Shown piece by piece: positions 1 through 60,643 of a stretch of DNA of 60,643 nt. Within the stretch, counting starts at the first letter, position 1; each line of letters starts with the position of its first letter. Below the pieces are notes generated by a model. That model saw only the letters and a program-made list of their open reading frames with translations. It made no database searches and was not told the DNA's origin. Source of the DNA: a virus; the IMG/VR virus record IMGVR_UViG_3300030104_001233, positions 1 through 60,643 of that record. One strand, written 5' to 3'. The position numbers were made by a program, and so were the translations under genes.

Positions 1-1356
1 CTAACGTCTAGTGAAATACAAATACCAAAGTATACGTACGAAAGAGACTTACTACCGCAGTTTGGTGGTCCTGTTGGGCAACCCTCTGTAGGTCAACCTT
101 CTGTAAGTCAACCCTCTGTAAGTCAACCCGTTACATTGCCTGTTGAATCAGACACTGTAGACCAAACTCAACAAAGATCGCCCTTCTATGACGCAGATAC
201 TTTATCTAATCTTTTTAACTCTTTCTCGTCAATTTTTGGTGGAGGTGGGGGTGAAGGAAGCGCGGCTACAGGATCAAACGCTGTTGCTACCACGCCTACA
301 ACTGAAACTGTCTATACTACTGAAGTTGTAGCAGACCCTTTAAAGGACTACTTAAGTTCGCTTGGGTATGGCACTTCAGCTAAATCAATAACTAAAGATG
401 ATGTAGCGGCTTTTAAAGGACAAGAATCTTTTTCGTTAGACGATATAGCTGGTGCTTTGGGTACTAGTGAAGACGTTTTAAACCAAATTTATAACTTTGA
501 ACCTACTCAAGCTACTACAACTACAGTAGCAGACCCTTTAAAAGATTTTTTAAATTCGCTTGGGTATGGCACTTCAGCTAAATCAATAACTAAAGATGAT
601 ATAACAGCTTTTAAGGGTCAAAGCGCTTTTTCGTTAGACGATATAGCTGGTGCTTTGGGTACTAGTCAAGATGTTTTAAATCAAATTTATAATTTTGAAC
701 CTACTCAAGCTACTACAACTGTAACAAAAGCACCGGGCACTGGACCTACAGCATTGCAACAATACCTTTTAGATCAAGGCTTTAGCACTCAAAAGGATAT
801 TACTAAAGATGATATAGATGCTTTTGCAAGCTCTGGATTTGATATGGGAGATATAGCTAGTGCTTTAGGTGTTACAGCAAATGATTTACAAGCTGTCGCT
901 AACTACACTGCTCCTACCCCTGCCGATGATGCAGCTTTGTATGAATTTCTTAAAGACCTTGGTTTTGTGGGAGCTACTAAAACAGTAACTAAAGATGATG
1001 CTGATGCCGCAGAAGCATTTTTAGCGGCTAACCCTCAGTTTTCTAAAGATGATATGGCTGCTATGCTAGGCATAACTGAATATGCACAGGGTGGCATGAC
1101 TCAAGGATACTATTTAGGTGGGCCTACGGACGGTATGGCTGACCTTATTCCTGCAACAATAGATGGAACACAGCCAGCCGCATTAAGCGATGGTGAATTT
1201 GTAATCCCTGCGGATGTCGTTAGTCATTTAGGTAATGGCAATTCCGATGCAGGAGCAAAACAATTATACTCAATGATGGATAGGGTACGCGATGAACGCA
1301 CTGGGACTACTAAACAAGGTCCAGAGATAGACCCTACCAAGATGATGCCAGCATAG
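1..1356 (+). CDS. 3' part of junction-spanning virion/fibre-like protein with four ~60-residue repeats
   Basis: This is the C-terminal 451 residues of a gene whose 5' part is at 58811-60643. The frame is open from base 1 and is continuous with that part through the terminal overlap, giving about 1,029 residues. Four related modules of about 60 residues follow one another (about residues 109-360 of this part), each with a variant of SITKDD, then LDDIAGALG and a helix. The first two are nearly identical (66-residue period). The tail carries a Gly-rich stretch and a DGEFVIPADVVSHLGNG-type motif followed by AKQLYSMMD, a combination I associate with marine phage structural proteins. The repeats look like small helical KDD-type domains of the kind found in elongated virion proteins. 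The role (fibre or internal virion protein) is inferred from the block of late genes it heads. The internal TTG at 136 is not the start. Confidence 0.75.
   Translation, partial: LTSSEIQIPKYTYERDLLPQFGGPVGQPSVGQPSVSQPSVSQPVTLPVESDTVDQTQQRSPFYDADTLSNLFNSFSSIFGGGGGEGSAATGSNAVATTPTTETVYTTEVVADPLKDYLSSLGYGTSAKSITKDDVAAFKGQESFSLDDIAGALGTSEDVLNQIYNFEPTQATTTTVADPLKDFLNSLGYGTSAKSITKDDITAFKGQSAFSLDDIAGALGTSQDVLNQIYNFEPTQATTTVTKAPGTGPTALQQYLLDQGFSTQKDITKDDIDAFASSGFDMGDIASALGVTANDLQAVANYTAPTPADDAALYEFLKDLGFVGATKTVTKDDADAAEAFLAANPQFSKDDMAAMLGITEYAQGGMTQGYYLGGPTDGMADLIPATIDGTQPAALSDGEFVIPADVVSHLGNGNSDAGAKQLYSMMDRVRDERTGTTKQGPEIDPTKMMPA
76..129 (+). repeat. 15-bp tandem repeat (QPSV[G/S] coding)
   Basis: About 3.6 copies of a 15-bp unit of the form GTCAACCCTCTGTAA lie in frame inside the large late gene and encode the pentapeptide QPSVG/QPSVS. 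The contig ends inside this array: base 60643 reads C where the aligned base 99 reads T. This suggests that the copy number or the unit variants differ among molecules and that the assembler stopped here. Confidence 0.85.
331..726 (+). repeat. 198-bp tandem duplication inside the late gene
   Basis: Two consecutive in-frame copies (331-528 and 529-726) are nearly identical at the nucleotide level and encode the first two 66-residue modules. Two further diverged modules follow. The low divergence of the first pair indicates a recent duplication. Confidence 0.85.
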
Positions 1357-1365
1357 GAGACAGCC

Positions 1366-2208
1366 ATGAGTAATGGATCAGCAGTAGGATCAGAAACAGC
1401 AGCAACGGAATCAATATCCCCTTACGCTGCCCCCTATGTAACCGAGATGTTAGGCAAAGGGCAAGCTCTTGCTGCCACACCTTATCAAGCGTATACAGGG
1501 CCGTTAACTGCTGGCCCTTCTGCATTACAAAGTCAGGCATTTAGTGGTCTTGGTTCTCTTGCACTTCCCGCTGCCAGTGGAGCAGGTTCTTTTACTGGAG
1601 CGGCTTACAGTTTACCTACAGATGGTACAGCCCCTGAGTTAACAACATCACCTACAAGTATTGTGCAACAGTACATGAACCCCTATCTTGAGGCTGCGCT
1701 TAATCCGACAATAAGACGGGTACAGGAAGAAACAGCAAAAGCGCAACAAGAATTACAAAGTCAATACGCTAAAGCAGGGGGATATGGAGGTGGACGACAA
1801 GCTGTAGCTGAAGCGGGTTTACAAAATCGTGCATTAGACAGGATTGGTGATATTACAGCACAGGGTTACCAGACAGCTTATGACAAAGCTGCTCAGTTGT
1901 TTGGGGACGAACGGAAGTATGGTTTAGATGCTTTGCGTGCTCAACAGATGGGTGGTAGAGAACAACGAGCTATAGAGCAACAAGGCGTAGCTGCTGATTA
2001 TGCACAGTTTAAAGAAGAGCGAGACGACCCCTTCAAAAAAGTACAGTACATGCAGTCTCTATTACAAGGACTACCCATAGAAGCAGTTACTCGTGACTAC
2101 ATCGAACCTAGTGGTTTAAGTCAATTCCTAAGTGATTTAGGTTTAGCAGGGGTTGCTGGGCAATTATTTTTTGGCGGTGAAGACGCTATATTTAAAGATT
2201 TCTTTTAA
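1366..2208 (+). CDS. Uncharacterised late virion-associated protein, 280 residues
   Basis: Not recognised as a named family. The first half is Ala/Gly/Pro-rich and low in charge. Residues ~95-220 are Gln/Arg/Glu-rich and helical (PTIRRVQEETAKAQQELQ and onward), with a Gly-rich break (GGYGGGRQAV) that resembles small internal or adaptor virion proteins of marine podoviruses. A Shine-Dalgarno-like AGGAGA lies just before the ATG. It sits between the repeat-containing gene and the transglycosylase gene with 9-11 bp gaps, so it is probably cotranscribed and part of the same virion substructure. That role is inference from context. Confidence 0.7.
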   Translation: MSNGSAVGSETAATESISPYAAPYVTEMLGKGQALAATPYQAYTGPLTAGPSALQSQAFSGLGSLALPAASGAGSFTGAAYSLPTDGTAPELTTSPTSIVQQYMNPYLEAALNPTIRRVQEETAKAQQELQSQYAKAGGYGGGRQAVAEAGLQNRALDRIGDITAQGYQTAYDKAAQLFGDERKYGLDALRAQQMGGREQRAIEQQGVAADYAQFKEERDDPFKKVQYMQSLLQGLPIEAVTRDYIEPSGLSQFLSDLGLAGVAGQLFFGGEDAIFKDFF

Positions 2209-2219
2209 AGGTATAAACC

Positions 2220-4955
2220 ATGATAAATAACATTCAAGAAGAAGTTGATACTTATGAAGGCATGGGATTACCTGCGTTGCAAAAAATGCAGCAACAGAAC
2301 CCTAAGTTACTTGTTGGTATTGCCCTAGAAAACTTAGAAAAAACCGTACAAGAAGACCAACGTGCAAAGTTGATGGGTACTGGAGCAGTTGGTCCTAGTG
2401 TCATAGATAAGAAACTCATGGGTTTAGGTGGTTTAGGACAACAACAAGCCCTTGCAACCGCACGTCCGGGGCTTCAACAACGTGGTAAACAAATGCAAGC
2501 AGCCCAGATGCGTAAGGCAATGGGTATGCAGCCCGGTATGCAACCGGGTATGCAACAGGCTCCTATGCGTATGGCAGACGGTGGGATTGTTGCACTCAAG
2601 GAAGGTGGCTTTCCAGACCTAAGTGGAGATGGAAAAGTTACACAAAAAGACGTTCTTATGGGTCGTGGTGTAGTGGATAAAGCACAGGGTGGTGTTGTTG
2701 GTTTTGCTAACCGTGGTTTAGTACGAGCAGATGATATAGATATGGAGAACCTTCTTAACGCTTTGATGATAGCGGAAAGCAGAGGTAACCCTGATGCAGT
2801 TGGTAGGGTGGGCGAGTTAGGTGCGTACCAAATTAGACCTTCAACTGCGGCACAACCGGGGTTTGGTGTAACTCCTTTTACAGGCGATCTTTTTGATCCA
2901 GAGGCTAGTAGGTCATTTGCTAGAGAATATCTTCAAGCCATGATTGACCGATACGATGGAGATATTGAAGCAGCTCTTATTGCGTACAATGCAGGGGCAG
3001 CTAACGCTGATAGATTTTTAGCTGCTAACAGAGACTATGAAAAACTACCTAAATCTGGCATAACTGAACCTTATGTACGTAAAATAATGGGCGATTTGGA
3101 AAAAGAAAGTCGTAGACGAGATATGGTATTTGGAGGTGGTAGGACTATATCTACTACCGCACCTGAAAGCTATACGGAAAGACAACGTAGGCTTAAGCGT
3201 GAAGAACAAAGAGCTAGAGAAACAGCGTCCTACCCAAGACAGGTAAAAGAAGGGACTATGTATGAGCCGAACATACCTGACGCTCTTTTAGTAGCTCAAG
3301 CGCAAGATAAACTATTAGCTCCTGCACGGCTTCAAGAACAACTAATTGCAGCGGGCGATGCCAAAGACCAATATACACCAGAGGAACAAGCTGCTGGTGG
3401 AGTAGGTTATCTTCAATCTATAGGTAGAAGACAGGAAGAAGCAGCGAACCGCGCTAGTAATTTTTTAAAGATGATGGCTAATAATCAAAGCATGATTAAT
3501 GCAGCCGACCCCGCTACTAACCTTGCGGGCATCAATACTAATCAAGAGTTTATACCTGCGGGCGGCATGGATAGCCCTGCACAACGTATGGACAAAGCCT
3601 TTCCGGGTTTGGCAGATTCAGCGGCCCGTTATGCTATGAGCAAAAATGTGCCTGACATAAACACGAACAAGGTTGCTGTCCCTGAATCAACCAGAGGCAA
3701 TAATCTTTTTACTAACATTAGAGATGACTTTGGTGAAATTGTGGACTACATACGTGGCTTATTTAACGAAGGTGGTGAAGTTAGAGGTTTCCAAGAAGGA
3801 GATTTAGTAGAGCTAGAGGGTGGTGAACAAGGAGTACCTATTGAGTCCATAGTTAAAGATGAAGGTAAGTTATCTCAAATATACAATTTTGCTGCTGAGA
3901 ATCCGGGGCTACTATTAAGTGCGGGACTTATGTTTGTACCCGGTGGTGGTTTATTTGCATTAGGTCGCCTAGGGGCGGGTGCGGCTAAATATGCACCTAG
4001 AGGATTAGCAGCTTTGAAAGGTAGCTTTGGTCCGGGTGGTGTGTTTGGCGCAGGTAGTAAGACACGTAATGTATTATCTAGCCCGTTTACTAAACGTAAT
4101 CCTGACCCTAGGATTGGGGTACGTGACCCCGGTTTAGGTAAAACCGTGAGTATGAAAGAAGCTATGAAACCACGGGGTAAAGTATCAAGAGGTAGAGATA
4201 AAAGCGGTAAGCTATTACCAGATGCTCCTGCACGAGGTCCATTAGTTGCTCCTAGAGTTTTTAGCCCTTTACAAACTGTACGTTCAGGTGCGGGAGTAGG
4301 ATTAGGCGCGGCAGGTTTAGCCAGTCTTCTTGGTAGCGACGAAACAACCGCACAAGCCCCTGAAGCACTTACAGATATGCAGCGTTTACAACGAGACTTA
4401 CCTAATGTGTACGAAGCTATGCAAGAACAAGTCACAGCTTCTGAAGAAGATTTTGCAAAACGCACTAGCGAAGCTGCTGAAAACACACGTAGAAGGATGC
4501 AGGAGAGAGGGGCACAGGAAGACAAAGGGGGTATTCTAAGTCGTCTTGGTTCAGCCCTGTCCTCTGACCGAGCTAACGATCTTTATAGTGCGTTTCAAAC
4601 ATTAGGCATGGCAGGTGGCGCTGCTAGAGGACAAGAAGGTACTCAGCTAATAGCTAACCAAATGGCTAGAGACTTCCAGCAACAAGAAATGGATGCTATG
4701 CGTGAAAGAATAGACGTGGATAGAGAAGCATTAGAAACAAACCAGTTACTGGCGCAATACGATTTATATGCTTCAGTGTTACCTTATGCTGACATGATTA
4801 GAGCTGGTGTAGCAGAACAAATGGAAAAAGACGAATTTGATCCTGAAGTTTTAAGAGAGTCTATAAGAAGGTTAATAAGTGGGATGCAAATGCCTAATAT
4901 GGGCGGTGGTCCCTTAGTAGAAGAAGCTGCGGATTATTTTCGACCTCAAGAGTAA
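2220..4955 (+). CDS. Virion-associated lytic transglycosylase (SLT-like), 911 residues
   Basis: Residues ~174-290 form a soluble-lytic-transglycosylase-like domain. The catalytic Glu is E186 in MIAESRGNP, followed by GAYQIRPSTA (201-210) and the AYNAG motif (255-259). Such domains cleave peptidoglycan to let the ejection apparatus cross the wall. Upstream is a Met/Gln-rich segment and an EF-hand/dockerin-like loop (DLSGDGKVTQKD). Downstream the protein has long charged helices, a hydrophobic Gly-rich stretch (about residues 560-600) that could insert in a membrane, and a helical tail. Length, position beside the giant protein and domain content fit an internal ejected protein analogous in role to T7 gp16. 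Several GGIV/GGEV turns recur here and in the neighbouring gene. Confidence 0.85.
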   Translation: MINNIQEEVDTYEGMGLPALQKMQQQNPKLLVGIALENLEKTVQEDQRAKLMGTGAVGPSVIDKKLMGLGGLGQQQALATARPGLQQRGKQMQAAQMRKAMGMQPGMQPGMQQAPMRMADGGIVALKEGGFPDLSGDGKVTQKDVLMGRGVVDKAQGGVVGFANRGLVRADDIDMENLLNALMIAESRGNPDAVGRVGELGAYQIRPSTAAQPGFGVTPFTGDLFDPEASRSFAREYLQAMIDRYDGDIEAALIAYNAGAANADRFLAANRDYEKLPKSGITEPYVRKIMGDLEKESRRRDMVFGGGRTISTTAPESYTERQRRLKREEQRARETASYPRQVKEGTMYEPNIPDALLVAQAQDKLLAPARLQEQLIAAGDAKDQYTPEEQAAGGVGYLQSIGRRQEEAANRASNFLKMMANNQSMINAADPATNLAGINTNQEFIPAGGMDSPAQRMDKAFPGLADSAARYAMSKNVPDINTNKVAVPESTRGNNLFTNIRDDFGEIVDYIRGLFNEGGEVRGFQEGDLVELEGGEQGVPIESIVKDEGKLSQIYNFAAENPGLLLSAGLMFVPGGGLFALGRLGAGAAKYAPRGLAALKGSFGPGGVFGAGSKTRNVLSSPFTKRNPDPRIGVRDPGLGKTVSMKEAMKPRGKVSRGRDKSGKLLPDAPARGPLVAPRVFSPLQTVRSGAGVGLGAAGLASLLGSDETTAQAPEALTDMQRLQRDLPNVYEAMQEQVTASEEDFAKRTSEAAENTRRRMQERGAQEDKGGILSRLGSALSSDRANDLYSAFQTLGMAGGAARGQEGTQLIANQMARDFQQQEMDAMRERIDVDREALETNQLLAQYDLYASVLPYADMIRAGVAEQMEKDEFDPEVLRESIRRLISGMQMPNMGGGPLVEEAADYFRPQE

Positions 4956-4964
4956 GGGAATGTT

Positions 4965-7900
4965 ATGCCTGTAGTTAGGATGCCAGATGGGGCATTAGTT
5001 AACTTCCCTGATACTATGCCCAGAGAAGAAATAAAGGGGTTAATTGCTAGTAAGTTTCCTGATATTGCTACTGCACCCACTACACCTGCGCCTATACCGT
5101 CCCTTGCAACCCCTCCTACGCCTTCTACAAATCGTCCGTTACCTGATGCAAGAGAAAGGTCGTTTACGAGAGAGGCTCTTGACGTACCTATTCAATTGGG
5201 TAAAGGAGTTGTTACAGGCACTCGTTTTCTTACCGATGTTTTTGGGGCAGATAACCCTGTATCCCGTACTCTAAGTGGTGTAGAAGACACCCTAGATAGC
5301 TTGCTTTCTGCTCAATCCAAACGCGACCAAGAAGAAATAGCACGCATCATGGAAGAAGCAGAGAATAAGGGCATGGGTGCCCAAGTCATGGCAGGTTTAC
5401 AAGCCTTAACCGTTGCTCCTGTAGATTTAATAGCTAATGCGTTTGGTACGTCTGGACCTACGTTAGTAGCAGGTGTACTAGGTAGTGTAGCGGGCCTACC
5501 TGCTTTGGGTGTGGCTACTGGGGTAGGTGTACTCACCGGAGTTGGTATTACTAAAGATGCTGCTTACGATGCTGTTTTTCAAGAATTAGTAGACGCAGGT
5601 GTACCTGAAGGACAAGCCAAAGAAGCTGCACAGGAAGCACAAGCGTACGGTGGAGAAAACCTAGATAACATTGCATTTGGTGGATTCCTTGGTGCGTTAG
5701 CTGCAAGAGTGGGACTAGAACCAAAAATACTTACCCGTGCGGTGGGCCAAAGGTTAGCGGGCGATGTATCTGAAACAGGGCTAAAGAACGCAACTAAAGC
5801 AGGGATTATAAAAGAAGCATCTCGCACAGCATTAAAAGAAGCATTGCCTGAAGCTCTACAGGGTGGACAAGAACAGTTCACTCGTAACGTAGCCTTGCAA
5901 CGAGAAGGGTTTGACGTACCTACATTCAGAGGTGTGACAGGAGCTGCTACTTTAGAAGGTGCAGTCGGTGCGCCTGTTGGAGCTATAAGTTCAGTCGGTT
6001 CAGATGCAATAAAACCAAGAGGCACAAGGCTTGCGGAAGTAGAAGAACGCCTAGCTACTTTAGCGGAAGAACAAACAAAGACTGCACAAGAAGAAGAAAC
6101 TGAGCGTGAAAAAAGAAAAGCTACACAAGCTGAAATAGATGAGTTCCTTAAGCCTTACGAAGAGTCTATACAGGAAGAAGAAAAGCAAGCGTCTAGGGTA
6201 AAAGCGGCTATAGCAGCCGAACTAGAAGTAGATATAGACAGCCGCAAAGTAGAACAAGAATACCAAAGAAGAGTCAGAGAAGCTGAAGATAGAGCATCGG
6301 GGGAGTTTGCTGACCCAGAAAGATATGCAGGAGAGCAAAGATTAAGAGCTGCCGAAGAGCAAATAAAACTGGGGGCTAGACCCGACGCAAGCCCAAGAGA
6401 TCAAGCATACGTAGAGGACGTACTAGATGGAATGCGTGGGCCAGAGTTACAACAACTGGCTGAACGAACACTTACGTCTGATGGAATAAATTTTGTAGAA
6501 GGTAGAAGACAAGCAGAAGAAGATGCGTTAGCAGGGCGACTAGGACCAGAAACACAAAAACGTGCTGAAGAAAGACGGAAAGAACTAGAGCCTCAAGAAG
6601 AAGCAGATTTTGAAATAATAGATGAATTCGCTTTATCTGCTGACCAGCGAGCAGCGATGAATAAGTTTTTTAAAGAACTTGAAACTAAACCAGACAAAGA
6701 CAAGCGATCTTACCTTAAAACGGCTAGTACCGAGAGAGGTGTAGATTCTCTTGATAATGTGCTTAACTTTAAACTTACTAAAGACCAAAAAAGAGAATTT
6801 AGAAGAAAACATGCAGCTATACAGGAAGAAGAAGGCCAAGCCACTACAACACACGATAAGGCAGTTAGAAACGCTTTAGCAAAAGGGGAGTATGAACCAA
6901 GAAAAGATTATGTATATCCTTCTGGAAGAAAACAAACAGGAAAAAAGAAAAAATCTAACTTTATAAAGTTTGTTGAAGCAGAACAAAAAGCAATAGCCAA
7001 AGGGATACCTCTAAGCGAAGCTGTTAAAAAAGAATTTCCTAACGTACCTGTAGAAACACTAGAAGCAATAACAACAGCGCGGGCTGGCATGAGGAAAGCC
7101 CAAGAAAAAATATTTACTTTAGGTGCTAGAGGTATAGCTACAGGGAAAAGAGCAGAAGCTGATGATCCAGTAAAACCAATACAGGAACTAGCTACAGAAG
7201 AAAGCATAATAGAAACAATACAAGGAGAGTTAAAAAGTTTTGACGCTAACGAAGAAAATAGTTTAGCTGCTTTAAAAGATGTAAGAAAAGAAAAACCTTC
7301 TGGAAAAAAAGCAATAGCTGCGGGTAAATATTTTAAACTTCCGGTGGCTAAAGATACCCCAAAAGCAGGTCTTTATGAAATAGCGTACGACCTTGCTACT
7401 AATCCAGACAGCATGGTGGAAGACCTCCAACCTACTACTATTAAAGAAGATATAGATGCCAATCCTCCCAGTCCGCCATTGCCCAGTGCAGGTATACAAG
7501 GAAGAATACCAGAAAAAAATTTAAACGACGCAATTAAAAATTTTGATGTTGGGTTAAAGAGGGGCACAATAACGCGCACTGATTTAAAAGCAGAAGATGT
7601 ACAGAATGCGGCTAGTTGGGTTTACTTTGATTCGGAACTTAGTCCTGAAGTAAAAGAAGAGTTTGCAAGATTAGTAGCAAGATTTAGAAAAGAATATAGA
7701 GAAGACATTATAAACGCTGCTAGAAGTGAACAGTTAGCTGACAAAAAGAAAGCCAGAGAAGAACAAATAAAAAAAGACAGAGAAGCAGATGAAGAAGCAA
7801 CGGAACAAAGAAGGCTAGAAACAGATGAAATTGTAGAAAAATTAGAGAAAGCACTTGGACGACGTGTTAGAAGAGGGGGTATAGAAGTATTAGCGGTAAG

Positions 7901-10900
7901 AGAGCTAGGCTATTCAATAGAGGAAGTTGTAGATGAACTTCAAGGAGGTACAGCACTTGCAGATGTAGTAGCGGAGGCTGAAGAAGATACAAGTGCTGAT
8001 ATAGAAGAACTTGAAAGGCAAGTGGAAGGAGTGCTTACTGCGGCGGAAGAAGATGTTCTTAAACAACAAGCTATAGAACATGCAAACAAGGTAATGACTG
8101 AAAGATATAAGGATAAATCATTAGTAGATTACCCTAGTGACAGAGCAAAAGAATGGGATATTGAATTTATAAAAGAAAGAAAAACGTTACAAGAATTAGT
8201 TTTAGCAGAAAAGAAAGCACAAATAGAAAAAGCACGGATAGAACAAGAACGACTAGACGCGGAAGCGACAGAAGAACGCCTTGAAAATTTAGAGCAAGCT
8301 CAAAAAGAATTTGTAGAAAAGGGAGGTCAAGCAACAGTACTCCCATACTTTGATAAATTTATAGAAGGGAAACTTGAAAAACCTTATACAGCAACTGCAT
8401 CGTCCAGATCAAGAAAGGCTTTTCCTGATACTAGCGTAGACCCTGTAATAGCAGAAGCAGCTCGGACAGGTAACCTTAATCAAACTATTAAAGCAATTAT
8501 AGACTCAGAGCCTAAAGAAATAAGACCCATCATCCGTAAACTACGTGAGATGGCTACAGGCGTTAAGATACGTTTGGAATCTTTTTCTGACCCAGAAGAA
8601 ACAGGGCGTTACTACTATGATGAAAAAGTAATCGCTTTAGACCCAGAACGTGGGCTTAACAAAGAAACTGTATTCCATGAACTTTCTCACGCTGCCCTAG
8701 ATAAAATCTTAGCTAACCGTGAGTCTAAAGAAGTAAAACAACTTTTTAACTATTACGAAACTATAAAGACTCAAATGGGAGATGCGTATGGAGGCACTGA
8801 TCTTTATGAGTTCGTTGCAGAATTAGTAGGTAACTCTGAGTTTCAAAATTTACTTAAAGAAATAAAAGCACCTAAGAGTAAATCTCTTTGGGATACTATA
8901 GTAGAAACTATTCTGAATTTTCTTGGTATACGTAAAGGGCAAAGTGCATACGACAAGTCCCTTAAGTTTTTAAACGATATACTAACTGCACGGCCCTCCA
9001 TAGAACCTTCTTCTGCGGAAAGTGTATTCCTTGGTAATAAGAATCCAGATGTAGCTTTTAAAGAAGAGTTAGCTAAGTTCCCTCCTTACCGCGCTCGTCG
9101 TTTGAAAGAAGCAATGGAAAATATAAAAGGACCAGAGGCAGGGAAGTTAAAAGGTATTTTATCAGGTGCAGCACGTCTGGATAATTTGTTTGACCTGTAC
9201 AAAAAAGAGTTACCCGGTATTAAAGAAATTATAGATAACACCGAGATGCGTCAAGCAGATCAAGAAAGAAGAATAGAAGCGGTTAACAAAAAGTATAACG
9301 ATTTCCATATCATAGCCCACAAGTTCAAAGCTGCTTACGAAGCAATGGGTAAAATGGCTATGGAGATGAGACTTGCACGGGTAGATATATTTAAACCTCC
9401 TCCTAACCCTAACGCTTCTAATATAACAAGTGATAAGGCAAAAGCTAAAGTAGAAGAACAATTAAAAGCCTACAATAAAGGAAAAGCTGCTTTTGAAAGG
9501 ATAGGAAAAATGGAAGGCGGCAAATCTGTACAGAACATGTACAAAATTATGCGTACTGATTTTGATAAAATGTACAACGATTATATAGATGTAGTGTTGT
9601 CTAGTATATCAAACCCACAACTAAGGCAAGAAATAGAAAAGAAATTTGATGAAGCTCCCCCTATAGCAGGGTACATACCTTCTCGTAGGTATGGAGAGTT
9701 TGTACTGGTTTATAAAGACAAAGACACAGGGAAGAAAACTGTAGTTGCATTTGAGTCTCAATCAAAAAGAAACGAAGAGATAAAGGCGCGAGGGTTAACT
9801 AAACGCTTTGATATACAAGCTGACTTAGAAAAAGCTACTACGGAAGAAGAAAAAGAAGCCTTACGTAAAAGAAAACGCGATGCAGATTTAAATAAAAATG
9901 AATACTTCACTGTAAATAGTATACAAGATTTAGCACGTAAGACCTTACCACCGGAAGGTTTCGTTGCAGATGCAATGCAAGCCGTTAAAGACAGCGCAAA
10001 AGATTTGGGTTTAGACGACAAACAGGGTGACATTTTAGCCACAGATGTATACGAAGCGTATGTAGATTTGTTTCCAGAATCTTCTGTAATGCAAAGTTTT
10101 AGAAGTTCTGAAGACGTATTAGGACCATCTGAAGATGTGCTGCGTGTATACGGAGACACAATGGTTAAGTGGTCACGTAAACTAGCAGATATAGAATATA
10201 ACGGTAAGATACAACAAGGGTTTAACAGAGTAAGAAGTCAAGCAGCAGATTATGGCAACAGAAAACAAAGGTCTCCTTCAGACCCTACGGAATTAACCAT
10301 ACAATCAGTTGCCAAGAACATATCATCAAGAGAAGATTTTACTTTAAACCCTACTTACGGACTGATAGCTTCCAAAGCTACTAGTGGCAGTTACTTTATG
10401 TACATGGCAGGTAACATATCTTCTGCCTTAGTTAACTTAAGCTCCGTTCCTTTGATGTCCTATCCTATACTTGCAGGGCGATTTGGCACTGTGAAAGCAG
10501 CCGCTGCACTCAAGACAGCAGGGGGAGTAGCTATAAACTCTGACTGGGGTTCTGATCCTAAGTATCAAACTCTATATAAAACACTAAGCGATCATGCTCA
10601 ACTACGACATACTTTAGAAAGAGAAGTCTTAGAAGGAGCTAGACAAACTACTGAACAGTATAGAACTGGCACAGCTAAACTACTTAGTTTTCTTTCTAAA
10701 CCTATATCTGCAACGGAACGCTATAACCGTGCTACTACTGGAGTAATGGCATACGACTTAGCACGCGCTGATGGTATGTCTGAACAAGATGCGGCCAATT
10801 ACGCACTTAAAATAGTAAAAGATGTAAACACTTCAGGCATGGCGACGACTGCACCTAAATGGATGCAGAATGATATAGGCCGTGTCATGTTGACGTTTAA

Positions 10901-11885
10901 AGGTTTTATCTGGCAAAGCACGTACGTTACAGGACGGGCGTTTTATGAATCAGTAAAAGGTCAAGATGCAAAAACAAAGAAGGCAGCTCTTAAACAATTA
11001 GCTCTTATGTATGGCATGAGTTACGCCATAGGTGGGATGTACGGATTACCCCTTTTTGGGTTAACTGCAACGTTAATTAACATGGTTGCACGTATATTTG
11101 ATGTATTTGATGATGAAGAAGATGCACCATTCAACACTCGTCAAGCTCTGCAAGAAATGGGTTTATCTGAATTAATCCTTAAAGGCCCAACTAACAGTTT
11201 CCTAAATATCGAAGTATCAGGAAGAGCTAGTATTGCAAACGGTATAGGGTTTAGAGAAGACCCTTATGAAATAGAAAAGTTTGGTTACATGAATTCTATG
11301 ATTCTTCAAATGCTTGGCCCTATGGGAAGTTACGTTGCAGATGCTCCTGAAAATTTAGGGCTTGCACTTAATGAAATAATAGAGGGAGATTTGGACAGAG
11401 GCTTTGAACGTTTATCACCTAGTTTTCTACGCAACGGTATTAAAACTATGCGTTTCTTAGAAGAGGGCGCTAGAACAAAAGATGGTCGTCCCATAGTTCA
11501 AGATTTAAATGCTTATAATCTGTACATGCAAGCGTTTGGATTTACTCCTGCTAATGTATCTTTTACTTATGAAACACGGGCACTTGCTAAACAATATGAA
11601 AACAGAGTAATGAGAAAACGTTCTGAGCTATTGCAAGCGCGTTACTTAGCAGTTACTACTGGTGACAGAGAACTACGTAGGCGCACAGATGAACGTATAA
11701 CTAATTTTAGAAGGCTTTACCCTAGGTTAATAACAGGTGACACACTTATACGCTCGTACAAAGCACGTCGAGCAGCGGAACGAGAGTACATAGCAGGTAT
11801 ACGTTTTAACCGTAACTTTAGGCAAAACCTTGATCCTCTTTTCCGCAGTTTATCAGATGTAAATTACTACGGTGGTATCAGCTAA
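4965..11885 (+). CDS. Giant polyvalent virion protein with zincin motif, 2,306 residues
   Basis: This is the largest gene of the window. The N-terminus (VVRMPDGALVNFPDTMP) resembles the start of other large marine-phage ejection proteins. Residues ~165-200 are hydrophobic and Gly-rich. About 370-1200 is highly charged and helical. A zinc metallopeptidase motif, HELSH, lies at 1238-1242 inside a compact domain, with an acidic YEFVAEL helix further on. The last third includes hydrophobic stretches (about 1800-1840 and 2015-2050) that could be membrane-spanning, as expected for a protein that forms a conduit during genome entry. The family of multi-domain 'large polyvalent' phage proteins fits well; substrate and membrane role are inference. 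It is the last rightward gene and its stop overlaps the convergent small gene by 8 bp. Confidence 0.85.
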   Translation: MPVVRMPDGALVNFPDTMPREEIKGLIASKFPDIATAPTTPAPIPSLATPPTPSTNRPLPDARERSFTREALDVPIQLGKGVVTGTRFLTDVFGADNPVSRTLSGVEDTLDSLLSAQSKRDQEEIARIMEEAENKGMGAQVMAGLQALTVAPVDLIANAFGTSGPTLVAGVLGSVAGLPALGVATGVGVLTGVGITKDAAYDAVFQELVDAGVPEGQAKEAAQEAQAYGGENLDNIAFGGFLGALAARVGLEPKILTRAVGQRLAGDVSETGLKNATKAGIIKEASRTALKEALPEALQGGQEQFTRNVALQREGFDVPTFRGVTGAATLEGAVGAPVGAISSVGSDAIKPRGTRLAEVEERLATLAEEQTKTAQEEETEREKRKATQAEIDEFLKPYEESIQEEEKQASRVKAAIAAELEVDIDSRKVEQEYQRRVREAEDRASGEFADPERYAGEQRLRAAEEQIKLGARPDASPRDQAYVEDVLDGMRGPELQQLAERTLTSDGINFVEGRRQAEEDALAGRLGPETQKRAEERRKELEPQEEADFEIIDEFALSADQRAAMNKFFKELETKPDKDKRSYLKTASTERGVDSLDNVLNFKLTKDQKREFRRKHAAIQEEEGQATTTHDKAVRNALAKGEYEPRKDYVYPSGRKQTGKKKKSNFIKFVEAEQKAIAKGIPLSEAVKKEFPNVPVETLEAITTARAGMRKAQEKIFTLGARGIATGKRAEADDPVKPIQELATEESIIETIQGELKSFDANEENSLAALKDVRKEKPSGKKAIAAGKYFKLPVAKDTPKAGLYEIAYDLATNPDSMVEDLQPTTIKEDIDANPPSPPLPSAGIQGRIPEKNLNDAIKNFDVGLKRGTITRTDLKAEDVQNAASWVYFDSELSPEVKEEFARLVARFRKEYREDIINAARSEQLADKKKAREEQIKKDREADEEATEQRRLETDEIVEKLEKALGRRVRRGGIEVLAVRELGYSIEEVVDELQGGTALADVVAEAEEDTSADIEELERQVEGVLTAAEEDVLKQQAIEHANKVMTERYKDKSLVDYPSDRAKEWDIEFIKERKTLQELVLAEKKAQIEKARIEQERLDAEATEERLENLEQAQKEFVEKGGQATVLPYFDKFIEGKLEKPYTATASSRSRKAFPDTSVDPVIAEAARTGNLNQTIKAIIDSEPKEIRPIIRKLREMATGVKIRLESFSDPEETGRYYYDEKVIALDPERGLNKETVFHELSHAALDKILANRESKEVKQLFNYYETIKTQMGDAYGGTDLYEFVAELVGNSEFQNLLKEIKAPKSKSLWDTIVETILNFLGIRKGQSAYDKSLKFLNDILTARPSIEPSSAESVFLGNKNPDVAFKEELAKFPPYRARRLKEAMENIKGPEAGKLKGILSGAARLDNLFDLYKKELPGIKEIIDNTEMRQADQERRIEAVNKKYNDFHIIAHKFKAAYEAMGKMAMEMRLARVDIFKPPPNPNASNITSDKAKAKVEEQLKAYNKGKAAFERIGKMEGGKSVQNMYKIMRTDFDKMYNDYIDVVLSSISNPQLRQEIEKKFDEAPPIAGYIPSRRYGEFVLVYKDKDTGKKTVVAFESQSKRNEEIKARGLTKRFDIQADLEKATTEEEKEALRKRKRDADLNKNEYFTVNSIQDLARKTLPPEGFVADAMQAVKDSAKDLGLDDKQGDILATDVYEAYVDLFPESSVMQSFRSSEDVLGPSEDVLRVYGDTMVKWSRKLADIEYNGKIQQGFNRVRSQAADYGNRKQRSPSDPTELTIQSVAKNISSREDFTLNPTYGLIASKATSGSYFMYMAGNISSALVNLSSVPLMSYPILAGRFGTVKAAAALKTAGGVAINSDWGSDPKYQTLYKTLSDHAQLRHTLEREVLEGARQTTEQYRTGTAKLLSFLSKPISATERYNRATTGVMAYDLARADGMSEQDAANYALKIVKDVNTSGMATTAPKWMQNDIGRVMLTFKGFIWQSTYVTGRAFYESVKGQDAKTKKAALKQLALMYGMSYAIGGMYGLPLFGLTATLINMVARIFDVFDDEEDAPFNTRQALQEMGLSELILKGPTNSFLNIEVSGRASIANGIGFREDPYEIEKFGYMNSMILQMLGPMGSYVADAPENLGLALNEIIEGDLDRGFERLSPSFLRNGIKTMRFLEEGARTKDGRPIVQDLNAYNLYMQAFGFTPANVSFTYETRALAKQYENRVMRKRSELLQARYLAVTTGDRELRRRTDERITNFRRLYPRLITGDTLIRSYKARRAAEREYIAGIRFNRNFRQNLDPLFRSLSDVNYYGGIS

Positions 11886-12075
11886 CTCTCCACATGCGTA
11901 CACCCCGCACTCCGTCTTCTACTGTTATTTTAGTAGTCACTTCGTACTTAAGTCTTTTAGCTTCCGCCAATAAAATCTGTTTAGCTTCTACTGGTTTTAA
12001 ACACGGGATAAAAAACGACCACCCCTGTTTAAATTTTTTCCAGTTGATCTGGTATTCCACCTTCTCTATCTGCAT
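11878..12075 (-). CDS. Small conserved-looking protein, 65 residues
   Basis: Not assigned to a named family. The sequence has a core GWSFFIPCLKPVEAK followed by a helix and a C-terminal strand pair (VRGVRMWRV). This looks like a compact alpha/beta phage protein rather than a chance frame. It starts inside the 3' end of the primase-helicase gene (47 bp overlap), so translation is probably coupled. It is the last gene of the leftward arm, and its stop overlaps that of the giant virion gene on the other strand. Confidence 0.65.
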   Translation of the reverse strand: MQIEKVEYQINWKKFKQGWSFFIPCLKPVEAKQILLAEAKRLKYEVTTKITVEDGVRGVRMWRVS

Positions 12076-14842
12076 CTTCTTTAACTTTCTCTACTACCTT
12101 TTCCATATCTATAAATTCAGAATGAGCTGTATCAAACACCACGCATCTTTGTGCAGGTGCTGTAAACGCCATACCTTTTGACATTCTTTTATTTACAGTT
12201 TCTATGTATATACCACGCGTACCTAAATCTTTTATAAAGGCTTTATAGTCTGTGTAATCTTTGTCTAACGTATCCCGCAATTTTTTTACAGGTATAAATA
12301 ATTTTTTTGTATCAGGTTCGTAACGTAAAACTAATTCGCCCCATTTAGGTTCTAGGAGAGGTGAGGCTTGTTTCTGACTGCGTTGGTCTACCTCACCATT
12401 CACTATTAACAACTTATTAAAATTGTCTACGATAAAAGCGCCAAGCACGGATACATAAGAATCCACAGGTGCTGTAGTTTCTTCCCTTAATACTTGTATA
12501 AGTTCAGCAGCTTTTTTGTAGATGCGCTTCATGTTAAATTTTATTATCCCTAATTGATTTGCAATCAACCCACCTGCTATGTTAGCTGCAATAATGGCTG
12601 ACCAATTCCTTTCTCGTGGTGTCAAACGCAATTCTTTATCTATTTTGTTTTGCACCATTATTACTTTCTTCTTAACCTTTTCGGGGTTTGCTATTATATA
12701 TTGTATAAAAGGTACAATAGCGTGCCCGTAGTTTTCATTTAACTGTCTATCAAATAAATCCTTTCCGTTCTCGGTAATAATTTCACCCGCATGTTCCACG
12801 TTAAATTCAATAATCCTCATAAGCTCACCTTCAGGTAAACCTTTCTTTGCCATCAAACGTTGGTAAAACGGAGAGTTAGCTGTGGTTAAAGTTATGTTGT
12901 TCCACGTAGTATAGTTCTCACGATTACCACTTATGTCGGCTCTACCTTTGTCTTTACCTTTTCCTTGTGATATTTCATAAGCAAAGTTACTTACTCCCTC
13001 ACCGTCCATGTTACTAAGCTCATCAACGGTATGTACTACATTATTTAATATGCCTAATTTGTTTATACGTGATACTTGAGTATCATTAAATTTACCAAGC
13101 AGTTCTTTAGGGTGTCCGTATATGCTATTAGCCATACGCAGCACAGTAGTTTTACCAGTACCTGCGTTCTTATGCACAAGACTTATAACTGCTCCGCTTT
13201 GTCCTGTAATCTTTAACAAGGGAGAGCCAAACCCAGACAGCGCAGCGAACGCTTGCACCTCCAGCCCCTTCTTGTTATATAAATTAAATACTTCTTGCCA
13301 TTTCTCAAGGGTGCCTCTTGGTTCGCAATAACCCACATACGCTTTGGTTACTGAAGAAGCAGGAGAGTGATACACCCCGTCCACAGTTATTTCTCTTTCT
13401 CCAACGATAAACTTAGTATCGTTATCTGCCCACCCAAATTGTCTTCTCATTGTTTCTGATGCCTTGTCCTGTTGTTGCAATCTAATTGAAGTAGTGACGT
13501 ACTCGTGAAGTAAACCTTGGTTTGATATACCTGCTACCACTCCATTCTTTGCAAGAGTTCTAATCAATAATCTTTTTTCTAGTCCATCGTTAGGTATGGA
13601 AAACTCACGCACGCCATCATGTGGAGAATGAAATACAAAAACAGATTGGTAACCGTCCACGTCATCCCACATTTGTTTCTTCAAATAAAAGTCGTGGTCA
13701 TATATGAACTGTGCATCGTCCCCATCCTTTTTGTATACCCCTCCATTCTGCCCCCTAAAGTAGGGTTCAAATTTGTTAATGGGACTATTGACAGCTTTCT
13801 TTACTATTTTACCTAGGTTGTACGGACCCTTAATTTCTTTACTCTTTTTATGTACGCATTTTTTACAACCGTCAGGATTATTCTTTTCAAATTCTTCACA
13901 AGAATGCGGTCCTTTTATACCAACAATTTTTCTTTCTACGGCAGCATAGTCGTAATCGGGATGCCCTATGGATACACTATGCACAGCTTTAGCACCGTCA
14001 TCACAGAACTTAGCTACAGACAACGCATCAAACCATCGTGGCTCTATGATAGTATCTCTATTTATAAGGCTGTCTTTTAGCTGTAGGCACGGGTCTTTAC
14101 GGCCTATTATTTTAGAAAACTTATAGTTTGTATTCTGGTCAAATAGTTTTTCCAGTGCGTTTGGTGTAAACGTATTACTCTTTTTCTTCACTACTAAAGT
14201 AGAGTCTACGCCAAGCAACTCACGTATAGAGTCAGGTGTGTACCGTTTAGTGTTAGGGTTTCTAACCACTACTTCTCTAGGAGAATCACCCTTATGATTA
14301 AAGGTGCCGGGTACACGTAGTATCCGTGCAGCGTCAAAAACTCTAGGGTCAGCACAAAACTTCTGCGTAACGCAGACGTCCTTCAGTCTATTTGCTATAG
14401 GTTGCCATTTTTCTGTAGGCACTTCTTCAGTAAAAGCCCAGTATACGTGCAAACCATACCCTGAATGTACTATTACTGGTTCAGGTAAACCGATAGTTTT
14501 ACTAAATCTTACGAGTGCTCTTTCGCCCTCTTTCCTATCAGCGTAACCTTGTGGTAAACCCGTAGATACTTCTACCTTTTCTGCTTTGTCACCACCGCAA
14601 TCTATATCTAACCAGATAGCTCCAAGTGACTCTACATTATCTACCCTTCTGTTCCCTTTTTCTTTAAGTTTACCTAACGCAAAATAAACATCTAAACCTT
14701 GCTCTGAAAAAACATCTGCTATTTCGTGTGCTTCTTCTAAGCTATCAGTAAACCTTGGTACTGGTTTACCTTCCTTCATGCCGACCACACTATAGATGCC
14801 GCCCTTTGGGACAACATGATCTAGCAGGTCATAATCAGTCAT
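12029..14842 (-). CDS. Primase-helicase (AEP-like primase plus DUF927-type helicase), 937 residues
   Basis: Residues ~1-190 resemble an archaeo-eukaryotic-type primase: the acidic strand WLDIDCG supplies D79 and D81, and SGYGLHVYW (127-135) supplies the conserved His. A Cys cluster (HSCEEF...GCKKCVHKKS) around 325-350 may bind zinc. From about 370 the protein matches DUF927/SF3-like helicases, with Walker A NAGTGKT (559-565) and Walker B VDE (607-608). The protein would prime and unwind at the phage fork and act with the family A polymerase and the gp2.5-like protein; no separate DnaB-type helicase is visible. The start overlaps the HTH gene by 4 bp (ATGA-type coupling). Confidence 0.87.
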   Translation of the reverse strand: MTDYDLLDHVVPKGGIYSVVGMKEGKPVPRFTDSLEEAHEIADVFSEQGLDVYFALGKLKEKGNRRVDNVESLGAIWLDIDCGGDKAEKVEVSTGLPQGYADRKEGERALVRFSKTIGLPEPVIVHSGYGLHVYWAFTEEVPTEKWQPIANRLKDVCVTQKFCADPRVFDAARILRVPGTFNHKGDSPREVVVRNPNTKRYTPDSIRELLGVDSTLVVKKKSNTFTPNALEKLFDQNTNYKFSKIIGRKDPCLQLKDSLINRDTIIEPRWFDALSVAKFCDDGAKAVHSVSIGHPDYDYAAVERKIVGIKGPHSCEEFEKNNPDGCKKCVHKKSKEIKGPYNLGKIVKKAVNSPINKFEPYFRGQNGGVYKKDGDDAQFIYDHDFYLKKQMWDDVDGYQSVFVFHSPHDGVREFSIPNDGLEKRLLIRTLAKNGVVAGISNQGLLHEYVTTSIRLQQQDKASETMRRQFGWADNDTKFIVGEREITVDGVYHSPASSVTKAYVGYCEPRGTLEKWQEVFNLYNKKGLEVQAFAALSGFGSPLLKITGQSGAVISLVHKNAGTGKTTVLRMANSIYGHPKELLGKFNDTQVSRINKLGILNNVVHTVDELSNMDGEGVSNFAYEISQGKGKDKGRADISGNRENYTTWNNITLTTANSPFYQRLMAKKGLPEGELMRIIEFNVEHAGEIITENGKDLFDRQLNENYGHAIVPFIQYIIANPEKVKKKVIMVQNKIDKELRLTPRERNWSAIIAANIAGGLIANQLGIIKFNMKRIYKKAAELIQVLREETTAPVDSYVSVLGAFIVDNFNKLLIVNGEVDQRSQKQASPLLEPKWGELVLRYEPDTKKLFIPVKKLRDTLDKDYTDYKAFIKDLGTRGIYIETVNKRMSKGMAFTAPAQRCVVFDTAHSEFIDMEKVVEKVKEDADREGGIPDQLEKI

Positions 14843-15072
14843 TTTTTCAATTCATCTATTAATTCTTGTATTAAAGGAGTTAGTATTTCTTTAGGTTCAT
14901 GGGTTCCCATAAACCAGTTGTACACGGTTTGTCTGCTGACTCCCAACTGGGAAGCTACGTCAATAACAGGTACTTCGTATTTAATACATAACCTGCCTAA
15001 CTTAACTCCCAGAAGAGAACCATCTGCTTGCTTGTTCAGACTACCGAGACGTGTCGTATAGCCGTAGCTCAT
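14839..15072 (-). CDS. Small helix-turn-helix DNA-binding protein, 77 residues
   Basis: Residues ~35-60 form a classic Cro/XRE-like HTH: VIDVASQLGVSRQTVYNWF, with a Gly turn and a recognition helix ending in W/F. No enzymatic domain is present. The gene is wedged between the ssDNA-binding protein and the primase with 1-4 bp overlaps, so all three are probably translated as a coupled unit. A regulator of phage transcription, or a replication-associated DNA-binding protein, is equally possible. It is the best visible candidate for binding the repeated operators near 31.6-33.1 kb, but that is speculation. Confidence 0.8.
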   Translation of the reverse strand: MSYGYTTRLGSLNKQADGSLLGVKLGRLCIKYEVPVIDVASQLGVSRQTVYNWFMGTHEPKEILTPLIQELIDELKK

Positions 15073-15806
15073 TAGTCGTCATCACCCCAATTTGCAATGA
15101 TGTCTTCGATGTCATCCTCATCATCGTCGTCATCTTTTTTCTTTTTACGTTTGACGGGTTCCTTAACTTCTTCTTCCTCGTCATCATCAAAAGGGTCTGC
15201 TTCGGGTTTTTCTTCTACTTCTTCATCAGCCGACTCAAAAGGATTTGATGAGTCCTCATCTGAGGTAAAGCCATCCTCTTCATCAAAAGGTGAAGGAGCC
15301 TTGTAAGGTACATACTCTAGCACCTGTACACCCCGCAACCTAAGAGATACACCTGTTGCCCCAGAAGCCTCTATCTTATAAGGTATAAAATCTACCGCTA
15401 TGTTTATTACACTACCTGTAGTAAGCATAAAGTCTGAACCTAAAGGTTTGTTCTTTGAATCAAACTGCACAGGAGGAGAGGTTGGAACGCCATCATAAGA
15501 TGCTTTACGAGTTGCTTTCCCTACGAAAGTACCACCATCATGCTTCTTAAAATTAATTTCTAATTTTTTAGGCCAGCTTTTATCCCGTCCCGCTGCGTTG
15601 GTATACGCGTCTTGCATTAATCCGTGCAGTTCTTTTGCTTGTGCTTTAGTCAGTACAAAATCTAAATCGTAACTAGCACCTTGTACAGTTGCATCACATG
15701 GAACGCTTTTACCGTTTGGCCCTGCTTTACGATCAAACTTATACGGTTGATCTAAGCGTGGGTAACGGGCTGTTACGTTCTTTATAATGTGAGATTGATT
15801 AGACAT
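15072..15806 (-). CDS. Probable internal-start product: free gp2.5-like SSB, 244 residues
   Basis: This is the in-frame nested start within the longer gene. The minus strand reads AGAGGAAATTTTT then ATG, which is a better Shine-Dalgarno than many annotated starts in this arm. The resulting protein would have the length usual for a stand-alone gp2.5-like protein and keep the acidic tail. Whether both forms are made cannot be decided from sequence. Confidence 0.5.
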   Translation of the reverse strand: MSNQSHIIKNVTARYPRLDQPYKFDRKAGPNGKSVPCDATVQGASYDLDFVLTKAQAKELHGLMQDAYTNAAGRDKSWPKKLEINFKKHDGGTFVGKATRKASYDGVPTSPPVQFDSKNKPLGSDFMLTTGSVINIAVDFIPYKIEASGATGVSLRLRGVQVLEYVPYKAPSPFDEEDGFTSDEDSSNPFESADEEVEEKPEADPFDDDEEEEVKEPVKRKKKKDDDDDEDDIEDIIANWGDDD

Positions 15807-16346
15807 AAAAATTTCCTCTGTATCTTTCATTTGTTGTATATTCGCAAGCTCTTCCTCTGCTAAAGGTCGAACTGGTTTAAAAAACATTTTGTAAAAATCT
15901 CGGTGCTGTACAAAATATATTTCGGTTAGCACATTCCCAATATGTTCTTGGTTGCGCTCAAGATGCGTTACGTATTTATATAAACTCATCCTGTTATCTT
16001 CTTTTGAAAACAAACTCAATGCACCTAGTCTGATTTCGTAGAGATATTCTTCAGAAAGAAAAGCTACTTTAATCTTAGTAAAGAATTTACAAGCGGCCCT
16101 CCCTCCAGCACCTGCGTTCTTTATACTCTTACTACAGTCTAAACAACGTTGTGCTTGCTTGTTACTCTCCCAAACGGCTTCGTCTGGAAAGTCACAGTCA
16201 AAGGACCAACACGTTAAATCACCATCTGGTCCATAATAGTTTCTTGATAAAACACCCTTATCTACAATTACTACTTCTAAAGAATTTAAAGGTTCATAAG
16301 TATGCGGATGCACAAAACATCCCTGTTGTGTTTTTATCCTTTTCAC
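15072..16346 (-). CDS. gp2.5-like ssDNA-binding protein with Cys-rich N-terminal extension, 424 residues
   Basis: Residues ~181-345 resemble the OB-fold single-stranded DNA-binding proteins of T7 gp2.5 type, and the tail (about 345-424) is extremely acidic, as such proteins use to contact polymerase and helicase. The N-terminal 180 residues are unusual: Cys at 46, 51, 68, 71 and 86 suggest a zinc site, followed by a helical region. Methionine 181 (bases 15806-15804) begins MSNQSHIIKN and is preceded by a strong AGAGGA at good spacing. A second, in-frame product of 244 residues is therefore likely. The gene sits between a coiled-coil protein and the HTH gene with 1-4 bp overlaps. Confidence 0.78.
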   Translation of the reverse strand: MKRIKTQQGCFVHPHTYEPLNSLEVVIVDKGVLSRNYYGPDGDLTCWSFDCDFPDEAVWESNKQAQRCLDCSKSIKNAGAGGRAACKFFTKIKVAFLSEEYLYEIRLGALSLFSKEDNRMSLYKYVTHLERNQEHIGNVLTEIYFVQHRDFYKMFFKPVRPLAEEELANIQQMKDTEEIFMSNQSHIIKNVTARYPRLDQPYKFDRKAGPNGKSVPCDATVQGASYDLDFVLTKAQAKELHGLMQDAYTNAAGRDKSWPKKLEINFKKHDGGTFVGKATRKASYDGVPTSPPVQFDSKNKPLGSDFMLTTGSVINIAVDFIPYKIEASGATGVSLRLRGVQVLEYVPYKAPSPFDEEDGFTSDEDSSNPFESADEEVEEKPEADPFDDDEEEEVKEPVKRKKKKDDDDDEDDIEDIIANWGDDD

Positions 16347-16732
16347 TTCTTAGGTGGCTTTCGCACAGAAACAATAAACTTTCTATTAGTCTGAAGACCG
16401 GGCGGTGCAACGTCAGGGTTGGATTCTAAAAACTCTTTCATGTTAGAGTTATGCACACGTTTCTCTAGTAGATGTAAAGCGTCATTGTCCTTCAGAAAAA
16501 CGTGCATTGATTCCCAATCGCTAGTCCAGAAACTGGTATGCACTCGGCGTGTTACAGTTCCATACGGTGTTCTTATACTGTCTATGTTTTCTTTCTCAAG
16601 AAACGTTTGTAGTTTCTGCTCAACCTTTTCCTGTTGAGCTTTAATATCTTTTATCTCTTCTTCTTTTTTCCTTATAACTTCTCGCATCTTTATGTAGATG
16701 TCGGCAAGTTGATCTGGTGTTTGCTTTTTCAT
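16343..16732 (-). CDS. Coiled-coil phage protein (Gp157-like, uncertain), 129 residues
   Basis: Residues ~10-50 are a strongly charged coiled coil (RKKEEEIKDIKAQQEKVEQ). The rest is an alpha/beta part with TPYGTVTRRVHTSFW and a C-terminal strand ending IVSVRKPPKK. The pattern of a coiled coil followed by a small 'PYGT' domain is frequent in phage replication modules next to recombination and ssDNA-binding genes, and resembles the Gp157 group. I cannot assign a reaction. A strong AGGAGGAG site precedes the ATG, and a promoter-like sequence lies upstream. Confidence 0.7.
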   Translation of the reverse strand: MKKQTPDQLADIYIKMREVIRKKEEEIKDIKAQQEKVEQKLQTFLEKENIDSIRTPYGTVTRRVHTSFWTSDWESMHVFLKDNDALHLLEKRVHNSNMKEFLESNPDVAPPGLQTNRKFIVSVRKPPKK

Positions 16733-16759
16733 CGCTCCTCCTATTAAGTCGGGACGATA

Positions 16760-16787
16760 AGTTTAGCAAGTACTTTTACATTGTCAA
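16760..16787 (-). promoter_or_regulatory. Candidate sigma70-type promoter
   Basis: On the minus strand, TTGACA (16787-16782) is followed after 16 bases by TAAACT (16765-16760). It sits 28-55 bases upstream of the coiled-coil gene and overlaps the stop of the SNF2 gene, so it could drive the ssDNA-binding, HTH and primase genes separately. The -35 is perfect; the -10 matches 4 of 6. Confidence 0.5.
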
Positions 16788-18337
16788 GTATTGATTTCCT
16801 GTCTGTACAAATCAATTATCTTGTGGTGATGTTTTATGTTGGACTGCAACATTTTGTACAAACGTGTCTCCACTTCACTACCACGTATATGTACAACCGT
16901 CATCGGACTATGTTGCCCCGGTCTATCTACTCTAGCATTTGCTTGTAGATATGTTTCCACACTTGTTACTGGGGCATACCAAACGACTGTATTAGCAGCG
17001 GTTAAAGTGAGTCCGTGAGACGCAGCTTGCGGTTGTATGATAAGCACTTCTACGTTATCAGTTTCTTGGAAGTCTTTAATAATTTCACTTCGTTTGTTTA
17101 CTGACACCTTTCCAGATATTATCTTGCAACTTATTTTGTTCTTAAGTAGAAACTCGTTAAGGAGTTCTATAGTATGAGTAAAAGGTACAAACACCAGCAC
17201 TTTGTTGGAAGACTCATCTATCGCTTCCTTAACTACTTTAAGTCTGTTACTCACATCAAACTCAATGACTTCTTTATCATCCGAATAGACCGCACCTCCT
17301 GATATTTGGAGCAGCTTGTTGAGGTTTGTGGCTGCATTGACAGAGGTGACTTGTTCCCCATCCGCTTCCATCATCATGCGTTCTTTGAGTAACTTATAGT
17401 AAGAGGCTTGTTGTTTAGTCAAAGGTGCTTCACGTTCTATATACGTAAGCGGAGGTAAGTCTAAACATTGGTCTTTTTCAAACCTTATGGCGGGTTGTAG
17501 TACTTCGTGTACAATTTTATCTGCTGTCCTTTTGGGCTTCCATATAAACTGGGAAGCCTTGTACATTACTTGGTCTCTAAACTGCCCGAAATATTTAGGT
17601 GCTTTCTTTGGGTTTACTAGCTTTGCTAAACCAAACGCGTCTACAGGTGATTGTGCTGCTGGAGTACCTGTAAGCATCCAAAGCCACGGGACATCCGCAA
17701 CTATATCTCGTAAGGTTTTCCATCGGTTGGTCTGTGCGTTCTTGTAAGCGTTAGCCTCATCGACCACCACCATATTAAAACCACCCTTCATTATTTCATC
17801 TTTGATTACAGCTACACCGTCAAAGTTAATAATGACAAACTCAGCACCTGCTTCCAGTATCTTCTTTCTTCTTGCAGAAGTTCCATGAGCAACAGAACAA
17901 GTACGGTGCATGGCAAACTTAAACAAGTCTTCTTGCCATGCAGATTTCATAATAGACAAAGGACATATAACTAATACACGGTTCACTTGCCCTGCGTTTA
18001 TTAGATAGTCTGCTGCCCATATTACAGAAGCTGTTTTACCTGTACCTTGCTCATTAAAACAAAACGCTTTTTTGTTTAACGTTAGAAAAGAAGATGTCTC
18101 TTTCTGATGGGCAAAGGGTTTGTACCTACCGTTAAACTCATAGTCCCTAAACATAGGGGAGTTAATCTGTTTTACTTTAAGGTCAGCAAGTACTTGGGCC
18201 TCTTCTAAACCCCAAGGAATTACAATCTTGTAAACCCCTTTGTCCTCTGCAAGTATTTTATAGTTCTTGACTTTCTCAGTAATGAGATGAGGCCGTCTGG
18301 TTTTAAGAACAACTGCTCTATCGTTGACTATTTTCAC
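16784..18337 (-). CDS. SNF2-family helicase/translocase, 517 residues
   Basis: A compact two-lobe SF2 ATPase. Walker A QGTGKT (97-102, Lys101), motif II DEAN (193-196) in place of DEAH, motif III-like LTGTP (about 222-226), and motif VI with the arginine finger in ARVDRPGQ (468-475). Such SNF2 proteins move on double-stranded DNA and remodel protein-DNA complexes; phage versions often sit in replication/recombination modules, as here between a possible HNH protein and the ssDNA-binding protein. No nuclease domain is fused. The start overlaps the end of the small basic gene upstream by 4 bp. Confidence 0.9.
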   Translation of the reverse strand: MKIVNDRAVVLKTRRPHLITEKVKNYKILAEDKGVYKIVIPWGLEEAQVLADLKVKQINSPMFRDYEFNGRYKPFAHQKETSSFLTLNKKAFCFNEQGTGKTASVIWAADYLINAGQVNRVLVICPLSIMKSAWQEDLFKFAMHRTCSVAHGTSARRKKILEAGAEFVIINFDGVAVIKDEIMKGGFNMVVVDEANAYKNAQTNRWKTLRDIVADVPWLWMLTGTPAAQSPVDAFGLAKLVNPKKAPKYFGQFRDQVMYKASQFIWKPKRTADKIVHEVLQPAIRFEKDQCLDLPPLTYIEREAPLTKQQASYYKLLKERMMMEADGEQVTSVNAATNLNKLLQISGGAVYSDDKEVIEFDVSNRLKVVKEAIDESSNKVLVFVPFTHTIELLNEFLLKNKISCKIISGKVSVNKRSEIIKDFQETDNVEVLIIQPQAASHGLTLTAANTVVWYAPVTSVETYLQANARVDRPGQHSPMTVVHIRGSEVETRLYKMLQSNIKHHHKIIDLYRQEINT

Positions 18338-18618
18338 TTTTTCTTACGCTCGCGTTTACTAGTTTCAGACACTAGTTTTCCTTTAGAGTTCCTTTTAAAT
18401 GAACGATTCTTTGCGGCTGACTCTACTTTAGTATTACCTGAGTTCTTACCGCCTTTTGATATAGCCTTCTTATGCGCTACATCTTTACCATCGCCCTTTG
18501 TTACCTTTCCTTTGCGTGCAGCTTTGCGTCTGGCTGCGTTACGTTTAGCACGATTCTTTTTCTGCTCTTCCGTGCCTTGGTAGTTTTCATATTCTCTTTT
18601 GTAATTACGTTTTTTCAT
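18334..18618 (-). CDS. Small very basic protein, possible degenerate HNH nuclease, 94 residues
   Basis: Extremely Lys/Arg-rich. The second half contains DVAHKKAISKGGKNSGN and then NRSFKRN. The D-x-x-H, spaced Gly/Asn and N-R pattern recalls phage HNH nucleases, but the usual Cys pairs are absent and the assignment is weak. It could equally be a nucleic-acid-binding basic protein. The ATG at 18618 is preferred over the GTG eight codons upstream because AAGAGGA lies at ideal spacing. It overlaps the preceding gene by 14 bp. Confidence 0.6.
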   Translation of the reverse strand: MKKRNYKREYENYQGTEEQKKNRAKRNAARRKAARKGKVTKGDGKDVAHKKAISKGGKNSGNTKVESAAKNRSFKRNSKGKLVSETSKRERKKK

Positions 18619-18991
18619 TTGTCTTCCTCTTAGGGTAGGCACTCCTATGCCTTTCTGTTAAAACACGTCCTACATTGCCTTCAGCTTTCATCGCATCTTT
18701 TATCAAGTGCATACCCCATTCCGCAGCGCACTCAGCATGAACAAGATATAACCAAGTTACCCTATTGTGTTTTTGCATAAAGTCATCTTTGTGTTCTTGT
18801 ATGACTAATTTTGCTACGGCAGGAAGTGTAGTATATAAATGTTCTAAGTCTAAATTACCATGCCATGATACATAGGGTGTCTCTCCTGTTATTTTCCCTT
18901 TTCTACAACTAGGGTAGGCACAATCAACTCCACCTTCAGGCACTGGGGGTATTCCCAGCATATCTTCTTCACTACTTTTATAGCCTGACAT
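18605..18991 (-). CDS. Uncharacterised protein with Cys/His pairs, 128 residues
   Basis: Not recognised. CAYPSC near residue 24-29 and HAEC near 88-91 could form a zinc site. The middle is helical and moderately charged. It follows the 89-residue gene by 8 bp and overlaps the basic gene downstream, so it belongs to the same leftward operon of nuclease and helicase genes. Confidence 0.65.
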   Translation of the reverse strand: MSGYKSSEEDMLGIPPVPEGGVDCAYPSCRKGKITGETPYVSWHGNLDLEHLYTTLPAVAKLVIQEHKDDFMQKHNRVTWLYLVHAECAAEWGMHLIKDAMKAEGNVGRVLTERHRSAYPKRKTNEKT

Positions 18992-18999
18992 CTTTACTC

Positions 19000-19263
19000 C
19001 TAATGTGTTACATTCTCATCAATAGCTGCTACTACAGCAGTGCCACGTTCGTTAGCAATTTCTAAAGTCTTTCTGTTGTTAGCCATAAAAAGTTCATCTG
19101 CTATAGGCCACGATCTACCCATTACAGCACACAAATCAAAGTGTAAGTTTGGATAATTTTTCTTCCAACGCCCAAAGGCATCTTGGGCTAACGCTTTGTC
19201 TGCATAATGCCCATCTACAAATGTTGTATCCCCAACGTCTACTAATATTGCGTAGTAACTCAT
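19000..19263 (-). CDS. Uncharacterised small protein, 87 residues
   Basis: Not recognised. It starts MSYYAILVDVGDTTFVDGHYADK, has a beta-strand-rich N-terminus and an amphipathic C-terminal helix. The ATG at 19263 is chosen because AGGAGG sits 5 bases upstream; two in-frame GTG codons before it overlap that site. Its first base overlaps the stop of the Cas4-like nuclease gene. Confidence 0.65.
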   Translation of the reverse strand: MSYYAILVDVGDTTFVDGHYADKALAQDAFGRWKKNYPNLHFDLCAVMGRSWPIADELFMANNRKTLEIANERGTAVVAAIDENVTH

Positions 19264-19928
19264 CACCACCTCCTATTATGTTCACAACTAACAACTGGAC
19301 AAAACTTACACAACCCACTCTCTACTGCATTCCAAACGTCTTCTTTAGCAGCCACTTCAATTCTTTCTAGTAGTTCATCAAATACATTTATGTACGCTTT
19401 GTACATATCGGCTGTGTGTTCTTTAGCTATAAACTTATTACATACTACAAAAGACAGAGCAGACTTTATCTTTTTTACTTCAGGAAAGTTTATGAAGACT
19501 GCCCCTGCAAGTAAGTCTAACTGTTTAGTATCCGCATAGTTCGCACTTTTACCTGTCTTGTAGTCTATAAGATACGCTTTATCTTCGTTTAGTATCAGTA
19601 AGTCAGCTATACCTCTATACCAAACATCTTTTGCAAAAAACTTAGTGGGTTCGTATGCGTCATCATACTTGGCTACCCCAAGTCTAATCTCACAGTGTTT
19701 GTCTCCCTCAATGTTATTAAAAGCATCAAGAGTGCGCTGCATGAAGTCATATTTTTTTGGTAAATCCTCTCCATCTTTTATATATTTTTCAGCAGCCGTA
19801 TGCACTAACGTGCCATACCTTGTGGCAACGCTACCTGTATCTTTCACATCTTTCTTAACATACAGATGATAATATTTCTTAGGGCACTGCTTAAAAGAAT
19901 TAACCCTACTGTAACTCCAAGCTGTCAT
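19263..19928 (-). CDS. Cas4/RecB-like PD-(D/E)XK nuclease with Fe-S cysteines, 221 residues
   Basis: Motifs of the RecB/AddB/Cas4 nuclease core are in order: GTLVHTAAE (His43), GIADLLI (Asp109) and LIDYKTGK (Asp122, Lys124). One Cys near the N-terminus (C15 in KQCPKKYY) plus C207, C210 and C215 at the C-terminus form the arrangement known to hold a 4Fe-4S cluster in this family. The enzyme would trim DNA ends, with exonuclease or endonuclease activity on single strands. No cas1/cas2 genes or CRISPR repeats are nearby, so a role in phage recombination or replication, with the neighbouring SNF2 helicase, is more likely than spacer acquisition. Confidence 0.88.
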   Translation of the reverse strand: MTAWSYSRVNSFKQCPKKYYHLYVKKDVKDTGSVATRYGTLVHTAAEKYIKDGEDLPKKYDFMQRTLDAFNNIEGDKHCEIRLGVAKYDDAYEPTKFFAKDVWYRGIADLLILNEDKAYLIDYKTGKSANYADTKQLDLLAGAVFINFPEVKKIKSALSFVVCNKFIAKEHTADMYKAYINVFDELLERIEVAAKEDVWNAVESGLCKFCPVVSCEHNRRW

Positions 19929-19936
19929 AGTATTAC

Positions 19937-20128
19937 CTAATGTTTTCTTTCAAAATCTTGCAGGAGTTCGTTATAAGTAGCAGTAAGAGAAGTAATCCAG
20001 TCTTTTAATACATCTAGTTGAGCAAGCAAAGACTCGTCACTAAAATCTTCTATTATTTCTACAGAGCCTTCACCGTTTTCCTCACTCCAAATTAATACAC
20101 CTACTTGATCTAATTTCTTTCTCATCAT
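19937..20128 (-). CDS. Small acidic protein, 63 residues
   Basis: Not recognised. It is acidic, with a strand-rich N-terminal half (GVLIWSEENGEGSVEII) and a C-terminal helix (LKDWITSLTATYNELLQDF). It overlaps the SNase-like gene by 4 bp at its start (ATGATGA context), which supports real coupled translation. Function unknown. Confidence 0.6.
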   Translation of the reverse strand: MMRKKLDQVGVLIWSEENGEGSVEIIEDFSDESLLAQLDVLKDWITSLTATYNELLQDFERKH

Positions 20129-20547
20129 AATTTTCCCTCTTCAACTAACGCTTTACGATTCGTCTCGTGAGCTGCTTTAATTTCTTTTTTATTCTGCCCA
20201 TGATACTCAACTGCGAGCTTGTTCTTGATAAGTAATTTTGTAATAAGTCCCTTTCGCGTTTTAATTTCGCCCAACCATCTTCCAAATTTTCCTTTCTCTT
20301 TTGTTCGGAGGATATATCTTTCCCCGACTTGGCAATGTTCTTGGACAAACTTCTTTGCAAGAAGACCATGTGCTTTCTCCTGTCTATTTCGTGTACGAGA
20401 TTCGGGTGCGTCAATTCCAAATAAACGAATATTAACGCCCCTACCATCATCACCCCTAAGAGTGACACCAAAACCCAAGTCGATGTCCACGCGTAGTCCA
20501 TCACCATCAGTAATAGATCGTATAATGCAACTGTATTCATAGAGCAT
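20125..20547 (-). CDS. Staphylococcal-nuclease-like (SNase) thermonuclease, 140 residues
   Basis: A short single-domain SNase fold. TDGDGLRVDID gives calcium-binding Asp residues (D14, D21). RLFGIDAPE (41-49) supplies the Arg, Asp and Glu of the active site, and GKFGRWLG (86-93) supplies the second catalytic Arg (R90). It would cleave DNA or RNA without strong sequence preference. No signal peptide is present, so action is in the cytoplasm, for example host DNA breakdown. Neighbours include other nucleases and a zinc ribbon protein. Confidence 0.9.
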   Translation of the reverse strand: MLYEYSCIIRSITDGDGLRVDIDLGFGVTLRGDDGRGVNIRLFGIDAPESRTRNRQEKAHGLLAKKFVQEHCQVGERYILRTKEKGKFGRWLGEIKTRKGLITKLLIKNKLAVEYHGQNKKEIKAAHETNRKALVEEGKL

Positions 20548-20557
20548 GGTCCTCTCC

Positions 20558-20737
20558 TTATATACGTATTTTCTTTATGTCAGCTTCTGTTATAACTGTT
20601 TCACGCAATATAGCTGCTTCAAAATAGTGACACTCCAGACAATACCATCCAACTCGTTTACCTGTTTCCATATTAAGTACTTGGTCTGAGGTAGCTTTAC
20701 ACTTTGGGCAAGTGTTGGTACGCAAATCATCCGTCAT
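20558..20737 (-). CDS. Zinc ribbon protein, 59 residues
   Basis: Two Cys pairs, CPKC and CLEC, about 22 residues apart, with the aromatic GWYCLEC typical of a treble-clef or ribbon zinc site. The remainder is a short helix. The ATG at 20737 lies inside the end of the 41-residue gene, so the two are translationally coupled. Possible nucleic-acid-binding or transcription-modulating role; not determinable. Confidence 0.7.
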   Translation of the reverse strand: MTDDLRTNTCPKCKATSDQVLNMETGKRVGWYCLECHYFEAAILRETVITEADIKKIRI

Positions 20738-20852
20738 CACTACTTTCCGTTTCTTCTTCTAACGCATCAGCTATACGCTCTAATACAGTCAATAAACGTT
20801 CTATATATCTATCCGCTGTATCGTGGTCATCTAGTTCTATATTTATTTTCAT
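20727..20852 (-). CDS. Small acidic protein, 41 residues
   Basis: A short ORF starting MKINIELDDHDTADRYIERL and ending ETESSDDG. A GAGG site lies about 6 bases before the ATG, and the stop overlaps the start of the zinc ribbon gene, which argues for translation. It is one beta strand plus a helix with an acidic tail. No family recognised. It is the first gene of the unit downstream of the structured intergenic region. Confidence 0.6.
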   Translation of the reverse strand: MKINIELDDHDTADRYIERLLTVLERIADALEEETESSDDG

Positions 20853-20859
20853 ATTAACC

Positions 20860-21030
20860 TCAAATTCAATGCGTGCTCTCAAGTAGAAAAAGGAAAAACC
20901 CTTAAGGCACGACTAACCGTAGCGTGGCTTACTCGGCGTATGCACGTAAGCGAGTGAAAATATCAGAGAACCTAGACTCTGAAACAAGGAGGCTCACGTC
21001 ATATGCTGTGGGTGTTTTCGGGGAAGAATG
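20860..21030. other. Intergenic region with three small stem-loops; candidate structured RNA or promoter region
   Basis: About 200 bases without a recognised gene separate the polymerase from the downstream small genes. On either strand three short hairpins can form: 20927-20932 with 20946-20951 (6 bp), 20964-20968 with 20977-20981 (5 bp), and 20993-20997 with 21008-21012 (5 bp with a G-T pair). On the plus strand AAGGAGG precedes an ATG at 21003 that opens only 20 codons. I see no clear tRNA or known riboswitch signature. Confidence 0.4.
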
Positions 21031-21032
21031 AT

Positions 21033-21061
21033 AAAAAACCCCTGCCCACCGCCCACTGGGG
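21033..21061 (-). terminator. Candidate Rho-independent terminator after DNA polymerase
   Basis: The minus strand reads CCCC, a 15-base G-rich loop, GGGG, then six T residues, right after the polymerase stop codon. The stem is short but all G-C. It would separate the polymerase transcript from the downstream zinc ribbon and nuclease genes. Confidence 0.5.
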
Positions 21062-22909
21062 CTAACAAGTTCCATAAGAATTACCATAGCCTCCCTCACA
21101 ATCAAGAGGCAAATCTGGTGCCCATTTGGGCCTGACTTTCATAACTCTCTCAACTAACTGCATCCCTTTTTCAACCTCATCTTCTGGGACTATACATCCA
21201 ATAGCATCGTGTACAGTCATAACAACTTTATATTTCTGCGATACACGGAGCAACTGTTCACCGATAACGATTCTTGCCAGTGCCTGACATACGTTCTCGA
21301 TAACCTTACCTCCATATATTCTAGTAGACATAATCGTTCGACCTTTCCGGGTGTCGTACACAACTTCAGTTCTACCTTCTTCGTCCCTTTCCCTTCTTAG
21401 GTTAGGGTACTTAACATATAGACCGTTAGGGAGCTTTATGCCTTTAACACCATCCACCATGAGTATTCCAGAGCAGCCAAAGTAAGCAATCTTATCTTGC
21501 ATAATGCTCTCTAGTTTATCGCCCGCCGCTCTCCACAACTTGGGTATACGTGCGTAGGTGCTTCTATATACCTTTATAATACGCTCACATTCATACTCAT
21601 CCAGTTCCACCCCAAAGTTCTTGAGCTGGTTTCTAAATTTAACAGCCCCCATTCCATATCCTGCACCTAGTATAGTAGTCTTACCTACGAACCGTTCTTC
21701 TTTTGATATGTCTTCTTCGGGCTTATCGTAGATAGCGGAGGCCATCATCTTGTACACATCATCACCATTATCGAACGCCTCAACTAACCCTCCTTCCTCG
21801 GCCAACCACGCCAGAGTCCGTGCCTCTATCTGAGAGAGGTCACAGTCCACAAACTTGTACCCTTCTGGAGCGCACATAGCTTTTTTAAGCTCACTGCCTC
21901 GCGGTAAGTTCTGCATATTAATCTTGTCATCCCCACCCCATCTGCCTGTGTGGGCAGCGTAGTAGCGTAGTGGTATAGGTAGTGTACCCCTCTGAGCTAT
22001 CTCTATGAACCGCTGTGTTCTTGTTTCTTCGATGGTAGACCTTACTCCTAGTCTAGCAGCTACAAGAGCTTGTACCGACGGATTTTCGTGGTCCTGTAGA
22101 GCCTTAAAGCCCTCATCACTTTTTGCGAAGGCGAACGTCTCCTTGCCTGTGGTAGGGCTTATTTTCGTAGGAGGTTCGATATTGTACTCACGCAACAGCT
22201 CGGCAAACTGTGGATTAGAAGTTAACTGTGTTTTCTCATGGGTAATCTTATCCATTAGAGCTGCTTTAGTATCTACTACGTCTTTTAAGTGCTGGTCAAG
22301 TATATCTTTATCTAGTTCTAAAGCAGGTTCAGTAAACATGCGTAGGGTTAAGTCTATTAATGAAAGCTCAAAATTAGGAAACCCTTTTCTCAATACCTTA
22401 AATAGTTTGTGCGTAAGTTCTACATCTTGTATACAGTACCCACCATAGGCTTCTAGTTCCTCTGGTGTAAAATCTAAACGCTTCTTACCTATCGCATCAT
22501 GCACCTCAGTTCCTTTCTTACCTAATTCGTAATACTCAGATAAAGCTGCTAACCCCCCACCCACTTCAATAGAGTGGATAGCGCGTGACATTGCTAACGT
22601 ATCAGCAATCAACTTGGGCTTAATACCGAAGTGCCAGTTAAGGATAGCCATGTCGAACATGGCGTTGTGAGCTAGAGCCACAGAGTTTGACCAATCAAAC
22701 TGAGACAAAAACTGTTTTGTTTGTTTCTTGCTGCCAGAAAACCATTGTGCCGCAGCAGCTCTGCTTGATGATAGTTCCTGCCCATTGCATTTGACAGCAA
22801 CTCCGATAACCTCAAAACGAGGATCGCGTATATATTCTTCAGTAGTTAGTTTACTTAAACTAAAATCTTTTGAGTAATAAGTTTCAAAGTCGAGGGTGAG
22901 TATGTTCAT
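21062..22909 (-). CDS. polA: DNA polymerase, family A, with 3'-5' exonuclease, 615 residues
   Basis: The N-terminal proofreading domain begins almost at residue 1: LDFETYYS with D7 and E9, then AHNAMFDM, then YCIQDVELT. The polymerase domain has motif A VDCDLSQIEAR (catalytic D357), motif B RFVGKTTILGAGYG (K410, L414, Y418) and motif C TVHDAIG (D568). Residue 414 aligns with E. coli position 762 and is Leu. Motif C has HDA in place of the usual HDE. The enzyme copies the phage genome with the primase-helicase and gp2.5-like protein. The ATG at 22909 is chosen over a GTG nine codons upstream because it places the exonuclease motif at its usual distance from the N-terminus. It overlaps the VRR-NUC gene by 26 bp. 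Confidence 0.93.
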   Translation of the reverse strand: MNILTLDFETYYSKDFSLSKLTTEEYIRDPRFEVIGVAVKCNGQELSSSRAAAAQWFSGSKKQTKQFLSQFDWSNSVALAHNAMFDMAILNWHFGIKPKLIADTLAMSRAIHSIEVGGGLAALSEYYELGKKGTEVHDAIGKKRLDFTPEELEAYGGYCIQDVELTHKLFKVLRKGFPNFELSLIDLTLRMFTEPALELDKDILDQHLKDVVDTKAALMDKITHEKTQLTSNPQFAELLREYNIEPPTKISPTTGKETFAFAKSDEGFKALQDHENPSVQALVAARLGVRSTIEETRTQRFIEIAQRGTLPIPLRYYAAHTGRWGGDDKINMQNLPRGSELKKAMCAPEGYKFVDCDLSQIEARTLAWLAEEGGLVEAFDNGDDVYKMMASAIYDKPEEDISKEERFVGKTTILGAGYGMGAVKFRNQLKNFGVELDEYECERIIKVYRSTYARIPKLWRAAGDKLESIMQDKIAYFGCSGILMVDGVKGIKLPNGLYVKYPNLRRERDEEGRTEVVYDTRKGRTIMSTRIYGGKVIENVCQALARIVIGEQLLRVSQKYKVVMTVHDAIGCIVPEDEVEKGMQLVERVMKVRPKWAPDLPLDCEGGYGNSYGTC

Positions 22910-23195
22910 GGGACGATAAGTACTCTTCGAGTACACCTAGGTTATTTTCGTTGATTATGAATGTTGTGCCTTTGGCTTCTTTAATAGCGTTAAGCTCTCG
23001 TTCCTGTAGTGGAGTAGGTTTGTTCTTACCTGCTTTGCATTCTATTCCAATGAAACGGCCAAAAAAACAACAGACAATATCAGGCACTCCGCTTCGCCCC
23101 ATGCCATAAGTGGCAGGAAAAAAGTAATAGACTTGGTACTGCTTGAGTATATTAACTACTTTGTTTTTGACTTTCTTTTCAGGTGTAAGAGCCAT
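22884..23195 (-). CDS. VRR-NUC family nuclease, 103 residues
   Basis: A minimal VRR-NUC/PD-(D/E)XK domain: GVPDIV (Asp39), GIECKAG (Glu52, Lys54) and TPLQERELN (61 onward). Stand-alone phage VRR-NUC proteins are predicted to cut branched DNA such as Holliday or flap structures. No Shine-Dalgarno is visible before the ATG, and the promoter-like -10 lies only about 8 bases upstream, so the message may be nearly leaderless. It overlaps the polymerase gene, consistent with joint action in replication. Confidence 0.87.
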   Translation of the reverse strand: MALTPEKKVKNKVVNILKQYQVYYFFPATYGMGRSGVPDIVCCFFGRFIGIECKAGKNKPTPLQERELNAIKEAKGTTFIINENNLGVLEEYLSSHEHTHPRL

Positions 23196-23202
23196 TCAAG
23201 TA

Positions 23203-23230
23203 GAATAGCTTAAAGGTTGGACTTTGTAAA
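23203..23230 (-). promoter_or_regulatory. Candidate promoter for the nuclease-polymerase unit
   Basis: On the minus strand, TTTACA (23230-23225) and TATTCT (23208-23203) are separated by 16 bases, just downstream of a strong terminator and just upstream of the VRR-NUC start. This placement makes a promoter logical, though the -10 is imperfect. Confidence 0.45.
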
Positions 23231-23259
23231 GTAAAAAGAACCCCGCCCGAAAGCGGGGT
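23231..23259 (-). terminator. Rho-independent terminator
   Basis: A perfect 7-bp stem ACCCCGC / GCGGGGT with a 6-base loop, followed on the minus strand by TCTTTTT. It ends the leftward accessory (MoxR/VWA) unit. Confidence 0.85.
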
Positions 23260-23272
23260 ATAGTAGGAAGGT

Positions 23273-23292
23273 TGCATAGGAATTCCTATGCA
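23273..23292. repeat. 20-bp perfect palindrome, copy 1
   Basis: TGCATAGGAATTCCTATGCA. It lies 13 bases from the terminator and supplies the TAG stop codon of the 50-residue gene. It is one of five identical copies found only in the leftward early region. Confidence 0.95.
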
Positions 23293-23438
23293 GATTTTGG
23301 AGGGAGTATCTTTTTGTTTTTAACTTGTAGCCATCCTCGCTTGTAGGATGCGTATCTGCTTTTGTTCATTGTCGGGTCTTGCTTGCGTACCTCTGCTAGA
23401 GTAGGACAAGACCCATCATCTTTTTGTTTCTTCATCAT
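23286..23438 (-). CDS. Small basic protein, 50 residues
   Basis: A short basic protein starting MMKKQKDDGSCPTLAEVRK and ending LPPKSA. AAGGAG lies just upstream of a double ATG, and the gene overlaps the end of the preceding gene by 23 bp. The stop codon is formed by the 20-bp palindrome. No family recognised; a nucleic-acid contact is plausible from the charge. It is the last gene of its unit. Confidence 0.6.
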   Translation of the reverse strand: MMKKQKDDGSCPTLAEVRKQDPTMNKSRYASYKRGWLQVKNKKILPPKSA

Positions 23439-23847
23439 TGTTCTCCTTTAAACATTTTAGTTTTAACCATTCGATTGCCTTGTTTACTTCTGCGGGTACA
23501 GGTATGTCTTTCCCACCTTCAACATATAAAGTATCGCAAGGGTAAGTACCCCCACCGTTATACTCCAACTCTCCATCAACTGGAATCCACGTTGTAATAT
23601 CTAATAGGTAGTAAATGTCTCCTATTTCTAGCGGTTTTTCTTCTTCACAAAAAATATCTGCTATATTTTCCCATGACCAATCACACTCTTTCTCGTCAAA
23701 AAGTTCAAAAGAACCATCAGCTAGAATTCCCTGATACCCTATCTTCTCAGCAGAAACTTCTTCCCTGTTCTCTAGTCCAATACATTTCATGCCAATGCAA
23801 TCAAATTGATATATGGGTTCGCCTCTTTTTGTTTCTTCACTCATCAT
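23416..23847 (-). CDS. Uncharacterised acidic protein, 143 residues
   Basis: Not recognised with confidence. It is beta-rich: IYQFDCIGMKCIGL, GYQGILADGSFELFDEKECDWSWENIADIF, then GDIYYLLDITTWIPVDGELEYNGGGTYPC. The repeated small-barrel pattern is reminiscent of YopX-like phage proteins but the match is not firm. I choose the ATG pair at 23847/23844 (MMSEETKRGE) because it follows the AAGGAGAACG site shared by many genes in this cluster; an upstream in-frame GTG or ATG would add about 15 residues. Confidence 0.65.
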   Translation of the reverse strand: MMSEETKRGEPIYQFDCIGMKCIGLENREEVSAEKIGYQGILADGSFELFDEKECDWSWENIADIFCEEEKPLEIGDIYYLLDITTWIPVDGELEYNGGGTYPCDTLYVEGGKDIPVPAEVNKAIEWLKLKCLKENNDEETKR

Positions 23848-24040
23848 CGTTCTCCTTTTCTTTTTGTTTTTTTTCATACTCACCCAAGTCAAAAGACATA
23901 CCCTCTAAGGTAGCCATCATTTCATTGTAGATGTAACTTTTACATTCCTCGTGGGTTGCGAGTTTTTCGTATCCAAAATAATGCGAAATAGCTTCTCTGT
24001 GGTCTTTGAGTAAATCAAAAGTTATTCTAACTTTCATCAT
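23837..24040 (-). CDS. Small helical protein, 67 residues
   Basis: Not recognised. One strand (MKVRITFDLL) is followed by helices and an acidic/lysine tail. The last codons (KENDDE) are encoded by the ribosome-binding site and start codons of the next gene. A double ATG follows AAGGAGAACG. Function unknown. Confidence 0.6.
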   Translation of the reverse strand: MMKVRITFDLLKDHREAISHYFGYEKLATHEECKSYIYNEMMATLEGMSFDLGEYEKKQKEKENDDE

Positions 24041-24314
24041 CGTTCTCCTTTATCCCGACAATGCCTCCATCGTCAGGCCAGTTCTTATCATCAGCAAGAA
24101 TATCTTGCCAGCGTGGTTGGTCTAGGGCTACTTGCGTAGCCCCTTCCTTGTCTGCTTTGTTGACGTGTTCCTCAAGCACTCTTCGCATCTCCTTGGTGTA
24201 ACTAGGAAACTCCTTGAAGTAATCCACTACATACTTAGGTAGTCGCACGTTAGTGTGTAGCATAGAAGGCTTAACGCCTTTGCCTCTGGTTTGTTTATCA
24301 TTCGTCAAAGTCAA
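24027..24314 (-). CDS. Possible ribbon-helix-helix-like small protein, 95 residues
   Basis: Residues ~20-52 (LHTNVRLPKYVVDYFKEFP...EMRRVLEEHV) have the strand-helix-helix pattern of RHH/Arc-like DNA-binding proteins. The C-terminal part is acidic. The start is uncertain: a TTG at 24314 gives the length stated and overlaps the previous gene, while the ATG at residue 18 would leave just the RHH core. The tail KENDDES is encoded by the next gene's ribosome-binding region. Confidence 0.55.
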   Translation of the reverse strand: MTLTNDKQTRGKGVKPSMLHTNVRLPKYVVDYFKEFPSYTKEMRRVLEEHVNKADKEGATQVALDQPRWQDILADDKNWPDDGGIVGIKENDDES

Positions 24315-25206
24315 AATTTAGTTCCTCCATAATGAAAAATTTATCGGCAGTTGCTTTGTATCCCACACCATCAATGGCTGTGTTATCTTCTGCAACTTTG
24401 AGTAAACCAACGGCGGTGCGTACATCTTCAGGCAGATCATCACGTTTCATACGTTTAACTCCCTTGTTTAGCGAGTAATACATATCACCCTTGTTAAGAA
24501 TAAATTGACCCTTATCATTTTCTACAGCATCGTTAAGACTTTTAGTAATTGATATGGCTTCTTTATCTTTCGCCCTTGCTTCTAGTTGCTTACTCATGCC
24601 ATGCGCGTTGACAAACTCAAATAACTCAGACGATTCTTGTTTGAGCATTACGCTAAGTTTATCTATGATGTCACGCGTTGCATTATCCCTTGTTCTCTTT
24701 AGTGAATAAGTGTGGTCAGACAAAGCACTTATTACATCACTCTCCACTTCATCCATTTCTTCCTGTAGGGTAAGAGGGTAAAAGTAACGAGCAAAGACAT
24801 TCTTTGCCGTACCTAGTTTTGAAGTTTTCTTACAACTACCTCGTCTTATATCCTCAGTTACTCGTTCATTGTAAAACTCCATTTGATCGCTGTAATAACT
24901 CCATTCAACTCTACCCAAACACTCTGTATCTGCAAGCACCAAAGCCTGAGTCATATAAACTTTATTTCCTTCTGAGTGATTAGCCTCAAGATAAAACGTA
25001 TATTCTGGATGCCTCTCAGCCAAGTAAGTAAATAAGTTAAGTGAGAAATCTTTGTAGTCTCTGTTTATAAGTTCTACAGGGTCTACAGTGTTTTGCCAAT
25101 ACAACACATTCCTTGGCATGTTCACAAACGATCCAAGTTCCTTATTTTCTATTTGTTCGCGTATTCTTTTTAGTTTACCTCTTTGTCCTCTGTGTACTGC
25201 TTTCAT
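24298..25206 (-). CDS. Uncharacterised protein of the MoxR/VWA cluster, 302 residues
   Basis: Not recognised. It is mixed alpha/beta with many Asp/Glu and aromatic residues in the N-terminal half (SLNLFTYLAERHPEYTFYLEANHSEGN) and a helical middle (EEMDEVESDVISALSDHTYSLKRTRD). The C-terminus is acidic. A good AGGAGGTG site precedes the ATG. It directly follows the DUF3150-like gene, so it may be another component of that system; this is inference from gene order. Confidence 0.7.
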   Translation of the reverse strand: MKAVHRGQRGKLKRIREQIENKELGSFVNMPRNVLYWQNTVDPVELINRDYKDFSLNLFTYLAERHPEYTFYLEANHSEGNKVYMTQALVLADTECLGRVEWSYYSDQMEFYNERVTEDIRRGSCKKTSKLGTAKNVFARYFYPLTLQEEMDEVESDVISALSDHTYSLKRTRDNATRDIIDKLSVMLKQESSELFEFVNAHGMSKQLEARAKDKEAISITKSLNDAVENDKGQFILNKGDMYYSLNKGVKRMKRDDLPEDVRTAVGLLKVAEDNTAIDGVGYKATADKFFIMEELNFDFDE

Positions 25207-25216
25207 ATCACACCTC

Positions 25217-26080
25217 CTACCAGTCGTATGAATTAATAATAGAGTCCACTTCTTCTTTCACTGTCTTACGCACAGTGGGAGAATCTTTGAACATCTCTTT
25301 TGTTTTACCTACCATAATGTCCTCAAGGCGTTGACGTGCTTCTTCAACCTTGGGGTCATCAGTTAAGTTCATATGCTTTAGCATACGGCATAGGTTCAAC
25401 GGATTAGAAACAAACGTGTCATGCCATCGTTTATTATCGTCACTCTCTTCGTCTCCAGTATCCGTACACTTCGCACTTATACCTTGCAGCTCTTTGAGTA
25501 TCCGTTTCTCATTCTCCTTACTCGCTTCAGCTACCTTACGCTCTACTTCTGCATCGCATGAAAGTTTAAGTTCTTCCATTTCCTGTGTAGGTAAGTCCAC
25601 ACAAAAGTGTCCTGACTTCGGTACAGGTATAGATACAAAGTCCCAGTAAAATTTCCCCATGACTTCATTCACTGGTGGGTAATCAAGCGCGTTGAACATC
25701 TCCCCTCTATATTCTTCAGCAGTCTCACGATAACTGAAATACTTAACTCGGAAGGTATCCACTAGTTTGTTAAACCCCGCTTCTTTTAAGTTGTGCTGGG
25801 ATTTGTAATCTAAGAATAGACTAGTAGGACAAAGCCGATAGCCACGTTCATCCCAAGGCAACGTCATGGTGTTGTGCCATAGACGTGCTCCCGCTGCATA
25901 TTTCTGAATATCACTATGGCCTGTTGAACCAACCATTAAGTTGTCATACATACGCATGGCTTTGGGACTAGCTTTCTTGTTCGCAGCAACCTCATGTTCA
26001 AGTTGCTTGTTACGCTTGCTTGCTCCCCATACACCAATACTTAGACGTACCAATACTGCACTGTTTGCTATACCACTCAT
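25217..26080 (-). CDS. DUF3150-like protein of the MoxR/VWA cluster, 287 residues
   Basis: The N-terminal pattern (LVRLSIGVWGASKRNK...KASPKAMRMYDNLMVG, then ARLWHNTMTLPWDERGYRLCP) resembles DUF3150 proteins, which in phages and plasmids are repeatedly encoded beside MoxR-type ATPases and VWA proteins. The C-terminal half is helical with a charged coiled coil (EVERKVAEASKENEKRIL). It probably cooperates with the ATPase and VWA protein encoded upstream; the activity of DUF3150 is unknown. Confidence in the family name is moderate. Confidence 0.6.
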   Translation of the reverse strand: MSGIANSAVLVRLSIGVWGASKRNKQLEHEVAANKKASPKAMRMYDNLMVGSTGHSDIQKYAAGARLWHNTMTLPWDERGYRLCPTSLFLDYKSQHNLKEAGFNKLVDTFRVKYFSYRETAEEYRGEMFNALDYPPVNEVMGKFYWDFVSIPVPKSGHFCVDLPTQEMEELKLSCDAEVERKVAEASKENEKRILKELQGISAKCTDTGDEESDDNKRWHDTFVSNPLNLCRMLKHMNLTDDPKVEEARQRLEDIMVGKTKEMFKDSPTVRKTVKEEVDSIINSYDW

Positions 26081-26376
26081 ATCTCTCTCCTTTTTCTGTC
26101 ATCTATGTAGCGTTCATCTTTTCTTAGTTCACCCGTTGGATCATTTTCTGCAAGCCAATCTTGTAGAAGTAAAGTGATAACTTGGCTAATGGTTAACTTA
26201 ACTCCTATCTTTACAGACATAACAACCACGCAATCCCATAGTATTCCTACGGCTTCCTTGCTTGCGGTTATGTTCCTGCTCTTAAGAGCACTTTTCTTTT
26301 TCCATTCTTTCTCCCTAAGTTTTCGCTCTTCGTCACTCATTGGTGGTCTACCTCTTTTTCTTTTTACTTCACTCAT
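26077..26376 (-). CDS. AT-hook-like basic protein, paralogue A, 99 residues
   Basis: It starts MSEVKRKRGRPPMSDEERK. The RGRP core is an AT-hook motif that binds the minor groove of A/T-rich DNA. It is followed by a helix-rich region and the ending WLAENDPTGELRKDE. The adjacent upstream gene has the same layout and nearly the same ending, so the two are tandem paralogues. The start overlaps the paralogue's stop by 4 bp and follows the AAGGAGAAC site. Confidence 0.75.
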   Translation of the reverse strand: MSEVKRKRGRPPMSDEERKLREKEWKKKSALKSRNITASKEAVGILWDCVVVMSVKIGVKLTISQVITLLLQDWLAENDPTGELRKDERYIDDRKRREI

Positions 26377-26651
26377 TGTTGTTCTCCTTTTCTTAGTTCA
26401 CCTGTTGGATCGTTCGTTGCAAGCCACTCATCTATAATAGCTGTGAGTGTTTGGCCTTTAGTTACTGAAAGATTCTTCAACCCTACCACCTCACCTAACT
26501 TATGCTGAAGCACTGCTTGGGCTTGCGTAATTCTCCCATGTACAGTTTTCGGTACGTTTACGCTTGCGTAAGCCTCTATATGTTTTTTCTTAGCGGCTTT
26601 GCGTTGTTCCTCTGTATGAGGTTTGCGTCCTCTTTTCTTTACTTCACTCAT
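26373..26651 (-). CDS. AT-hook-like basic protein, paralogue B, 92 residues
   Basis: It starts MSEVKKRGRKPHTEEQRKAA and ends DEWLATNDPTGELRKGEQQ, clearly related to the downstream neighbour in its two ends but diverged in the middle. The basic RGRKP segment suggests DNA binding. It begins with an AAGGAGAACGACA ribosome-binding site and lies 12 bp after the VWA gene. A dimerising DNA-binding partner of paralogue A is plausible but unproven. Confidence 0.75.
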   Translation of the reverse strand: MSEVKKRGRKPHTEEQRKAAKKKHIEAYASVNVPKTVHGRITQAQAVLQHKLGEVVGLKNLSVTKGQTLTAIIDEWLATNDPTGELRKGEQQ

Positions 26652-26663
26652 TGTCGTTCTCCT

Positions 26664-27851
26664 TTAGTCAATGTTAATTGTTTTACCCATAGGGGCAGTT
26701 AGTGTTTTGTGATTAGCGATACCCCACAACACAGGCACAGTCCAATTACCCCAATCGCCAATCTCTCCGTCGGTGAGCACTACAACGCAATCGGGTTTGA
26801 TGCCTTCGTTCTTCATGTAATCAACCACACATTGAGGGGTGGTTCCTCCTCCACCCATTGCGGTCTTAAGTTCGGGGGCTTTCTTTAGTTGGTCACTGGT
26901 GAACACACCTCTGTACTCAACACTCCCATCCCAATCGAGCAGATGAATCTTGTTGATGTCGAGGGTGTCACATATACCAACCATCTCGCTTGTCACTTCG
27001 GTTAGTCTATTCTCAAAGTACATAGAGCCAGATGAATCACGAGCAAACACAATCTCATTAATGCTATTACCTTCTAGCGTAGGCATAATGACATCTTCGT
27101 GTAAGAACCTGCGATTAGGTCTGCGCCATGTAGATCGTTCCTTCTTACGACAAGTCGCATTGAGGAACATCCGCAACGCCACTCGCCAATCTACTTTCGG
27201 TGTCACCAACTCACCAAGACCCAGTGCATCTTGCAGTCCTGCTGTACCTGCTCTTGTCCCGTGCATACTTTGTCTTACAGCTTCGTTAATATCACCTTCG
27301 ACTTGTTTCTGTTCTTCCTTGGACAGCTTCTTCGCTCCTTCCCAGTCATGGTCATCAAGACCACCACCTCCTCCTACTGGTCCTTCTCCTTGCTTTGCTT
27401 TCTCAAGTAAGTCATAGAAGATAGCTTTGACCGCCCAGTCGTGATACTCAGGCATGTGTATACCTATGCGGTTACCATCCTTGTCTACTGGAAACTCAAT
27501 GTAGACTGCATTGGGGTCAGCCGTTTCAAGACGATCATTAATCCAAACATCCAAAGCTATATCAGCAATCTGTTGGTTTATCCTTTCCAACCCTTTGTAT
27601 GTATAGAAATGTTTGGCAGCTTTGTGCATCCATTCGTGCGCCAGTACAAACGCCACACCTTTGTCTCCGTTAGCTATAACATTGAATAGAAAGTCAAGGT
27701 TGTACCATTCGTCTCTACCGTCAGTACACGCTGTAGGTATTTCAGTAGTCATATGAGTATTACCGTACATGGCAATACCACGCAGTAACCCAAACGGCGG
27801 TGACCGCATGAGTCCAATCTTTATAGCTTTAAGTTTTCGTTCTTCACTCAT
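26664..27851 (-). CDS. VWA protein with metallopeptidase-like N-terminus (DUF2201-like), 395 residues
   Basis: The N-terminal domain contains AHEWMHKAAKH, an HExxH zinc motif (H72, E73, H76), as in DUF2201-type proteins. A Gly/Asp-rich linker precedes a von Willebrand A domain (about 265-395) whose MIDAS metal site is DSSGSM (272-277), with a later VVVLTDGEIGD strand. Such proteins pair with MoxR AAA+ ATPases, encoded just upstream, in chaperone or remodelling complexes; the peptidase activity of this group is not established. Start at ATG 27851 after AAGGAGAACGACT. Confidence 0.88.
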   Translation of the reverse strand: MSEERKLKAIKIGLMRSPPFGLLRGIAMYGNTHMTTEIPTACTDGRDEWYNLDFLFNVIANGDKGVAFVLAHEWMHKAAKHFYTYKGLERINQQIADIALDVWINDRLETADPNAVYIEFPVDKDGNRIGIHMPEYHDWAVKAIFYDLLEKAKQGEGPVGGGGGLDDHDWEGAKKLSKEEQKQVEGDINEAVRQSMHGTRAGTAGLQDALGLGELVTPKVDWRVALRMFLNATCRKKERSTWRRPNRRFLHEDVIMPTLEGNSINEIVFARDSSGSMYFENRLTEVTSEMVGICDTLDINKIHLLDWDGSVEYRGVFTSDQLKKAPELKTAMGGGGTTPQCVVDYMKNEGIKPDCVVVLTDGEIGDWGNWTVPVLWGIANHKTLTAPMGKTINID

Positions 27852-27863
27852 AGTCGTTCTCCT

Positions 27864-28937
27864 TTATAGTAAGTCCTCATTGTCAGCAGCCCATTGAGCA
27901 AAGTCTCTGTTAGAGAATGCAATCAACTTCTTAGTCTCATGCTTGGCAAGTGCAACACAGAAGATAACTTGCCACTCCTCTTCCATTCGACGTAGGTACT
28001 TCAAGATGTTAGATAGCGTATCCTTCTCGACATGCGTCAGCAGTCCGAAACACAACACCGCACGAGCACCTGCTTCATCTGGTATTAGCGCAGTCGTAGG
28101 AGTCTCTTTGATAGACTGAATTGATGGTAAGGATTCTTGAAAGCGTATGAAGGAAGTAATACTAGCTGCAAACGCTGCCCCCGCTGCACCTGTCAAAGCT
28201 GCTGCTAGAGCAGTATCAGTGTAGTTATCGCGGTTCGCAATGATGCGACTAGCTATCTCCAGTATACGAGGTGATACCACATTGTCATTGGGACTAGATG
28301 GATGAAAGATAAACTCGTTCTTAACCCCATCAAGATAAGAGTCAAGAGCTTGGGGGTATCTGTCCACCCATGCCATCACAATAGGTTCAATGCCGTTGTT
28401 GAGTGCCCATGCCAACCATTCAGGCGCATTGGGTTTACGCACAATCAATTCAACAATACGTTGACGTGTATGTTGGGCCAGACCATCACCCACACCATCG
28501 GTATCAAGGTTACCCGTCATGTAGATAATGCTTCCTTCTGGTATTAGTAAGTCTCCCAGTCTGGGCATAAATACTTCTAGCGCAGGGTGAAGCATATTCT
28601 TTACAGGGTCAGCACCTTTGGTGAATTCGTCAAAGCACATAACAACTGGTTCACCGTTATGGATACCGAACCTAGCATTGGGGTAGTAGCGTGTGACTTT
28701 ATTCTCGTGGTCAATGACAGGCATACACACGTCACCGAGATCGAGATTGCCTACGTCAATAGGTCTACCCATAGCAAGAGGTAATCCAGACTGTCTTGCT
28801 ATTTCGTGAGCAATACTAGTCTTTCCAACCCCCGGCTCGCCTCGGAGCATAAATCTCACGTTGGGGTTGTGGACGATAAGTTGGATGGCTTCGTTAAGTG
28901 TTACAGTTTGAGTTTCATTAATCATTGATATTGTCAT
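27864..28937 (-). CDS. MoxR-type AAA+ ATPase, 357 residues
   Basis: Walker A GEPGVGKTS (33-41), Walker B VMCFDEF (99-105; D103, E104), sensor-1 region YMTGNLD, and an arginine-finger-like QHTRQR. The layout is that of MoxR/CbbQ-like ATPases, which couple ATP hydrolysis to remodelling of a VWA-bound target. It is the first gene of the unit running from 28.9 to 23.3 kb. The 20-bp palindrome ends 15 bases before its start codon, so its expression may be controlled there. Confidence 0.9.
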   Translation of the reverse strand: MTISMINETQTVTLNEAIQLIVHNPNVRFMLRGEPGVGKTSIAHEIARQSGLPLAMGRPIDVGNLDLGDVCMPVIDHENKVTRYYPNARFGIHNGEPVVMCFDEFTKGADPVKNMLHPALEVFMPRLGDLLIPEGSIIYMTGNLDTDGVGDGLAQHTRQRIVELIVRKPNAPEWLAWALNNGIEPIVMAWVDRYPQALDSYLDGVKNEFIFHPSSPNDNVVSPRILEIASRIIANRDNYTDTALAAALTGAAGAAFAASITSFIRFQESLPSIQSIKETPTTALIPDEAGARAVLCFGLLTHVEKDTLSNILKYLRRMEEEWQVIFCVALAKHETKKLIAFSNRDFAQWAADNEDLL

Positions 28938-28951
28938 TCTGTTTCTCCTTT

Positions 28952-28971
28952 TGCATAGGAATTCCTATGCA
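28952..28971. repeat. 20-bp perfect palindrome, copy 2
   Basis: TGCATAGGAATTCCTATGCA, directly upstream of the ribosome-binding site of the MoxR gene. This is an operator-like position. Confidence 0.95.
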
Positions 28972-29005
28972 GATATTTAAAGTTAATGTTAAGGTCGTGC
29001 GCGTT

Positions 29006-29890
29006 TTAATCTCTTCCTCCTTCGTATTTTTTCCAGATGTATTTTTCATTACCGTTAAAAGTCCTTTTGCTCACTTCCCTTTGTTCAAAGAGTTCATCAG
29101 CGAACGCATACTTCACAATGTCGCTGATCGTATCCTTGATTATTTGTTTATCGAAAAGGTGAGTGGTTTGGTACGTTCTTGCTTTTAGATCCCATTTAAC
29201 AGCTCGCTTTCGCGCTGTCTCTAGCATCATAGGTACAAGCCGACCCCATGAGCTTGATCCATCCACGAGGTCTTTGTGGTAGTGCAGAGTCAGGTCTTTG
29301 TATATATCGCGGTAGTACCAATCTTCATGGACACCATAAAGTTTATCCCCTTGCACCTCTTTAGCGTCGGCCAGTTTAGCCATGCGTATGCAATGCTGTT
29401 CAAACTCTTTAAGTGGTTTACGGTGGGCGTTGTACTCCTTGCGTTTAAGGTAGTACTCAAAGTTTTTTGGTGGATCAATGGCAACCCATTTGTCACCTTC
29501 ACGTTTCATCTTGAAGGTTCCGTTTGAGTCAACATGGTAGGATTCAGTGCGACTAAGACATACTTCCGTAAAAAATGCCTTCGTACGGAGATAAACATAC
29601 GGATAGAGAATCCCACTGACAAATGCGTGCGTAGTGTTACTGACGTAACCACCTGAGTGGTACTCAACTGTGCCATCCTTGTAGAAGGTCAGCACGTCGG
29701 TATCGTATAGCCGACACGCTATCGCATCATCACGCTTGATGATCTGCATGTGCTTCTTGCGTCTACCATTTTTAGTCTTACATATGGGGCGTACGTTGTT
29801 GCTGCCCCTGATAGGTTTTATCTGGGTGTAATGTCCCAGTGCTGATTCGTATGAGTGTAGCTGTGGTAAATCTGTTATTCCTCCAAACAT
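29006..29890 (-). CDS. Uncharacterised phage protein, 294 residues
   Basis: Not named, but residues ~48-95 (IACRLYDTDVLTFYKDGTVEYHSGGYVSNTTHAF) have a strand-rich pattern of a 'nucleotide-to-repeat' kind that I have seen in hypothetical proteins of many unrelated phages. The middle is aromatic and charged; the C-terminal half is helical. It follows two small membrane or basic genes and precedes the palindrome before the MoxR gene. Role unknown. Confidence 0.7.
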   Translation of the reverse strand: MFGGITDLPQLHSYESALGHYTQIKPIRGSNNVRPICKTKNGRRKKHMQIIKRDDAIACRLYDTDVLTFYKDGTVEYHSGGYVSNTTHAFVSGILYPYVYLRTKAFFTEVCLSRTESYHVDSNGTFKMKREGDKWVAIDPPKNFEYYLKRKEYNAHRKPLKEFEQHCIRMAKLADAKEVQGDKLYGVHEDWYYRDIYKDLTLHYHKDLVDGSSSWGRLVPMMLETARKRAVKWDLKARTYQTTHLFDKQIIKDTISDIVKYAFADELFEQREVSKRTFNGNEKYIWKKYEGGRD

Positions 29891-29905
29891 AATAACCTCC
29901 TCACT

Positions 29906-30091
29906 TTATGATGATCTGTATCTTCGTTTGATTTGCCTAACCACTTCTTCGTGCAGTTCGGGCGCACCCTCCTCCATGACATTCCATAGCATGGAGTCGG
30001 TTTCACGTAACCCTCGTTCAAGTTTGTATATTCGTAGTGCCATGACTACGTTAGCAGCCACAAGTGCTGCTAGTATGAAATTAATATCCAT
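29906..30091 (-). CDS. Small membrane protein, 61 residues
   Basis: Residues ~4-22 (NFILAALVAANVVMALRIY) form one transmembrane helix, followed by a charged, mainly helical cytoplasmic or periplasmic tail (LERGLRETDSML...VRQIKRRYRSS). AGGAGGAT precedes the start. It may sit at the inner membrane during early infection; no family recognised. Confidence 0.65.
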   Translation of the reverse strand: MDINFILAALVAANVVMALRIYKLERGLRETDSMLWNVMEEGAPELHEEVVRQIKRRYRSS

Positions 30092-30121
30092 CTTCTATCC
30101 TCCTAGTTAGTTTGGTTTGCG

Positions 30122-30322
30122 TTATCGTGCGTGAAACTCTCTTGTCAAATCTTCAAATTTTCTATCAAAGGCTCTATGTAAAAACCTTAGTTCGCTTCTA
30201 ATTTTCTCGGCTTGCTCTGGTGTTGTATTCTCATGTACGAGAACAGCAACCCAATTCCTATGAGCAAAATCAAGCGTCCTTTGTAGCTTTTCCCATTTCT
30301 TATTAAACTTTTTCCTTTTCAT
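30122..30322 (-). CDS. Small basic helical protein, 66 residues
   Basis: It starts MKRKKFNKKWEKLQRTLDF and consists of two or three charged helices. An AGGAGGATAG site precedes the start, and the neighbours are small early genes. No family recognised; no catalytic motif seen. Confidence 0.6.
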   Translation of the reverse strand: MKRKKFNKKWEKLQRTLDFAHRNWVAVLVHENTTPEQAEKIRSELRFLHRAFDRKFEDLTREFHAR

Positions 30323-30325
30323 CTT

Positions 30326-30514
30326 CTATCCTCCTATTTGAAACATGATGATTGTGAATAGACTCCATATAGCTGCTACACCCATACCACCTGCTATGAA
30401 AGCGGATGTGTAGCCCATCCACTTCAATACTGTTACCCAAACAGGGGTAGTGTCTGCCCATACGTGTTCGTTGTGTGGGTCATGTATGTTTAGCTTTTCA
30501 AAGTTGTTATCCAT
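30326..30514 (-). CDS. Small membrane protein, 62 residues
   Basis: A hydrophilic N-terminal half with His/Asp/Asn is followed by a hydrophobic region of about 30 residues (VLKWMGYTSAFIAGGMGVAA and onward), probably one or two membrane passes. It overlaps the HAD phosphatase gene by 8 bp and has the cluster's typical AAGGAGAACGACA site. It could modify the host membrane early; it is not near the lysis genes. Confidence 0.65.
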   Translation of the reverse strand: MDNNFEKLNIHDPHNEHVWADTTPVWVTVLKWMGYTSAFIAGGMGVAAIWSLFTIIMFQIGG

Positions 30515-31394
30515 TGTCGTTCTCCTTTTTCTGTTTCCAATTACTTGTATCTATTTTGCTAGTAGCCGTATCGATATGATGTACTAGCTTGTCTCGCCAC
30601 AACTCTTTCTCCTTTAGTTGTCGTTCGAGTCCTACCAAGGTGTTCATTAACCTTTCAGCAACCTCGTTGTAGTACCCACGCTCACGAGTGACCAGAAACT
30701 TAAGTTCTTCCATAGTCAGGTCATCAAGGTCAGCTTCCATGAGGTGGTGTCGCTTGGGTTCCTCCTTCCACGCGTCTACCTGTAGACACCGGAACCCTTC
30801 TTTGCGCCACATATCAACCACGCTTTGCCTATCGTCTAGTATGCACAAGACATCATCAGGGGTTATCTTTAACTCGTACATCATCTCGTACTTAATAGTG
30901 GTGTCCGGTCTATAGTCACCTTCCTTACGCATATACAGATAGGGTCGGCCATCGTTCTTAAGGCTAGAAGGGGAGACAACCCATCTTTGTAACCACTCTT
31001 CTGTCTCTTTGCGTACCACTTCGCTACGTCCTGAGAAGAAGTAGATGAATCTATCGCTAACCTTTTGTAGATCAGTGGGGCGTTCACCATGTTTGCGGCC
31101 AGCGTCATACATATTCCACAGTATCTCAATCACATCCTTGTACGGTTCATCATCCACACACGCTTTGGTGAATGAATCCCAATCTGGACGTAACTTTTTC
31201 TTTAGCTCATCAATCTCCTGTTGATCCTCGGTGCATATATTAGGAAACTTGTTATGGCCTTTTGAGTCGCTGCTTAACGTAGCTATCCTCTTCTTTATCT
31301 CGGCTTCTTTGGGATTCCTGATGTAATGTAGTCTGTGTTCGATGTTGGCTATCGTGCCATCTATGTCACATATGATTAGGTTTTTATCTTTCAT
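30507..31394 (-). CDS. HAD-family phosphatase, polynucleotide-kinase 3'-phosphatase-like, 295 residues
   Basis: HAD motif I CDIDGT (D10, D12), motif II FFSGRSE, a Lys in the TTIKYEMM region, and motif III/IV ILDDRQSVVDMWR. Spacing and the MRKEGDYRPD stretch resemble the phosphatase half of T4 PseT-like end-healing enzymes; no kinase P-loop is present. It would remove 3'-phosphates from nicked nucleic acid. Residues ~215-295 are a charged helical extension. Part of the unit between the zinc ribbon protein and the small membrane proteins. Confidence 0.82.
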   Translation of the reverse strand: MKDKNLIICDIDGTIANIEHRLHYIRNPKEAEIKKRIATLSSDSKGHNKFPNICTEDQQEIDELKKKLRPDWDSFTKACVDDEPYKDVIEILWNMYDAGRKHGERPTDLQKVSDRFIYFFSGRSEVVRKETEEWLQRWVVSPSSLKNDGRPYLYMRKEGDYRPDTTIKYEMMYELKITPDDVLCILDDRQSVVDMWRKEGFRCLQVDAWKEEPKRHHLMEADLDDLTMEELKFLVTRERGYYNEVAERLMNTLVGLERQLKEKELWRDKLVHHIDTATSKIDTSNWKQKKENDNG

Positions 31395-31405
31395 TCTCTT
31401 TCTCC

Positions 31406-31597
31406 TTATGTAGTACGTTTAGGGTTTAGTTGCTTTAGTTCATCCTTCGACAGCACCATGTAGTTGCTCTTGTTTAGTGGTGCTATCGTATGTCTTACTT
31501 GTTTAGCTTCGAGTTCTCCACACTCGAAACAGGTGTCAATACCCAAGCTCTTTCGTGCTGGTGAGTATGGTTTGTTACATAAACGGCAAGTTGCCAT
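31406..31597 (-). CDS. Small zinc ribbon protein, 63 residues
   Basis: Cys pairs CRLC and CFEC, about 20 residues apart, then EAKQVRHTIAPLNKSNYMV. This arrangement is a widespread small phage protein with no known function, distantly reminiscent of DksA/TraR zinc fingers. The ATG at 31597 is chosen over a longer frame because AAAGGAGGAG precedes it exactly. It is the first gene downstream of the repeat-rich promoter region. Confidence 0.8.
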   Translation of the reverse strand: MATCRLCNKPYSPARKSLGIDTCFECGELEAKQVRHTIAPLNKSNYMVLSKDELKQLNPKRTT

Positions 31598-31956
31598 AGG
31601 TCTCCTCCTTTGTGGTGATACAATGTTATGAAAGTAATGTGTAATGTTATGCCTAGTATAACAATGTGGTACAAATGTGGAAGCCACGAATACGTTGGTC
31701 TGTAGGAATGTTATGTTTGTATTGTTATATTGTTATGAGAAAAAAGAAAAAAGGTATACGTTTTGTGCTTTGCTTTTTCATTGCACAAGAGGCCCGAACA
31801 AACACTCGTAAAAGTTTGTATGCTCTTTTTTTGTGTAACATTACACAATAGGCCGTTTTGCCTTGTGCATCAAAGCGTTGGAACGTAAAGTTAAACATAA
31901 CATTATAAAATACTGTAACATTGTGGTACATAGTATGGCGCAGCTCCTCCATAACT

Positions 31957-31978
31957 ATCATCAGTAGCTACTGATGAT
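31957..31978. repeat. 22-bp perfect palindrome
   Basis: The left half ATCATCAGTAG is followed immediately by its exact reverse complement. It lies 8 bases from copy 3 of the 20-bp palindrome and is unrelated to it in sequence. Confidence 0.95.
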
Positions 31979-31986
31979 TTAAGATC

Positions 31987-32006
31987 TGCATAGGAATTCC
32001 TATGCA
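31987..32006. repeat. 20-bp perfect palindrome, copy 3
   Basis: TGCATAGGAATTCCTATGCA in non-coding DNA, between the terminator at 32045-32081 and the zinc ribbon unit. Confidence 0.95.
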
Positions 32007-32044
32007 AGCGAAAATGAGCGAAATCTGGGCACTTTTTTAAGGCC

Positions 32045-32081
32045 CAAAAAAATTGCCCCGCGTAATAAAACACGGGGCAAT
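32045..32081 (-). terminator. Strong Rho-independent terminator
   Basis: A 9-bp stem (ATTGCCCCG / CGGGGCAAT) with a 12-base loop, followed on the minus strand by seven T residues. It ends the two-gene unit (223- and 38-residue proteins). Confidence 0.9.
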
Positions 32082-32098
32082 GTGTGACGTGGTACGTT

Positions 32099-32215
32099 TT
32101 ACGACTGACGTTTTAACTTGCGAGCTTTTTTGATTGCTTTACGTCTAGCAATATCCTGCTTGAGTCTAGACTTTGAGGCAATGAAAGCTTTATGTTTGAT
32201 TCTGCTATTCATCAT
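32099..32215 (-). CDS. Very basic mini-protein, 38 residues
   Basis: It starts MMNSRIKHKAFIASKSRLK and ends ARKLKRQS, with about half of the residues Lys or Arg. Two ATG codons overlap the stop region of the 223-residue gene (AATGATGAATAG), indicating coupling, and a terminator follows. Probably a nucleic-acid-binding peptide; no family recognised. Confidence 0.6.
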   Translation of the reverse strand: MMNSRIKHKAFIASKSRLKQDIARRKAIKKARKLKRQS

Positions 32216-32876
32216 TCGCTCCCTTAACTTCTGCTAGGTTATGCTCGATAACACCAATCACATCGATCAAATTCTCAGTAATATATTGTTTAAGCTCTCT
32301 GTCCTTGTTTAATTTCTTTATGTCATTAAACAATGCTTTAATATCACTAAGGCGATTAGTTGCAGAGGTGATTTTGTTTTCTAATCTCTTTTGATTAGAG
32401 ACAGTAGACGTTTTCTTTTTGTCTGCGATCTCTTGCACCAATTCAGAATTTTTCTCTGCACGTTCTTCAGCGTCGTTACTTTGTTTCGTTCCTTGGTACA
32501 ACATAAAGTGACGTTTGAATGTTTGACAGAATTGCGAAAACTCTTGTGCGCCATTGGCATGAGATTCATTAAACTTGCCACGTATACCATTCAATATGTC
32601 ACGAGCATTATCCCAAACTGTTTCAGTCCATCCTTTTGATTCACAGAATTCCTTTCCGTATTTACTTTCGAAGTTTTCGTATTTGGCTTTCGGATCGGCG
32701 TTAACTAACGGGATAATTTCCATATGTGCTTTCGGATCGGTATCACAAGCTAATGCAAAATCCTTTATGCTTGAATCCATATCCTTTTTATTGTTACCAG
32801 TTTTCTTGATCGCATTATGTAATTGTCTTTTTGCTACGCTAATAGATGGAACATCTTTAGTAGTTAGTTTGTTCAT
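32205..32876 (-). CDS. Uncharacterised helical early protein, 223 residues
   Basis: Not recognised. It is predominantly helical and charged with a coiled-coil-like second half (ERAEKNSELVQEIADKKK; NRLSDIKALFNDIKKLNKDR). I choose ATG 32876 (MNKLTTKDV) rather than the longer frame, whose added residues are encoded by the tandem repeats and palindrome. The first gene of the leftward arm, right behind the repeats; an early regulator, structural scaffold for replication or host take-over protein are all possible. Confidence 0.7.
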   Translation of the reverse strand: MNKLTTKDVPSISVAKRQLHNAIKKTGNNKKDMDSSIKDFALACDTDPKAHMEIIPLVNADPKAKYENFESKYGKEFCESKGWTETVWDNARDILNGIRGKFNESHANGAQEFSQFCQTFKRHFMLYQGTKQSNDAEERAEKNSELVQEIADKKKTSTVSNQKRLENKITSATNRLSDIKALFNDIKKLNKDRELKQYITENLIDVIGVIEHNLAEVKGANDE

Positions 32877-32897
32877 AACTTTTTCACTCTTAGTTAT

Positions 32898-32917
32898 TGC
32901 ATAGGAATTCCTATGCA
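32898..32917. repeat. 20-bp perfect palindrome, copy 4
   Basis: TGCATAGGAATTCCTATGCA. It ends 21 bases upstream of the start of the 223-residue early gene, an operator-like position. Confidence 0.95.
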
Positions 32918-32934
32918 GATTATGTTTGACTCTT

Positions 32935-32982
32935 AATGTGATACACGCGCTCCCCCTGTAACAATGTGATACACGCGCTCCC
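32935..32982. repeat. Direct repeat pair A (20 bp, 28-bp period)
   Basis: AATGTGATACACGCGCTCCC occurs at 32935-32954 and 32963-32982. The second copy is extended on its left into the motif TAACAATGTGATAC (32959-32972) that also occurs near 31.66 and 31.92 kb. Confidence 0.95.
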
Positions 32983-32993
32983 ACTAAGTTAAT

Positions 32994-33041
32994 AGTGTGA
33001 CGTGGTACGAATTGGTAAAGAGTGTGACGTGGTACGAATTG
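32994..33041. repeat. Direct repeat pair B (21 bp, 27-bp period)
   Basis: GTGTGACGTGGTACGAATTG, with one more A on its left, occurs at 32994-33014 and 33021-33041. A 15-bp part (GTGTGACGTGGTACG) occurs a third time at 32082-32096. The near 2.5-turn helical spacing of pairs A and B suggests iteron-like protein binding. Confidence 0.95.
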
Positions 33042-33055
33042 AGAGCCGATTGGAT

Positions 33056-33075
33056 TGCATAGGAATTCCTATGCA
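33056..33075. repeat. 20-bp perfect palindrome, copy 5
   Basis: TGCATAGGAATTCCTATGCA, 14 bases from repeat B and immediately followed by the hairpin at 33076-33098. Confidence 0.95.
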
Positions 33076-33098
33076 AAGTGAGAAACTTTCTCTCACTT
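33076..33098. other. 8-bp inverted repeat (hairpin)
   Basis: AAGTGAGA and TCTCACTT are separated by 7 bases, followed by A/T-rich DNA (TATATATATTC). It is not followed by a T-run in either direction long enough to be a clear terminator. It could be a protein-binding site or an unwinding element. Confidence 0.6.
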
Positions 33099-33223
33099 AT
33101 ATATATTCTAGCATATTTACAGAATCTTGCATTAAAAAAGGGTACGGGTGGGGTATACCCCTTTCCACCAATTAAGTACCGCGCCCCTATATACATAATA
33201 ATTTGCACATTGAGTCACACAAC

Positions 33224-33253
33224 TTGACAAACTCAAGTAACAAACTCTAATTA
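33224..33253 (+). promoter_or_regulatory. Candidate rightward promoter for the late arm
   Basis: A perfect -35 TTGACA (33224-33229) and TAATTA (33248-33253) separated by 18 bases, about 165 bases upstream of the small terminase gene. The -10 is weak, so an activator may be needed. Confidence 0.4.
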
Positions 33254-33398
33254 AATCAATGACTTACCCCCACCCCCCTTCTTTTTATACCTGTCTGGCT
33301 CGCACCCCACCCTGTCCCACACAGAAACACCCCCCTTTGGAGTCCCGTACCTCCTCTTGAATACAGGGGGTATACCTGTGTTACACTCCGCAAAACTC

Positions 33399-33413
33399 GG
33401 TATTGCGGATACC
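33399..33413 (+). promoter_or_regulatory. Small hairpin directly upstream of the terminase start
   Basis: GGTAT-TGCGG-ATACC lies 5 bases before the ATG of the first late gene, where no ordinary Shine-Dalgarno is visible. It may influence translation initiation. Confidence 0.35.
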
Positions 33414-33418
33414 TGCGT

Positions 33419-34039
33419 ATGTCAGTTGTACAAGTGGAACCTACAAAGGACCACCCCGTTCCCTACGATTTATCGGAGGAGAAACCTGCGACTCTGATTG
33501 AAGAGATAGCAGTGGCGGGCAACACGGCAGAACTACAAGTAGAAATGGGCGCATCTTTGGATATATCTGAAGGGGATGCGGCTAAAGAGAAAGAATTACT
33601 CCGCGCTGTAGCGGAAGCAAAGAAACCATCAAATCTGACAAATCAGACCACGGCGTTTGCTGCGGCTGCGTTTCTTCGGACCTATGGTGCCCAACTAGCG
33701 ATGGATGCGGCACAGGCACGGTCTGCGATTACTAACAAACTCATGGAAATAGCTGACTGTGGTGACACACGTTACGAGCTTAAGGCATTGGAATTGTTAG
33801 GAAAACACAGTGATATAGGTATTTTTACTGAGCGAAGTGAAATTACCATTAACTACAAGAGTCCAGAAGAGCTGGAAAAAGCGATTAAGGAGAAAGTTAA
33901 GAATCTTCTTAATGCTACGTTGGTAGATGTAACACCTCTAGCCGATGATTCTGAAGAAGAACTGGACGAACTACTGGGTGTGGTCGATTTGGATACTGAA
34001 GAAGAGAATGTAGATGACGAGCACAGCCTCTCCGTTTGA
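33419..34039 (+). CDS. terS: Terminase small subunit-like protein, 206 residues
   Basis: Residues ~100-165 (ARSAITNKLMEIAD...ELKALELLGKHSDIGIFTERSEITINYKSPEELEKAI) match the pattern of phage small terminases from several marine and Gram-negative phages, and the gene directly precedes and overlaps the large subunit by 26 bp. It recognises phage DNA for packaging. The C-terminus is acidic, as expected for interaction with the large subunit. The start lacks a clear ribosome-binding site; a later ATG at the MGASLD position is an alternative. Confidence 0.82.
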   Translation: MSVVQVEPTKDHPVPYDLSEEKPATLIEEIAVAGNTAELQVEMGASLDISEGDAAKEKELLRAVAEAKKPSNLTNQTTAFAAAAFLRTYGAQLAMDAAQARSAITNKLMEIADCGDTRYELKALELLGKHSDIGIFTERSEITINYKSPEELEKAIKEKVKNLLNATLVDVTPLADDSEEELDELLGVVDLDTEEENVDDEHSLSV

Positions 34040-35549
34040 TAATATTTCTCTTAAAGACATACCTAGTGTCTTGCCGTTGTTGTCACAGGCGGATCAGGAA
34101 AAGTTATTAGCCGAGCTGGAGCATCTGGCGAAGCTAAAAAAGCAGAAAAAGGCCCAGACGAGGTTCTTGGACTTTACCAAGCAGATGTGGCCTACGTTTA
34201 TTAGTGGGAAGCATCATGCAAAGATGGCTGAAGCATTTGAACGAGTGGCTAGGGGCGAGTGTAAGCGCCTTATTGTCAATATGCCTCCTCGTCATACTAA
34301 GTCTGAGTTTGCTAGTTACCTTCTTCCTGCTTGGTTTTTGGGTCAATATCCGCATAAAAAGGTTATCCAGACCTCACATACAGCGGAGTTGGCTGTTGGA
34401 TTCGGTAGAAAAGTAAGGAATTTAGTCGATCAGGACGCATATCACGAGATATTTCCTGATTTACACCTGTCAGCAGACAGTAAAGCGGCAGGAAGGTGGA
34501 ACACCAGCAAGGGTGGAGACTACTTTGCGATAGGTGTGGGCGGTGCGGTTACTGGTAAGGGCGCGGATTTGCTGATAATTGACGACCCGCACTCGGAACA
34601 AGAGGCAGCACTGGCTGAAATCAACCCAGATGTCTACGATAAGACGTACGAGTGGTACACATCAGGGCCAAGGCAGCGTCTACAGCCGGGTGGAGCCATC
34701 GTCATAGTGATGACACGCTGGAGTTTGCGGGATTTGACGGCAAAAGTTATCAAATCTTCCGCACAAAGGGGTGGAGATGAGTGGGAAGTCATTGAATTTC
34801 CTGCACTTATGCCAAGTGGCACTCCACTGTGGCCTGAATTTTGGTCGAAAAAGGAATTAAGTGCGCTAAAAGAGGAATTACCTAACTCTAAGTGGATGGC
34901 GCAGTACCAACAGCAGCCGACATCGGAAACATCGGCTATTGTGAAGCGCGAATGGTGGCAAACGTGGGAAGAAGAGAACCCTCCCCCGTGTGATTTCGTG
35001 TTAATGGCGTGGGATACGGCATTTGAGAAGAATAATCGGGCTGACTACTCGGCTTGTACGACATGGGGGGTGTTTTACCACCCAGATGACAACGGAGTAG
35101 AGCAAGCAAACGTGATATTACTCAATGCGTTCAGGGAAAGGATGGAGTTTCCCAAGCTAAAGCGCGTATCTATAGAACAGTACGACGAGTGGCAACCAGA
35201 TTCGCTACTTGTAGAGAAAAAAGCGTCAGGAGCGCCGCTAATTTACGAGCTTCGGGCGATGGGAATACCCGTGCAGGAGTTTACTCCGACGCGAGGTAAC
35301 GACAAAATAACAAGATTGAACGCAGTGTCAGACTTGTTTGCTTCAGGTTTGGTATGGGCACCGAATACAAACTGGGCAGAAGAAGTAATAGACGAGGTTG
35401 CCTCCTTCCCATCAGGAGAGCATGATGACTATGTGGACTCTGTATCATTAGCAATGATGCGGTACAGGAAAGGTGGATTCATAAGGTTGCCTTCGGATGA
35501 AGCAGAAGAAGTGCAATACTTTAAGCAACGTAGAGGCGGGTACTACTAA
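34014..35549 (+). CDS. terL: Terminase large subunit, 511 residues
   Basis: The packaging ATPase-nuclease. ATPase: Walker A-like MPPRHTKSE (90-98) and Walker B LLIIDDP (186-192). Nuclease: acidic residue D334 in MAWDTAFEKNN and the late cluster GEHDDYVDSVSLAM near residue 475-490, with VEKKASG between. Length and motif order are typical. It cuts concatemers and drives DNA into the prohead through the portal encoded downstream. The stop overlaps the next start (TAATG). Confidence 0.95.
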   Translation: MTSTASPFDNISLKDIPSVLPLLSQADQEKLLAELEHLAKLKKQKKAQTRFLDFTKQMWPTFISGKHHAKMAEAFERVARGECKRLIVNMPPRHTKSEFASYLLPAWFLGQYPHKKVIQTSHTAELAVGFGRKVRNLVDQDAYHEIFPDLHLSADSKAAGRWNTSKGGDYFAIGVGGAVTGKGADLLIIDDPHSEQEAALAEINPDVYDKTYEWYTSGPRQRLQPGGAIVIVMTRWSLRDLTAKVIKSSAQRGGDEWEVIEFPALMPSGTPLWPEFWSKKELSALKEELPNSKWMAQYQQQPTSETSAIVKREWWQTWEEENPPPCDFVLMAWDTAFEKNNRADYSACTTWGVFYHPDDNGVEQANVILLNAFRERMEFPKLKRVSIEQYDEWQPDSLLVEKKASGAPLIYELRAMGIPVQEFTPTRGNDKITRLNAVSDLFASGLVWAPNTNWAEEVIDEVASFPSGEHDDYVDSVSLAMMRYRKGGFIRLPSDEAEEVQYFKQRRGGYY

Positions 35550-36394
35550 TGGCAGATGCAACTTACGAAGAGCGGATGCGTAGGCTGTATCCTATGGGTT
35601 TGGAAGAAGCTCGAAAAGCCTCTGAAGAGTTTGCCAATCAAGAGATGATGGCGGAAATTCAACGCAAACTGCCTGAAAGATTGAGGTTTGGTGGTGAGTT
35701 TGGCCTACCCAGTGCTGTAGCTTACGGCAAAGATGCCGATAGTCGGGCGCAAATCCGTAACTATACTTCTACAGGATCAACAGGAGGTATTCCTACTATA
35801 CTTGGCGAATACTCTAAATCTGCCAGAGGTTTAGGAGTAACTCCAGAATATTATAAAGAGATAAAAGAGCGACGTAAAATTGACCCCCTCATGGATAGCC
35901 CTCTAATTAAGTATATAAGTGGTAAACCAGACTTTGACTCAGCTACTGGTGCAGAGGGAGTATCTGTATTTCAACCGTTAGGGCGCAGTCCTATGGAACG
36001 TGCTTTCAATACTGAAGAAGGGTTTACAGATATACGGGGTGGACGACACACACAGGCTGGAACTATAGCTCACGAACTTACGCATAAGTTTTTTGACAGC
36101 CCTGCGTTTTTAGACTTCTTAAAAGAAACTGGGCGTAACCAAGGAAAGCCGTTTACATTAGCAGGAGACCACCGCTACATTGAAAGTGTCCAACCTGTTG
36201 ACGAAGCTAAAATAGCAGCGCCAGCATTTAGAGCACTTGCACAAGAGGACTACCGTGAATTGTTAAATGATTTTAAACAGTGGGCAACCCCAGAGAAGCA
36301 AGAAAAGTATGGCATTAGACTACCTGTTGAATCTACAAAACCAGAATACCCGTCAATGCTAGATAACCTCATAGATTTTATAAAAGGGCGGTAA
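35549..36394 (+). CDS. Putative zincin metallopeptidase between terminase and portal, 281 residues
   Basis: An HExxH motif, AHELTHKFF (His175, Glu176, His179), sits in a compact domain with a GDHRYIE segment about 30 residues later that could supply a third ligand. The N-terminus is charged, the rest mixed alpha/beta. Phages often place a prohead protease near the portal, but classical ones are serine enzymes; here a zinc enzyme may mature the head or be carried in the virion. Function is inference. TAATG coupling to the terminase gene. Confidence 0.75.
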   Translation: MADATYEERMRRLYPMGLEEARKASEEFANQEMMAEIQRKLPERLRFGGEFGLPSAVAYGKDADSRAQIRNYTSTGSTGGIPTILGEYSKSARGLGVTPEYYKEIKERRKIDPLMDSPLIKYISGKPDFDSATGAEGVSVFQPLGRSPMERAFNTEEGFTDIRGGRHTQAGTIAHELTHKFFDSPAFLDFLKETGRNQGKPFTLAGDHRYIESVQPVDEAKIAAPAFRALAQEDYRELLNDFKQWATPEKQEKYGIRLPVESTKPEYPSMLDNLIDFIKGR

Positions 36395-36401
36395 CATACT
36401 A

Positions 36402-38879
36402 ATGGCTATTGAGAAAGGATTATACGCAACACCAGAAGGCATAAGTGTAGAAGAAGAAACTTTAGAGATTGGGATTGTTAACCCCGATATGGTGACGATG
36501 GATGATGGAAGCGTAGAAGTTACGCTAGTTCCTGAAGAAGGCATGGAAGAAACTATGGGAGCGCCGTTCGACGCTAACCTTGCCGAGTATTTGGACGACC
36601 AGCTTCTAACCACCATAGCCTCTGATTTAATTGATGATTTTGAATCTGATAAGTCAAGTCGTAAGGACTGGGCTGATACCTTTGTTAAAGGGCTTGATGT
36701 TATCGGATTTAAGTACGAAGAACGTACAGACCCGTGGGAAGATGCCTGTGGGGTGTACAGTAACGTACTAGCTGAAGCTGCTATTCGTTTTCAAGCTGAA
36801 GCTATGAGCGAAACGTTTCCCGCCGCTGGTCCTGTCAAGACTAAGATTCTAGGTGAGATTAGTCAGCCAAAGGAGGATGCTGCCCTCCGTGTTCGTACCG
36901 ACATGAACTATGAACTTACTGAAGTCATGGTCGAGTACAGGCCAGAGCATGAGCGACTACTCTATAGTCTCGGTCTTGCAGGATCAGCCTTTAAGAAAGT
37001 GTATTACGACCCCAACCTTGGTCGGCAGGTATCCATGTTTATACCTGCGGAAGATGTGGTTGTGCCGTATGGTGCGTCTAATCTGGAGACAGCAGAGCGT
37101 GTTACGCACGTAATGCGTAAGACCAAGAACGAACTCATCAAGTTACAGGCATTGGGTTTCTATCGGCAGATAGACTTAGGTGACCCTGAAACATTCCATA
37201 CTGACATTGAAGAAGCTAAAGCAGAACAAGGGGGTTACACGCTAAATGCTGATGACCGCTATACAGTCTGTGAGTTTCACGTTGATATGGTTATTGATGA
37301 CATAGACCAAGAGGATGACGAGTTACAGATAGCTAAACCCTACGTCATTACTGTAGAGCGTGGTACGGGCGAAGTGTTAGCGGTAAGACGCAACTGGAAC
37401 CCTGACGATCCTTTGACACTCAAGCGCCAACATTTTGTCCATTACGCTTACGTACCGGGATTTGGCTTCTATGGTCTTGGTTTAATTCACATTATTGGTG
37501 GATATGCTAAAGCAGGTACTTCTCTTATCCGTCAATTAGTTGACGCTGGTACGCTAAGTAACCTACCGGGCGGTCTAAAAACTCGTGGACTACGTGTGCT
37601 TGGTGATGACGGACCCATAGGACCGGGGGAGTTTAAAGACGTAGATGTGCCCAGTGGCAGCATCAAAGAGAACATAATGACTCTTCCTTACAAGGAACCC
37701 AGTCAAACACTACTCGCACTGCTTAAACAGATTACGGAGGAAGGCCGTAGGCTAGGGGCTATTTCAGATATGAACATATCTGACATGAGTGCTAATGCTC
37801 CGGTTGGAACAACATTAGCCCTACTAGAACGTACCTTAAAGCCAATGGCTGCGGTACAGGCGCGGGTACATTATGCAATGAAACAGGAGTTTAAACTGCT
37901 CCGTGCGATTATTGCTGAACACGCTCCTGAAACTTACATATATGTACCAGATCGAGGTGAACCTCGTGCAAGACGTGAAGACTACGCGATGGTTGAAGTC
38001 ATTCCTGTTAGTGACCCTAATAGCAGTACGATGGCCCAACGGGTAGTGCAGTATCAGGCTGTGTTGCAGATGTCACAGGCTACTCCACAGATATACGACC
38101 TGCCTCAGTTACATAGACAGATGATCGAAGTGCTAGGCATAAAGAATGCAGACAAGCTAGTGCCTACTAAAGATGATATTAAACCTATCGACCCAGTAAG
38201 TGAAAATATGAACGTGCTGGTGGGTAAACCGATAAAAGCCTTTATATATCAAGACCATAAGGCACACATTGCTGTACATGAAGCGTTCTTGCAAGACCCA
38301 CAGATAGCTGCGTTTATTGGACAAAACCCTGCTGCACAACAGATTGTAGCTGCTCTTAAAGCGCACATAGGGGAACACATGGCCTTCTTGTATAGGCAAC
38401 AGATAGAAGAAAGACTAGGTGCGCCGCTTCCGCAGCCTGATGAAGAGATGCCAGAGGTTGTAGAGGAGAACTTGTCTAGGCTGATGAGCCAAGCTGCTAT
38501 AGAGCTTACACAACAAAAACAGGCTCAAGCTGCACAACAGCAAGCACAGCAGCAAGCACAAGACCCTGCATTCCAGATGAAGCAAGCAGAATTGCAGCTT
38601 AAGGCGCAAGAACAACAGAGAAAAGCGGCTAAAGATCAAGCAGATACAATGCTTGACGCTGCAAAACTTGAGCTTGATAAAGAAAAAGCAACCACTAATG
38701 CTACTTTAGAAGCCAATAGAATAGCCGCGCAGAACCAAGCTGCGGAAGCCAAGAACGATATAGAAGAAGCAAAGGTAATCATGGATGCGACTAAGACGGC
38801 TAACGAAGATAGAAGGACTAGAGCCGAAGCAGAACGAGCCAGAGCTGAAGCACTACGCGACGATAGAGAGGATAGGTAA
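36402..38879 (+). CDS. Portal protein, P22-type, 825 residues
   Basis: The large size and motifs such as RTDPWEDACGVYSNVLAE near residue 110, the sequence around SAFKKVYYDPNLGR (about 195-210), and the Gln-rich helical C-terminus (QKQAQAAQQQAQQQAQ, about 705-725) match portal proteins of P22-like marine podoviruses. The dodecameric ring forms the DNA channel and connects to the terminase and tail. The final ~110 residues are a long charged helix, comparable to the P22 barrel. It is followed by TAATG coupling to a small gene. Confidence 0.9.
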   Translation: MAIEKGLYATPEGISVEEETLEIGIVNPDMVTMDDGSVEVTLVPEEGMEETMGAPFDANLAEYLDDQLLTTIASDLIDDFESDKSSRKDWADTFVKGLDVIGFKYEERTDPWEDACGVYSNVLAEAAIRFQAEAMSETFPAAGPVKTKILGEISQPKEDAALRVRTDMNYELTEVMVEYRPEHERLLYSLGLAGSAFKKVYYDPNLGRQVSMFIPAEDVVVPYGASNLETAERVTHVMRKTKNELIKLQALGFYRQIDLGDPETFHTDIEEAKAEQGGYTLNADDRYTVCEFHVDMVIDDIDQEDDELQIAKPYVITVERGTGEVLAVRRNWNPDDPLTLKRQHFVHYAYVPGFGFYGLGLIHIIGGYAKAGTSLIRQLVDAGTLSNLPGGLKTRGLRVLGDDGPIGPGEFKDVDVPSGSIKENIMTLPYKEPSQTLLALLKQITEEGRRLGAISDMNISDMSANAPVGTTLALLERTLKPMAAVQARVHYAMKQEFKLLRAIIAEHAPETYIYVPDRGEPRARREDYAMVEVIPVSDPNSSTMAQRVVQYQAVLQMSQATPQIYDLPQLHRQMIEVLGIKNADKLVPTKDDIKPIDPVSENMNVLVGKPIKAFIYQDHKAHIAVHEAFLQDPQIAAFIGQNPAAQQIVAALKAHIGEHMAFLYRQQIEERLGAPLPQPDEEMPEVVEENLSRLMSQAAIELTQQKQAQAAQQQAQQQAQDPAFQMKQAELQLKAQEQQRKAAKDQADTMLDAAKLELDKEKATTNATLEANRIAAQNQAAEAKNDIEEAKVIMDATKTANEDRRTRAEAERARAEALRDDREDR

Positions 38880-39076
38880 TGGCTAAAACAGTCTTTCAGG
38901 TTCTTGAAGAAAAGCTAGACGAGCTACAAAAACAGCAAGAAGAATGGATGCACGGCGGTAGTGCGCAAGACTACGCCGAATACAAAGAATCGTGCGGGGT
39001 AATCCGGGGTCTAGCTGCCGCACGCAGAGAAATACAAGACCTCTCGCGTAACTATATGGAAGACGATGATGACTGA
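38879..39076 (+). CDS. Small charged helical protein, 65 residues
   Basis: MAKTVFQVLEEKLDELQKQ is followed by a second helix and a DDDD tail. Small proteins like this are common between portal and capsid genes of marine podoviruses. The start overlaps the portal stop; the end overlaps the GroES-like gene by 11 bp. No activity can be assigned. Confidence 0.7.
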   Translation: MAKTVFQVLEEKLDELQKQQEEWMHGGSAQDYAEYKESCGVIRGLAAARREIQDLSRNYMEDDDD

Positions 39077-39497
39077 ACCAGCAGTTGAAATGACGGCTAT
39101 TGAGGCCAAGCGAAAGAAGAAGATAGAAGAACAGGAGCTTGAACGACAAAAGGAAGTGGTGCTAGACAAGCACATACCGAAACCCGTTGGGTATCGTGTG
39201 ATGGTGGCTCTTGCCAATGTAGACGACAAATTCGACGGTGGTATTGCAAAGGCTACTCAAACTATAAGGGAAGAAAACATTCTCCAAATGACAGGTGTTA
39301 TCTGCGATATGGGGGACGAAGCCTATAAGGATAAAGAGCGTTTCCCTAATGGTCCGTGGTGCAAAGAAGGAGATTATGTGGTCTTTCGAGCTAATACAGG
39401 TACAAGAATTAGAGTGGGTGATGTCGAGTATCGCATTATGAACGATGACTCGATTGAAGCCGTAATTGATGATCCGAGTAAATTAACTCGTGCGTGA
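39066..39497 (+). CDS. GroES-like co-chaperonin, 143 residues
   Basis: Residues ~40-140 have the Cpn10/GroES barrel pattern: HIPKPVGYRVMVAL, then a mobile-loop-like stretch (DDKFDGGIAKATQT), GVICDMGDEAY, EGDYVVFRANTGTRIRVGDVEYRIMNDDSIEAV. The N-terminal 40 residues are a charged helix not present in GroES. It could partner host GroEL to fold capsid proteins, as T4 gp31 does. No GroEL gene is present in the window. Placed between portal and scaffold. Confidence 0.8.
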   Translation: MMTEPAVEMTAIEAKRKKKIEEQELERQKEVVLDKHIPKPVGYRVMVALANVDDKFDGGIAKATQTIREENILQMTGVICDMGDEAYKDKERFPNGPWCKEGDYVVFRANTGTRIRVGDVEYRIMNDDSIEAVIDDPSKLTRA

Positions 39498-39507
39498 GGA
39501 ATAAATT

Positions 39508-40611
39508 ATGCCAATGCAACAAGTAGAATATGAGTTTCCTGATCCAGAGAAGAATGAAAAAGTACAGGAAGTAGAAGTCAAGGAAGAAGAAGTAATAGAT
39601 ACCAATATAGAGGTAGAGGGTGCGGTAGGGCGTGAAACTATAGGGAAGCCTGCTAAAAAGGAAGAAAAAGCAGAGAAACCAGAAAGCACTATAAAAACAG
39701 GTGATGTTGAAATAGAAGTAGAAGATGATACTCCCCCTGCGGATAGAGGGCGTAAACCTTCTGAGCCTCCTGAAGAAGTGACTAACGAAGAGTTAGAGAA
39801 CTATTCAGAAAAAGTTAAAAAGCGTATCCAGCATTTTAGTAAAGGTTACCACGATGAGCGTAGGGCTAAAGAGCAAGCTACTCGTGAAAGGGAAGAGGCT
39901 ATACTTTATGCCCAGAAACTTGTTGAGGAAAATCAACGACTAAAGGCTACAGGGGACCAAAACCATAATGCTTTAATTCAATCTGCTAAAAAACAAGTTG
40001 AGTCTGAACTTGTTGTAGCCCAACAGAACCTTAAAAAAGCGCACGAAGATGGAGAGACTGATAAACTTATTGAAGCACAACAACAGTTAAACCAAGCGCA
40101 AATACGAGCAGATAAAGTAAATAGCCTTAAACCTAAAGCAACGCAGAATGTACAAGGCTCTTTACAACCGCAAGAAAATAATGTTCAATCACAAGAACTT
40201 GCGTCTCCAGAGCCACAGCAATTTCAACGTGATGAGAAAGCTGAAGCATGGGCCGATAAGAATACATGGTTCGGAAACGGGCCAGAAGGTGATCCAGAGA
40301 TGACAGCGTTAGCTTATGGATTACATACAAAATTAGTTAATGAGGGCATTAGTCCTCAGTCTGATGAATACTACGAGAAAATTGATTCTCGTATGCGAGA
40401 AGTATTCCCCAGTCAGTTTGATGACGGGATAGACGACGAGCCAGAGGAGGCTCCCAAGAAGAAATCGAGCAATGTGGTTGCACCCGCTACGCGGAGCACT
40501 GGACCTAAGAAGGTCAAATTAAAGCAATCACAAATAGCTTTAGCGAAACGTCTTGGGGTTCCACTGGATCAATACGCCAAACAGGTTGCTGAATTAGCGA
40601 GGAAACAATAA
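39508..40611 (+). CDS. Putative scaffolding protein, 367 residues
   Basis: A very acidic N-terminal half and a long charged central helix (about 110-200) including KEQATREREEAILYAQKLVEEN, with a basic C-terminal helix (KKVKLKQSQIALAKRLG). This acidic-coiled-coil-basic layout is typical of head scaffolds. Its place between portal and major capsid agrees. No protease motif is seen. Confidence 0.78.
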   Translation: MPMQQVEYEFPDPEKNEKVQEVEVKEEEVIDTNIEVEGAVGRETIGKPAKKEEKAEKPESTIKTGDVEIEVEDDTPPADRGRKPSEPPEEVTNEELENYSEKVKKRIQHFSKGYHDERRAKEQATREREEAILYAQKLVEENQRLKATGDQNHNALIQSAKKQVESELVVAQQNLKKAHEDGETDKLIEAQQQLNQAQIRADKVNSLKPKATQNVQGSLQPQENNVQSQELASPEPQQFQRDEKAEAWADKNTWFGNGPEGDPEMTALAYGLHTKLVNEGISPQSDEYYEKIDSRMREVFPSQFDDGIDDEPEEAPKKKSSNVVAPATRSTGPKKVKLKQSQIALAKRLGVPLDQYAKQVAELARKQ

Positions 40612-41061
40612 ATGGGTGAAATTAATAGAGATAAACGAGAGGCAGACTCCAGAGTTACAAAAACCAGAAAGCGTTCATGGGAAAGGCCAGAAGTATTGCC
40701 TAAACCTGAAAAGCAAGACGGTTATGAGTATCGCTGGATACGTATAAGCACTCGTGGTACTCCTGATGCCACCAATGTTTCCGCAAAGCTACGAGAAGGT
40801 TGGGAGCCAGTAAAAGCTCAAGACCACCCAGAAATCTTTACTGATTCTATTATAGATGATCGGTTTAAAGATAATGTTGTTGTAGGTGGTTTAATGCTTT
40901 GTAAAGCTCCCGAAGAGCTTGTCAAAGAGCGCAATGACTATTACAAGCAGCAAACCGCTGCTCAAATGCGTTCAGTTGACAATAACTTAATGCGTGAAAG
41001 TGATCCTCGTATGCCTATATTTAATGATAGGAAATCGACGGTTACTTTTGGTAAAGGATAA
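40612..41061 (+). CDS. Conserved-looking head-region protein, 149 residues
   Basis: Not named. A basic N-terminus is followed by GYEYRWIRISTRGTPDATNVSAKL and REGWEPVKAQDHP, a pattern I recall from marine phage proteins between scaffold and capsid. The end is Arg/Asp-rich. It may be a head-completion or minor capsid protein. TAAATG junction with the scaffold gene. Confidence 0.65.
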   Translation: MGEINRDKREADSRVTKTRKRSWERPEVLPKPEKQDGYEYRWIRISTRGTPDATNVSAKLREGWEPVKAQDHPEIFTDSIIDDRFKDNVVVGGLMLCKAPEELVKERNDYYKQQTAAQMRSVDNNLMRESDPRMPIFNDRKSTVTFGKG

Positions 41062-41075
41062 TTTAGGAGTCTATC

Positions 41076-41681
41076 ATGGCATCTTCTGCTACCCCTTACG
41101 GTTTAAAAGCCGTAAATCTGATAGGAGGACAGCCTTATGCTGGTTCCACCCGTCAGATAAAGATAGCGTCCGGTTATGATACCAATATCTTCAATGGGTC
41201 TGTTGTATCCATTGTAGCTGGCGGTACTATTGAAATCGTGACGACAAATGGAGATAACTCAACTGGGTTTCCAGCAGGTACTATTGGTGTATTTGTTGGT
41301 TGTACCTATACTGATCCAAGTACTAGCCAAATAACATTTAGGCAAAGCTGGCCCGCTAATACAGTGGCTGCTGACGCAAAAGCCTATATTGTTGATGATC
41401 CTGATGTGGTCTTCCAAGTACAGGCCGATGGCGCTGTTACTCAGGCGGATTTGGGTCAGAACGTCAAATTGGCAGCAGTTCAGTCTACAAGCACTGGAGA
41501 TACCACTACTGGTAATTCCACTAGTGCTGTGTCGGCTACAACTGCTTCAACTTCTGGTTTTGCCTTCAGAATCGTTGATTTTGTTGACGGTCCAGAGTCA
41601 TCTGTCGGTGATGCGTTTACGGATTTATTAGTTAAATTTAATCCAGATTCGCATTCATACACTAACAAGACTGGAATATAA
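41076..41681 (+). CDS. Putative head decoration or minor capsid protein, 201 residues
   Basis: It starts with MASSATPYGLKAVNLIGGQP and is beta-rich with many Thr/Ser/Gly, a low-charge profile typical of capsid surface proteins. It lies immediately upstream of the major capsid gene. A good GGAG ribosome-binding site precedes it. Similar proteins accompany the capsid protein in marine podoviruses; role inferred from position and composition. Confidence 0.65.
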   Translation: MASSATPYGLKAVNLIGGQPYAGSTRQIKIASGYDTNIFNGSVVSIVAGGTIEIVTTNGDNSTGFPAGTIGVFVGCTYTDPSTSQITFRQSWPANTVAADAKAYIVDDPDVVFQVQADGAVTQADLGQNVKLAAVQSTSTGDTTTGNSTSAVSATTASTSGFAFRIVDFVDGPESSVGDAFTDLLVKFNPDSHSYTNKTGI

Positions 41682-41695
41682 GGAGTTATTGAGAT

Positions 41696-42607
41696 ATGGC
41701 TATTTCAAGAGCGCAATTACTCAAAGAGCTTCTTCCGGGCCTGAACGCCCTGTTTGGTCTTGAGTATGCAAAATATGGTGAGGAAGCCGCAGAAATCTTT
41801 GAAACAGAGAGTTCTGACCGTTCCTTTGAAGAAGAAACTAAGTTATCAGGCTTCGGAGCTGCCCCAGTTAAAAACGAAGGCGCTGCGATTGCTTATGATA
41901 ATGCCCAAGAAGCGTATACTGCTAGGTATAACCACGAGACAATTTCTATGGGATTCTCAGTAACTGAAGAAGCTATTGAGGACAACCTGTATGATTCCTT
42001 GTCTGCTAGATATACTAAAGCACTAGCACGCGCAATGGCTTATACCAAGCAAGTTAAGGGAGCTGCAATATTAAACAATGCGTTTGATAATACGGTAACT
42101 TATGGCGATGGTGTAGAGCTTTGTTCTACTGCACACCCTTTGGTGTCTGGTGGTACTAACTCTAATGAGCCAGCAACTGGTGCTGATTTGAACGAAACTT
42201 CTTTAGAAGCTGCGGTCATTCAGATTGCTGGTTGGACTGACGAGCGTGGTCTGTTAATAGCAGCCAAGCCTCGCAAGTTGGTAGTTCCTTCGGACCTTCA
42301 GTTTGTAGCAACTCGTTTGTTAGATACTGAACTTCGCACAAACACGGCTGATAACGACCTCAACGCTATCAGGCATAACGGTTCAATCCCAGAGGGTTAC
42401 ACAGTTAACCATTATCTGACTGATACCAATGCTTGGTTCTTGATGACGGACGTTCCAAACGGCCTTAAGCATTTTGTGCGTACGCCCATGCAAACCTCAA
42501 TGGATGCTGATTTTGATACTGGTAACAGTAGATATAAGGCCCGTGAGCGTTATAGCTTTGGTGTATCTGATCCGTTAGGTATCTTCGGTTCCCCCGGAGC
42601 TAGCTAA
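41696..42607 (+). CDS. Major capsid protein, 303 residues
   Basis: The size, composition and motifs (MAISRAQLLKELLPGLNALFGLEY; SMGFSVTEEAIEDNLYD; GGWTDERG-type region; FVRTPMQTSMDADFDTGNSRYKARERYSFG) fit the HK97-fold major head subunits of marine podoviruses, and a strong terminator follows, as is usual after the most highly expressed late gene. The N-terminal helix could act as a small assembly domain. No cleavage site is evident. Confidence 0.82.
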   Translation: MAISRAQLLKELLPGLNALFGLEYAKYGEEAAEIFETESSDRSFEEETKLSGFGAAPVKNEGAAIAYDNAQEAYTARYNHETISMGFSVTEEAIEDNLYDSLSARYTKALARAMAYTKQVKGAAILNNAFDNTVTYGDGVELCSTAHPLVSGGTNSNEPATGADLNETSLEAAVIQIAGWTDERGLLIAAKPRKLVVPSDLQFVATRLLDTELRTNTADNDLNAIRHNGSIPEGYTVNHYLTDTNAWFLMTDVPNGLKHFVRTPMQTSMDADFDTGNSRYKARERYSFGVSDPLGIFGSPGAS

Positions 42608-42620
42608 AGCTAGTTGAGAG

Positions 42621-42644
42621 AGGGGCACTTGTTGCCCCTTTTTC
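42621..42644 (+). terminator. Rho-independent terminator after the major capsid gene
   Basis: A 7-bp stem AGGGGCA / TGCCCCT with a 5-base loop and a T-run (TTTTTC). Read-through or a new promoter just downstream (A/T-rich TATACTATAAA near 42.65 kb) would be needed for the following genes. Confidence 0.85.
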
Positions 42645-42720
42645 TTTGTTATACTATAAATCCATCCTGACTGCGCTCCATTGGGGAGGCGGCAGACTTT
42701 AGCCACGACAGGAGAAATAT

Positions 42721-43422
42721 ATGGCTACTCATCACAATACCCCCGTGTTGTACAGCGGCTATGCGTCCGGTTACAAAGACCTTCGTGAAATGCCAATGTC
42801 AATCAACCCCGACTACTATTGCCTAGAAGACGATTTCGTTTATGAACTCGACACAGGTTGGGTAGTTGTCAAAGACTCTGGTGCTACTGTAGCTATTGTA
42901 GCTGACACTATAGGTGGAGAGCTTGCGATTACTTCCGCAGGTACTACCGATAATGACGGCGGCTCTGTGCAGGGCAATGAAATTTTTGCTGTTGCAGCAA
43001 ATAAAAATATGTTTTTTCAAACCCGCGTTAAAAATAATGATGTAGATCAAACTGATATGTGTTTTGGTTTTACCGTTAATTTTGCTACTAACCCGGAAAA
43101 CATGTTGACCGCAACAGATCGTATCGTATTTCAAGTAAATGATGGAGATGCTTCTATTCTGTGTAAAACAGAAAAAGATGGCACTGAAACTTCCACTGAT
43201 TCTGGCGTAGATATGGTCGATAATACTTACATTAAACTAGGTATCTCATGTGAAGGTACGGGTAGAGTTGAATTTTTCATCAACGACAACCTTGTAGCCA
43301 CACACGGCACAAATATTCCTGATGATGAAAATTTAACCATAGCAGCCATGAGCTTATCTGGTAGTGCATCAGGTACTCGTGCGACTACTATTGATTATCT
43401 AATGGGCGCTAGAACTCGTTAA
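42721..43422 (+). CDS. Lectin/LamG-like virion surface protein, 233 residues
   Basis: A beta-sandwich-like pattern: FFQTRVKNNDVDQTDMCFGF, DRIVFQVNDGDASILCKTEKDG, YIKLGISCEGTGRVEFFIND, LTIAAMSLSGSA. This alternation resembles concanavalin/LamG jelly-roll folds and suggests a capsid-surface or adhesion protein. It follows the capsid gene and terminator and precedes the small basic genes. A strong AGGAGAAAT site is present. Confidence 0.65.
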   Translation: MATHHNTPVLYSGYASGYKDLREMPMSINPDYYCLEDDFVYELDTGWVVVKDSGATVAIVADTIGGELAITSAGTTDNDGGSVQGNEIFAVAANKNMFFQTRVKNNDVDQTDMCFGFTVNFATNPENMLTATDRIVFQVNDGDASILCKTEKDGTETSTDSGVDMVDNTYIKLGISCEGTGRVEFFINDNLVATHGTNIPDDENLTIAAMSLSGSASGTRATTIDYLMGARTR

Positions 43423-43434
43423 TAGGGGGTAATT

Positions 43435-43563
43435 ATGGCTACGGCTAAGAAAAAAGCACCCGCTAAAAAGAAAGCGGCCCCCAAAAAAGCTGCAAAAGGC
43501 GGTCTTGTACCCGGCACTGCTGAGTATAAAGCCGCTGTATTGCGGGGTGAAATTAAGGAGTAA
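43435..43563 (+). CDS. Histone-H1-like lysine/alanine-rich mini-protein, 42 residues
   Basis: It reads MATAKKKAPAKKKAAPKK followed by GGLVPGTAEYKAAVLRGEIKE. The AK/PK repeats recall the tail of histone H1 and bacterial nucleoid proteins. AGGGGG lies just upstream. It is probably a DNA-condensing or charge-neutralising virion component; this is inference from composition. Confidence 0.7.
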   Translation: MATAKKKAPAKKKAAPKKAAKGGLVPGTAEYKAAVLRGEIKE

Positions 43564-43566
43564 GTT

Positions 43567-44166
43567 ATGTCCAAAGGTGATATTTTCGCCATAACTCCCT
43601 CCACTAGTGCTACGTTGTTAAAAGCAGCGGCAGGTATTAGTGGTGCTGGAGCTGTTACGTTGCTTACTAATGATGTTAGTCCTTTTGGTACTGGTTATAA
43701 CCTTTTGTTTACCTCTGCGGGTGATGATAGGGGTATAACTTTTACCATCACAGGAATTAAAGTGGGTAGTCTTACTGGTGAAGCCGTTACTGAAGTAGTG
43801 ACGGGCGCTAACGCTAGTACTGCTTCTTCTACTAATTTCTATACGGTGGTAACTAGTGTAGTAGCTAGTGGTGCTTCTGCGGGTAACGTAAGTATTGGTA
43901 CTACAGGTTCGTTAGCGTTTGGTCGCACTAGGATTAAGAGTGTTTATTATGTAGGTGCAGGTTCTGCGGGGTCGTTAAAGTTTAACCTTAATAGCGCCAG
44001 CGGAACTCTTCTTCTACAAGTTGATACTCCTGCGTCCTCTTCTTCGTTTGCTGACAGTGTAACTATACCTGACGAGGGTATTCTTACTCAGCGCAGCAAT
44101 AGTAGTAGTGACTTTACAATACTGACTCTAAGCAACATTACTAATGTAACGGTGTTCTGTGGTTAA
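43567..44166 (+). CDS. Beta-rich virion protein, 199 residues
   Basis: Low-charge, Ser/Thr/Gly/Val-rich, with repeated short strands (GITFTITGIKVGS; SVYYVGAGSAGSLKFNLNS; SDFTILTLSNITNVTVFCG). It looks like a structural surface protein. Position between two basic mini-proteins and overlap with the next gene by 8 bp indicate a late structural unit. Specific role unknown. Confidence 0.6.
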   Translation: MSKGDIFAITPSTSATLLKAAAGISGAGAVTLLTNDVSPFGTGYNLLFTSAGDDRGITFTITGIKVGSLTGEAVTEVVTGANASTASSTNFYTVVTSVVASGASAGNVSIGTTGSLAFGRTRIKSVYYVGAGSAGSLKFNLNSASGTLLLQVDTPASSSSFADSVTIPDEGILTQRSNSSSDFTILTLSNITNVTVFCG

Positions 44167-44449
44167 GAAAAAGGGAACTATGAAAGGCCACACCATTAAA
44201 GGTGGTCATAAGCGTCCGACTAAATCTGGCGCAGGTATGACCAAGAAGGGTGTGGCTAAATACCGTAGGGACAATCCCGGCTCTAAACTCAAAACAGCCG
44301 TTACTGGTAAAGTGAAGAAAGGCAGCAAAGCCGCAAAGCGGCGTAAGTCATTCTGTGCGCGTTCTGCTGGTCAGATGAAAAAGTTTCCAAAAGCAGCTAA
44401 GAATCCTAATTCTAGGCTGCGCCAAGCAAGAAAAAGGTGGAAGTGTTAG
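44159..44449 (+). CDS. Small basic protein, 96 residues
   Basis: Lys/Arg make up about a third of the residues. Conserved-looking blocks are SGAGMTKKGVAKYRRDNPGSKLKTAV and then KKGSKAAKRRKSFCARS, which I recall from a family of uncharacterised marine phage proteins. The start is a GTG overlapping the preceding gene; the stop overlaps the next GTG (TAGTG). Probably binds packaged DNA; not demonstrated. Confidence 0.7.
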   Translation: MVKKKGTMKGHTIKGGHKRPTKSGAGMTKKGVAKYRRDNPGSKLKTAVTGKVKKGSKAAKRRKSFCARSAGQMKKFPKAAKNPNSRLRQARKRWKC

Positions 44450-44832
44450 TGCCTAGTAAATCTAAAAAACAACATAGGTTTATGAAAGCAGTAGCAAACA
44501 ATCCTGATTTTGCAAAAGAAGTGGGTGTCCCACAAAGTGTAGGACGTGAATACGAAAAAGCTGATAAAGGTAAAACCTTTTCGGGAGGTAAGAAAGTGTC
44601 TAGTAAACGTATGAAAGCGGTTGAAGAAGAAGTAGAAGAAATGGAACGTGTTAAAAAACGTCGTTCAAAAGACTCAAAAGAAAGAAAAGATAAAAAGCAA
44701 GAGATGAAGCGTATTAGAGACGAAGAAGGACAAACCTTACGTGATATGAGAATGAATAAAGGCGGTAAAGTACGTGGGTGTGGTATTGCTTCACGCGGAG
44801 TACGTCCTACTAAAATGGTTACAATGGGTTAG
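44449..44832 (+). CDS. Small basic coiled-coil protein, 127 residues
   Basis: It starts with a GTG overlapping the previous stop: (M)PSKSKKQHRFMKAVANNPDF, then GVPQSVGREYEKADKGKTF, a pattern common in small phage proteins. Then a long charged helix and a Gly/Lys-rich end (NKGGKVRGCGIASRGVRP). Three in-frame GTGs are possible; the last is preferred by homologue-like length and the TAGTG junction. Confidence 0.7.
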   Translation: MPSKSKKQHRFMKAVANNPDFAKEVGVPQSVGREYEKADKGKTFSGGKKVSSKRMKAVEEEVEEMERVKKRRSKDSKERKDKKQEMKRIRDEEGQTLRDMRMNKGGKVRGCGIASRGVRPTKMVTMG

Positions 44833-44837
44833 TCGTT

Positions 44838-45020
44838 ATGATGAAGTGTAGAGGTATGGGTAGAATAAAACCTGTAGCGTTAAAGAAAGGTGGTTCTACT
44901 AAAGATGCCTGTTATCACAAAGTAAAGTCTCGGTATAAAGTATTTCCATCTGCTTACGCATCTGGGGCTATTGCCAAGTGTCGTAAGAAAGGTGCAAAAA
45001 ACTGGGGAAATAAGTCTTAG
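44838..45020 (+). CDS. Small Lys/Cys-containing protein, 60 residues
   Basis: GSTKDACYHKVKSRYKVFPS then AYASGAIAKCRKKGAKNWGNKS form a compact recognisable motif that recurs in marine phage genomes without a known activity. It is strongly basic with two conserved Cys. It is followed by a TAGTG junction to the next gene. Confidence 0.75.
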   Translation: MMKCRGMGRIKPVALKKGGSTKDACYHKVKSRYKVFPSAYASGAIAKCRKKGAKNWGNKS

Positions 45021-45313
45021 TGGCTGTTCGTAAAACCAAAAAGGGAGCTGCGTTAAAACGTTGGTTCAAGGAAGATTGGAAAGATGTGCGAACGGGCAAG
45101 GCTTGTGGACGGCAGAAAGGTGAAAAGAGAGGAACGCCTTATTGTAGACCTAGCAAAAGAGTTTCTAGTAAAACACCTAAAACCTCTGGAGAAATGACCA
45201 CCGCAGAAAAAAGAAAAAGAGTCGCACAGAAAAAAAGGTTAGGACAACCAGCAGGTAAGCCAAGAAGAGTTCAAGCGGCTAGACGGAAGAAACCTGTTAA
45301 GAAAAAGAAATGA
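45020..45313 (+). CDS. Small basic protein, DUF5872-like (uncertain), 97 residues
   Basis: ALKRWFKEDWKDVRTGKACGRQKGEK and then TPYCRPSKRVSS match the layout of a small phage family with conserved W/C/G residues (I recall it as DUF5872, but I cannot verify). The C-terminal half is almost entirely Lys/Arg/Ala. GTG start overlaps the previous stop. Adjacent basic proteins suggest a common DNA-associated role. Confidence 0.7.
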   Translation: MAVRKTKKGAALKRWFKEDWKDVRTGKACGRQKGEKRGTPYCRPSKRVSSKTPKTSGEMTTAEKRKRVAQKKRLGQPAGKPRRVQAARRKKPVKKKK

Positions 45314-45900
45314 TTAATAAGATCGAACGTAACGCCATAATTAAAGAGATAAAAGATTGGTCAAAATATACTTTAGAGGTTAGCAATCCAGAATATAACA
45401 ATTTACCCGTTTGTCCTTATGCGAAGGCGGCGTGGAAGCAAAAAAAGGTAGATATAGTTTTTAAAACTAAAGAAAAAGATTACGAACAGTTATACATGGC
45501 ACTACATAATTGGGATGATACAAAAGAGTTATTAATAATATCAGACATAGCGTATATAAAAGATGAAGATGAGTTTCATCAATTTGTAGATAGCATTAAT
45601 AAAGCTATTGCAGACAATGTTTTTAGAGATAGAGATATGTGGGTGATGGGGTTTCACCCAGAAGATGAAGAAAATGAATTGATAGAAGATGGAGAATACG
45701 AACCCCAATCGGAAATAGATTATGCCATATTTTTCGTGCAGAGGCTTTCTAAACTGGAAGAAGCTGCCGAAAAGTTAAGACCTCTTGGATATTACGATAA
45801 GTACTTTCAAGAGTATGATGTAAAAGAAATGTATAAATTACGCACTAAATTTTACAGGAGACTACAAAATGCGTGGAGCAAAAAAGAAAGGCCCAGCTAG
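45310..45900 (+). CDS. Uncharacterised acidic protein, 196 residues
   Basis: Acidic, in contrast to its neighbours. Strand-rich N-terminal part (NLPVCPYAKAAWKQKKVDIVFK; ELLIISDIAYIKDEDEFHQFVDSIN; WVMGFHPEDEENE) and a helical C-terminus ending in basic residues. The pattern recalls peptidase-like or DUF1415-like proteins with a CPYAK motif, but the link is weak. It overlaps the next mini-protein by 32 bp. Confidence 0.65.
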   Translation: MINKIERNAIIKEIKDWSKYTLEVSNPEYNNLPVCPYAKAAWKQKKVDIVFKTKEKDYEQLYMALHNWDDTKELLIISDIAYIKDEDEFHQFVDSINKAIADNVFRDRDMWVMGFHPEDEENELIEDGEYEPQSEIDYAIFFVQRLSKLEEAAEKLRPLGYYDKYFQEYDVKEMYKLRTKFYRRLQNAWSKKERPS

Positions 45901-46024
45901 AGGTATGCGTGGCGGTGGTATGGCAGGTAAAAAAGTCATGGGCATGAAGGGCGGTGGCAAAGCGGGCGCTAAGAAGAAAGGCCCAGTTAAAAGAAAGACC
46001 AAGAAAACTAAAAAGAAGAAGTAA
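45869..46024 (+). CDS. Gly/Lys-rich mini-protein, 51 residues
   Basis: Repeats of GGG, AGKK and GPA/GPV among Lys, ending KRKTKKTKKKK. An AGGAG site lies just before the ATG. It is the last of the small basic proteins between the capsid and connector genes. No fold expected; likely an unstructured nucleic-acid-binding tail protein. Confidence 0.7.
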   Translation: MRGAKKKGPARGMRGGGMAGKKVMGMKGGGKAGAKKKGPVKRKTKKTKKKK

Positions 46025-46027
46025 ATT

Positions 46028-46732
46028 ATGGCTACTTCCGGCACTACTGCGTTTAACATGGATTTCACTGAAATCGCTGAAGAAGCGTGGGAACGGGCTG
46101 GGCGCGAAATGCGTTCTGGTTACGACCTACGCACTGCAAGGCGGTCTATGAATTTGCTTACTATTGAGTGGCAAAACCGTGGTATCAATATGTGGACCAT
46201 AGATTCTGGAACTATAAACTTAGTAAAAGGTACAGCTACGTATGATTTACCCGCTGATACTATTGATTTATTAGAGCAAGTTATTAGAACGGGTTCTGGA
46301 AACGTCAGTACGCAATCTGATCTTACTCTATCTCGTATTAGTGTAGCTACGTACGCAACTGTCCCCAATAAACTAAGTCAGGGTCGTCCCATACAAATCT
46401 ACATAGATAGAGCACGGGACAACCCTACAGCTACGTTATGGCCTGTACCCGATCAAGGCACTGCTGATTCTCCTACGTACGTATTAAAATATTACAGAAT
46501 GCGCCGTATTCAAGATGCAGGGGCAGGAGTACAAACTCCAGATGTTAGCTTTAGGTTTTTACCTTGCCTAGTAGCGGGACTGGCCTATTACGTAGCAATG
46601 AAAGATCCAGAGTTAGTTGCACGACTACCAATGTTAAAAGTTGAGTATGAAGAAGCATTTGAATTAGCCGCAGGAGAAGATAGAGAAAAAGCTACCATTA
46701 GTTTAATACCGCGTTTATTTGGGACAAATTAA
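46028..46732 (+). CDS. Head-tail connector / tail accessory protein (P22 gp4-like), 234 residues
   Basis: The N-terminal helical part (MDFTEIAEEAWERAG...ARRSMNLLTIEWQNRGINMWT) and later WPVPDQGT and the LPCLVAGLAYYVAMKDPE helix are characteristic of P22 gp4-like tail accessory and T7 gp11-like tubular proteins. It would attach to the portal and start the tail. Confidence 0.75.
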   Translation: MATSGTTAFNMDFTEIAEEAWERAGREMRSGYDLRTARRSMNLLTIEWQNRGINMWTIDSGTINLVKGTATYDLPADTIDLLEQVIRTGSGNVSTQSDLTLSRISVATYATVPNKLSQGRPIQIYIDRARDNPTATLWPVPDQGTADSPTYVLKYYRMRRIQDAGAGVQTPDVSFRFLPCLVAGLAYYVAMKDPELVARLPMLKVEYEEAFELAAGEDREKATISLIPRLFGTN

Positions 46733-46735
46733 ACA

Positions 46736-47191
46736 ATGGGACAAAGGTATGCAGCGGGACACAACGCATTAGCTATTTGTGATGTGTGTGGTTTCCAGTA
46801 TAGATTGGGGCAATTAAGAAGTTTAGTTGTTAGAGGTATAACAACGCAAGTAAAAGCTTGCCCTGAGTGTTGGAATCCAGACCAACCGCAAAACAAACTA
46901 GGAGAGTTTCCGGTAGACGACCCGCAAGCTCTAAGAAACCCTAGACCTGACTTTGCAGAACTAGCTGCAAGCAGGGCGCATATAGAGCCAATCGACCCCT
47001 CTATAGTAGTTGGGTTTGGTAAAGTAGGGGAAGTTGTAATAGGACCAGTAGAAGGAAATGTTACAGTAGCTACCGCCAATGTAAGTGCAACAGGAAGTGT
47101 AGGTTCTGTAAACGTTTCTACAGTTGCACCGAGGTTTGACAGCACTTCGATTACACTTGATTCAACTATAGATACATTTGACGAAGGATAG
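46736..47191 (+). CDS. Virion protein with zinc-ribbon-like N-terminus, 151 residues
   Basis: CDVCGFQYRLGQLRSL and then CPECWNPDQPQNKLGEFP near residue 44 give two Cys pairs. The second half is a Val/Ser/Thr-rich repeat region. I recall this Cys pattern in connector-region proteins of marine podoviruses. It may brace the connector or fibre; unknown. Confidence 0.65.
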   Translation: MGQRYAAGHNALAICDVCGFQYRLGQLRSLVVRGITTQVKACPECWNPDQPQNKLGEFPVDDPQALRNPRPDFAELAASRAHIEPIDPSIVVGFGKVGEVVIGPVEGNVTVATANVSATGSVGSVNVSTVAPRFDSTSITLDSTIDTFDEG

Positions 47192-47194
47192 AAC

Positions 47195-47845
47195 ATGGCA
47201 AAGCAAACGATAGGTATAGGCTCTTCTGCTAATGATGGAACAGGTGATACTCTTCGTGTGGGTGCGGATAAAGTCAATGATAATTTTAATGAGGTGTACG
47301 CGGCTCTTGGAAATGGTACAACTCTTACAGACATCATAGATTCTGGTGGTCTTTTAGACGTAAGTTCTGGAGCAAACAAAATTGTTTTTTATTATGCGAA
47401 TCTGAGTGATTTACCTAGCGCATCCACTTACCACGGGGCTGTGGCTCACGTTCATGCGACTGGAGGACTTTACTTCGCACATGGCGGCGCATGGATTAGG
47501 CTAAATGATGAGACAACTGGCCCTGTAACTAAATATACAGCAGGTGTGGTAGGGTCTACGGCATATACGTTTACTGGTCCCGGTGCTACATCTGGCAATA
47601 ATCCAAATTTTACTTTTTATAAAGGGCATACTTATCTTATAGATAATACGGCTAATGTATCAAGTCATCCTTTACAAATTAGGACTTCTGCGGGTGGTTC
47701 CGCATTTACAACAGGAGTTACGGAAAATTATAACTCTACTACAGGTTTGACACAGTTTATCGTGCCTCACGAACCAAGTGACACGTCTTTGGTATATCAA
47801 TGCACTAATCATGGTTCTATGGTTGGTAACATAACAATAGTATAG
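47195..47845 (+). CDS. Virion protein with cupredoxin-like C-terminal domain, 216 residues
   Basis: The N-terminus (TIGIGSSANDGTGDTLRVG, then NDNFNEVYAALG) matches trimerising starts of tail-fibre or baseplate proteins. The C-terminal ~95 residues look like a plastocyanin-type cupredoxin with candidate type 1 copper ligands His158 (SSHPLQI), Cys203, His206 and Met209 in YQCTNHGSM, spaced C-x2-H-x2-M. Similar spacing is known in some archaeal blue copper proteins. It sits among tail and fibre genes. Copper binding is inferred, not shown. Confidence 0.72.
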   Translation: MAKQTIGIGSSANDGTGDTLRVGADKVNDNFNEVYAALGNGTTLTDIIDSGGLLDVSSGANKIVFYYANLSDLPSASTYHGAVAHVHATGGLYFAHGGAWIRLNDETTGPVTKYTAGVVGSTAYTFTGPGATSGNNPNFTFYKGHTYLIDNTANVSSHPLQIRTSAGGSAFTTGVTENYNSTTGLTQFIVPHEPSDTSLVYQCTNHGSMVGNITIV

Positions 47846-47856
47846 AGGTATTCAGT

Positions 47857-48030
47857 ATGAAACGAGAAAGCAAAAAAGCACCTAAGATTATAGAGTTTCC
47901 AAATGAACCTACAGTTTACAGTCCCGGCACACAAGTTAATCAGCCTATAGATATGAAGACAAGTGGAGTAGAAACTCGTGGTAATGGTGCGGCTACTAAG
48001 GGTACTAAAGCAAGAGGTCCGATGGCGTAG
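47857..48030 (+). CDS. Small protein, 57 residues
   Basis: It starts MKRESKKAPKIIEFPNEPTV and ends GAATKGTKARGPMA. The C-terminal 'GNGAATKGTKARG' motif recurs in small marine phage proteins. No fold or role known. The stop overlaps the next GTG start (TAGTG). Confidence 0.7.
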   Translation: MKRESKKAPKIIEFPNEPTVYSPGTQVNQPIDMKTSGVETRGNGAATKGTKARGPMA

Positions 48031-48656
48031 TGAACTACACAGAGCTTAAAACAAACGTTAATGACATTTGTGAGCAAACGTTCACAGATGATCAGCTTGC
48101 TATGTTTACCAAACAGGCAGAGCAAAAAATATACACTACGGTGTCTTTACCTGCGTTGCGGAAGAATCAAACAGGTTCCTTAACTAGTGGTAATAAGTAT
48201 TTAACAGTTCCTTCTGGCTTTTTGTATGCTTATTCTTTAGCCCTAATAAGTGGTAGTGATTACATTTATTTGTTGGATAAAGATGTAAACTTTATGCGAG
48301 AAGCCTACCCTAATCCTGCTACGACAGGAGTGCCTGTGCATTATGCCATTTTTGACGAAACTAGCTTTATAGTAGGGCCAACTCCTAATGCTAATTTTGA
48401 AGCAGAAATACACTTTGCTTATTATCCAGAGTCTATAGTTACTGCTGGTACTACATGGTTAGGTACGGAGTTTGATTCTGCTCTTTTGAATGGAGCCTTG
48501 ATGGAAGCTATTAGGTTCCAAAAAGGAGAGCCTGATATGATAGCTACTTATGAAAAGATGTATGTACAATCTATAGCATTACTTAAAAATTTGGGTGATG
48601 GCAAGTTACGTGAGGATACATACCGAGGTGGTCAAGTTAAAGTGGAGACGGCTTGA
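48030..48656 (+). CDS. Head-to-tail adaptor-like virion protein, 208 residues
   Basis: An N-terminal helical segment (MNYTELKTNVNDICEQTFTDDQL), then beta-rich blocks (KYLTVPSGFLYAYSLALIS, VPVHYAIFDETSFIVGPTPN), and a C-terminal helix (ALLNGALMEAIRFQKGEPDMI) match adaptor-type proteins of podoviruses and their relatives. Start GTG by TAGTG coupling. The role in joining portal and tail is inferred. Confidence 0.68.
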   Translation: MNYTELKTNVNDICEQTFTDDQLAMFTKQAEQKIYTTVSLPALRKNQTGSLTSGNKYLTVPSGFLYAYSLALISGSDYIYLLDKDVNFMREAYPNPATTGVPVHYAIFDETSFIVGPTPNANFEAEIHFAYYPESIVTAGTTWLGTEFDSALLNGALMEAIRFQKGEPDMIATYEKMYVQSIALLKNLGDGKLREDTYRGGQVKVETA

Positions 48657-48943
48657 TGATAAGCTCTGAAAGCGTTGTAGAATTAGGTAACGTAAAGGTT
48701 ACTACTATATCTAAGCGAGGGTTTACTCCCGAAGAGTTAGCTGAACAGGCGTTGGATAAAATAATTTATGTGGGTGGCAATAGTCATCCTTTGATTGTGG
48801 AACAGGCAGAAACGTTTAAAAATCAAATCCGTGGGGTACTGGTTGAGTATATGAAACAAGCTATTCGTTCAGACCGCACAACTTTGGCAAACCAATTCCG
48901 CGATGCTGGGCATTCGGAACTTGTAAAATTATTGGAGATATAA
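48653..48943 (+). CDS. Small helical phage protein, 96 residues
   Basis: One strand (VVELGNVKVTTISKRGFTPEELA) is followed by helices (HPLIVEQAETFKNQIRGVLVEYMKQAI; RTTLANQFRDAGHSELVKLL). Similar small proteins follow adaptor genes in marine phages. It overlaps the previous stop by 4 bp. Function unknown. Confidence 0.65.
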   Translation: MMISSESVVELGNVKVTTISKRGFTPEELAEQALDKIIYVGGNSHPLIVEQAETFKNQIRGVLVEYMKQAIRSDRTTLANQFRDAGHSELVKLLEI

Positions 48944-48944
48944 C

Positions 48945-49400
48945 ATGGCAATAACGATAGCAACAGCAATGCCCACGACTTTTAAAGTTGAATTGCTTAA
49001 AGGGCTACATGATTTACAAAACGGTGCGGATACCTTAAAGATTGCACTGCTTAAATCAGTATCATCAGGTTCAGGAACCTATGGCGCTGCAAGCACTAAC
49101 TACTCTGACATCACAGGTAATTCTGATGAGACAAGTGGTTCAGGTTACAGCGCAGGGGGTAACACCCTTACTAACGTAACCCCCGTTGCTTCTAGCACTA
49201 CGGCTGTTTGTGATTTCAATGATACTACTTGGTCAAGTGCTTCTTTCACAACGTGTGGAGCAATGATCTATAACACTAGCAACAGTAATTCAGCCTGTGC
49301 AGTATTAAGTTTTAGTGGAGATCAAACAGTAAGTTCAGGAGATTTCCAAATCCAATTCCCTGCTGCTGGTGCTTCTACTGCGATTATACGTATCGCCTAG
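48945..49400 (+). CDS. Beta-rich virion protein, 151 residues
   Basis: Starts AITIATAMPTTFKVELLKGLHDLQ, then Ser/Thr/Gly-rich strands. Proteins of this layout are common in marine phage structural modules between adaptor and fibre genes. No catalytic motif. Probably a tail or fibre-associated virion protein. Confidence 0.6.
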   Translation: MAITIATAMPTTFKVELLKGLHDLQNGADTLKIALLKSVSSGSGTYGAASTNYSDITGNSDETSGSGYSAGGNTLTNVTPVASSTTAVCDFNDTTWSSASFTTCGAMIYNTSNSNSACAVLSFSGDQTVSSGDFQIQFPAAGASTAIIRIA

Positions 49401-49409
49401 AGGTTTTGA

Positions 49410-50120
49410 ATGGCTGATAAAATTGTAGGTCTTGGAGCTACATGGGGCGCAGGTACGTGGGGCCAAGGCTCGTGGGGGAATAATGTCAATATTTCCGTAT
49501 CAGCTACAGGAGCAATAGGCACTGTAGGATTCTCCATAGGAGGGTCTGTAATCCCTACTGGAGTACAGGGAACTAGCGCAGTAGGTGGTGTTGGTATAAA
49601 CCGTACGGGACTTATAATCCCAACAGGCACAGCAGGAACAGGTAGTGTAGGAACTGTAACTACTGCATATACCAGTGTGCAAACACCGACAGGCGTAAGT
49701 GGTACGGGTGCAGTAGGAACTACTTCAATAAGCGTAGTAGATTCTGTAACTCCTACAGGCGTAAGTGGTACGGGTGCTATAGGCGCTGTTGGACTTGTGG
49801 TAGGAGATTTACTTGAGCCTATTGGAGTTCAAGGCGCGGGTGCTGTCGGTACGGCTACTCCAGCTTACGATAGGATTGTAGCTGTTACAGGGGTAGTTGG
49901 TACAAGTGCTGTCGGAGCACCTACTGATTTAGTGTTACCTGCGATAACTGGAGTGGTGGGGACAGGTGGAGTTGAGCCTGTTACTATTGCATTTGGTGGT
50001 TCTATAGTAGCTACAGGTGTAAGTGGTACAGGCGCGGTAGGAACAATAAGTAGAGGTGGTTGGACTACGATAGATGATTCTCAAACACCTACTTGGGTAG
50101 ATATAAACAAAGCAGCATAG
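49410..50120 (+). CDS. Repetitive Gly/Thr/Val fibre-like protein, 236 residues
   Basis: At least six repeats of about 22-27 residues with core PTGVSGTGAVG (variants TGVQGTSAVG, TGVVGTSAVG) separated by beta-forming stretches. Such low-charge repeats form fibrous trimeric beta-structures. N-terminus has Trp-Gly pairs (GAGTWGQGSWGN). It lies between a virion protein and the main fibre gene. Likely a tail-fibre or spike component. Confidence 0.7.
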   Translation: MADKIVGLGATWGAGTWGQGSWGNNVNISVSATGAIGTVGFSIGGSVIPTGVQGTSAVGGVGINRTGLIIPTGTAGTGSVGTVTTAYTSVQTPTGVSGTGAVGTTSISVVDSVTPTGVSGTGAIGAVGLVVGDLLEPIGVQGAGAVGTATPAYDRIVAVTGVVGTSAVGAPTDLVLPAITGVVGTGGVEPVTIAFGGSIVATGVSGTGAVGTISRGGWTTIDDSQTPTWVDINKAA

Positions 50121-50129
50121 GAATATATT

Positions 50130-51239
50130 ATGGCTACTTATGTAAATAATTTAAGACTTAAAGAAATTACTACAGGCGATGAGGACGGTACTTGGGGTAC
50201 TAGTACTAATACTAATTTAGAACTTATTGCTGATTCTCTTGGGTATAACACTCAAGATTGTTTTGGTTCAGATGGTAACCAAACGACTACTGTGGCGGAT
50301 GGTTCTGCTGATCCTGCTCGTGCGCTTTATTTTAAAGTCACTTCTACAGCAACTCTTTCTACGACTAGGGAACTTACGATAGCGCCAAATACTGTTTCGC
50401 GGGTTATGTGGATAGAGAATGCTACAACAGGCAGTCAGACCATAACCATAAAGCAGGGGTCAGGAGCTACTGTAAATATACCTACAGGGCAAACTAAAGT
50501 TCTTTACCTAGATGGAGCAGGATCAGGAGCTGCTGTTGTAGACGCTAACGCTAATGTTGCAGCCGATGGAGTTACTTCGGTAGCTGGAACTGGAACCGTT
50601 AACGGGTTGACTCTGACAGGCACAGTAACTAGTACAGGAAACTTAACGCTAGGGGGCACACTTTCGGGAGTTAGTTTAACGGCTGCTGTATCAGGCACGT
50701 TACCTGTAGCAAACGGGGGCACTGGAATTACATCTTTTGGTTCAGGAGTAGCTACGTGGATTGGCACACCTTCAAGTGCAAATTTAGCTAGTGCTGTTAC
50801 TGATGAAACTGGTTCTGGTGCATTGGTCTTTGGTACAGCCCCAACGATAACAGGCATGACTTTAGCTGGTGCGGTAACTGGTGCGGATCAGACTGTTTCG
50901 GCAATTAATCTTAAAGATTATGGTGAAGTTACTAATGCTTTAGGCAGCGTGTCAGGCAGTACAACGATTGATTTGACGGCTGGTAATTCTGTAACTGCAA
51001 CTACTGGTGGTGCAATTACTTGGACGTTTAGTAATCCTACAGCCTCAGACGAGTTGTGTGGGTTTGTACTTAAACTAGTAAACGGAGGTAGTGCAACCCA
51101 AACATGGCCTGCAAGTGTAGATTGGCCTAGTGCAACTGCACCAACATTAACAACAAGCGGCACAGACGTATTAGTTTTTATCACTTGTGATGGTGGTACG
51201 ACTTATTACGGCTTTACTGCGGGGCTAGCTCTAGCATGA
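50130..51239 (+). CDS. Tail fibre protein, 369 residues
   Basis: The N-terminus (YVNNLRLKEITTGDEDGTWG) is the anchor typical of phage tail fibres. Central repeats TLPVANGGTGITSFGSGV and TGSGALVFGTAPTITG are frequent in fibre shafts. The C-terminus (TQTWPASVDWPSATAPTL, then DVLVFITCDGGTTYYGF) resembles a terminal beta-domain. It overlaps the large receptor-binding protein gene by 4 bp, so both may form the fibre complex. Confidence 0.82.
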   Translation: MATYVNNLRLKEITTGDEDGTWGTSTNTNLELIADSLGYNTQDCFGSDGNQTTTVADGSADPARALYFKVTSTATLSTTRELTIAPNTVSRVMWIENATTGSQTITIKQGSGATVNIPTGQTKVLYLDGAGSGAAVVDANANVAADGVTSVAGTGTVNGLTLTGTVTSTGNLTLGGTLSGVSLTAAVSGTLPVANGGTGITSFGSGVATWIGTPSSANLASAVTDETGSGALVFGTAPTITGMTLAGAVTGADQTVSAINLKDYGEVTNALGSVSGSTTIDLTAGNSVTATTGGAITWTFSNPTASDELCGFVLKLVNGGSATQTWPASVDWPSATAPTLTTSGTDVLVFITCDGGTTYYGFTAGLALA

Positions 51240-53200
51240 CCAATATTCGTAACGCTTTAATGCAAGCTGCTGGTTCTTCCGGTGGTGATAAGGTTTATGT
51301 AGAAGATGTATTTTCTACTTATTTGCTCAATGGAACAGAGGCTGAATCTGGGTCTTCTGTAACAGGTATAGTTAATGGAGTTGATTTAGATGATAAAGGT
51401 GGTCTAGTTTGGATAAAAAGACGGGACGCTACAGCAGATCATCGTCTTTTTGATACTGTAAATGTCCCTAACAAGTTTTTAGAATCAAATACAACTGATG
51501 CTTTGTTTACTAACTCGTACTGGTCTACAACTAATGTCAATGGCTTTAACAGTAATGGTTTTGATTTTATCGGAGAAAACACTTCAGGAATTAAATTTGC
51601 TTCTTGGACATTTGCCAAACAACCGGGATTTTTTGATGTTGTCACTTATACGGGAACAGGTAGTAGCAAAACTGTAAGTCATAACTTAGGTTGTGTTCCC
51701 GGCATGATTATCGTGAAGATGACAACTACGGCAGGGTATAAATGGCGTGTATGGCACAAGTCTCTCGGAAATAATATGGCTCTTTGCCTAAACGACAATA
51801 GCGCAGAAAGTGATGATGGTGGCGGCGGTGGAGGTTGGTGGAATAATACACCACCAACGTCAAGCGTTTTTAGTGTCGGTACTTATGGGCAGGTTAATAA
51901 TAATGGCGATACTTTTGTTGCCTATCTTTTTGCTGATGGTGATAATTCAGACGCACAAATTTTTGGTGATAATTCTGATGAACAAATTATAAAATGTGGT
52001 ACTTATAATGGTAATAGCACAATACCTTATACAGTAGATTTAGGGTTTGAACCACAATGGTTATTGATTAAACGAACAGATTCGGGCAGTGCAGATGATT
52101 GGATGATTGTAGATAACATGAGAGGTCAAGCGATTGACGATTTACATATATTAGAACCAAACAACTCTGATGCTGAAAATGCTACATCTTTTAATTGTTT
52201 TCCGGCAGCTAATGGGTTCACTATAAATACTAATGTTGGTCAATTTAATGGAAATGGAGCACCTTACATTTACGTCGCAATACGTCGTGGACCTATGAAA
52301 GAACCTTCTGCGGGCACTGATGTTTTAGGACTCGACGCTTCTTCCGCAAGCTCCTATGAGTCACCTTTTTTTCAAGGCAACAATGTTGTCGATCATGCCT
52401 TTTGGCGAACTTCTACTGGTGGCACTAATTATGTAAATCCCCGGCTGCTATCACAGCAATTTATGCAGGCTCAAGCAAAATCAGCAGCGGGAAACAACCA
52501 AGATGCTCTTTTTGATTTTATGAATGGCTTCTATGATTTGGGTTCTGGCACCGCCCCCGGCTATTACGCATCAATGTTTACACGATATCCAAAAGTATTT
52601 GATGTGGCTGTTTATATAGGAACAGGATCAAACACGACTCATGCTCATAATCTTGGCGTTGTTCCAGAAATGATGATAATCAAACAAACAGATAATGCCG
52701 ATTATGGATGGTTTGTTTATGAGTCAAATGGAGGAAAAGACAAATATATGTATTTAGATGGTGTTGATCAACAAAACACAAGTTCTAATATTTTTGGAAG
52801 TACTCCTACTGCTACGAACATAGTTGCAAATCCAACTAATAATTATATCAATGCAAGCGGTGTACCTCATTTAGCCTTACTTTTCGCCTCATTAACCGGA
52901 ATATCGAAAGTAGGTACATATACAGGTACAGGGAGTGATTTAAATGTAACTGGTCTAGGTGCTGCCGTAAGATGGGTAATGATTAAGCGCACTGATAGCA
53001 GTGGTGATTGGTATGTTTTCGATACCCTAAGAGGTATTGTTGCAGGAAATGATGATTATTTTTTGATGAATACTACTGGTGCTGATGTGACAAATACAGA
53101 TTACATAGACCCTCATAGTTCAGGATTTACAGTTACCTCTAATGCCTCCTCAACTATAAATGTTTCTGGTGGCACATATGTTTATTTAGCTTTTGCGTAG
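51236..53200 (+). CDS. Large fibre / receptor-binding protein with three repeated domains, 654 residues
   Basis: Three copies of a domain built from 'VxTYTGTGSxKTVxHNLGxVPxMIIVK' followed by a strand with W-x-V (about 134-240, 240-350 and 455-650, the last split into two parts). This DUF7483-like layout is common in marine phage fibres. A Gly/Trp loop (DDGGGGGGWWNN) stands out near residue 195. Probably binds the host surface. The tail-fibre chaperone follows directly. Confidence 0.78.
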   Translation: MTNIRNALMQAAGSSGGDKVYVEDVFSTYLLNGTEAESGSSVTGIVNGVDLDDKGGLVWIKRRDATADHRLFDTVNVPNKFLESNTTDALFTNSYWSTTNVNGFNSNGFDFIGENTSGIKFASWTFAKQPGFFDVVTYTGTGSSKTVSHNLGCVPGMIIVKMTTTAGYKWRVWHKSLGNNMALCLNDNSAESDDGGGGGGWWNNTPPTSSVFSVGTYGQVNNNGDTFVAYLFADGDNSDAQIFGDNSDEQIIKCGTYNGNSTIPYTVDLGFEPQWLLIKRTDSGSADDWMIVDNMRGQAIDDLHILEPNNSDAENATSFNCFPAANGFTINTNVGQFNGNGAPYIYVAIRRGPMKEPSAGTDVLGLDASSASSYESPFFQGNNVVDHAFWRTSTGGTNYVNPRLLSQQFMQAQAKSAAGNNQDALFDFMNGFYDLGSGTAPGYYASMFTRYPKVFDVAVYIGTGSNTTHAHNLGVVPEMMIIKQTDNADYGWFVYESNGGKDKYMYLDGVDQQNTSSNIFGSTPTATNIVANPTNNYINASGVPHLALLFASLTGISKVGTYTGTGSDLNVTGLGAAVRWVMIKRTDSSGDWYVFDTLRGIVAGNDDYFLMNTTGADVTNTDYIDPHSSGFTVTSNASSTINVSGGTYVYLAFA

Positions 53201-53209
53201 GAGACAACA

Positions 53210-53710
53210 ATGAGCGAATACAGACTTAAAGCAGATGGAAGCGTAAAAACAAAAAGCGAAGTTGTTGCGCTGAATTCTAATACTTCTATTCCTAAAGTTT
53301 GGACTGACCAAGTTTGTGAGGACTTAGGTATAGACGTAGTGTTTGAAACTCCAAAGCCTACAAGCTCTGAGCCTTATAAGCATTATGTACGCAATGGTGT
53401 TGAGCAAAATTCTAAAGAACAGTGGGTACAGGCGTGGGTTGAGCAAGATATGTTTGAAGATACTACTGTTGATGACGTAACAACAACTAAAGCAGAACAT
53501 GAAGCAGCTTATCAGGCGATGGTAGATGCTAATGCAGCAAAGGCAGTTAGGTCTAGGCGTGATGGCTTATTAGCTGAAACAGACTTTTATGCCTTGTCTG
53601 ACGTGACTATGACGGATGCTATGACAACCTATAGGCAAGCATTAAGAGACATAACTGCACATAGTAATTTCCCCCATAATTTAACTGATGATTGGCCTGA
53701 AAAGCCATGA
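53210..53710 (+). CDS. Tail-fibre assembly chaperone-like protein, 166 residues
   Basis: The C-terminus has the hallmark RSRRDGLLAETDFYALSD followed by MTDAMTTYRQALRDIT and a NFP...DWPEKP end, as in phage tail assembly chaperones (Phage_tail_APC). The N-terminal part is fibre-type specific. It follows the fibre gene by 9 bp and presumably helps it fold; whether it stays in the virion is unknown. Confidence 0.85.
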   Translation: MSEYRLKADGSVKTKSEVVALNSNTSIPKVWTDQVCEDLGIDVVFETPKPTSSEPYKHYVRNGVEQNSKEQWVQAWVEQDMFEDTTVDDVTTTKAEHEAAYQAMVDANAAKAVRSRRDGLLAETDFYALSDVTMTDAMTTYRQALRDITAHSNFPHNLTDDWPEKP

Positions 53711-53713
53711 GTT

Positions 53714-53908
53714 ATGGTTTTATTTATATTAATTGTAAGTATTGGGGGGCAAGATGTATCGCGTTCTTGCGAACAGGCGTTGTGTTTTAAGGATATTGAT
53801 AGGTGTCTTTACTTTGCCGAGCGATTGAACCAACAACCTAATACTCCAGATTTAAAAGCTCATTGTCAGCATATAAATGCAGACGAAGATAGCAGGTGGT
53901 ACAAATGA
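53714..53908 (+). CDS. Small Cys-containing secreted-like protein, 64 residues
   Basis: A short hydrophobic N-terminus (MVLFILIVSIGG) could be a signal or anchor. Then four Cys (CEQALCFKDIDRC...HC) that could form two disulphides. The DIDRCLYFAERLNQQ motif recurs in marine phages near lysis genes. Its place before the membrane and lysis genes fits a periplasmic role. Confidence 0.65.
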   Translation: MVLFILIVSIGGQDVSRSCEQALCFKDIDRCLYFAERLNQQPNTPDLKAHCQHINADEDSRWYK

Positions 53909-54393
53909 TCGGTGAAGCGTTATTAGCAATAAAAGCCTTAGACTCTGCGTTTGTCGTTGTACAGGGCGCTATTGCTAAGAAGAAAGAAGTTGAAGACATG
54001 GCCGGTGAAGTTGGGCGCTTCTTCACGGCCAAGAAAAAAGTTGAGGAGCATATACAAAAAGCTCGTCAGGCTGGTACTGATGACTTGATGGTAGGTTCTG
54101 CGCTTGAAGAAGCGATTACCATTGATCAGCAAGAAGAGCGTATCGAGAAAATGATGAAGAAAGTGGGGGACTATTACTCCCGCAAAGGTCAAACGCATCG
54201 TTGGGTCAAGATTAAAAAAGAAGCGGTAAAAATAGAAAAGAAACGGGAAGTTAAAAGAAAACAAAAAGCCGCCGCAGAAAAAGCAGAAGATATTTTAATA
54301 CACGATTTAGCAGTAATGTTTGCGTGGATTATAGGGGCGGTTATTTTTATCTTTGGTGCAATATTTTTAATTTTTGGAATAGGTGGCGAGTAA
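53905..54393 (+). CDS. Membrane-anchored helical protein, 162 residues
   Basis: Long charged helices (residues ~25-125) are followed by a C-terminal hydrophobic helix (LAVMFAWIIGAVIFIFGAIF). The soluble part has hydrophobic patches typical of coiled coils. ATG 53905 is chosen over the GTG three codons upstream. It might be a lysis-related membrane protein or an internal virion protein; unresolved. Confidence 0.65.
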   Translation: MIGEALLAIKALDSAFVVVQGAIAKKKEVEDMAGEVGRFFTAKKKVEEHIQKARQAGTDDLMVGSALEEAITIDQQEERIEKMMKKVGDYYSRKGQTHRWVKIKKEAVKIEKKREVKRKQKAAAEKAEDILIHDLAVMFAWIIGAVIFIFGAIFLIFGIGGE

Positions 54394-55133
54394 TGAAACT
54401 AGACCCCGTTTTACTTAATATGGCGTGTAGTTGGACGATGAAAGCCTACAATGATGAAAACAAAGATTCTATAAAGATAGAAAGTAAACTTACTTCTACT
54501 ACAGTCTATGTAGCAAAACGTAAATCCATAGACATCATAGCGTTTCGTGGGACGCAACAGGGGCGTGACTGGCTTACCGATGCGTTAGTAGTACCAGTAC
54601 CTTACGTAGGTAGGTTGTGCCACGGCGGGTTTACCGCAGCTCATGCCTCTGTTTGGGGTAAAGTCAAGAAGCACCTAGACATGAAGAAGCGCACTTTAAT
54701 ATGTGGGCACAGTCTTGGTGGAGCGTTAGCAGAGCTAACTGCGGCTAAATTGTGGAAAAAACATCCTAATATCAATCTGATAACCTTTGGTAAACCTAAT
54801 GTGTTCTTCAAAGGGTTCAAGCGTCCTATGAAACTGGATAACCAGATTTCTTGCGTGCAAGGTTCCGATATGGTGGCACGCATACCACGCCTTTGCTATG
54901 GCCCCTCTAGGTCGCAGACTATGCTGTACTTTGCTAACTCCATGCAAGATTACATAAACCCTTCAAAAGAAGTTAGGAAGGAAGACAGAAGCCTGAAAGA
55001 TGCTATCTCTGACCATTTTATGGAAGGGTATAAAGAACGACTAGGTGTATTCTTAGATGCCCAAGACAAAATACTTAATCCAGAAGAACTTAAAGAACTC
55101 AACAAAATGATTGACGAGGTTGAAAATGCTTAG
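54393..55133 (+). CDS. Class 3 lipase-like alpha/beta-hydrolase, 246 residues
   Basis: A lipase/esterase of the class 3 family: nucleophile elbow GHSLGG (Ser107), then IAFRGTQQGRDW upstream (oxyanion region), TFGKPNVF, GSDMVARIP (Asp159) and a His near SDHF (His208) as the likely triad. Start is ATG 54393 through a TAATG junction. Phage lipases are uncommon; position among lysis genes suggests action on host envelope lipids. No signal peptide is seen. Confidence 0.85.
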   Translation: MKLDPVLLNMACSWTMKAYNDENKDSIKIESKLTSTTVYVAKRKSIDIIAFRGTQQGRDWLTDALVVPVPYVGRLCHGGFTAAHASVWGKVKKHLDMKKRTLICGHSLGGALAELTAAKLWKKHPNINLITFGKPNVFFKGFKRPMKLDNQISCVQGSDMVARIPRLCYGPSRSQTMLYFANSMQDYINPSKEVRKEDRSLKDAISDHFMEGYKERLGVFLDAQDKILNPEELKELNKMIDEVENA

Positions 55134-55335
55134 AATCGCTGCGTTATGTGTACTAATGGCGGGATGCTCTGTATCCGAGGAAATGATAGCCAACAAGGAA
55201 TTGTACTGCTCTGGTGTCTACAAAGGCATACGAGCTGTAGGGCGTGTCACCACTGAGGTTACAACAGGCATCCGAATCCCAGACGTTTGTGATACGATTG
55301 ACGAGATCGTGGAGGAAGACTCCACGGGAAAGTAA
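55126..55335 (+). CDS. Small lipoprotein, 69 residues
   Basis: A typical lipoprotein signal: MLRIAALCVLMAGC, with the lipobox LMAGC whose Cys would be lipidated. The mature part is short with two further Cys. The start at 55126 overlaps the lipase gene by 8 bp. It might be an outer-membrane lysis component (spanin-like), but it is not proline-rich like Rz1. No partner with Rz features was found. Confidence 0.75.
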   Translation: MLRIAALCVLMAGCSVSEEMIANKELYCSGVYKGIRAVGRVTTEVTTGIRIPDVCDTIDEIVEEDSTGK

Positions 55336-55378
55336 TTAACGAACTAGAGGCACTGATTAAAGTGTATTTACTACTACA

Positions 55379-55846
55379 ATGAAATTAGGTGGATTACTCA
55401 AGTCTCTTGCCCCTACTATAGCCAGTGCAGCAGGTGGGCCTATGGCGGGTATGGCAGTCAAAATGGCTGCACAAAAACTAGGCGTACCCGAAGCTACTGC
55501 TAACGAAATAGAAGACTTAATCGAGCGAGAACCAGAAAAAGCGGTGCTTCTCAAGGAAGCAGACAATGACTTTAAAGACCGTATACGAGAAATGGAAATT
55601 GATCTGGAGTCATTTAAAACCGAAGTAGAAGACAGGCAACACGCGAGAGAAACTTTCAAAAACGATTGGACACCAAAAGTGTTTGGGATATTGGCGTTAC
55701 TGTTATACGGAGCCTATGTAATGGCTGTAACTATTATGCCTCACGATCAAAATGACGAAACCATAATTAGCTTGGTGTTGGGCCAGCTATCAGGGATTCT
55801 GGGGACTATGGCAGCTTTTTGGTTCTCTGGGTCTAGTACGAAATGA
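55379..55846 (+). CDS. Holin-like membrane protein, 155 residues
   Basis: An amphipathic N-terminus (MKLGGLLKSLAPTIASAAGG), a charged central helix, and a C-terminal region with two hydrophobic segments (VFGILALLLYGAYVMAVTI; LGQLSGILGTMAAFWF), preceding the lysozyme by a 4-bp overlap. This is the expected arrangement of a holin with its endolysin. Classification is by topology and position. Confidence 0.75.
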   Translation: MKLGGLLKSLAPTIASAAGGPMAGMAVKMAAQKLGVPEATANEIEDLIEREPEKAVLLKEADNDFKDRIREMEIDLESFKTEVEDRQHARETFKNDWTPKVFGILALLLYGAYVMAVTIMPHDQNDETIISLVLGQLSGILGTMAAFWFSGSSTK

Positions 55847-56277
55847 GTAACATGAAAAAATTAATTGCCATGTTAAAGCGCCATGAAGGTGTAGAAACTC
55901 ATGCTTATGAGTGTTCTGAAGGAAAGATTACTGTTGGGGTAGGTAGGAATATCGACCAACGGGGCGGCATGGGTTTGTCTGAAGATGAAGTAGAATATTT
56001 ACTTGAGAACGATATTGAACGTGTTATCAAGGAGTTAGCAGAAGAGTACGCTTGGTTTAATGCGTTAGACGATGTACGAAAAGATGCAATGATTGATATT
56101 AGCTTTAATCTTGGAGCAACAAGATTGAGAGGTTTTAAACGTGCTCTGGCTGCTATGGAAGATGGAGACTATAAGGTAGCTGCTACCGAGTTCCTAGACT
56201 CACGTTGGGCTAAACAAGTGGGTGGTAGAGCGTTAGAGCTTACCGACTTAATCAAAACAGGCGAGTATGTAGAGTAA
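55843..56277 (+). CDS. Endolysin, GH24 lysozyme, 144 residues
   Basis: T4-lysozyme-like: catalytic Glu15 in KRHEG, then AYECSEGKITVGVG in which Cys24 occupies the place of T4 Asp20 and Thr30 the place of Thr26. In T4, the Asp20-to-Cys change is known to leave activity, and many phage GH24 enzymes have Cys here. It cleaves the MurNAc-GlcNAc bond. No signal peptide: release needs the holin. Overlaps the next start by TAATG. Confidence 0.92.
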   Translation: MSNMKKLIAMLKRHEGVETHAYECSEGKITVGVGRNIDQRGGMGLSEDEVEYLLENDIERVIKELAEEYAWFNALDDVRKDAMIDISFNLGATRLRGFKRALAAMEDGDYKVAATEFLDSRWAKQVGGRALELTDLIKTGEYVE

Positions 56278-58166
56278 TGCCTTACAAAAAAGTACAGTTT
56301 AAGGCAGGAGTAGACCGAGAAAACACCCGTTATGCGGCTGAAGGTTCTTGGTACGAAACTGAAAAGGTGCGGTTTAGAAGGGGGTTGCCTCAAAAGATAG
56401 GTGGTTGGGAGCGACTGTCTGCTAATACTTACCTAGGAGTAGCGCGTTCTCTACATAACTGGGCTACTTTGAGTCTTCAGAATCTTGTCTCTGTAGGTAC
56501 TAATCTTAAATACTACATAGAGAAAGGCGGGGCTTATAACGACATTACCCCTATTAGAGCTACCACAGCAGCAGGAGATGTTACTTTTGCGGCTGTGAAC
56601 GGCGATGCAACTATTACTATTACGGATACTGCACATGGAGCGGTTGTTAACGATTTTGTTACTTTTAGCGGTGCTGTTTCTCTGGGGGGAAATATTACTG
56701 CTGCTGTTCTGAACCAAGAGTATCAGATAGCAACTAAAGTAAATGACAATTCTTACACCATAGAGGCTAAAGATACCTCTGGTAGTACAGTTACCGCTTC
56801 TGCGGGGGACTCAGGTAATGGAGGGTCTAGCACTGTAGGTACTTATCAGATTAATACCGGAAACGAAATAGAAGTTCCGTTTACTGGTTGGGGCGCAGGT
56901 ACATGGAGTTCAGGTACATGGGGTACAGGTGGCACTACCCTTGCGGGAATGCGTTTGTATAGTCAGGCTAATTTTGGAGAAGATTTATTTTTCTTACATC
57001 GTAACGGAGCTTTATTTTACTGGGATGCAAGTAACGGCGTTACTACAAGAGGGGTGTTAGTAAGTTCACTAGGAGGTGCAGCGCAAGTGCCTACTGTGGC
57101 TAACATTGCCTTCGTATCAGATGTATTCAGGTTTGCTTTTTGTTTTGGCGTAAATGCTGTAGGTAGTTCTGCTTTAGACCCTATGCTTTTACGGTGGTCT
57201 GACCAAGAAGATATTGCTGATTGGAACCCTACCGCTACTAATCAAGCGGGAAGCCTTAGTCTTTCTGAAGGCACAGAAATAGTACAAGCTATACAGGCAC
57301 GTCAGGAAGTATTGGTATGGACTGACGCGGCTATGTACGGCCTACAGTATCTAGGTGCTCCCTTAGTGTGGGGTGCAACGTTACTGGGGTCTAACACTAC
57401 CATAGCCAGCCCTAATGCCGCCGTCTACTCTAACAATATTGCCTACTGGATGGGTACAAGCAAGTTTTACTATTATGATGGTACGGTCAAGACACTACCT
57501 TGTTCGGTACGCAGTTACGTATTTGATGATTTTAACAGTGACCAAGCCCAACAGGTTATCTGTGGGTCAAACGAAGAGTTCGATGAGATATGGTGGTTTT
57601 ACTGCTCTTCTGGGGTGACTCGTAATGACCGCTATGTTGTGTATAACTATGTGGAAAACATCTGGTACTACGGTACGTTATCACGTTCAGCGTGGATGGA
57701 CTCTGACTTACGGGATTTCCCAATGGCTGCTACGTTTGATGGCAAATTAATCAACCAAGAGAAAGGCGTGGATGATAACGAAACAGGTACTCCAGCAGCT
57801 ATAACAGCTAGCATTACTTCTTCCCAGTTTGATTTGGATGATGGTGACAGATTTATGTTAATAAACAAGATGTTACCTGACTTGACCTTTGAAGGTTCTA
57901 CCGCAGGTTCTCCCAGTGCCACGGTTAGTTTACTGCCGTTACAGGATTCTGGGTCTGGTTATTATAGCCCTGCTTCAGTAGGAGGTAACGACAGCGCGGC
58001 TGTTACCCGTACAGCTACAACACCAATAGAGGCTTTTACTGGCATAGTGGATACGCGAGTACGGGGTAGGCAGATGTCGTTTAAGTTAGAGTCTACAGCG
58101 GCTGGGGTTACTTGGAAACTAGGCGTACCGCGTTTGCAGATGCGTCCTGACGGCAGGAGGGGATAG
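56277..58166 (+). CDS. Tail nozzle-like protein (P22 gp10-like), 629 residues
   Basis: A long beta-rich protein: YKKVQFKAGVDRENTRYAA and EKVRFRRGLPQKIGGWERL at the start, many WD- or propeller-like strands, and a C-terminal domain (RVRGRQMSFKLES...LGVPRLQMRPDGRRG). This layout is that of P22 gp10/T7 gp12-like nozzle proteins of marine podoviruses. Residues ~95-190 hold an Ig-like or beta-sandwich insertion. It completes the short tail. Confidence 0.78.
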   Translation: MPYKKVQFKAGVDRENTRYAAEGSWYETEKVRFRRGLPQKIGGWERLSANTYLGVARSLHNWATLSLQNLVSVGTNLKYYIEKGGAYNDITPIRATTAAGDVTFAAVNGDATITITDTAHGAVVNDFVTFSGAVSLGGNITAAVLNQEYQIATKVNDNSYTIEAKDTSGSTVTASAGDSGNGGSSTVGTYQINTGNEIEVPFTGWGAGTWSSGTWGTGGTTLAGMRLYSQANFGEDLFFLHRNGALFYWDASNGVTTRGVLVSSLGGAAQVPTVANIAFVSDVFRFAFCFGVNAVGSSALDPMLLRWSDQEDIADWNPTATNQAGSLSLSEGTEIVQAIQARQEVLVWTDAAMYGLQYLGAPLVWGATLLGSNTTIASPNAAVYSNNIAYWMGTSKFYYYDGTVKTLPCSVRSYVFDDFNSDQAQQVICGSNEEFDEIWWFYCSSGVTRNDRYVVYNYVENIWYYGTLSRSAWMDSDLRDFPMAATFDGKLINQEKGVDDNETGTPAAITASITSSQFDLDDGDRFMLINKMLPDLTFEGSTAGSPSATVSLLPLQDSGSGYYSPASVGGNDSAAVTRTATTPIEAFTGIVDTRVRGRQMSFKLESTAAGVTWKLGVPRLQMRPDGRRG

Positions 58167-58804
58167 TGGCTAACGATCTTATAAATCAGATTACTAACCC
58201 AGCTCTCCCCGTTGCTCCAAGGGAAACCTCTCTAAGTACTTACCTAGATGATTTAAACAACATTTTACGTTTGTTTTTCAATGGCATAACAAATACTGTA
58301 AACTTGTTGTCTGGAGATTACGGGGGTCGTTTTATTAGCACCCCCAATGGTAAGTTCTTCTCCACAGTCGATCAAAATGCAGGGTCTACGGGCACTGCAT
58401 ATGCTATACAGTTTGAAAACACGTATCTTGGCGAAGCCATGAGCGTAGCGTCTAACACCCGAATAACCCCAACTCATTCAGGGGTTTACAACTTTGAGGT
58501 GTCGGCTCAGTTAACCAGTAGTTCAGCCGCTGCCAAGACAGTTGACGTTTGGGTAAAAAGAAGTGGTACGGATGTTACTAATACTGCCAAACAGCATGTG
58601 TTGTCTGGGTCAGGTAGTATAGACGCAATTAACTATAACTTTACGATTGATGTGCAAGCAGGGCAATACATAGAGATTATGTGGGCAACTAGTGATACAG
58701 ACGTAAGCCTTAACCATCAGGCCGCTTCAAGCCCAAGACCTGTAGTACCATCAGCGATTGTGAGTGCGTTTTTAATTTCAGCACTCCCAGAAACTTTACC
58801 GTAG
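58166..58804 (+). CDS. C1q/TNF-like virion surface protein, 212 residues
   Basis: An N-terminal helix (PRETSLSTYLDDLNNILRLFF) that could anchor it, then a jelly-roll pattern (FSTVDQNAGSTGTAYAIQFE; RITPTHSGVYNFEVSAQLTS; YIEIMWATSDTDVSLNHQA) like C1q/TNF domains in phage fibres. GTG start by TAGTG coupling to the nozzle gene. Likely trimeric, surface-exposed. Role inferred. Confidence 0.75.
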   Translation: MANDLINQITNPALPVAPRETSLSTYLDDLNNILRLFFNGITNTVNLLSGDYGGRFISTPNGKFFSTVDQNAGSTGTAYAIQFENTYLGEAMSVASNTRITPTHSGVYNFEVSAQLTSSSAAAKTVDVWVKRSGTDVTNTAKQHVLSGSGSIDAINYNFTIDVQAGQYIEIMWATSDTDVSLNHQAASSPRPVVPSAIVSAFLISALPETLP

Positions 58805-58810
58805 GTAGAT

Positions 58811-60643
58811 ATGGGCACCAGACGAAAATTAGGCGCAAATTCTATGGTCGTTACTCCGGGGGGTCTGAGTATTCCTGCGGGCTATGCCAATATACCTTCT
58901 GTAACAAGCACGGCATCCAGAGGAAACTTAGGGTCTGTTAACTTAGGCGCTATGGGGCTAGGTTCTTTAGGTGCTAGCGGTGGTGGTTTTGATCTTCTTC
59001 CTTCCGCATTTTCATCGAGTAATCCTTTTTACGGCCTATCCTTTAGGGATGCAGCGGCTAAAGCAGCAGCAGAAGCAGGGACACCCGCAGCGGGCCAAGG
59101 TTTTGCCCAAGCATCCGATGCCAACAAAGAAAAAAATCAAATAGAAGCCGCTAATCTAGGGCTTTTTTCCACTGATTTTGACCCTAACACTTACGATTCG
59201 TTAAAAGAAGATTGGATAGCAGCGGGAGAAAAGTTAGCAGCGCATAATCAAAAATACCGTGAATTAGCTATAACTGACCCTACATTTAAAGAAGTTACAG
59301 ATCAGTTTTTTGAAGATCAAAAAGATTTACAAGATAATTTACAAAAAGCTAGAAGTGCTTTTATAGCCGCAGGTGGTGACCCAGACGGACTGACTCAAAG
59401 AGCTATAGCAGCGGCAGCGGGTGGAATAGGGGGGATTGCTAATACTTTACCTCAATTAGCAGGAGCAGGGACATGGAACCAAGTAAAAGTAACGCCGGGG
59501 ACTATTACAGGAACTTTTAATCCACAAGGCCCAAACGAACTAATATCTATAGGCAAGGCTGGACCTACAGGAGATACAACTGTTGTAACCAGTACAGGAG
59601 TACCTGCTCTTGATGATGCTGTAAATGACTTATTGGGGGGTGAAAGTGTAGCCACCGCAGACGTTCCTACTGCGGGTGAAATAGGCGAGGCAGTGGGAGA
59701 GTTAATAGGTGGAGGATTAGAGGAAGTAGCGGCGGGCACGTTGGCTGCTACTTCTGATGCAGATAAAAGCACTGAAGGCACTGATGTAGTTGTAGGTGGT
59801 GACAATAAAGGCGGTGCTCCTGCTGGTGGTGACAATACTCTGGATAGTGACAATAAAGGCGGTGCTCCTGCTGGTGGTGACAACACTCTGGGTAATGTAG
59901 GGGCAGCGGGTACAACGACAGACACAACGACAGACGCACTGAAAGGCACTGTAGCTGTACGGGATATGGCAGGTTCAGTTGCACCTCAAGTAGAGGGTCA
60001 GGTAGATGTTAGTAATGCCGTTAAAGGTGGGATAGGAACTATAACTACTACAGACGGCGTTAGTGCTTTAGATGTAAAAGGTTCTGTATCCCCCTATGAC
60101 ATAGCTACCACAAAAGGTGTTGATAATTTAGATGTAGAAGGTTCTATAAATCCTTATGAGTATGAAACTACAGGAGAAATTAAAAGCGACGAAGTAAAAA
60201 CTCTTGAAGATGTTAAAGGTGGCGGGGGCAGCAACAGAGGTGGAGGAGATGCTAGTCTGTTTTTACCTCAAAGTTTTAGAGGTATCAGAGAAGAACCGGG
60301 TGATTTAGTTGATATTGATTATCTCTATGATTTTGATGATGGTTTAGAACAACTTTTTGAAGCTACAGAAGACGAAGAAGAGATAGAAAAAGGTTTATAC
60401 GTATACGAAGAGGGTGGCGAAGTGGCTAAACAAGATGCGGTAGATGTAGTGACTAGAAGACCGGGAGAGTACGGTAGAAGTTATTTTACACAAGGAGAGG
60501 GAACAGGTTTTATACCCACAGGCACTGCACTTGGTGGCGAATCTCTAACGTCTAGTGAAATACAAATACCAAAGTATACGTACGAAAGAGACTTACTACC
60601 GCAGTTTGGTGGTCCTGTTGGGCAACCCTCTGTAGGTCAACCC
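58811..60643 (+). CDS. 5' part of junction-spanning late virion protein
   Basis: The first 611 residues of the protein continued at 1-1356. It opens MGTRRKLGANSMVVTPGGL. The region around 85-205 is helical; the rest is Gly/Thr/Asp-rich and poorly structured, with a 16-residue tandem repeat at about 331-362. Toward the end EEGGEVAKQDAVDVVTRRPG and a GQPSVG repeat appear. The ORF runs off the window end in frame with base 1, which shows the contig is circular. Whole protein about 1,029 residues. Role as fibre or internal virion protein is inferred. Confidence 0.75.
   Translation, partial: MGTRRKLGANSMVVTPGGLSIPAGYANIPSVTSTASRGNLGSVNLGAMGLGSLGASGGGFDLLPSAFSSSNPFYGLSFRDAAAKAAAEAGTPAAGQGFAQASDANKEKNQIEAANLGLFSTDFDPNTYDSLKEDWIAAGEKLAAHNQKYRELAITDPTFKEVTDQFFEDQKDLQDNLQKARSAFIAAGGDPDGLTQRAIAAAAGGIGGIANTLPQLAGAGTWNQVKVTPGTITGTFNPQGPNELISIGKAGPTGDTTVVTSTGVPALDDAVNDLLGGESVATADVPTAGEIGEAVGELIGGGLEEVAAGTLAATSDADKSTEGTDVVVGGDNKGGAPAGGDNTLDSDNKGGAPAGGDNTLGNVGAAGTTTDTTTDALKGTVAVRDMAGSVAPQVEGQVDVSNAVKGGIGTITTTDGVSALDVKGSVSPYDIATTKGVDNLDVEGSINPYEYETTGEIKSDEVKTLEDVKGGGGSNRGGGDASLFLPQSFRGIREEPGDLVDIDYLYDFDDGLEQLFEATEDEEEIEKGLYVYEEGGEVAKQDAVDVVTRRPGEYGRSYFTQGEGTGFIPTGTALGGESLTSSEIQIPKYTYERDLLPQFGGPVGQPSVGQP
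59801..59896 (+). repeat. 48-bp tandem repeat in the late gene
   Basis: Two copies (59801-59848 and 59849-59896) encode the repeat DNKGGAPAGGDNTLDS or close variant. The unit is in frame. Confidence 0.85.
60545..60643. other. Terminal overlap: end of window repeats its start
   Basis: Bases 60545-60642 are identical to 1-98; base 60643 is C where base 99 is T. The reading frame is conserved across the join. This is the signature of a circular assembly or of a circularly permuted/terminally redundant genome rather than a biological direct repeat of defined length. Confidence 0.9.

Follow-up and report, generated by a model that had tools for sequence, protein, structure and literature searches.

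Adjacent genes for a MoxR-type AAA+ ATPase and a metallopeptidase-VWA protein are already known from phages. In the Schitoviridae phage N4 the pair is gp24 and gp25 (PHROG 1297 and PHROG 1314), adjacent homologues of the two proteins considered here; both are middle genes and count among the 14 genes that make up the core of N4-like phages, with gp24 given as unknown in the core-gene list (PMC4193335). Group 2.2 jumbo phages have the same two-protein MoxR and metallopeptidase-vWA architecture (Iyer et al. 2021, PMC7824862), for which the available text of that paper proposes a virion role and describes neither a DUF3150-like subunit nor a plasmid setting. The MoxR-vWA ternary conflict systems (PMC7159879) combine MoxR and vWA proteins with a third conserved protein, as does the locus described here, but the third proteins described for them are of the VMAP, iSTAND or FtsH type. 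Given the pair in N4 and in jumbo phages (PMC7824862), what the present analysis adds is the third partner and the plasmid setting.

Gene layout of the unit and its surroundings

The stretch of DNA analysed here (the window) comprises the 60,643 bp of an IMG/VR virus record and plausibly comes from a podovirus, as judged by terminase, portal and internal virion protein matches. No megablast match to positions 22000-34000 was found in the phage collection. A search with the primase/helicase indicated that the phage group of the window is widespread. A 2306-residue ORF at 4965-11885 has no Pfam match, and RHph_TM3_14A carries an ORF of near-equal length (EVB41_084).

The unit at 23286-28937 consists of ten ORFs, all on the minus strand, whose genes overlap or nearly touch; the original prediction of a compact unit held, although it had counted nine genes. 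Three small ORFs close the unit: one of 67 aa (23837-24040), which was not found in relatives in the HMM survey; one of 158 aa (23416-23892), whose real start is possibly internal and which is also present in the related locus L002; and, as the last gene, one of 50 aa (23286-23438). The extent first given to the unit covers its core and misses two widely conserved neighbours upstream on the same strand. These are up294 (29006-29890), conserved in both clades of related loci (32 loci, those of clade ii reached via iterated profile search only), and the small cysteine-rich Zn93 (31406-31687), found as 40 ORFs by the HMM survey and 41 by single-sequence search, which in clade ii usually lies directly upstream of the DUF3150-like gene.

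Downstream, also on the minus strand, lie a VRR-NUC-like nuclease gene (22884-23195; 41 ORFs) and a gene for a family A DNA polymerase with 3′-5′ exonuclease (PolA, 21062-22936; Pfam, 1.4e-36 and 7e-8), which is near the module in clade i. The nuclease has no Pfam match of its own; its profile matches the annotated VRR-NUC protein EVB41_068 at 1.2e-17. The AAA+, VWA and DUF3150-like genes (the triad) share their arm of the genome with PolA, a PD-(D/E)XK nuclease, an SNF2 helicase and a primase/helicase, and not with the structural genes.

The three core proteins

The first core subunit (27864-28937, minus strand, 357 aa) matches PHROG 1297 at 2.7e-38. Searched against PDB, its family profile hits midasin best (6.5e-35), followed by ClpC (8e-11) and NorQ (1.9e-8), and some family members match AAA_5, AAA_3 or bpMoxR. 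Residues K39, D103, N143, R160 and R224 are invariant in 20 sequences, and the Walker A, Walker B, sensor 1, arginine finger and sensor 2 motifs, role names that were assigned in this analysis, are conserved in 49. By these motifs and its closest solved relatives, the predicted product is a MoxR/midasin-type AAA+ ATPase.

The second core subunit (26664-27851, minus strand, 395 aa) scores well above the Pfam cutoffs for both DUF2201_N (5.3e-21, 75.9 bits versus 23.2) and the VWA domain DUF2201 (7.6e-9, 36.2 bits versus 26.4). H72, E73 and H76 of the HExxH motif together with D101, a putative third zinc ligand, are invariant in 49 of 49 sequences, as are the MIDAS residues D272, S274, S276, T337 and D361. 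The HExxH domain, which Pfam terms just a 'putative' metallopeptidase, weakly matches a solved M48 peptidase (0.011). The earlier assignments of an AAA+ ATPase and a VWA protein with HExxH are thus firm by both Pfam and PHROG. The label 'HNH endonuclease', which PHROG 1314 attaches to the VWA protein, has to be rejected: the Pfam scan of the window member found no HNH family, with metallopeptidase and VWA domains in its place. N4 gp25 in NC_008720 and proteins in other phage records are also labelled 'HNH endonuclease', a misleading name that apparently spread from PHROG 1314 and is corrected here.

The third core subunit (25217-26080, minus strand, 287 aa) is mostly helical, with long helices in its AF2 model (pLDDT 86.9) and no fold match in PDB. 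The window protein itself has no DUF3150 match in Pfam or NCBIfam, and the connection to this family comes through relatives: the window protein matches the annotated DUF3150 protein of MinM2 at 3e-17 (tblastn), and a plasmid homologue reaches 1.1e-4 against PF11348 (22.1 bits, just under the cutoff of 24.9). Since no profile match exceeds the cutoff, we keep the label 'DUF3150-like', as first proposed, and do not call the protein a member of PF11348. We found no paper on DUF3150 in the open-access literature.

Conservation of the triad in viruses, plasmids and bacteria

Searching IMG/VR with an alignment of the DUF3150-like protein yielded 53 loci, the gene content of which was surveyed with HMMs. 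Each of the 30 loci that extend at least 4 kb to both sides of the DUF3150-like gene also has the AAA and VWA genes, and the three genes lie on the same strand within 6 kb in 47 of 47 loci, counts that are conditional on the presence of the DUF3150-like gene through which the loci were retrieved. The synteny survey called for by the original prediction thereby establishes the triad as a real conserved unit. Clade i loci have the order Zn93, up294, AAA, VWA, an optional small gene, DUF3150-like, U302, RHH, VRR-NUC, PolA; the order in clade ii is Zn93, DUF3150-like, AAA, VWA, up294, VRR-NUC. Distance matrices of the three triad proteins correlate (r 0.93-0.94), which mainly reflects shared inheritance because other gene pairs of these phages also reach 0.75-0.95.

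Outside this set, the pair is far more common than the triad. Relatives of the VWA protein occur in 662 phage records, including those of jumbo phages, whereas tblastn detected a DUF3150-like relative in three near-identical 65,014-bp phage records only, with one more weak match when a clade ii query was used. Many phages with the AAA-VWA pair therefore have no DUF3150-like protein that could be detected, and the third subunit is not universal; the N4 locus likewise has no detectable homologue of the DUF3150-like protein, U302 or up294.

The DUF3150-like search also matched 41 plasmid records. In the seven Burkholderiaceae plasmids that we examined, which are mutually related and do not count as independent cases, the module adjoins PRTRC genes, with type IV secretion genes following it in five of the seven. 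As in the window, the three subunits are adjacent and on the same strand, but their order is AAA-DUF3150-VWA, they stand beside ParB-type and conjugation genes, and the proteins are about 20-25% identical to those of the window; in the L155 plasmid the ATPase row is absent from the annotation table. A hypothetical gene of 500-519 residues lies between PRTRC and triad on plasmids L069, L072, L073 and L152-L155, and those of L072 and L073 were without a match in PADLOC and without a convincing one in Pfam. Triads were also found on Simplicispira, Rhodovastum and Variovorax plasmids, with a ParB-family gene near the Rhodovastum triad, and on a Bartonella chromosome, where the triad is preceded by an ORF judged by eye to be ParB-like. 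The scan of the genome collection returned five loci only. A Candidatus Manganitrophus plasmid (L156) carries AAA, DUF1257, DUF2997 and DUF3150 genes with no VWA annotated nearby.

Accessory genes

Between the VWA and DUF3150-like genes of the window lie two short basic paralogues, ATh1 (26373-26651, minus strand) and ATh2 (26077-26376, minus strand), which are 36% identical and may each carry an RHH-like C-terminus. Their description as AT-hook-like is weak: the RGRP core is present in ATh2 only, as RGRPP in an AT-hook-like N-terminus that scores below the Pfam AT_hook cutoff (E 0.044, 14.1 bits versus 17.4), while the basic N-terminus of ATh1 has RGRKP and no Pfam AT_hook match. The close orthologue of ATh1 is a single-copy gene in L002 and those of ATh2 are single-copy genes in L003 and L021, no others being found. 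With the counterpart of one in L002 and those of the other in L003 and L021, the pair looks like stacked alleles and not a fresh duplication.

Two further genes are confined to clade i. U302 (24298-25206, minus strand), a 302-residue protein present in 25 loci, yields an AF2 model (pLDDT 87.2) with no convincing fold match in PDB, and hhalign detected no mutual homology among U302, up294 and the DUF3150-like protein. The RHH-like protein (24027-24314, minus strand; 20 ORFs including that of the window) had been named in the original prediction, the call resting on a match of its C-terminal segment to PHROG 377 (2.4e-5) and a motif identified by eye; the HMM survey did not find the gene in clade ii, the N4 locus or the MinM2 locus. 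Among the 30 well-covered loci, up294 is present in 22, U302 in 13, the RHH gene in 10 and AT-hook-like genes, which were seen only in the window, L002, L003 and L021, in 2. The DNA-binding neighbours of the triad thus appear to be mostly optional extras.

Repeated palindromes

The palindrome that had been noted in front of the unit is real and stronger than described, and its repetition had been missed: TGCATAGGAATTCCTATGCA, a perfect 20-bp dyad, occurs five times without mismatch in 60.6 kb (shuffles give an expectation of 0.00), each time between 23.2 and 33.1 kb. Two of these copies bracket exactly the ten-ORF unit, one (28952-28971) directly before the AAGGAG ribosome-binding site and the ATG of the AAA gene and one (23273-23292) at the unit end, before a terminator-like hairpin at 23259-23240. 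The others lie upstream of the Zn93-to-up294 gene block (31987-32006), close to where the 32205-32984 ORF probably starts (32898-32917) and in a divergent intergenic region (33056-33075). In or near this region a 23-nt direct repeat occurs twice (32935-32985), and the direct repeat GTGTGACGTGGTACG occurs three times (32082-32096, 32995-33009 and 33022-33036); both are possible promoter or origin elements.

L002 and L003 carry the window palindrome at the corresponding positions, two of which show a symmetric variant. Most of the remaining clade i phages, as well as L004 and MinM2, have a phage-specific palindrome of their own (carriers of such palindromes besides the window: L002-L004, L006, L012-L025, L029, L031, L032, L056 and L080). 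The palindromes, of about 16-23 bp, are near-identical within one phage and differ between phages. In clade ii, repeated palindromes were limited to two copies each in L038 and L039; we found none in the plasmid loci that were examined, nor in the stretches from RHph_TM3_14A, KPP25 and Rollin. Across 124 copies in 18 sequences, which in related loci are not independent, an RBS-like motif with a start codon follows 65% of palindromes versus 15% of random positions, and a terminator-like hairpin follows 12% versus 0.6%.

Simple RNA hairpins are a possible explanation, as the palindrome stems do fold, but of the 17 inner positions that a hairpin loop would leave free 16 are complementary (p 3e-9 at 1/4 each; one hand-chosen consensus copy per family, with some copies in L014-L016 breaking the symmetry). 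This symmetry through the palindrome centre suggests a dimeric DNA-binding regulator as reader. The RHH protein was considered as a canonical strand reader and fails the covariation test: its strand HVNVRLP is identical in L002, L012, L014 and L019 despite their different palindromes, and L017/L018 have LVSLRLP though their palindrome is that of L012/L013. Overall, the palindromes look like an operator or punctuation system, of which we found no description in the literature. The stoperators of cluster A mycobacteriophages similarly occupy many sites per genome with a motif that varies between phages, but these are asymmetric and repressor-bound (PMC6550527), whereas the sites in the window group are perfect palindromes.

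Discussion

The linkage of the three genes, the intact catalytic residues, the position in the replication arm and the occurrence on plasmids are direct observations. Our best explanation, which we regard as an evenly balanced proposition, is that the triad encodes a machine of three subunits, supplied by the element itself, which uses ATP to remodel or proteolyse proteins in the early or replication phase. We infer complex formation, an adaptor, proteolysis and a substrate as follows: the MIDAS of the VWA domain would hold a substrate on which the MoxR/midasin-type AAA+ ring pulls, the metallopeptidase domain would cut the substrate or release part of it, and the helical DUF3150-like protein would be a fixed third subunit, most likely serving as adaptor or scaffold. 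As substrate we envisage a protein, either the host's or the element's own, that belongs to the phase of replication, maintenance or host takeover. A tentative variant of lower probability is a general mobile-element protease or remodeller, shared by phages and conjugative plasmids, that processes a replication or partition nucleoprotein complex, with the phage operon being one of several placed under a fast-changing, phage-specific palindromic operator.

The alternative closest to published proposals is a chaperone for virion assembly that also processes structural proteins by peptidolysis, as put forward for the jumbo-phage pair in the available text of that paper with reference to an archaeal virus tail-assembly system (PMC7824862); in roseophage RPP1, moreover, the genes of some virion proteins lie close to the homologues of gp24/25 (PMC4193335). 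We consider this unlikely and favour an early-phase remodeller over a virion-only role because triads occur on plasmids, which make no virions, because the window triad lies in the replication arm and because N4 gp24/25 are middle genes (PMC4193335). A protease for counter-defence or host takeover, which would remove a defence or regulatory protein of the host, would fit a triad that lies outside the late genes and is common to phages and conjugative plasmids, two kinds of element that are both exposed to host defences, and MoxR-vWA modules do occur in conflict systems (PMC7159879). This reading is doubtful, since PADLOC matched no defence-system model beyond a short P-loop similarity to IetA, and a core status in N4-like phages together with presence in a plasmid family would be wider than is usual for anti-defence genes. 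The original prediction of a DNA- or nucleoid-directed remodelling machine, recruited by small DNA-binding proteins, drew on the AT-hook-like and RHH-like genes inside the triad's unit. With the former in so few loci and the latter confined to clade i, it has become very improbable; the survey came close to what had been named as counting against it, a conserved cluster lacking the DNA-binding genes in all relatives.

The repeated palindromes suggest that these phages have a system of regulation or punctuation. The pair with its third partner on plasmids that lack virions shifts the working hypothesis for the triad towards replication or maintenance and away from virion assembly, and the plasmids that carry it are tractable systems for testing its role.
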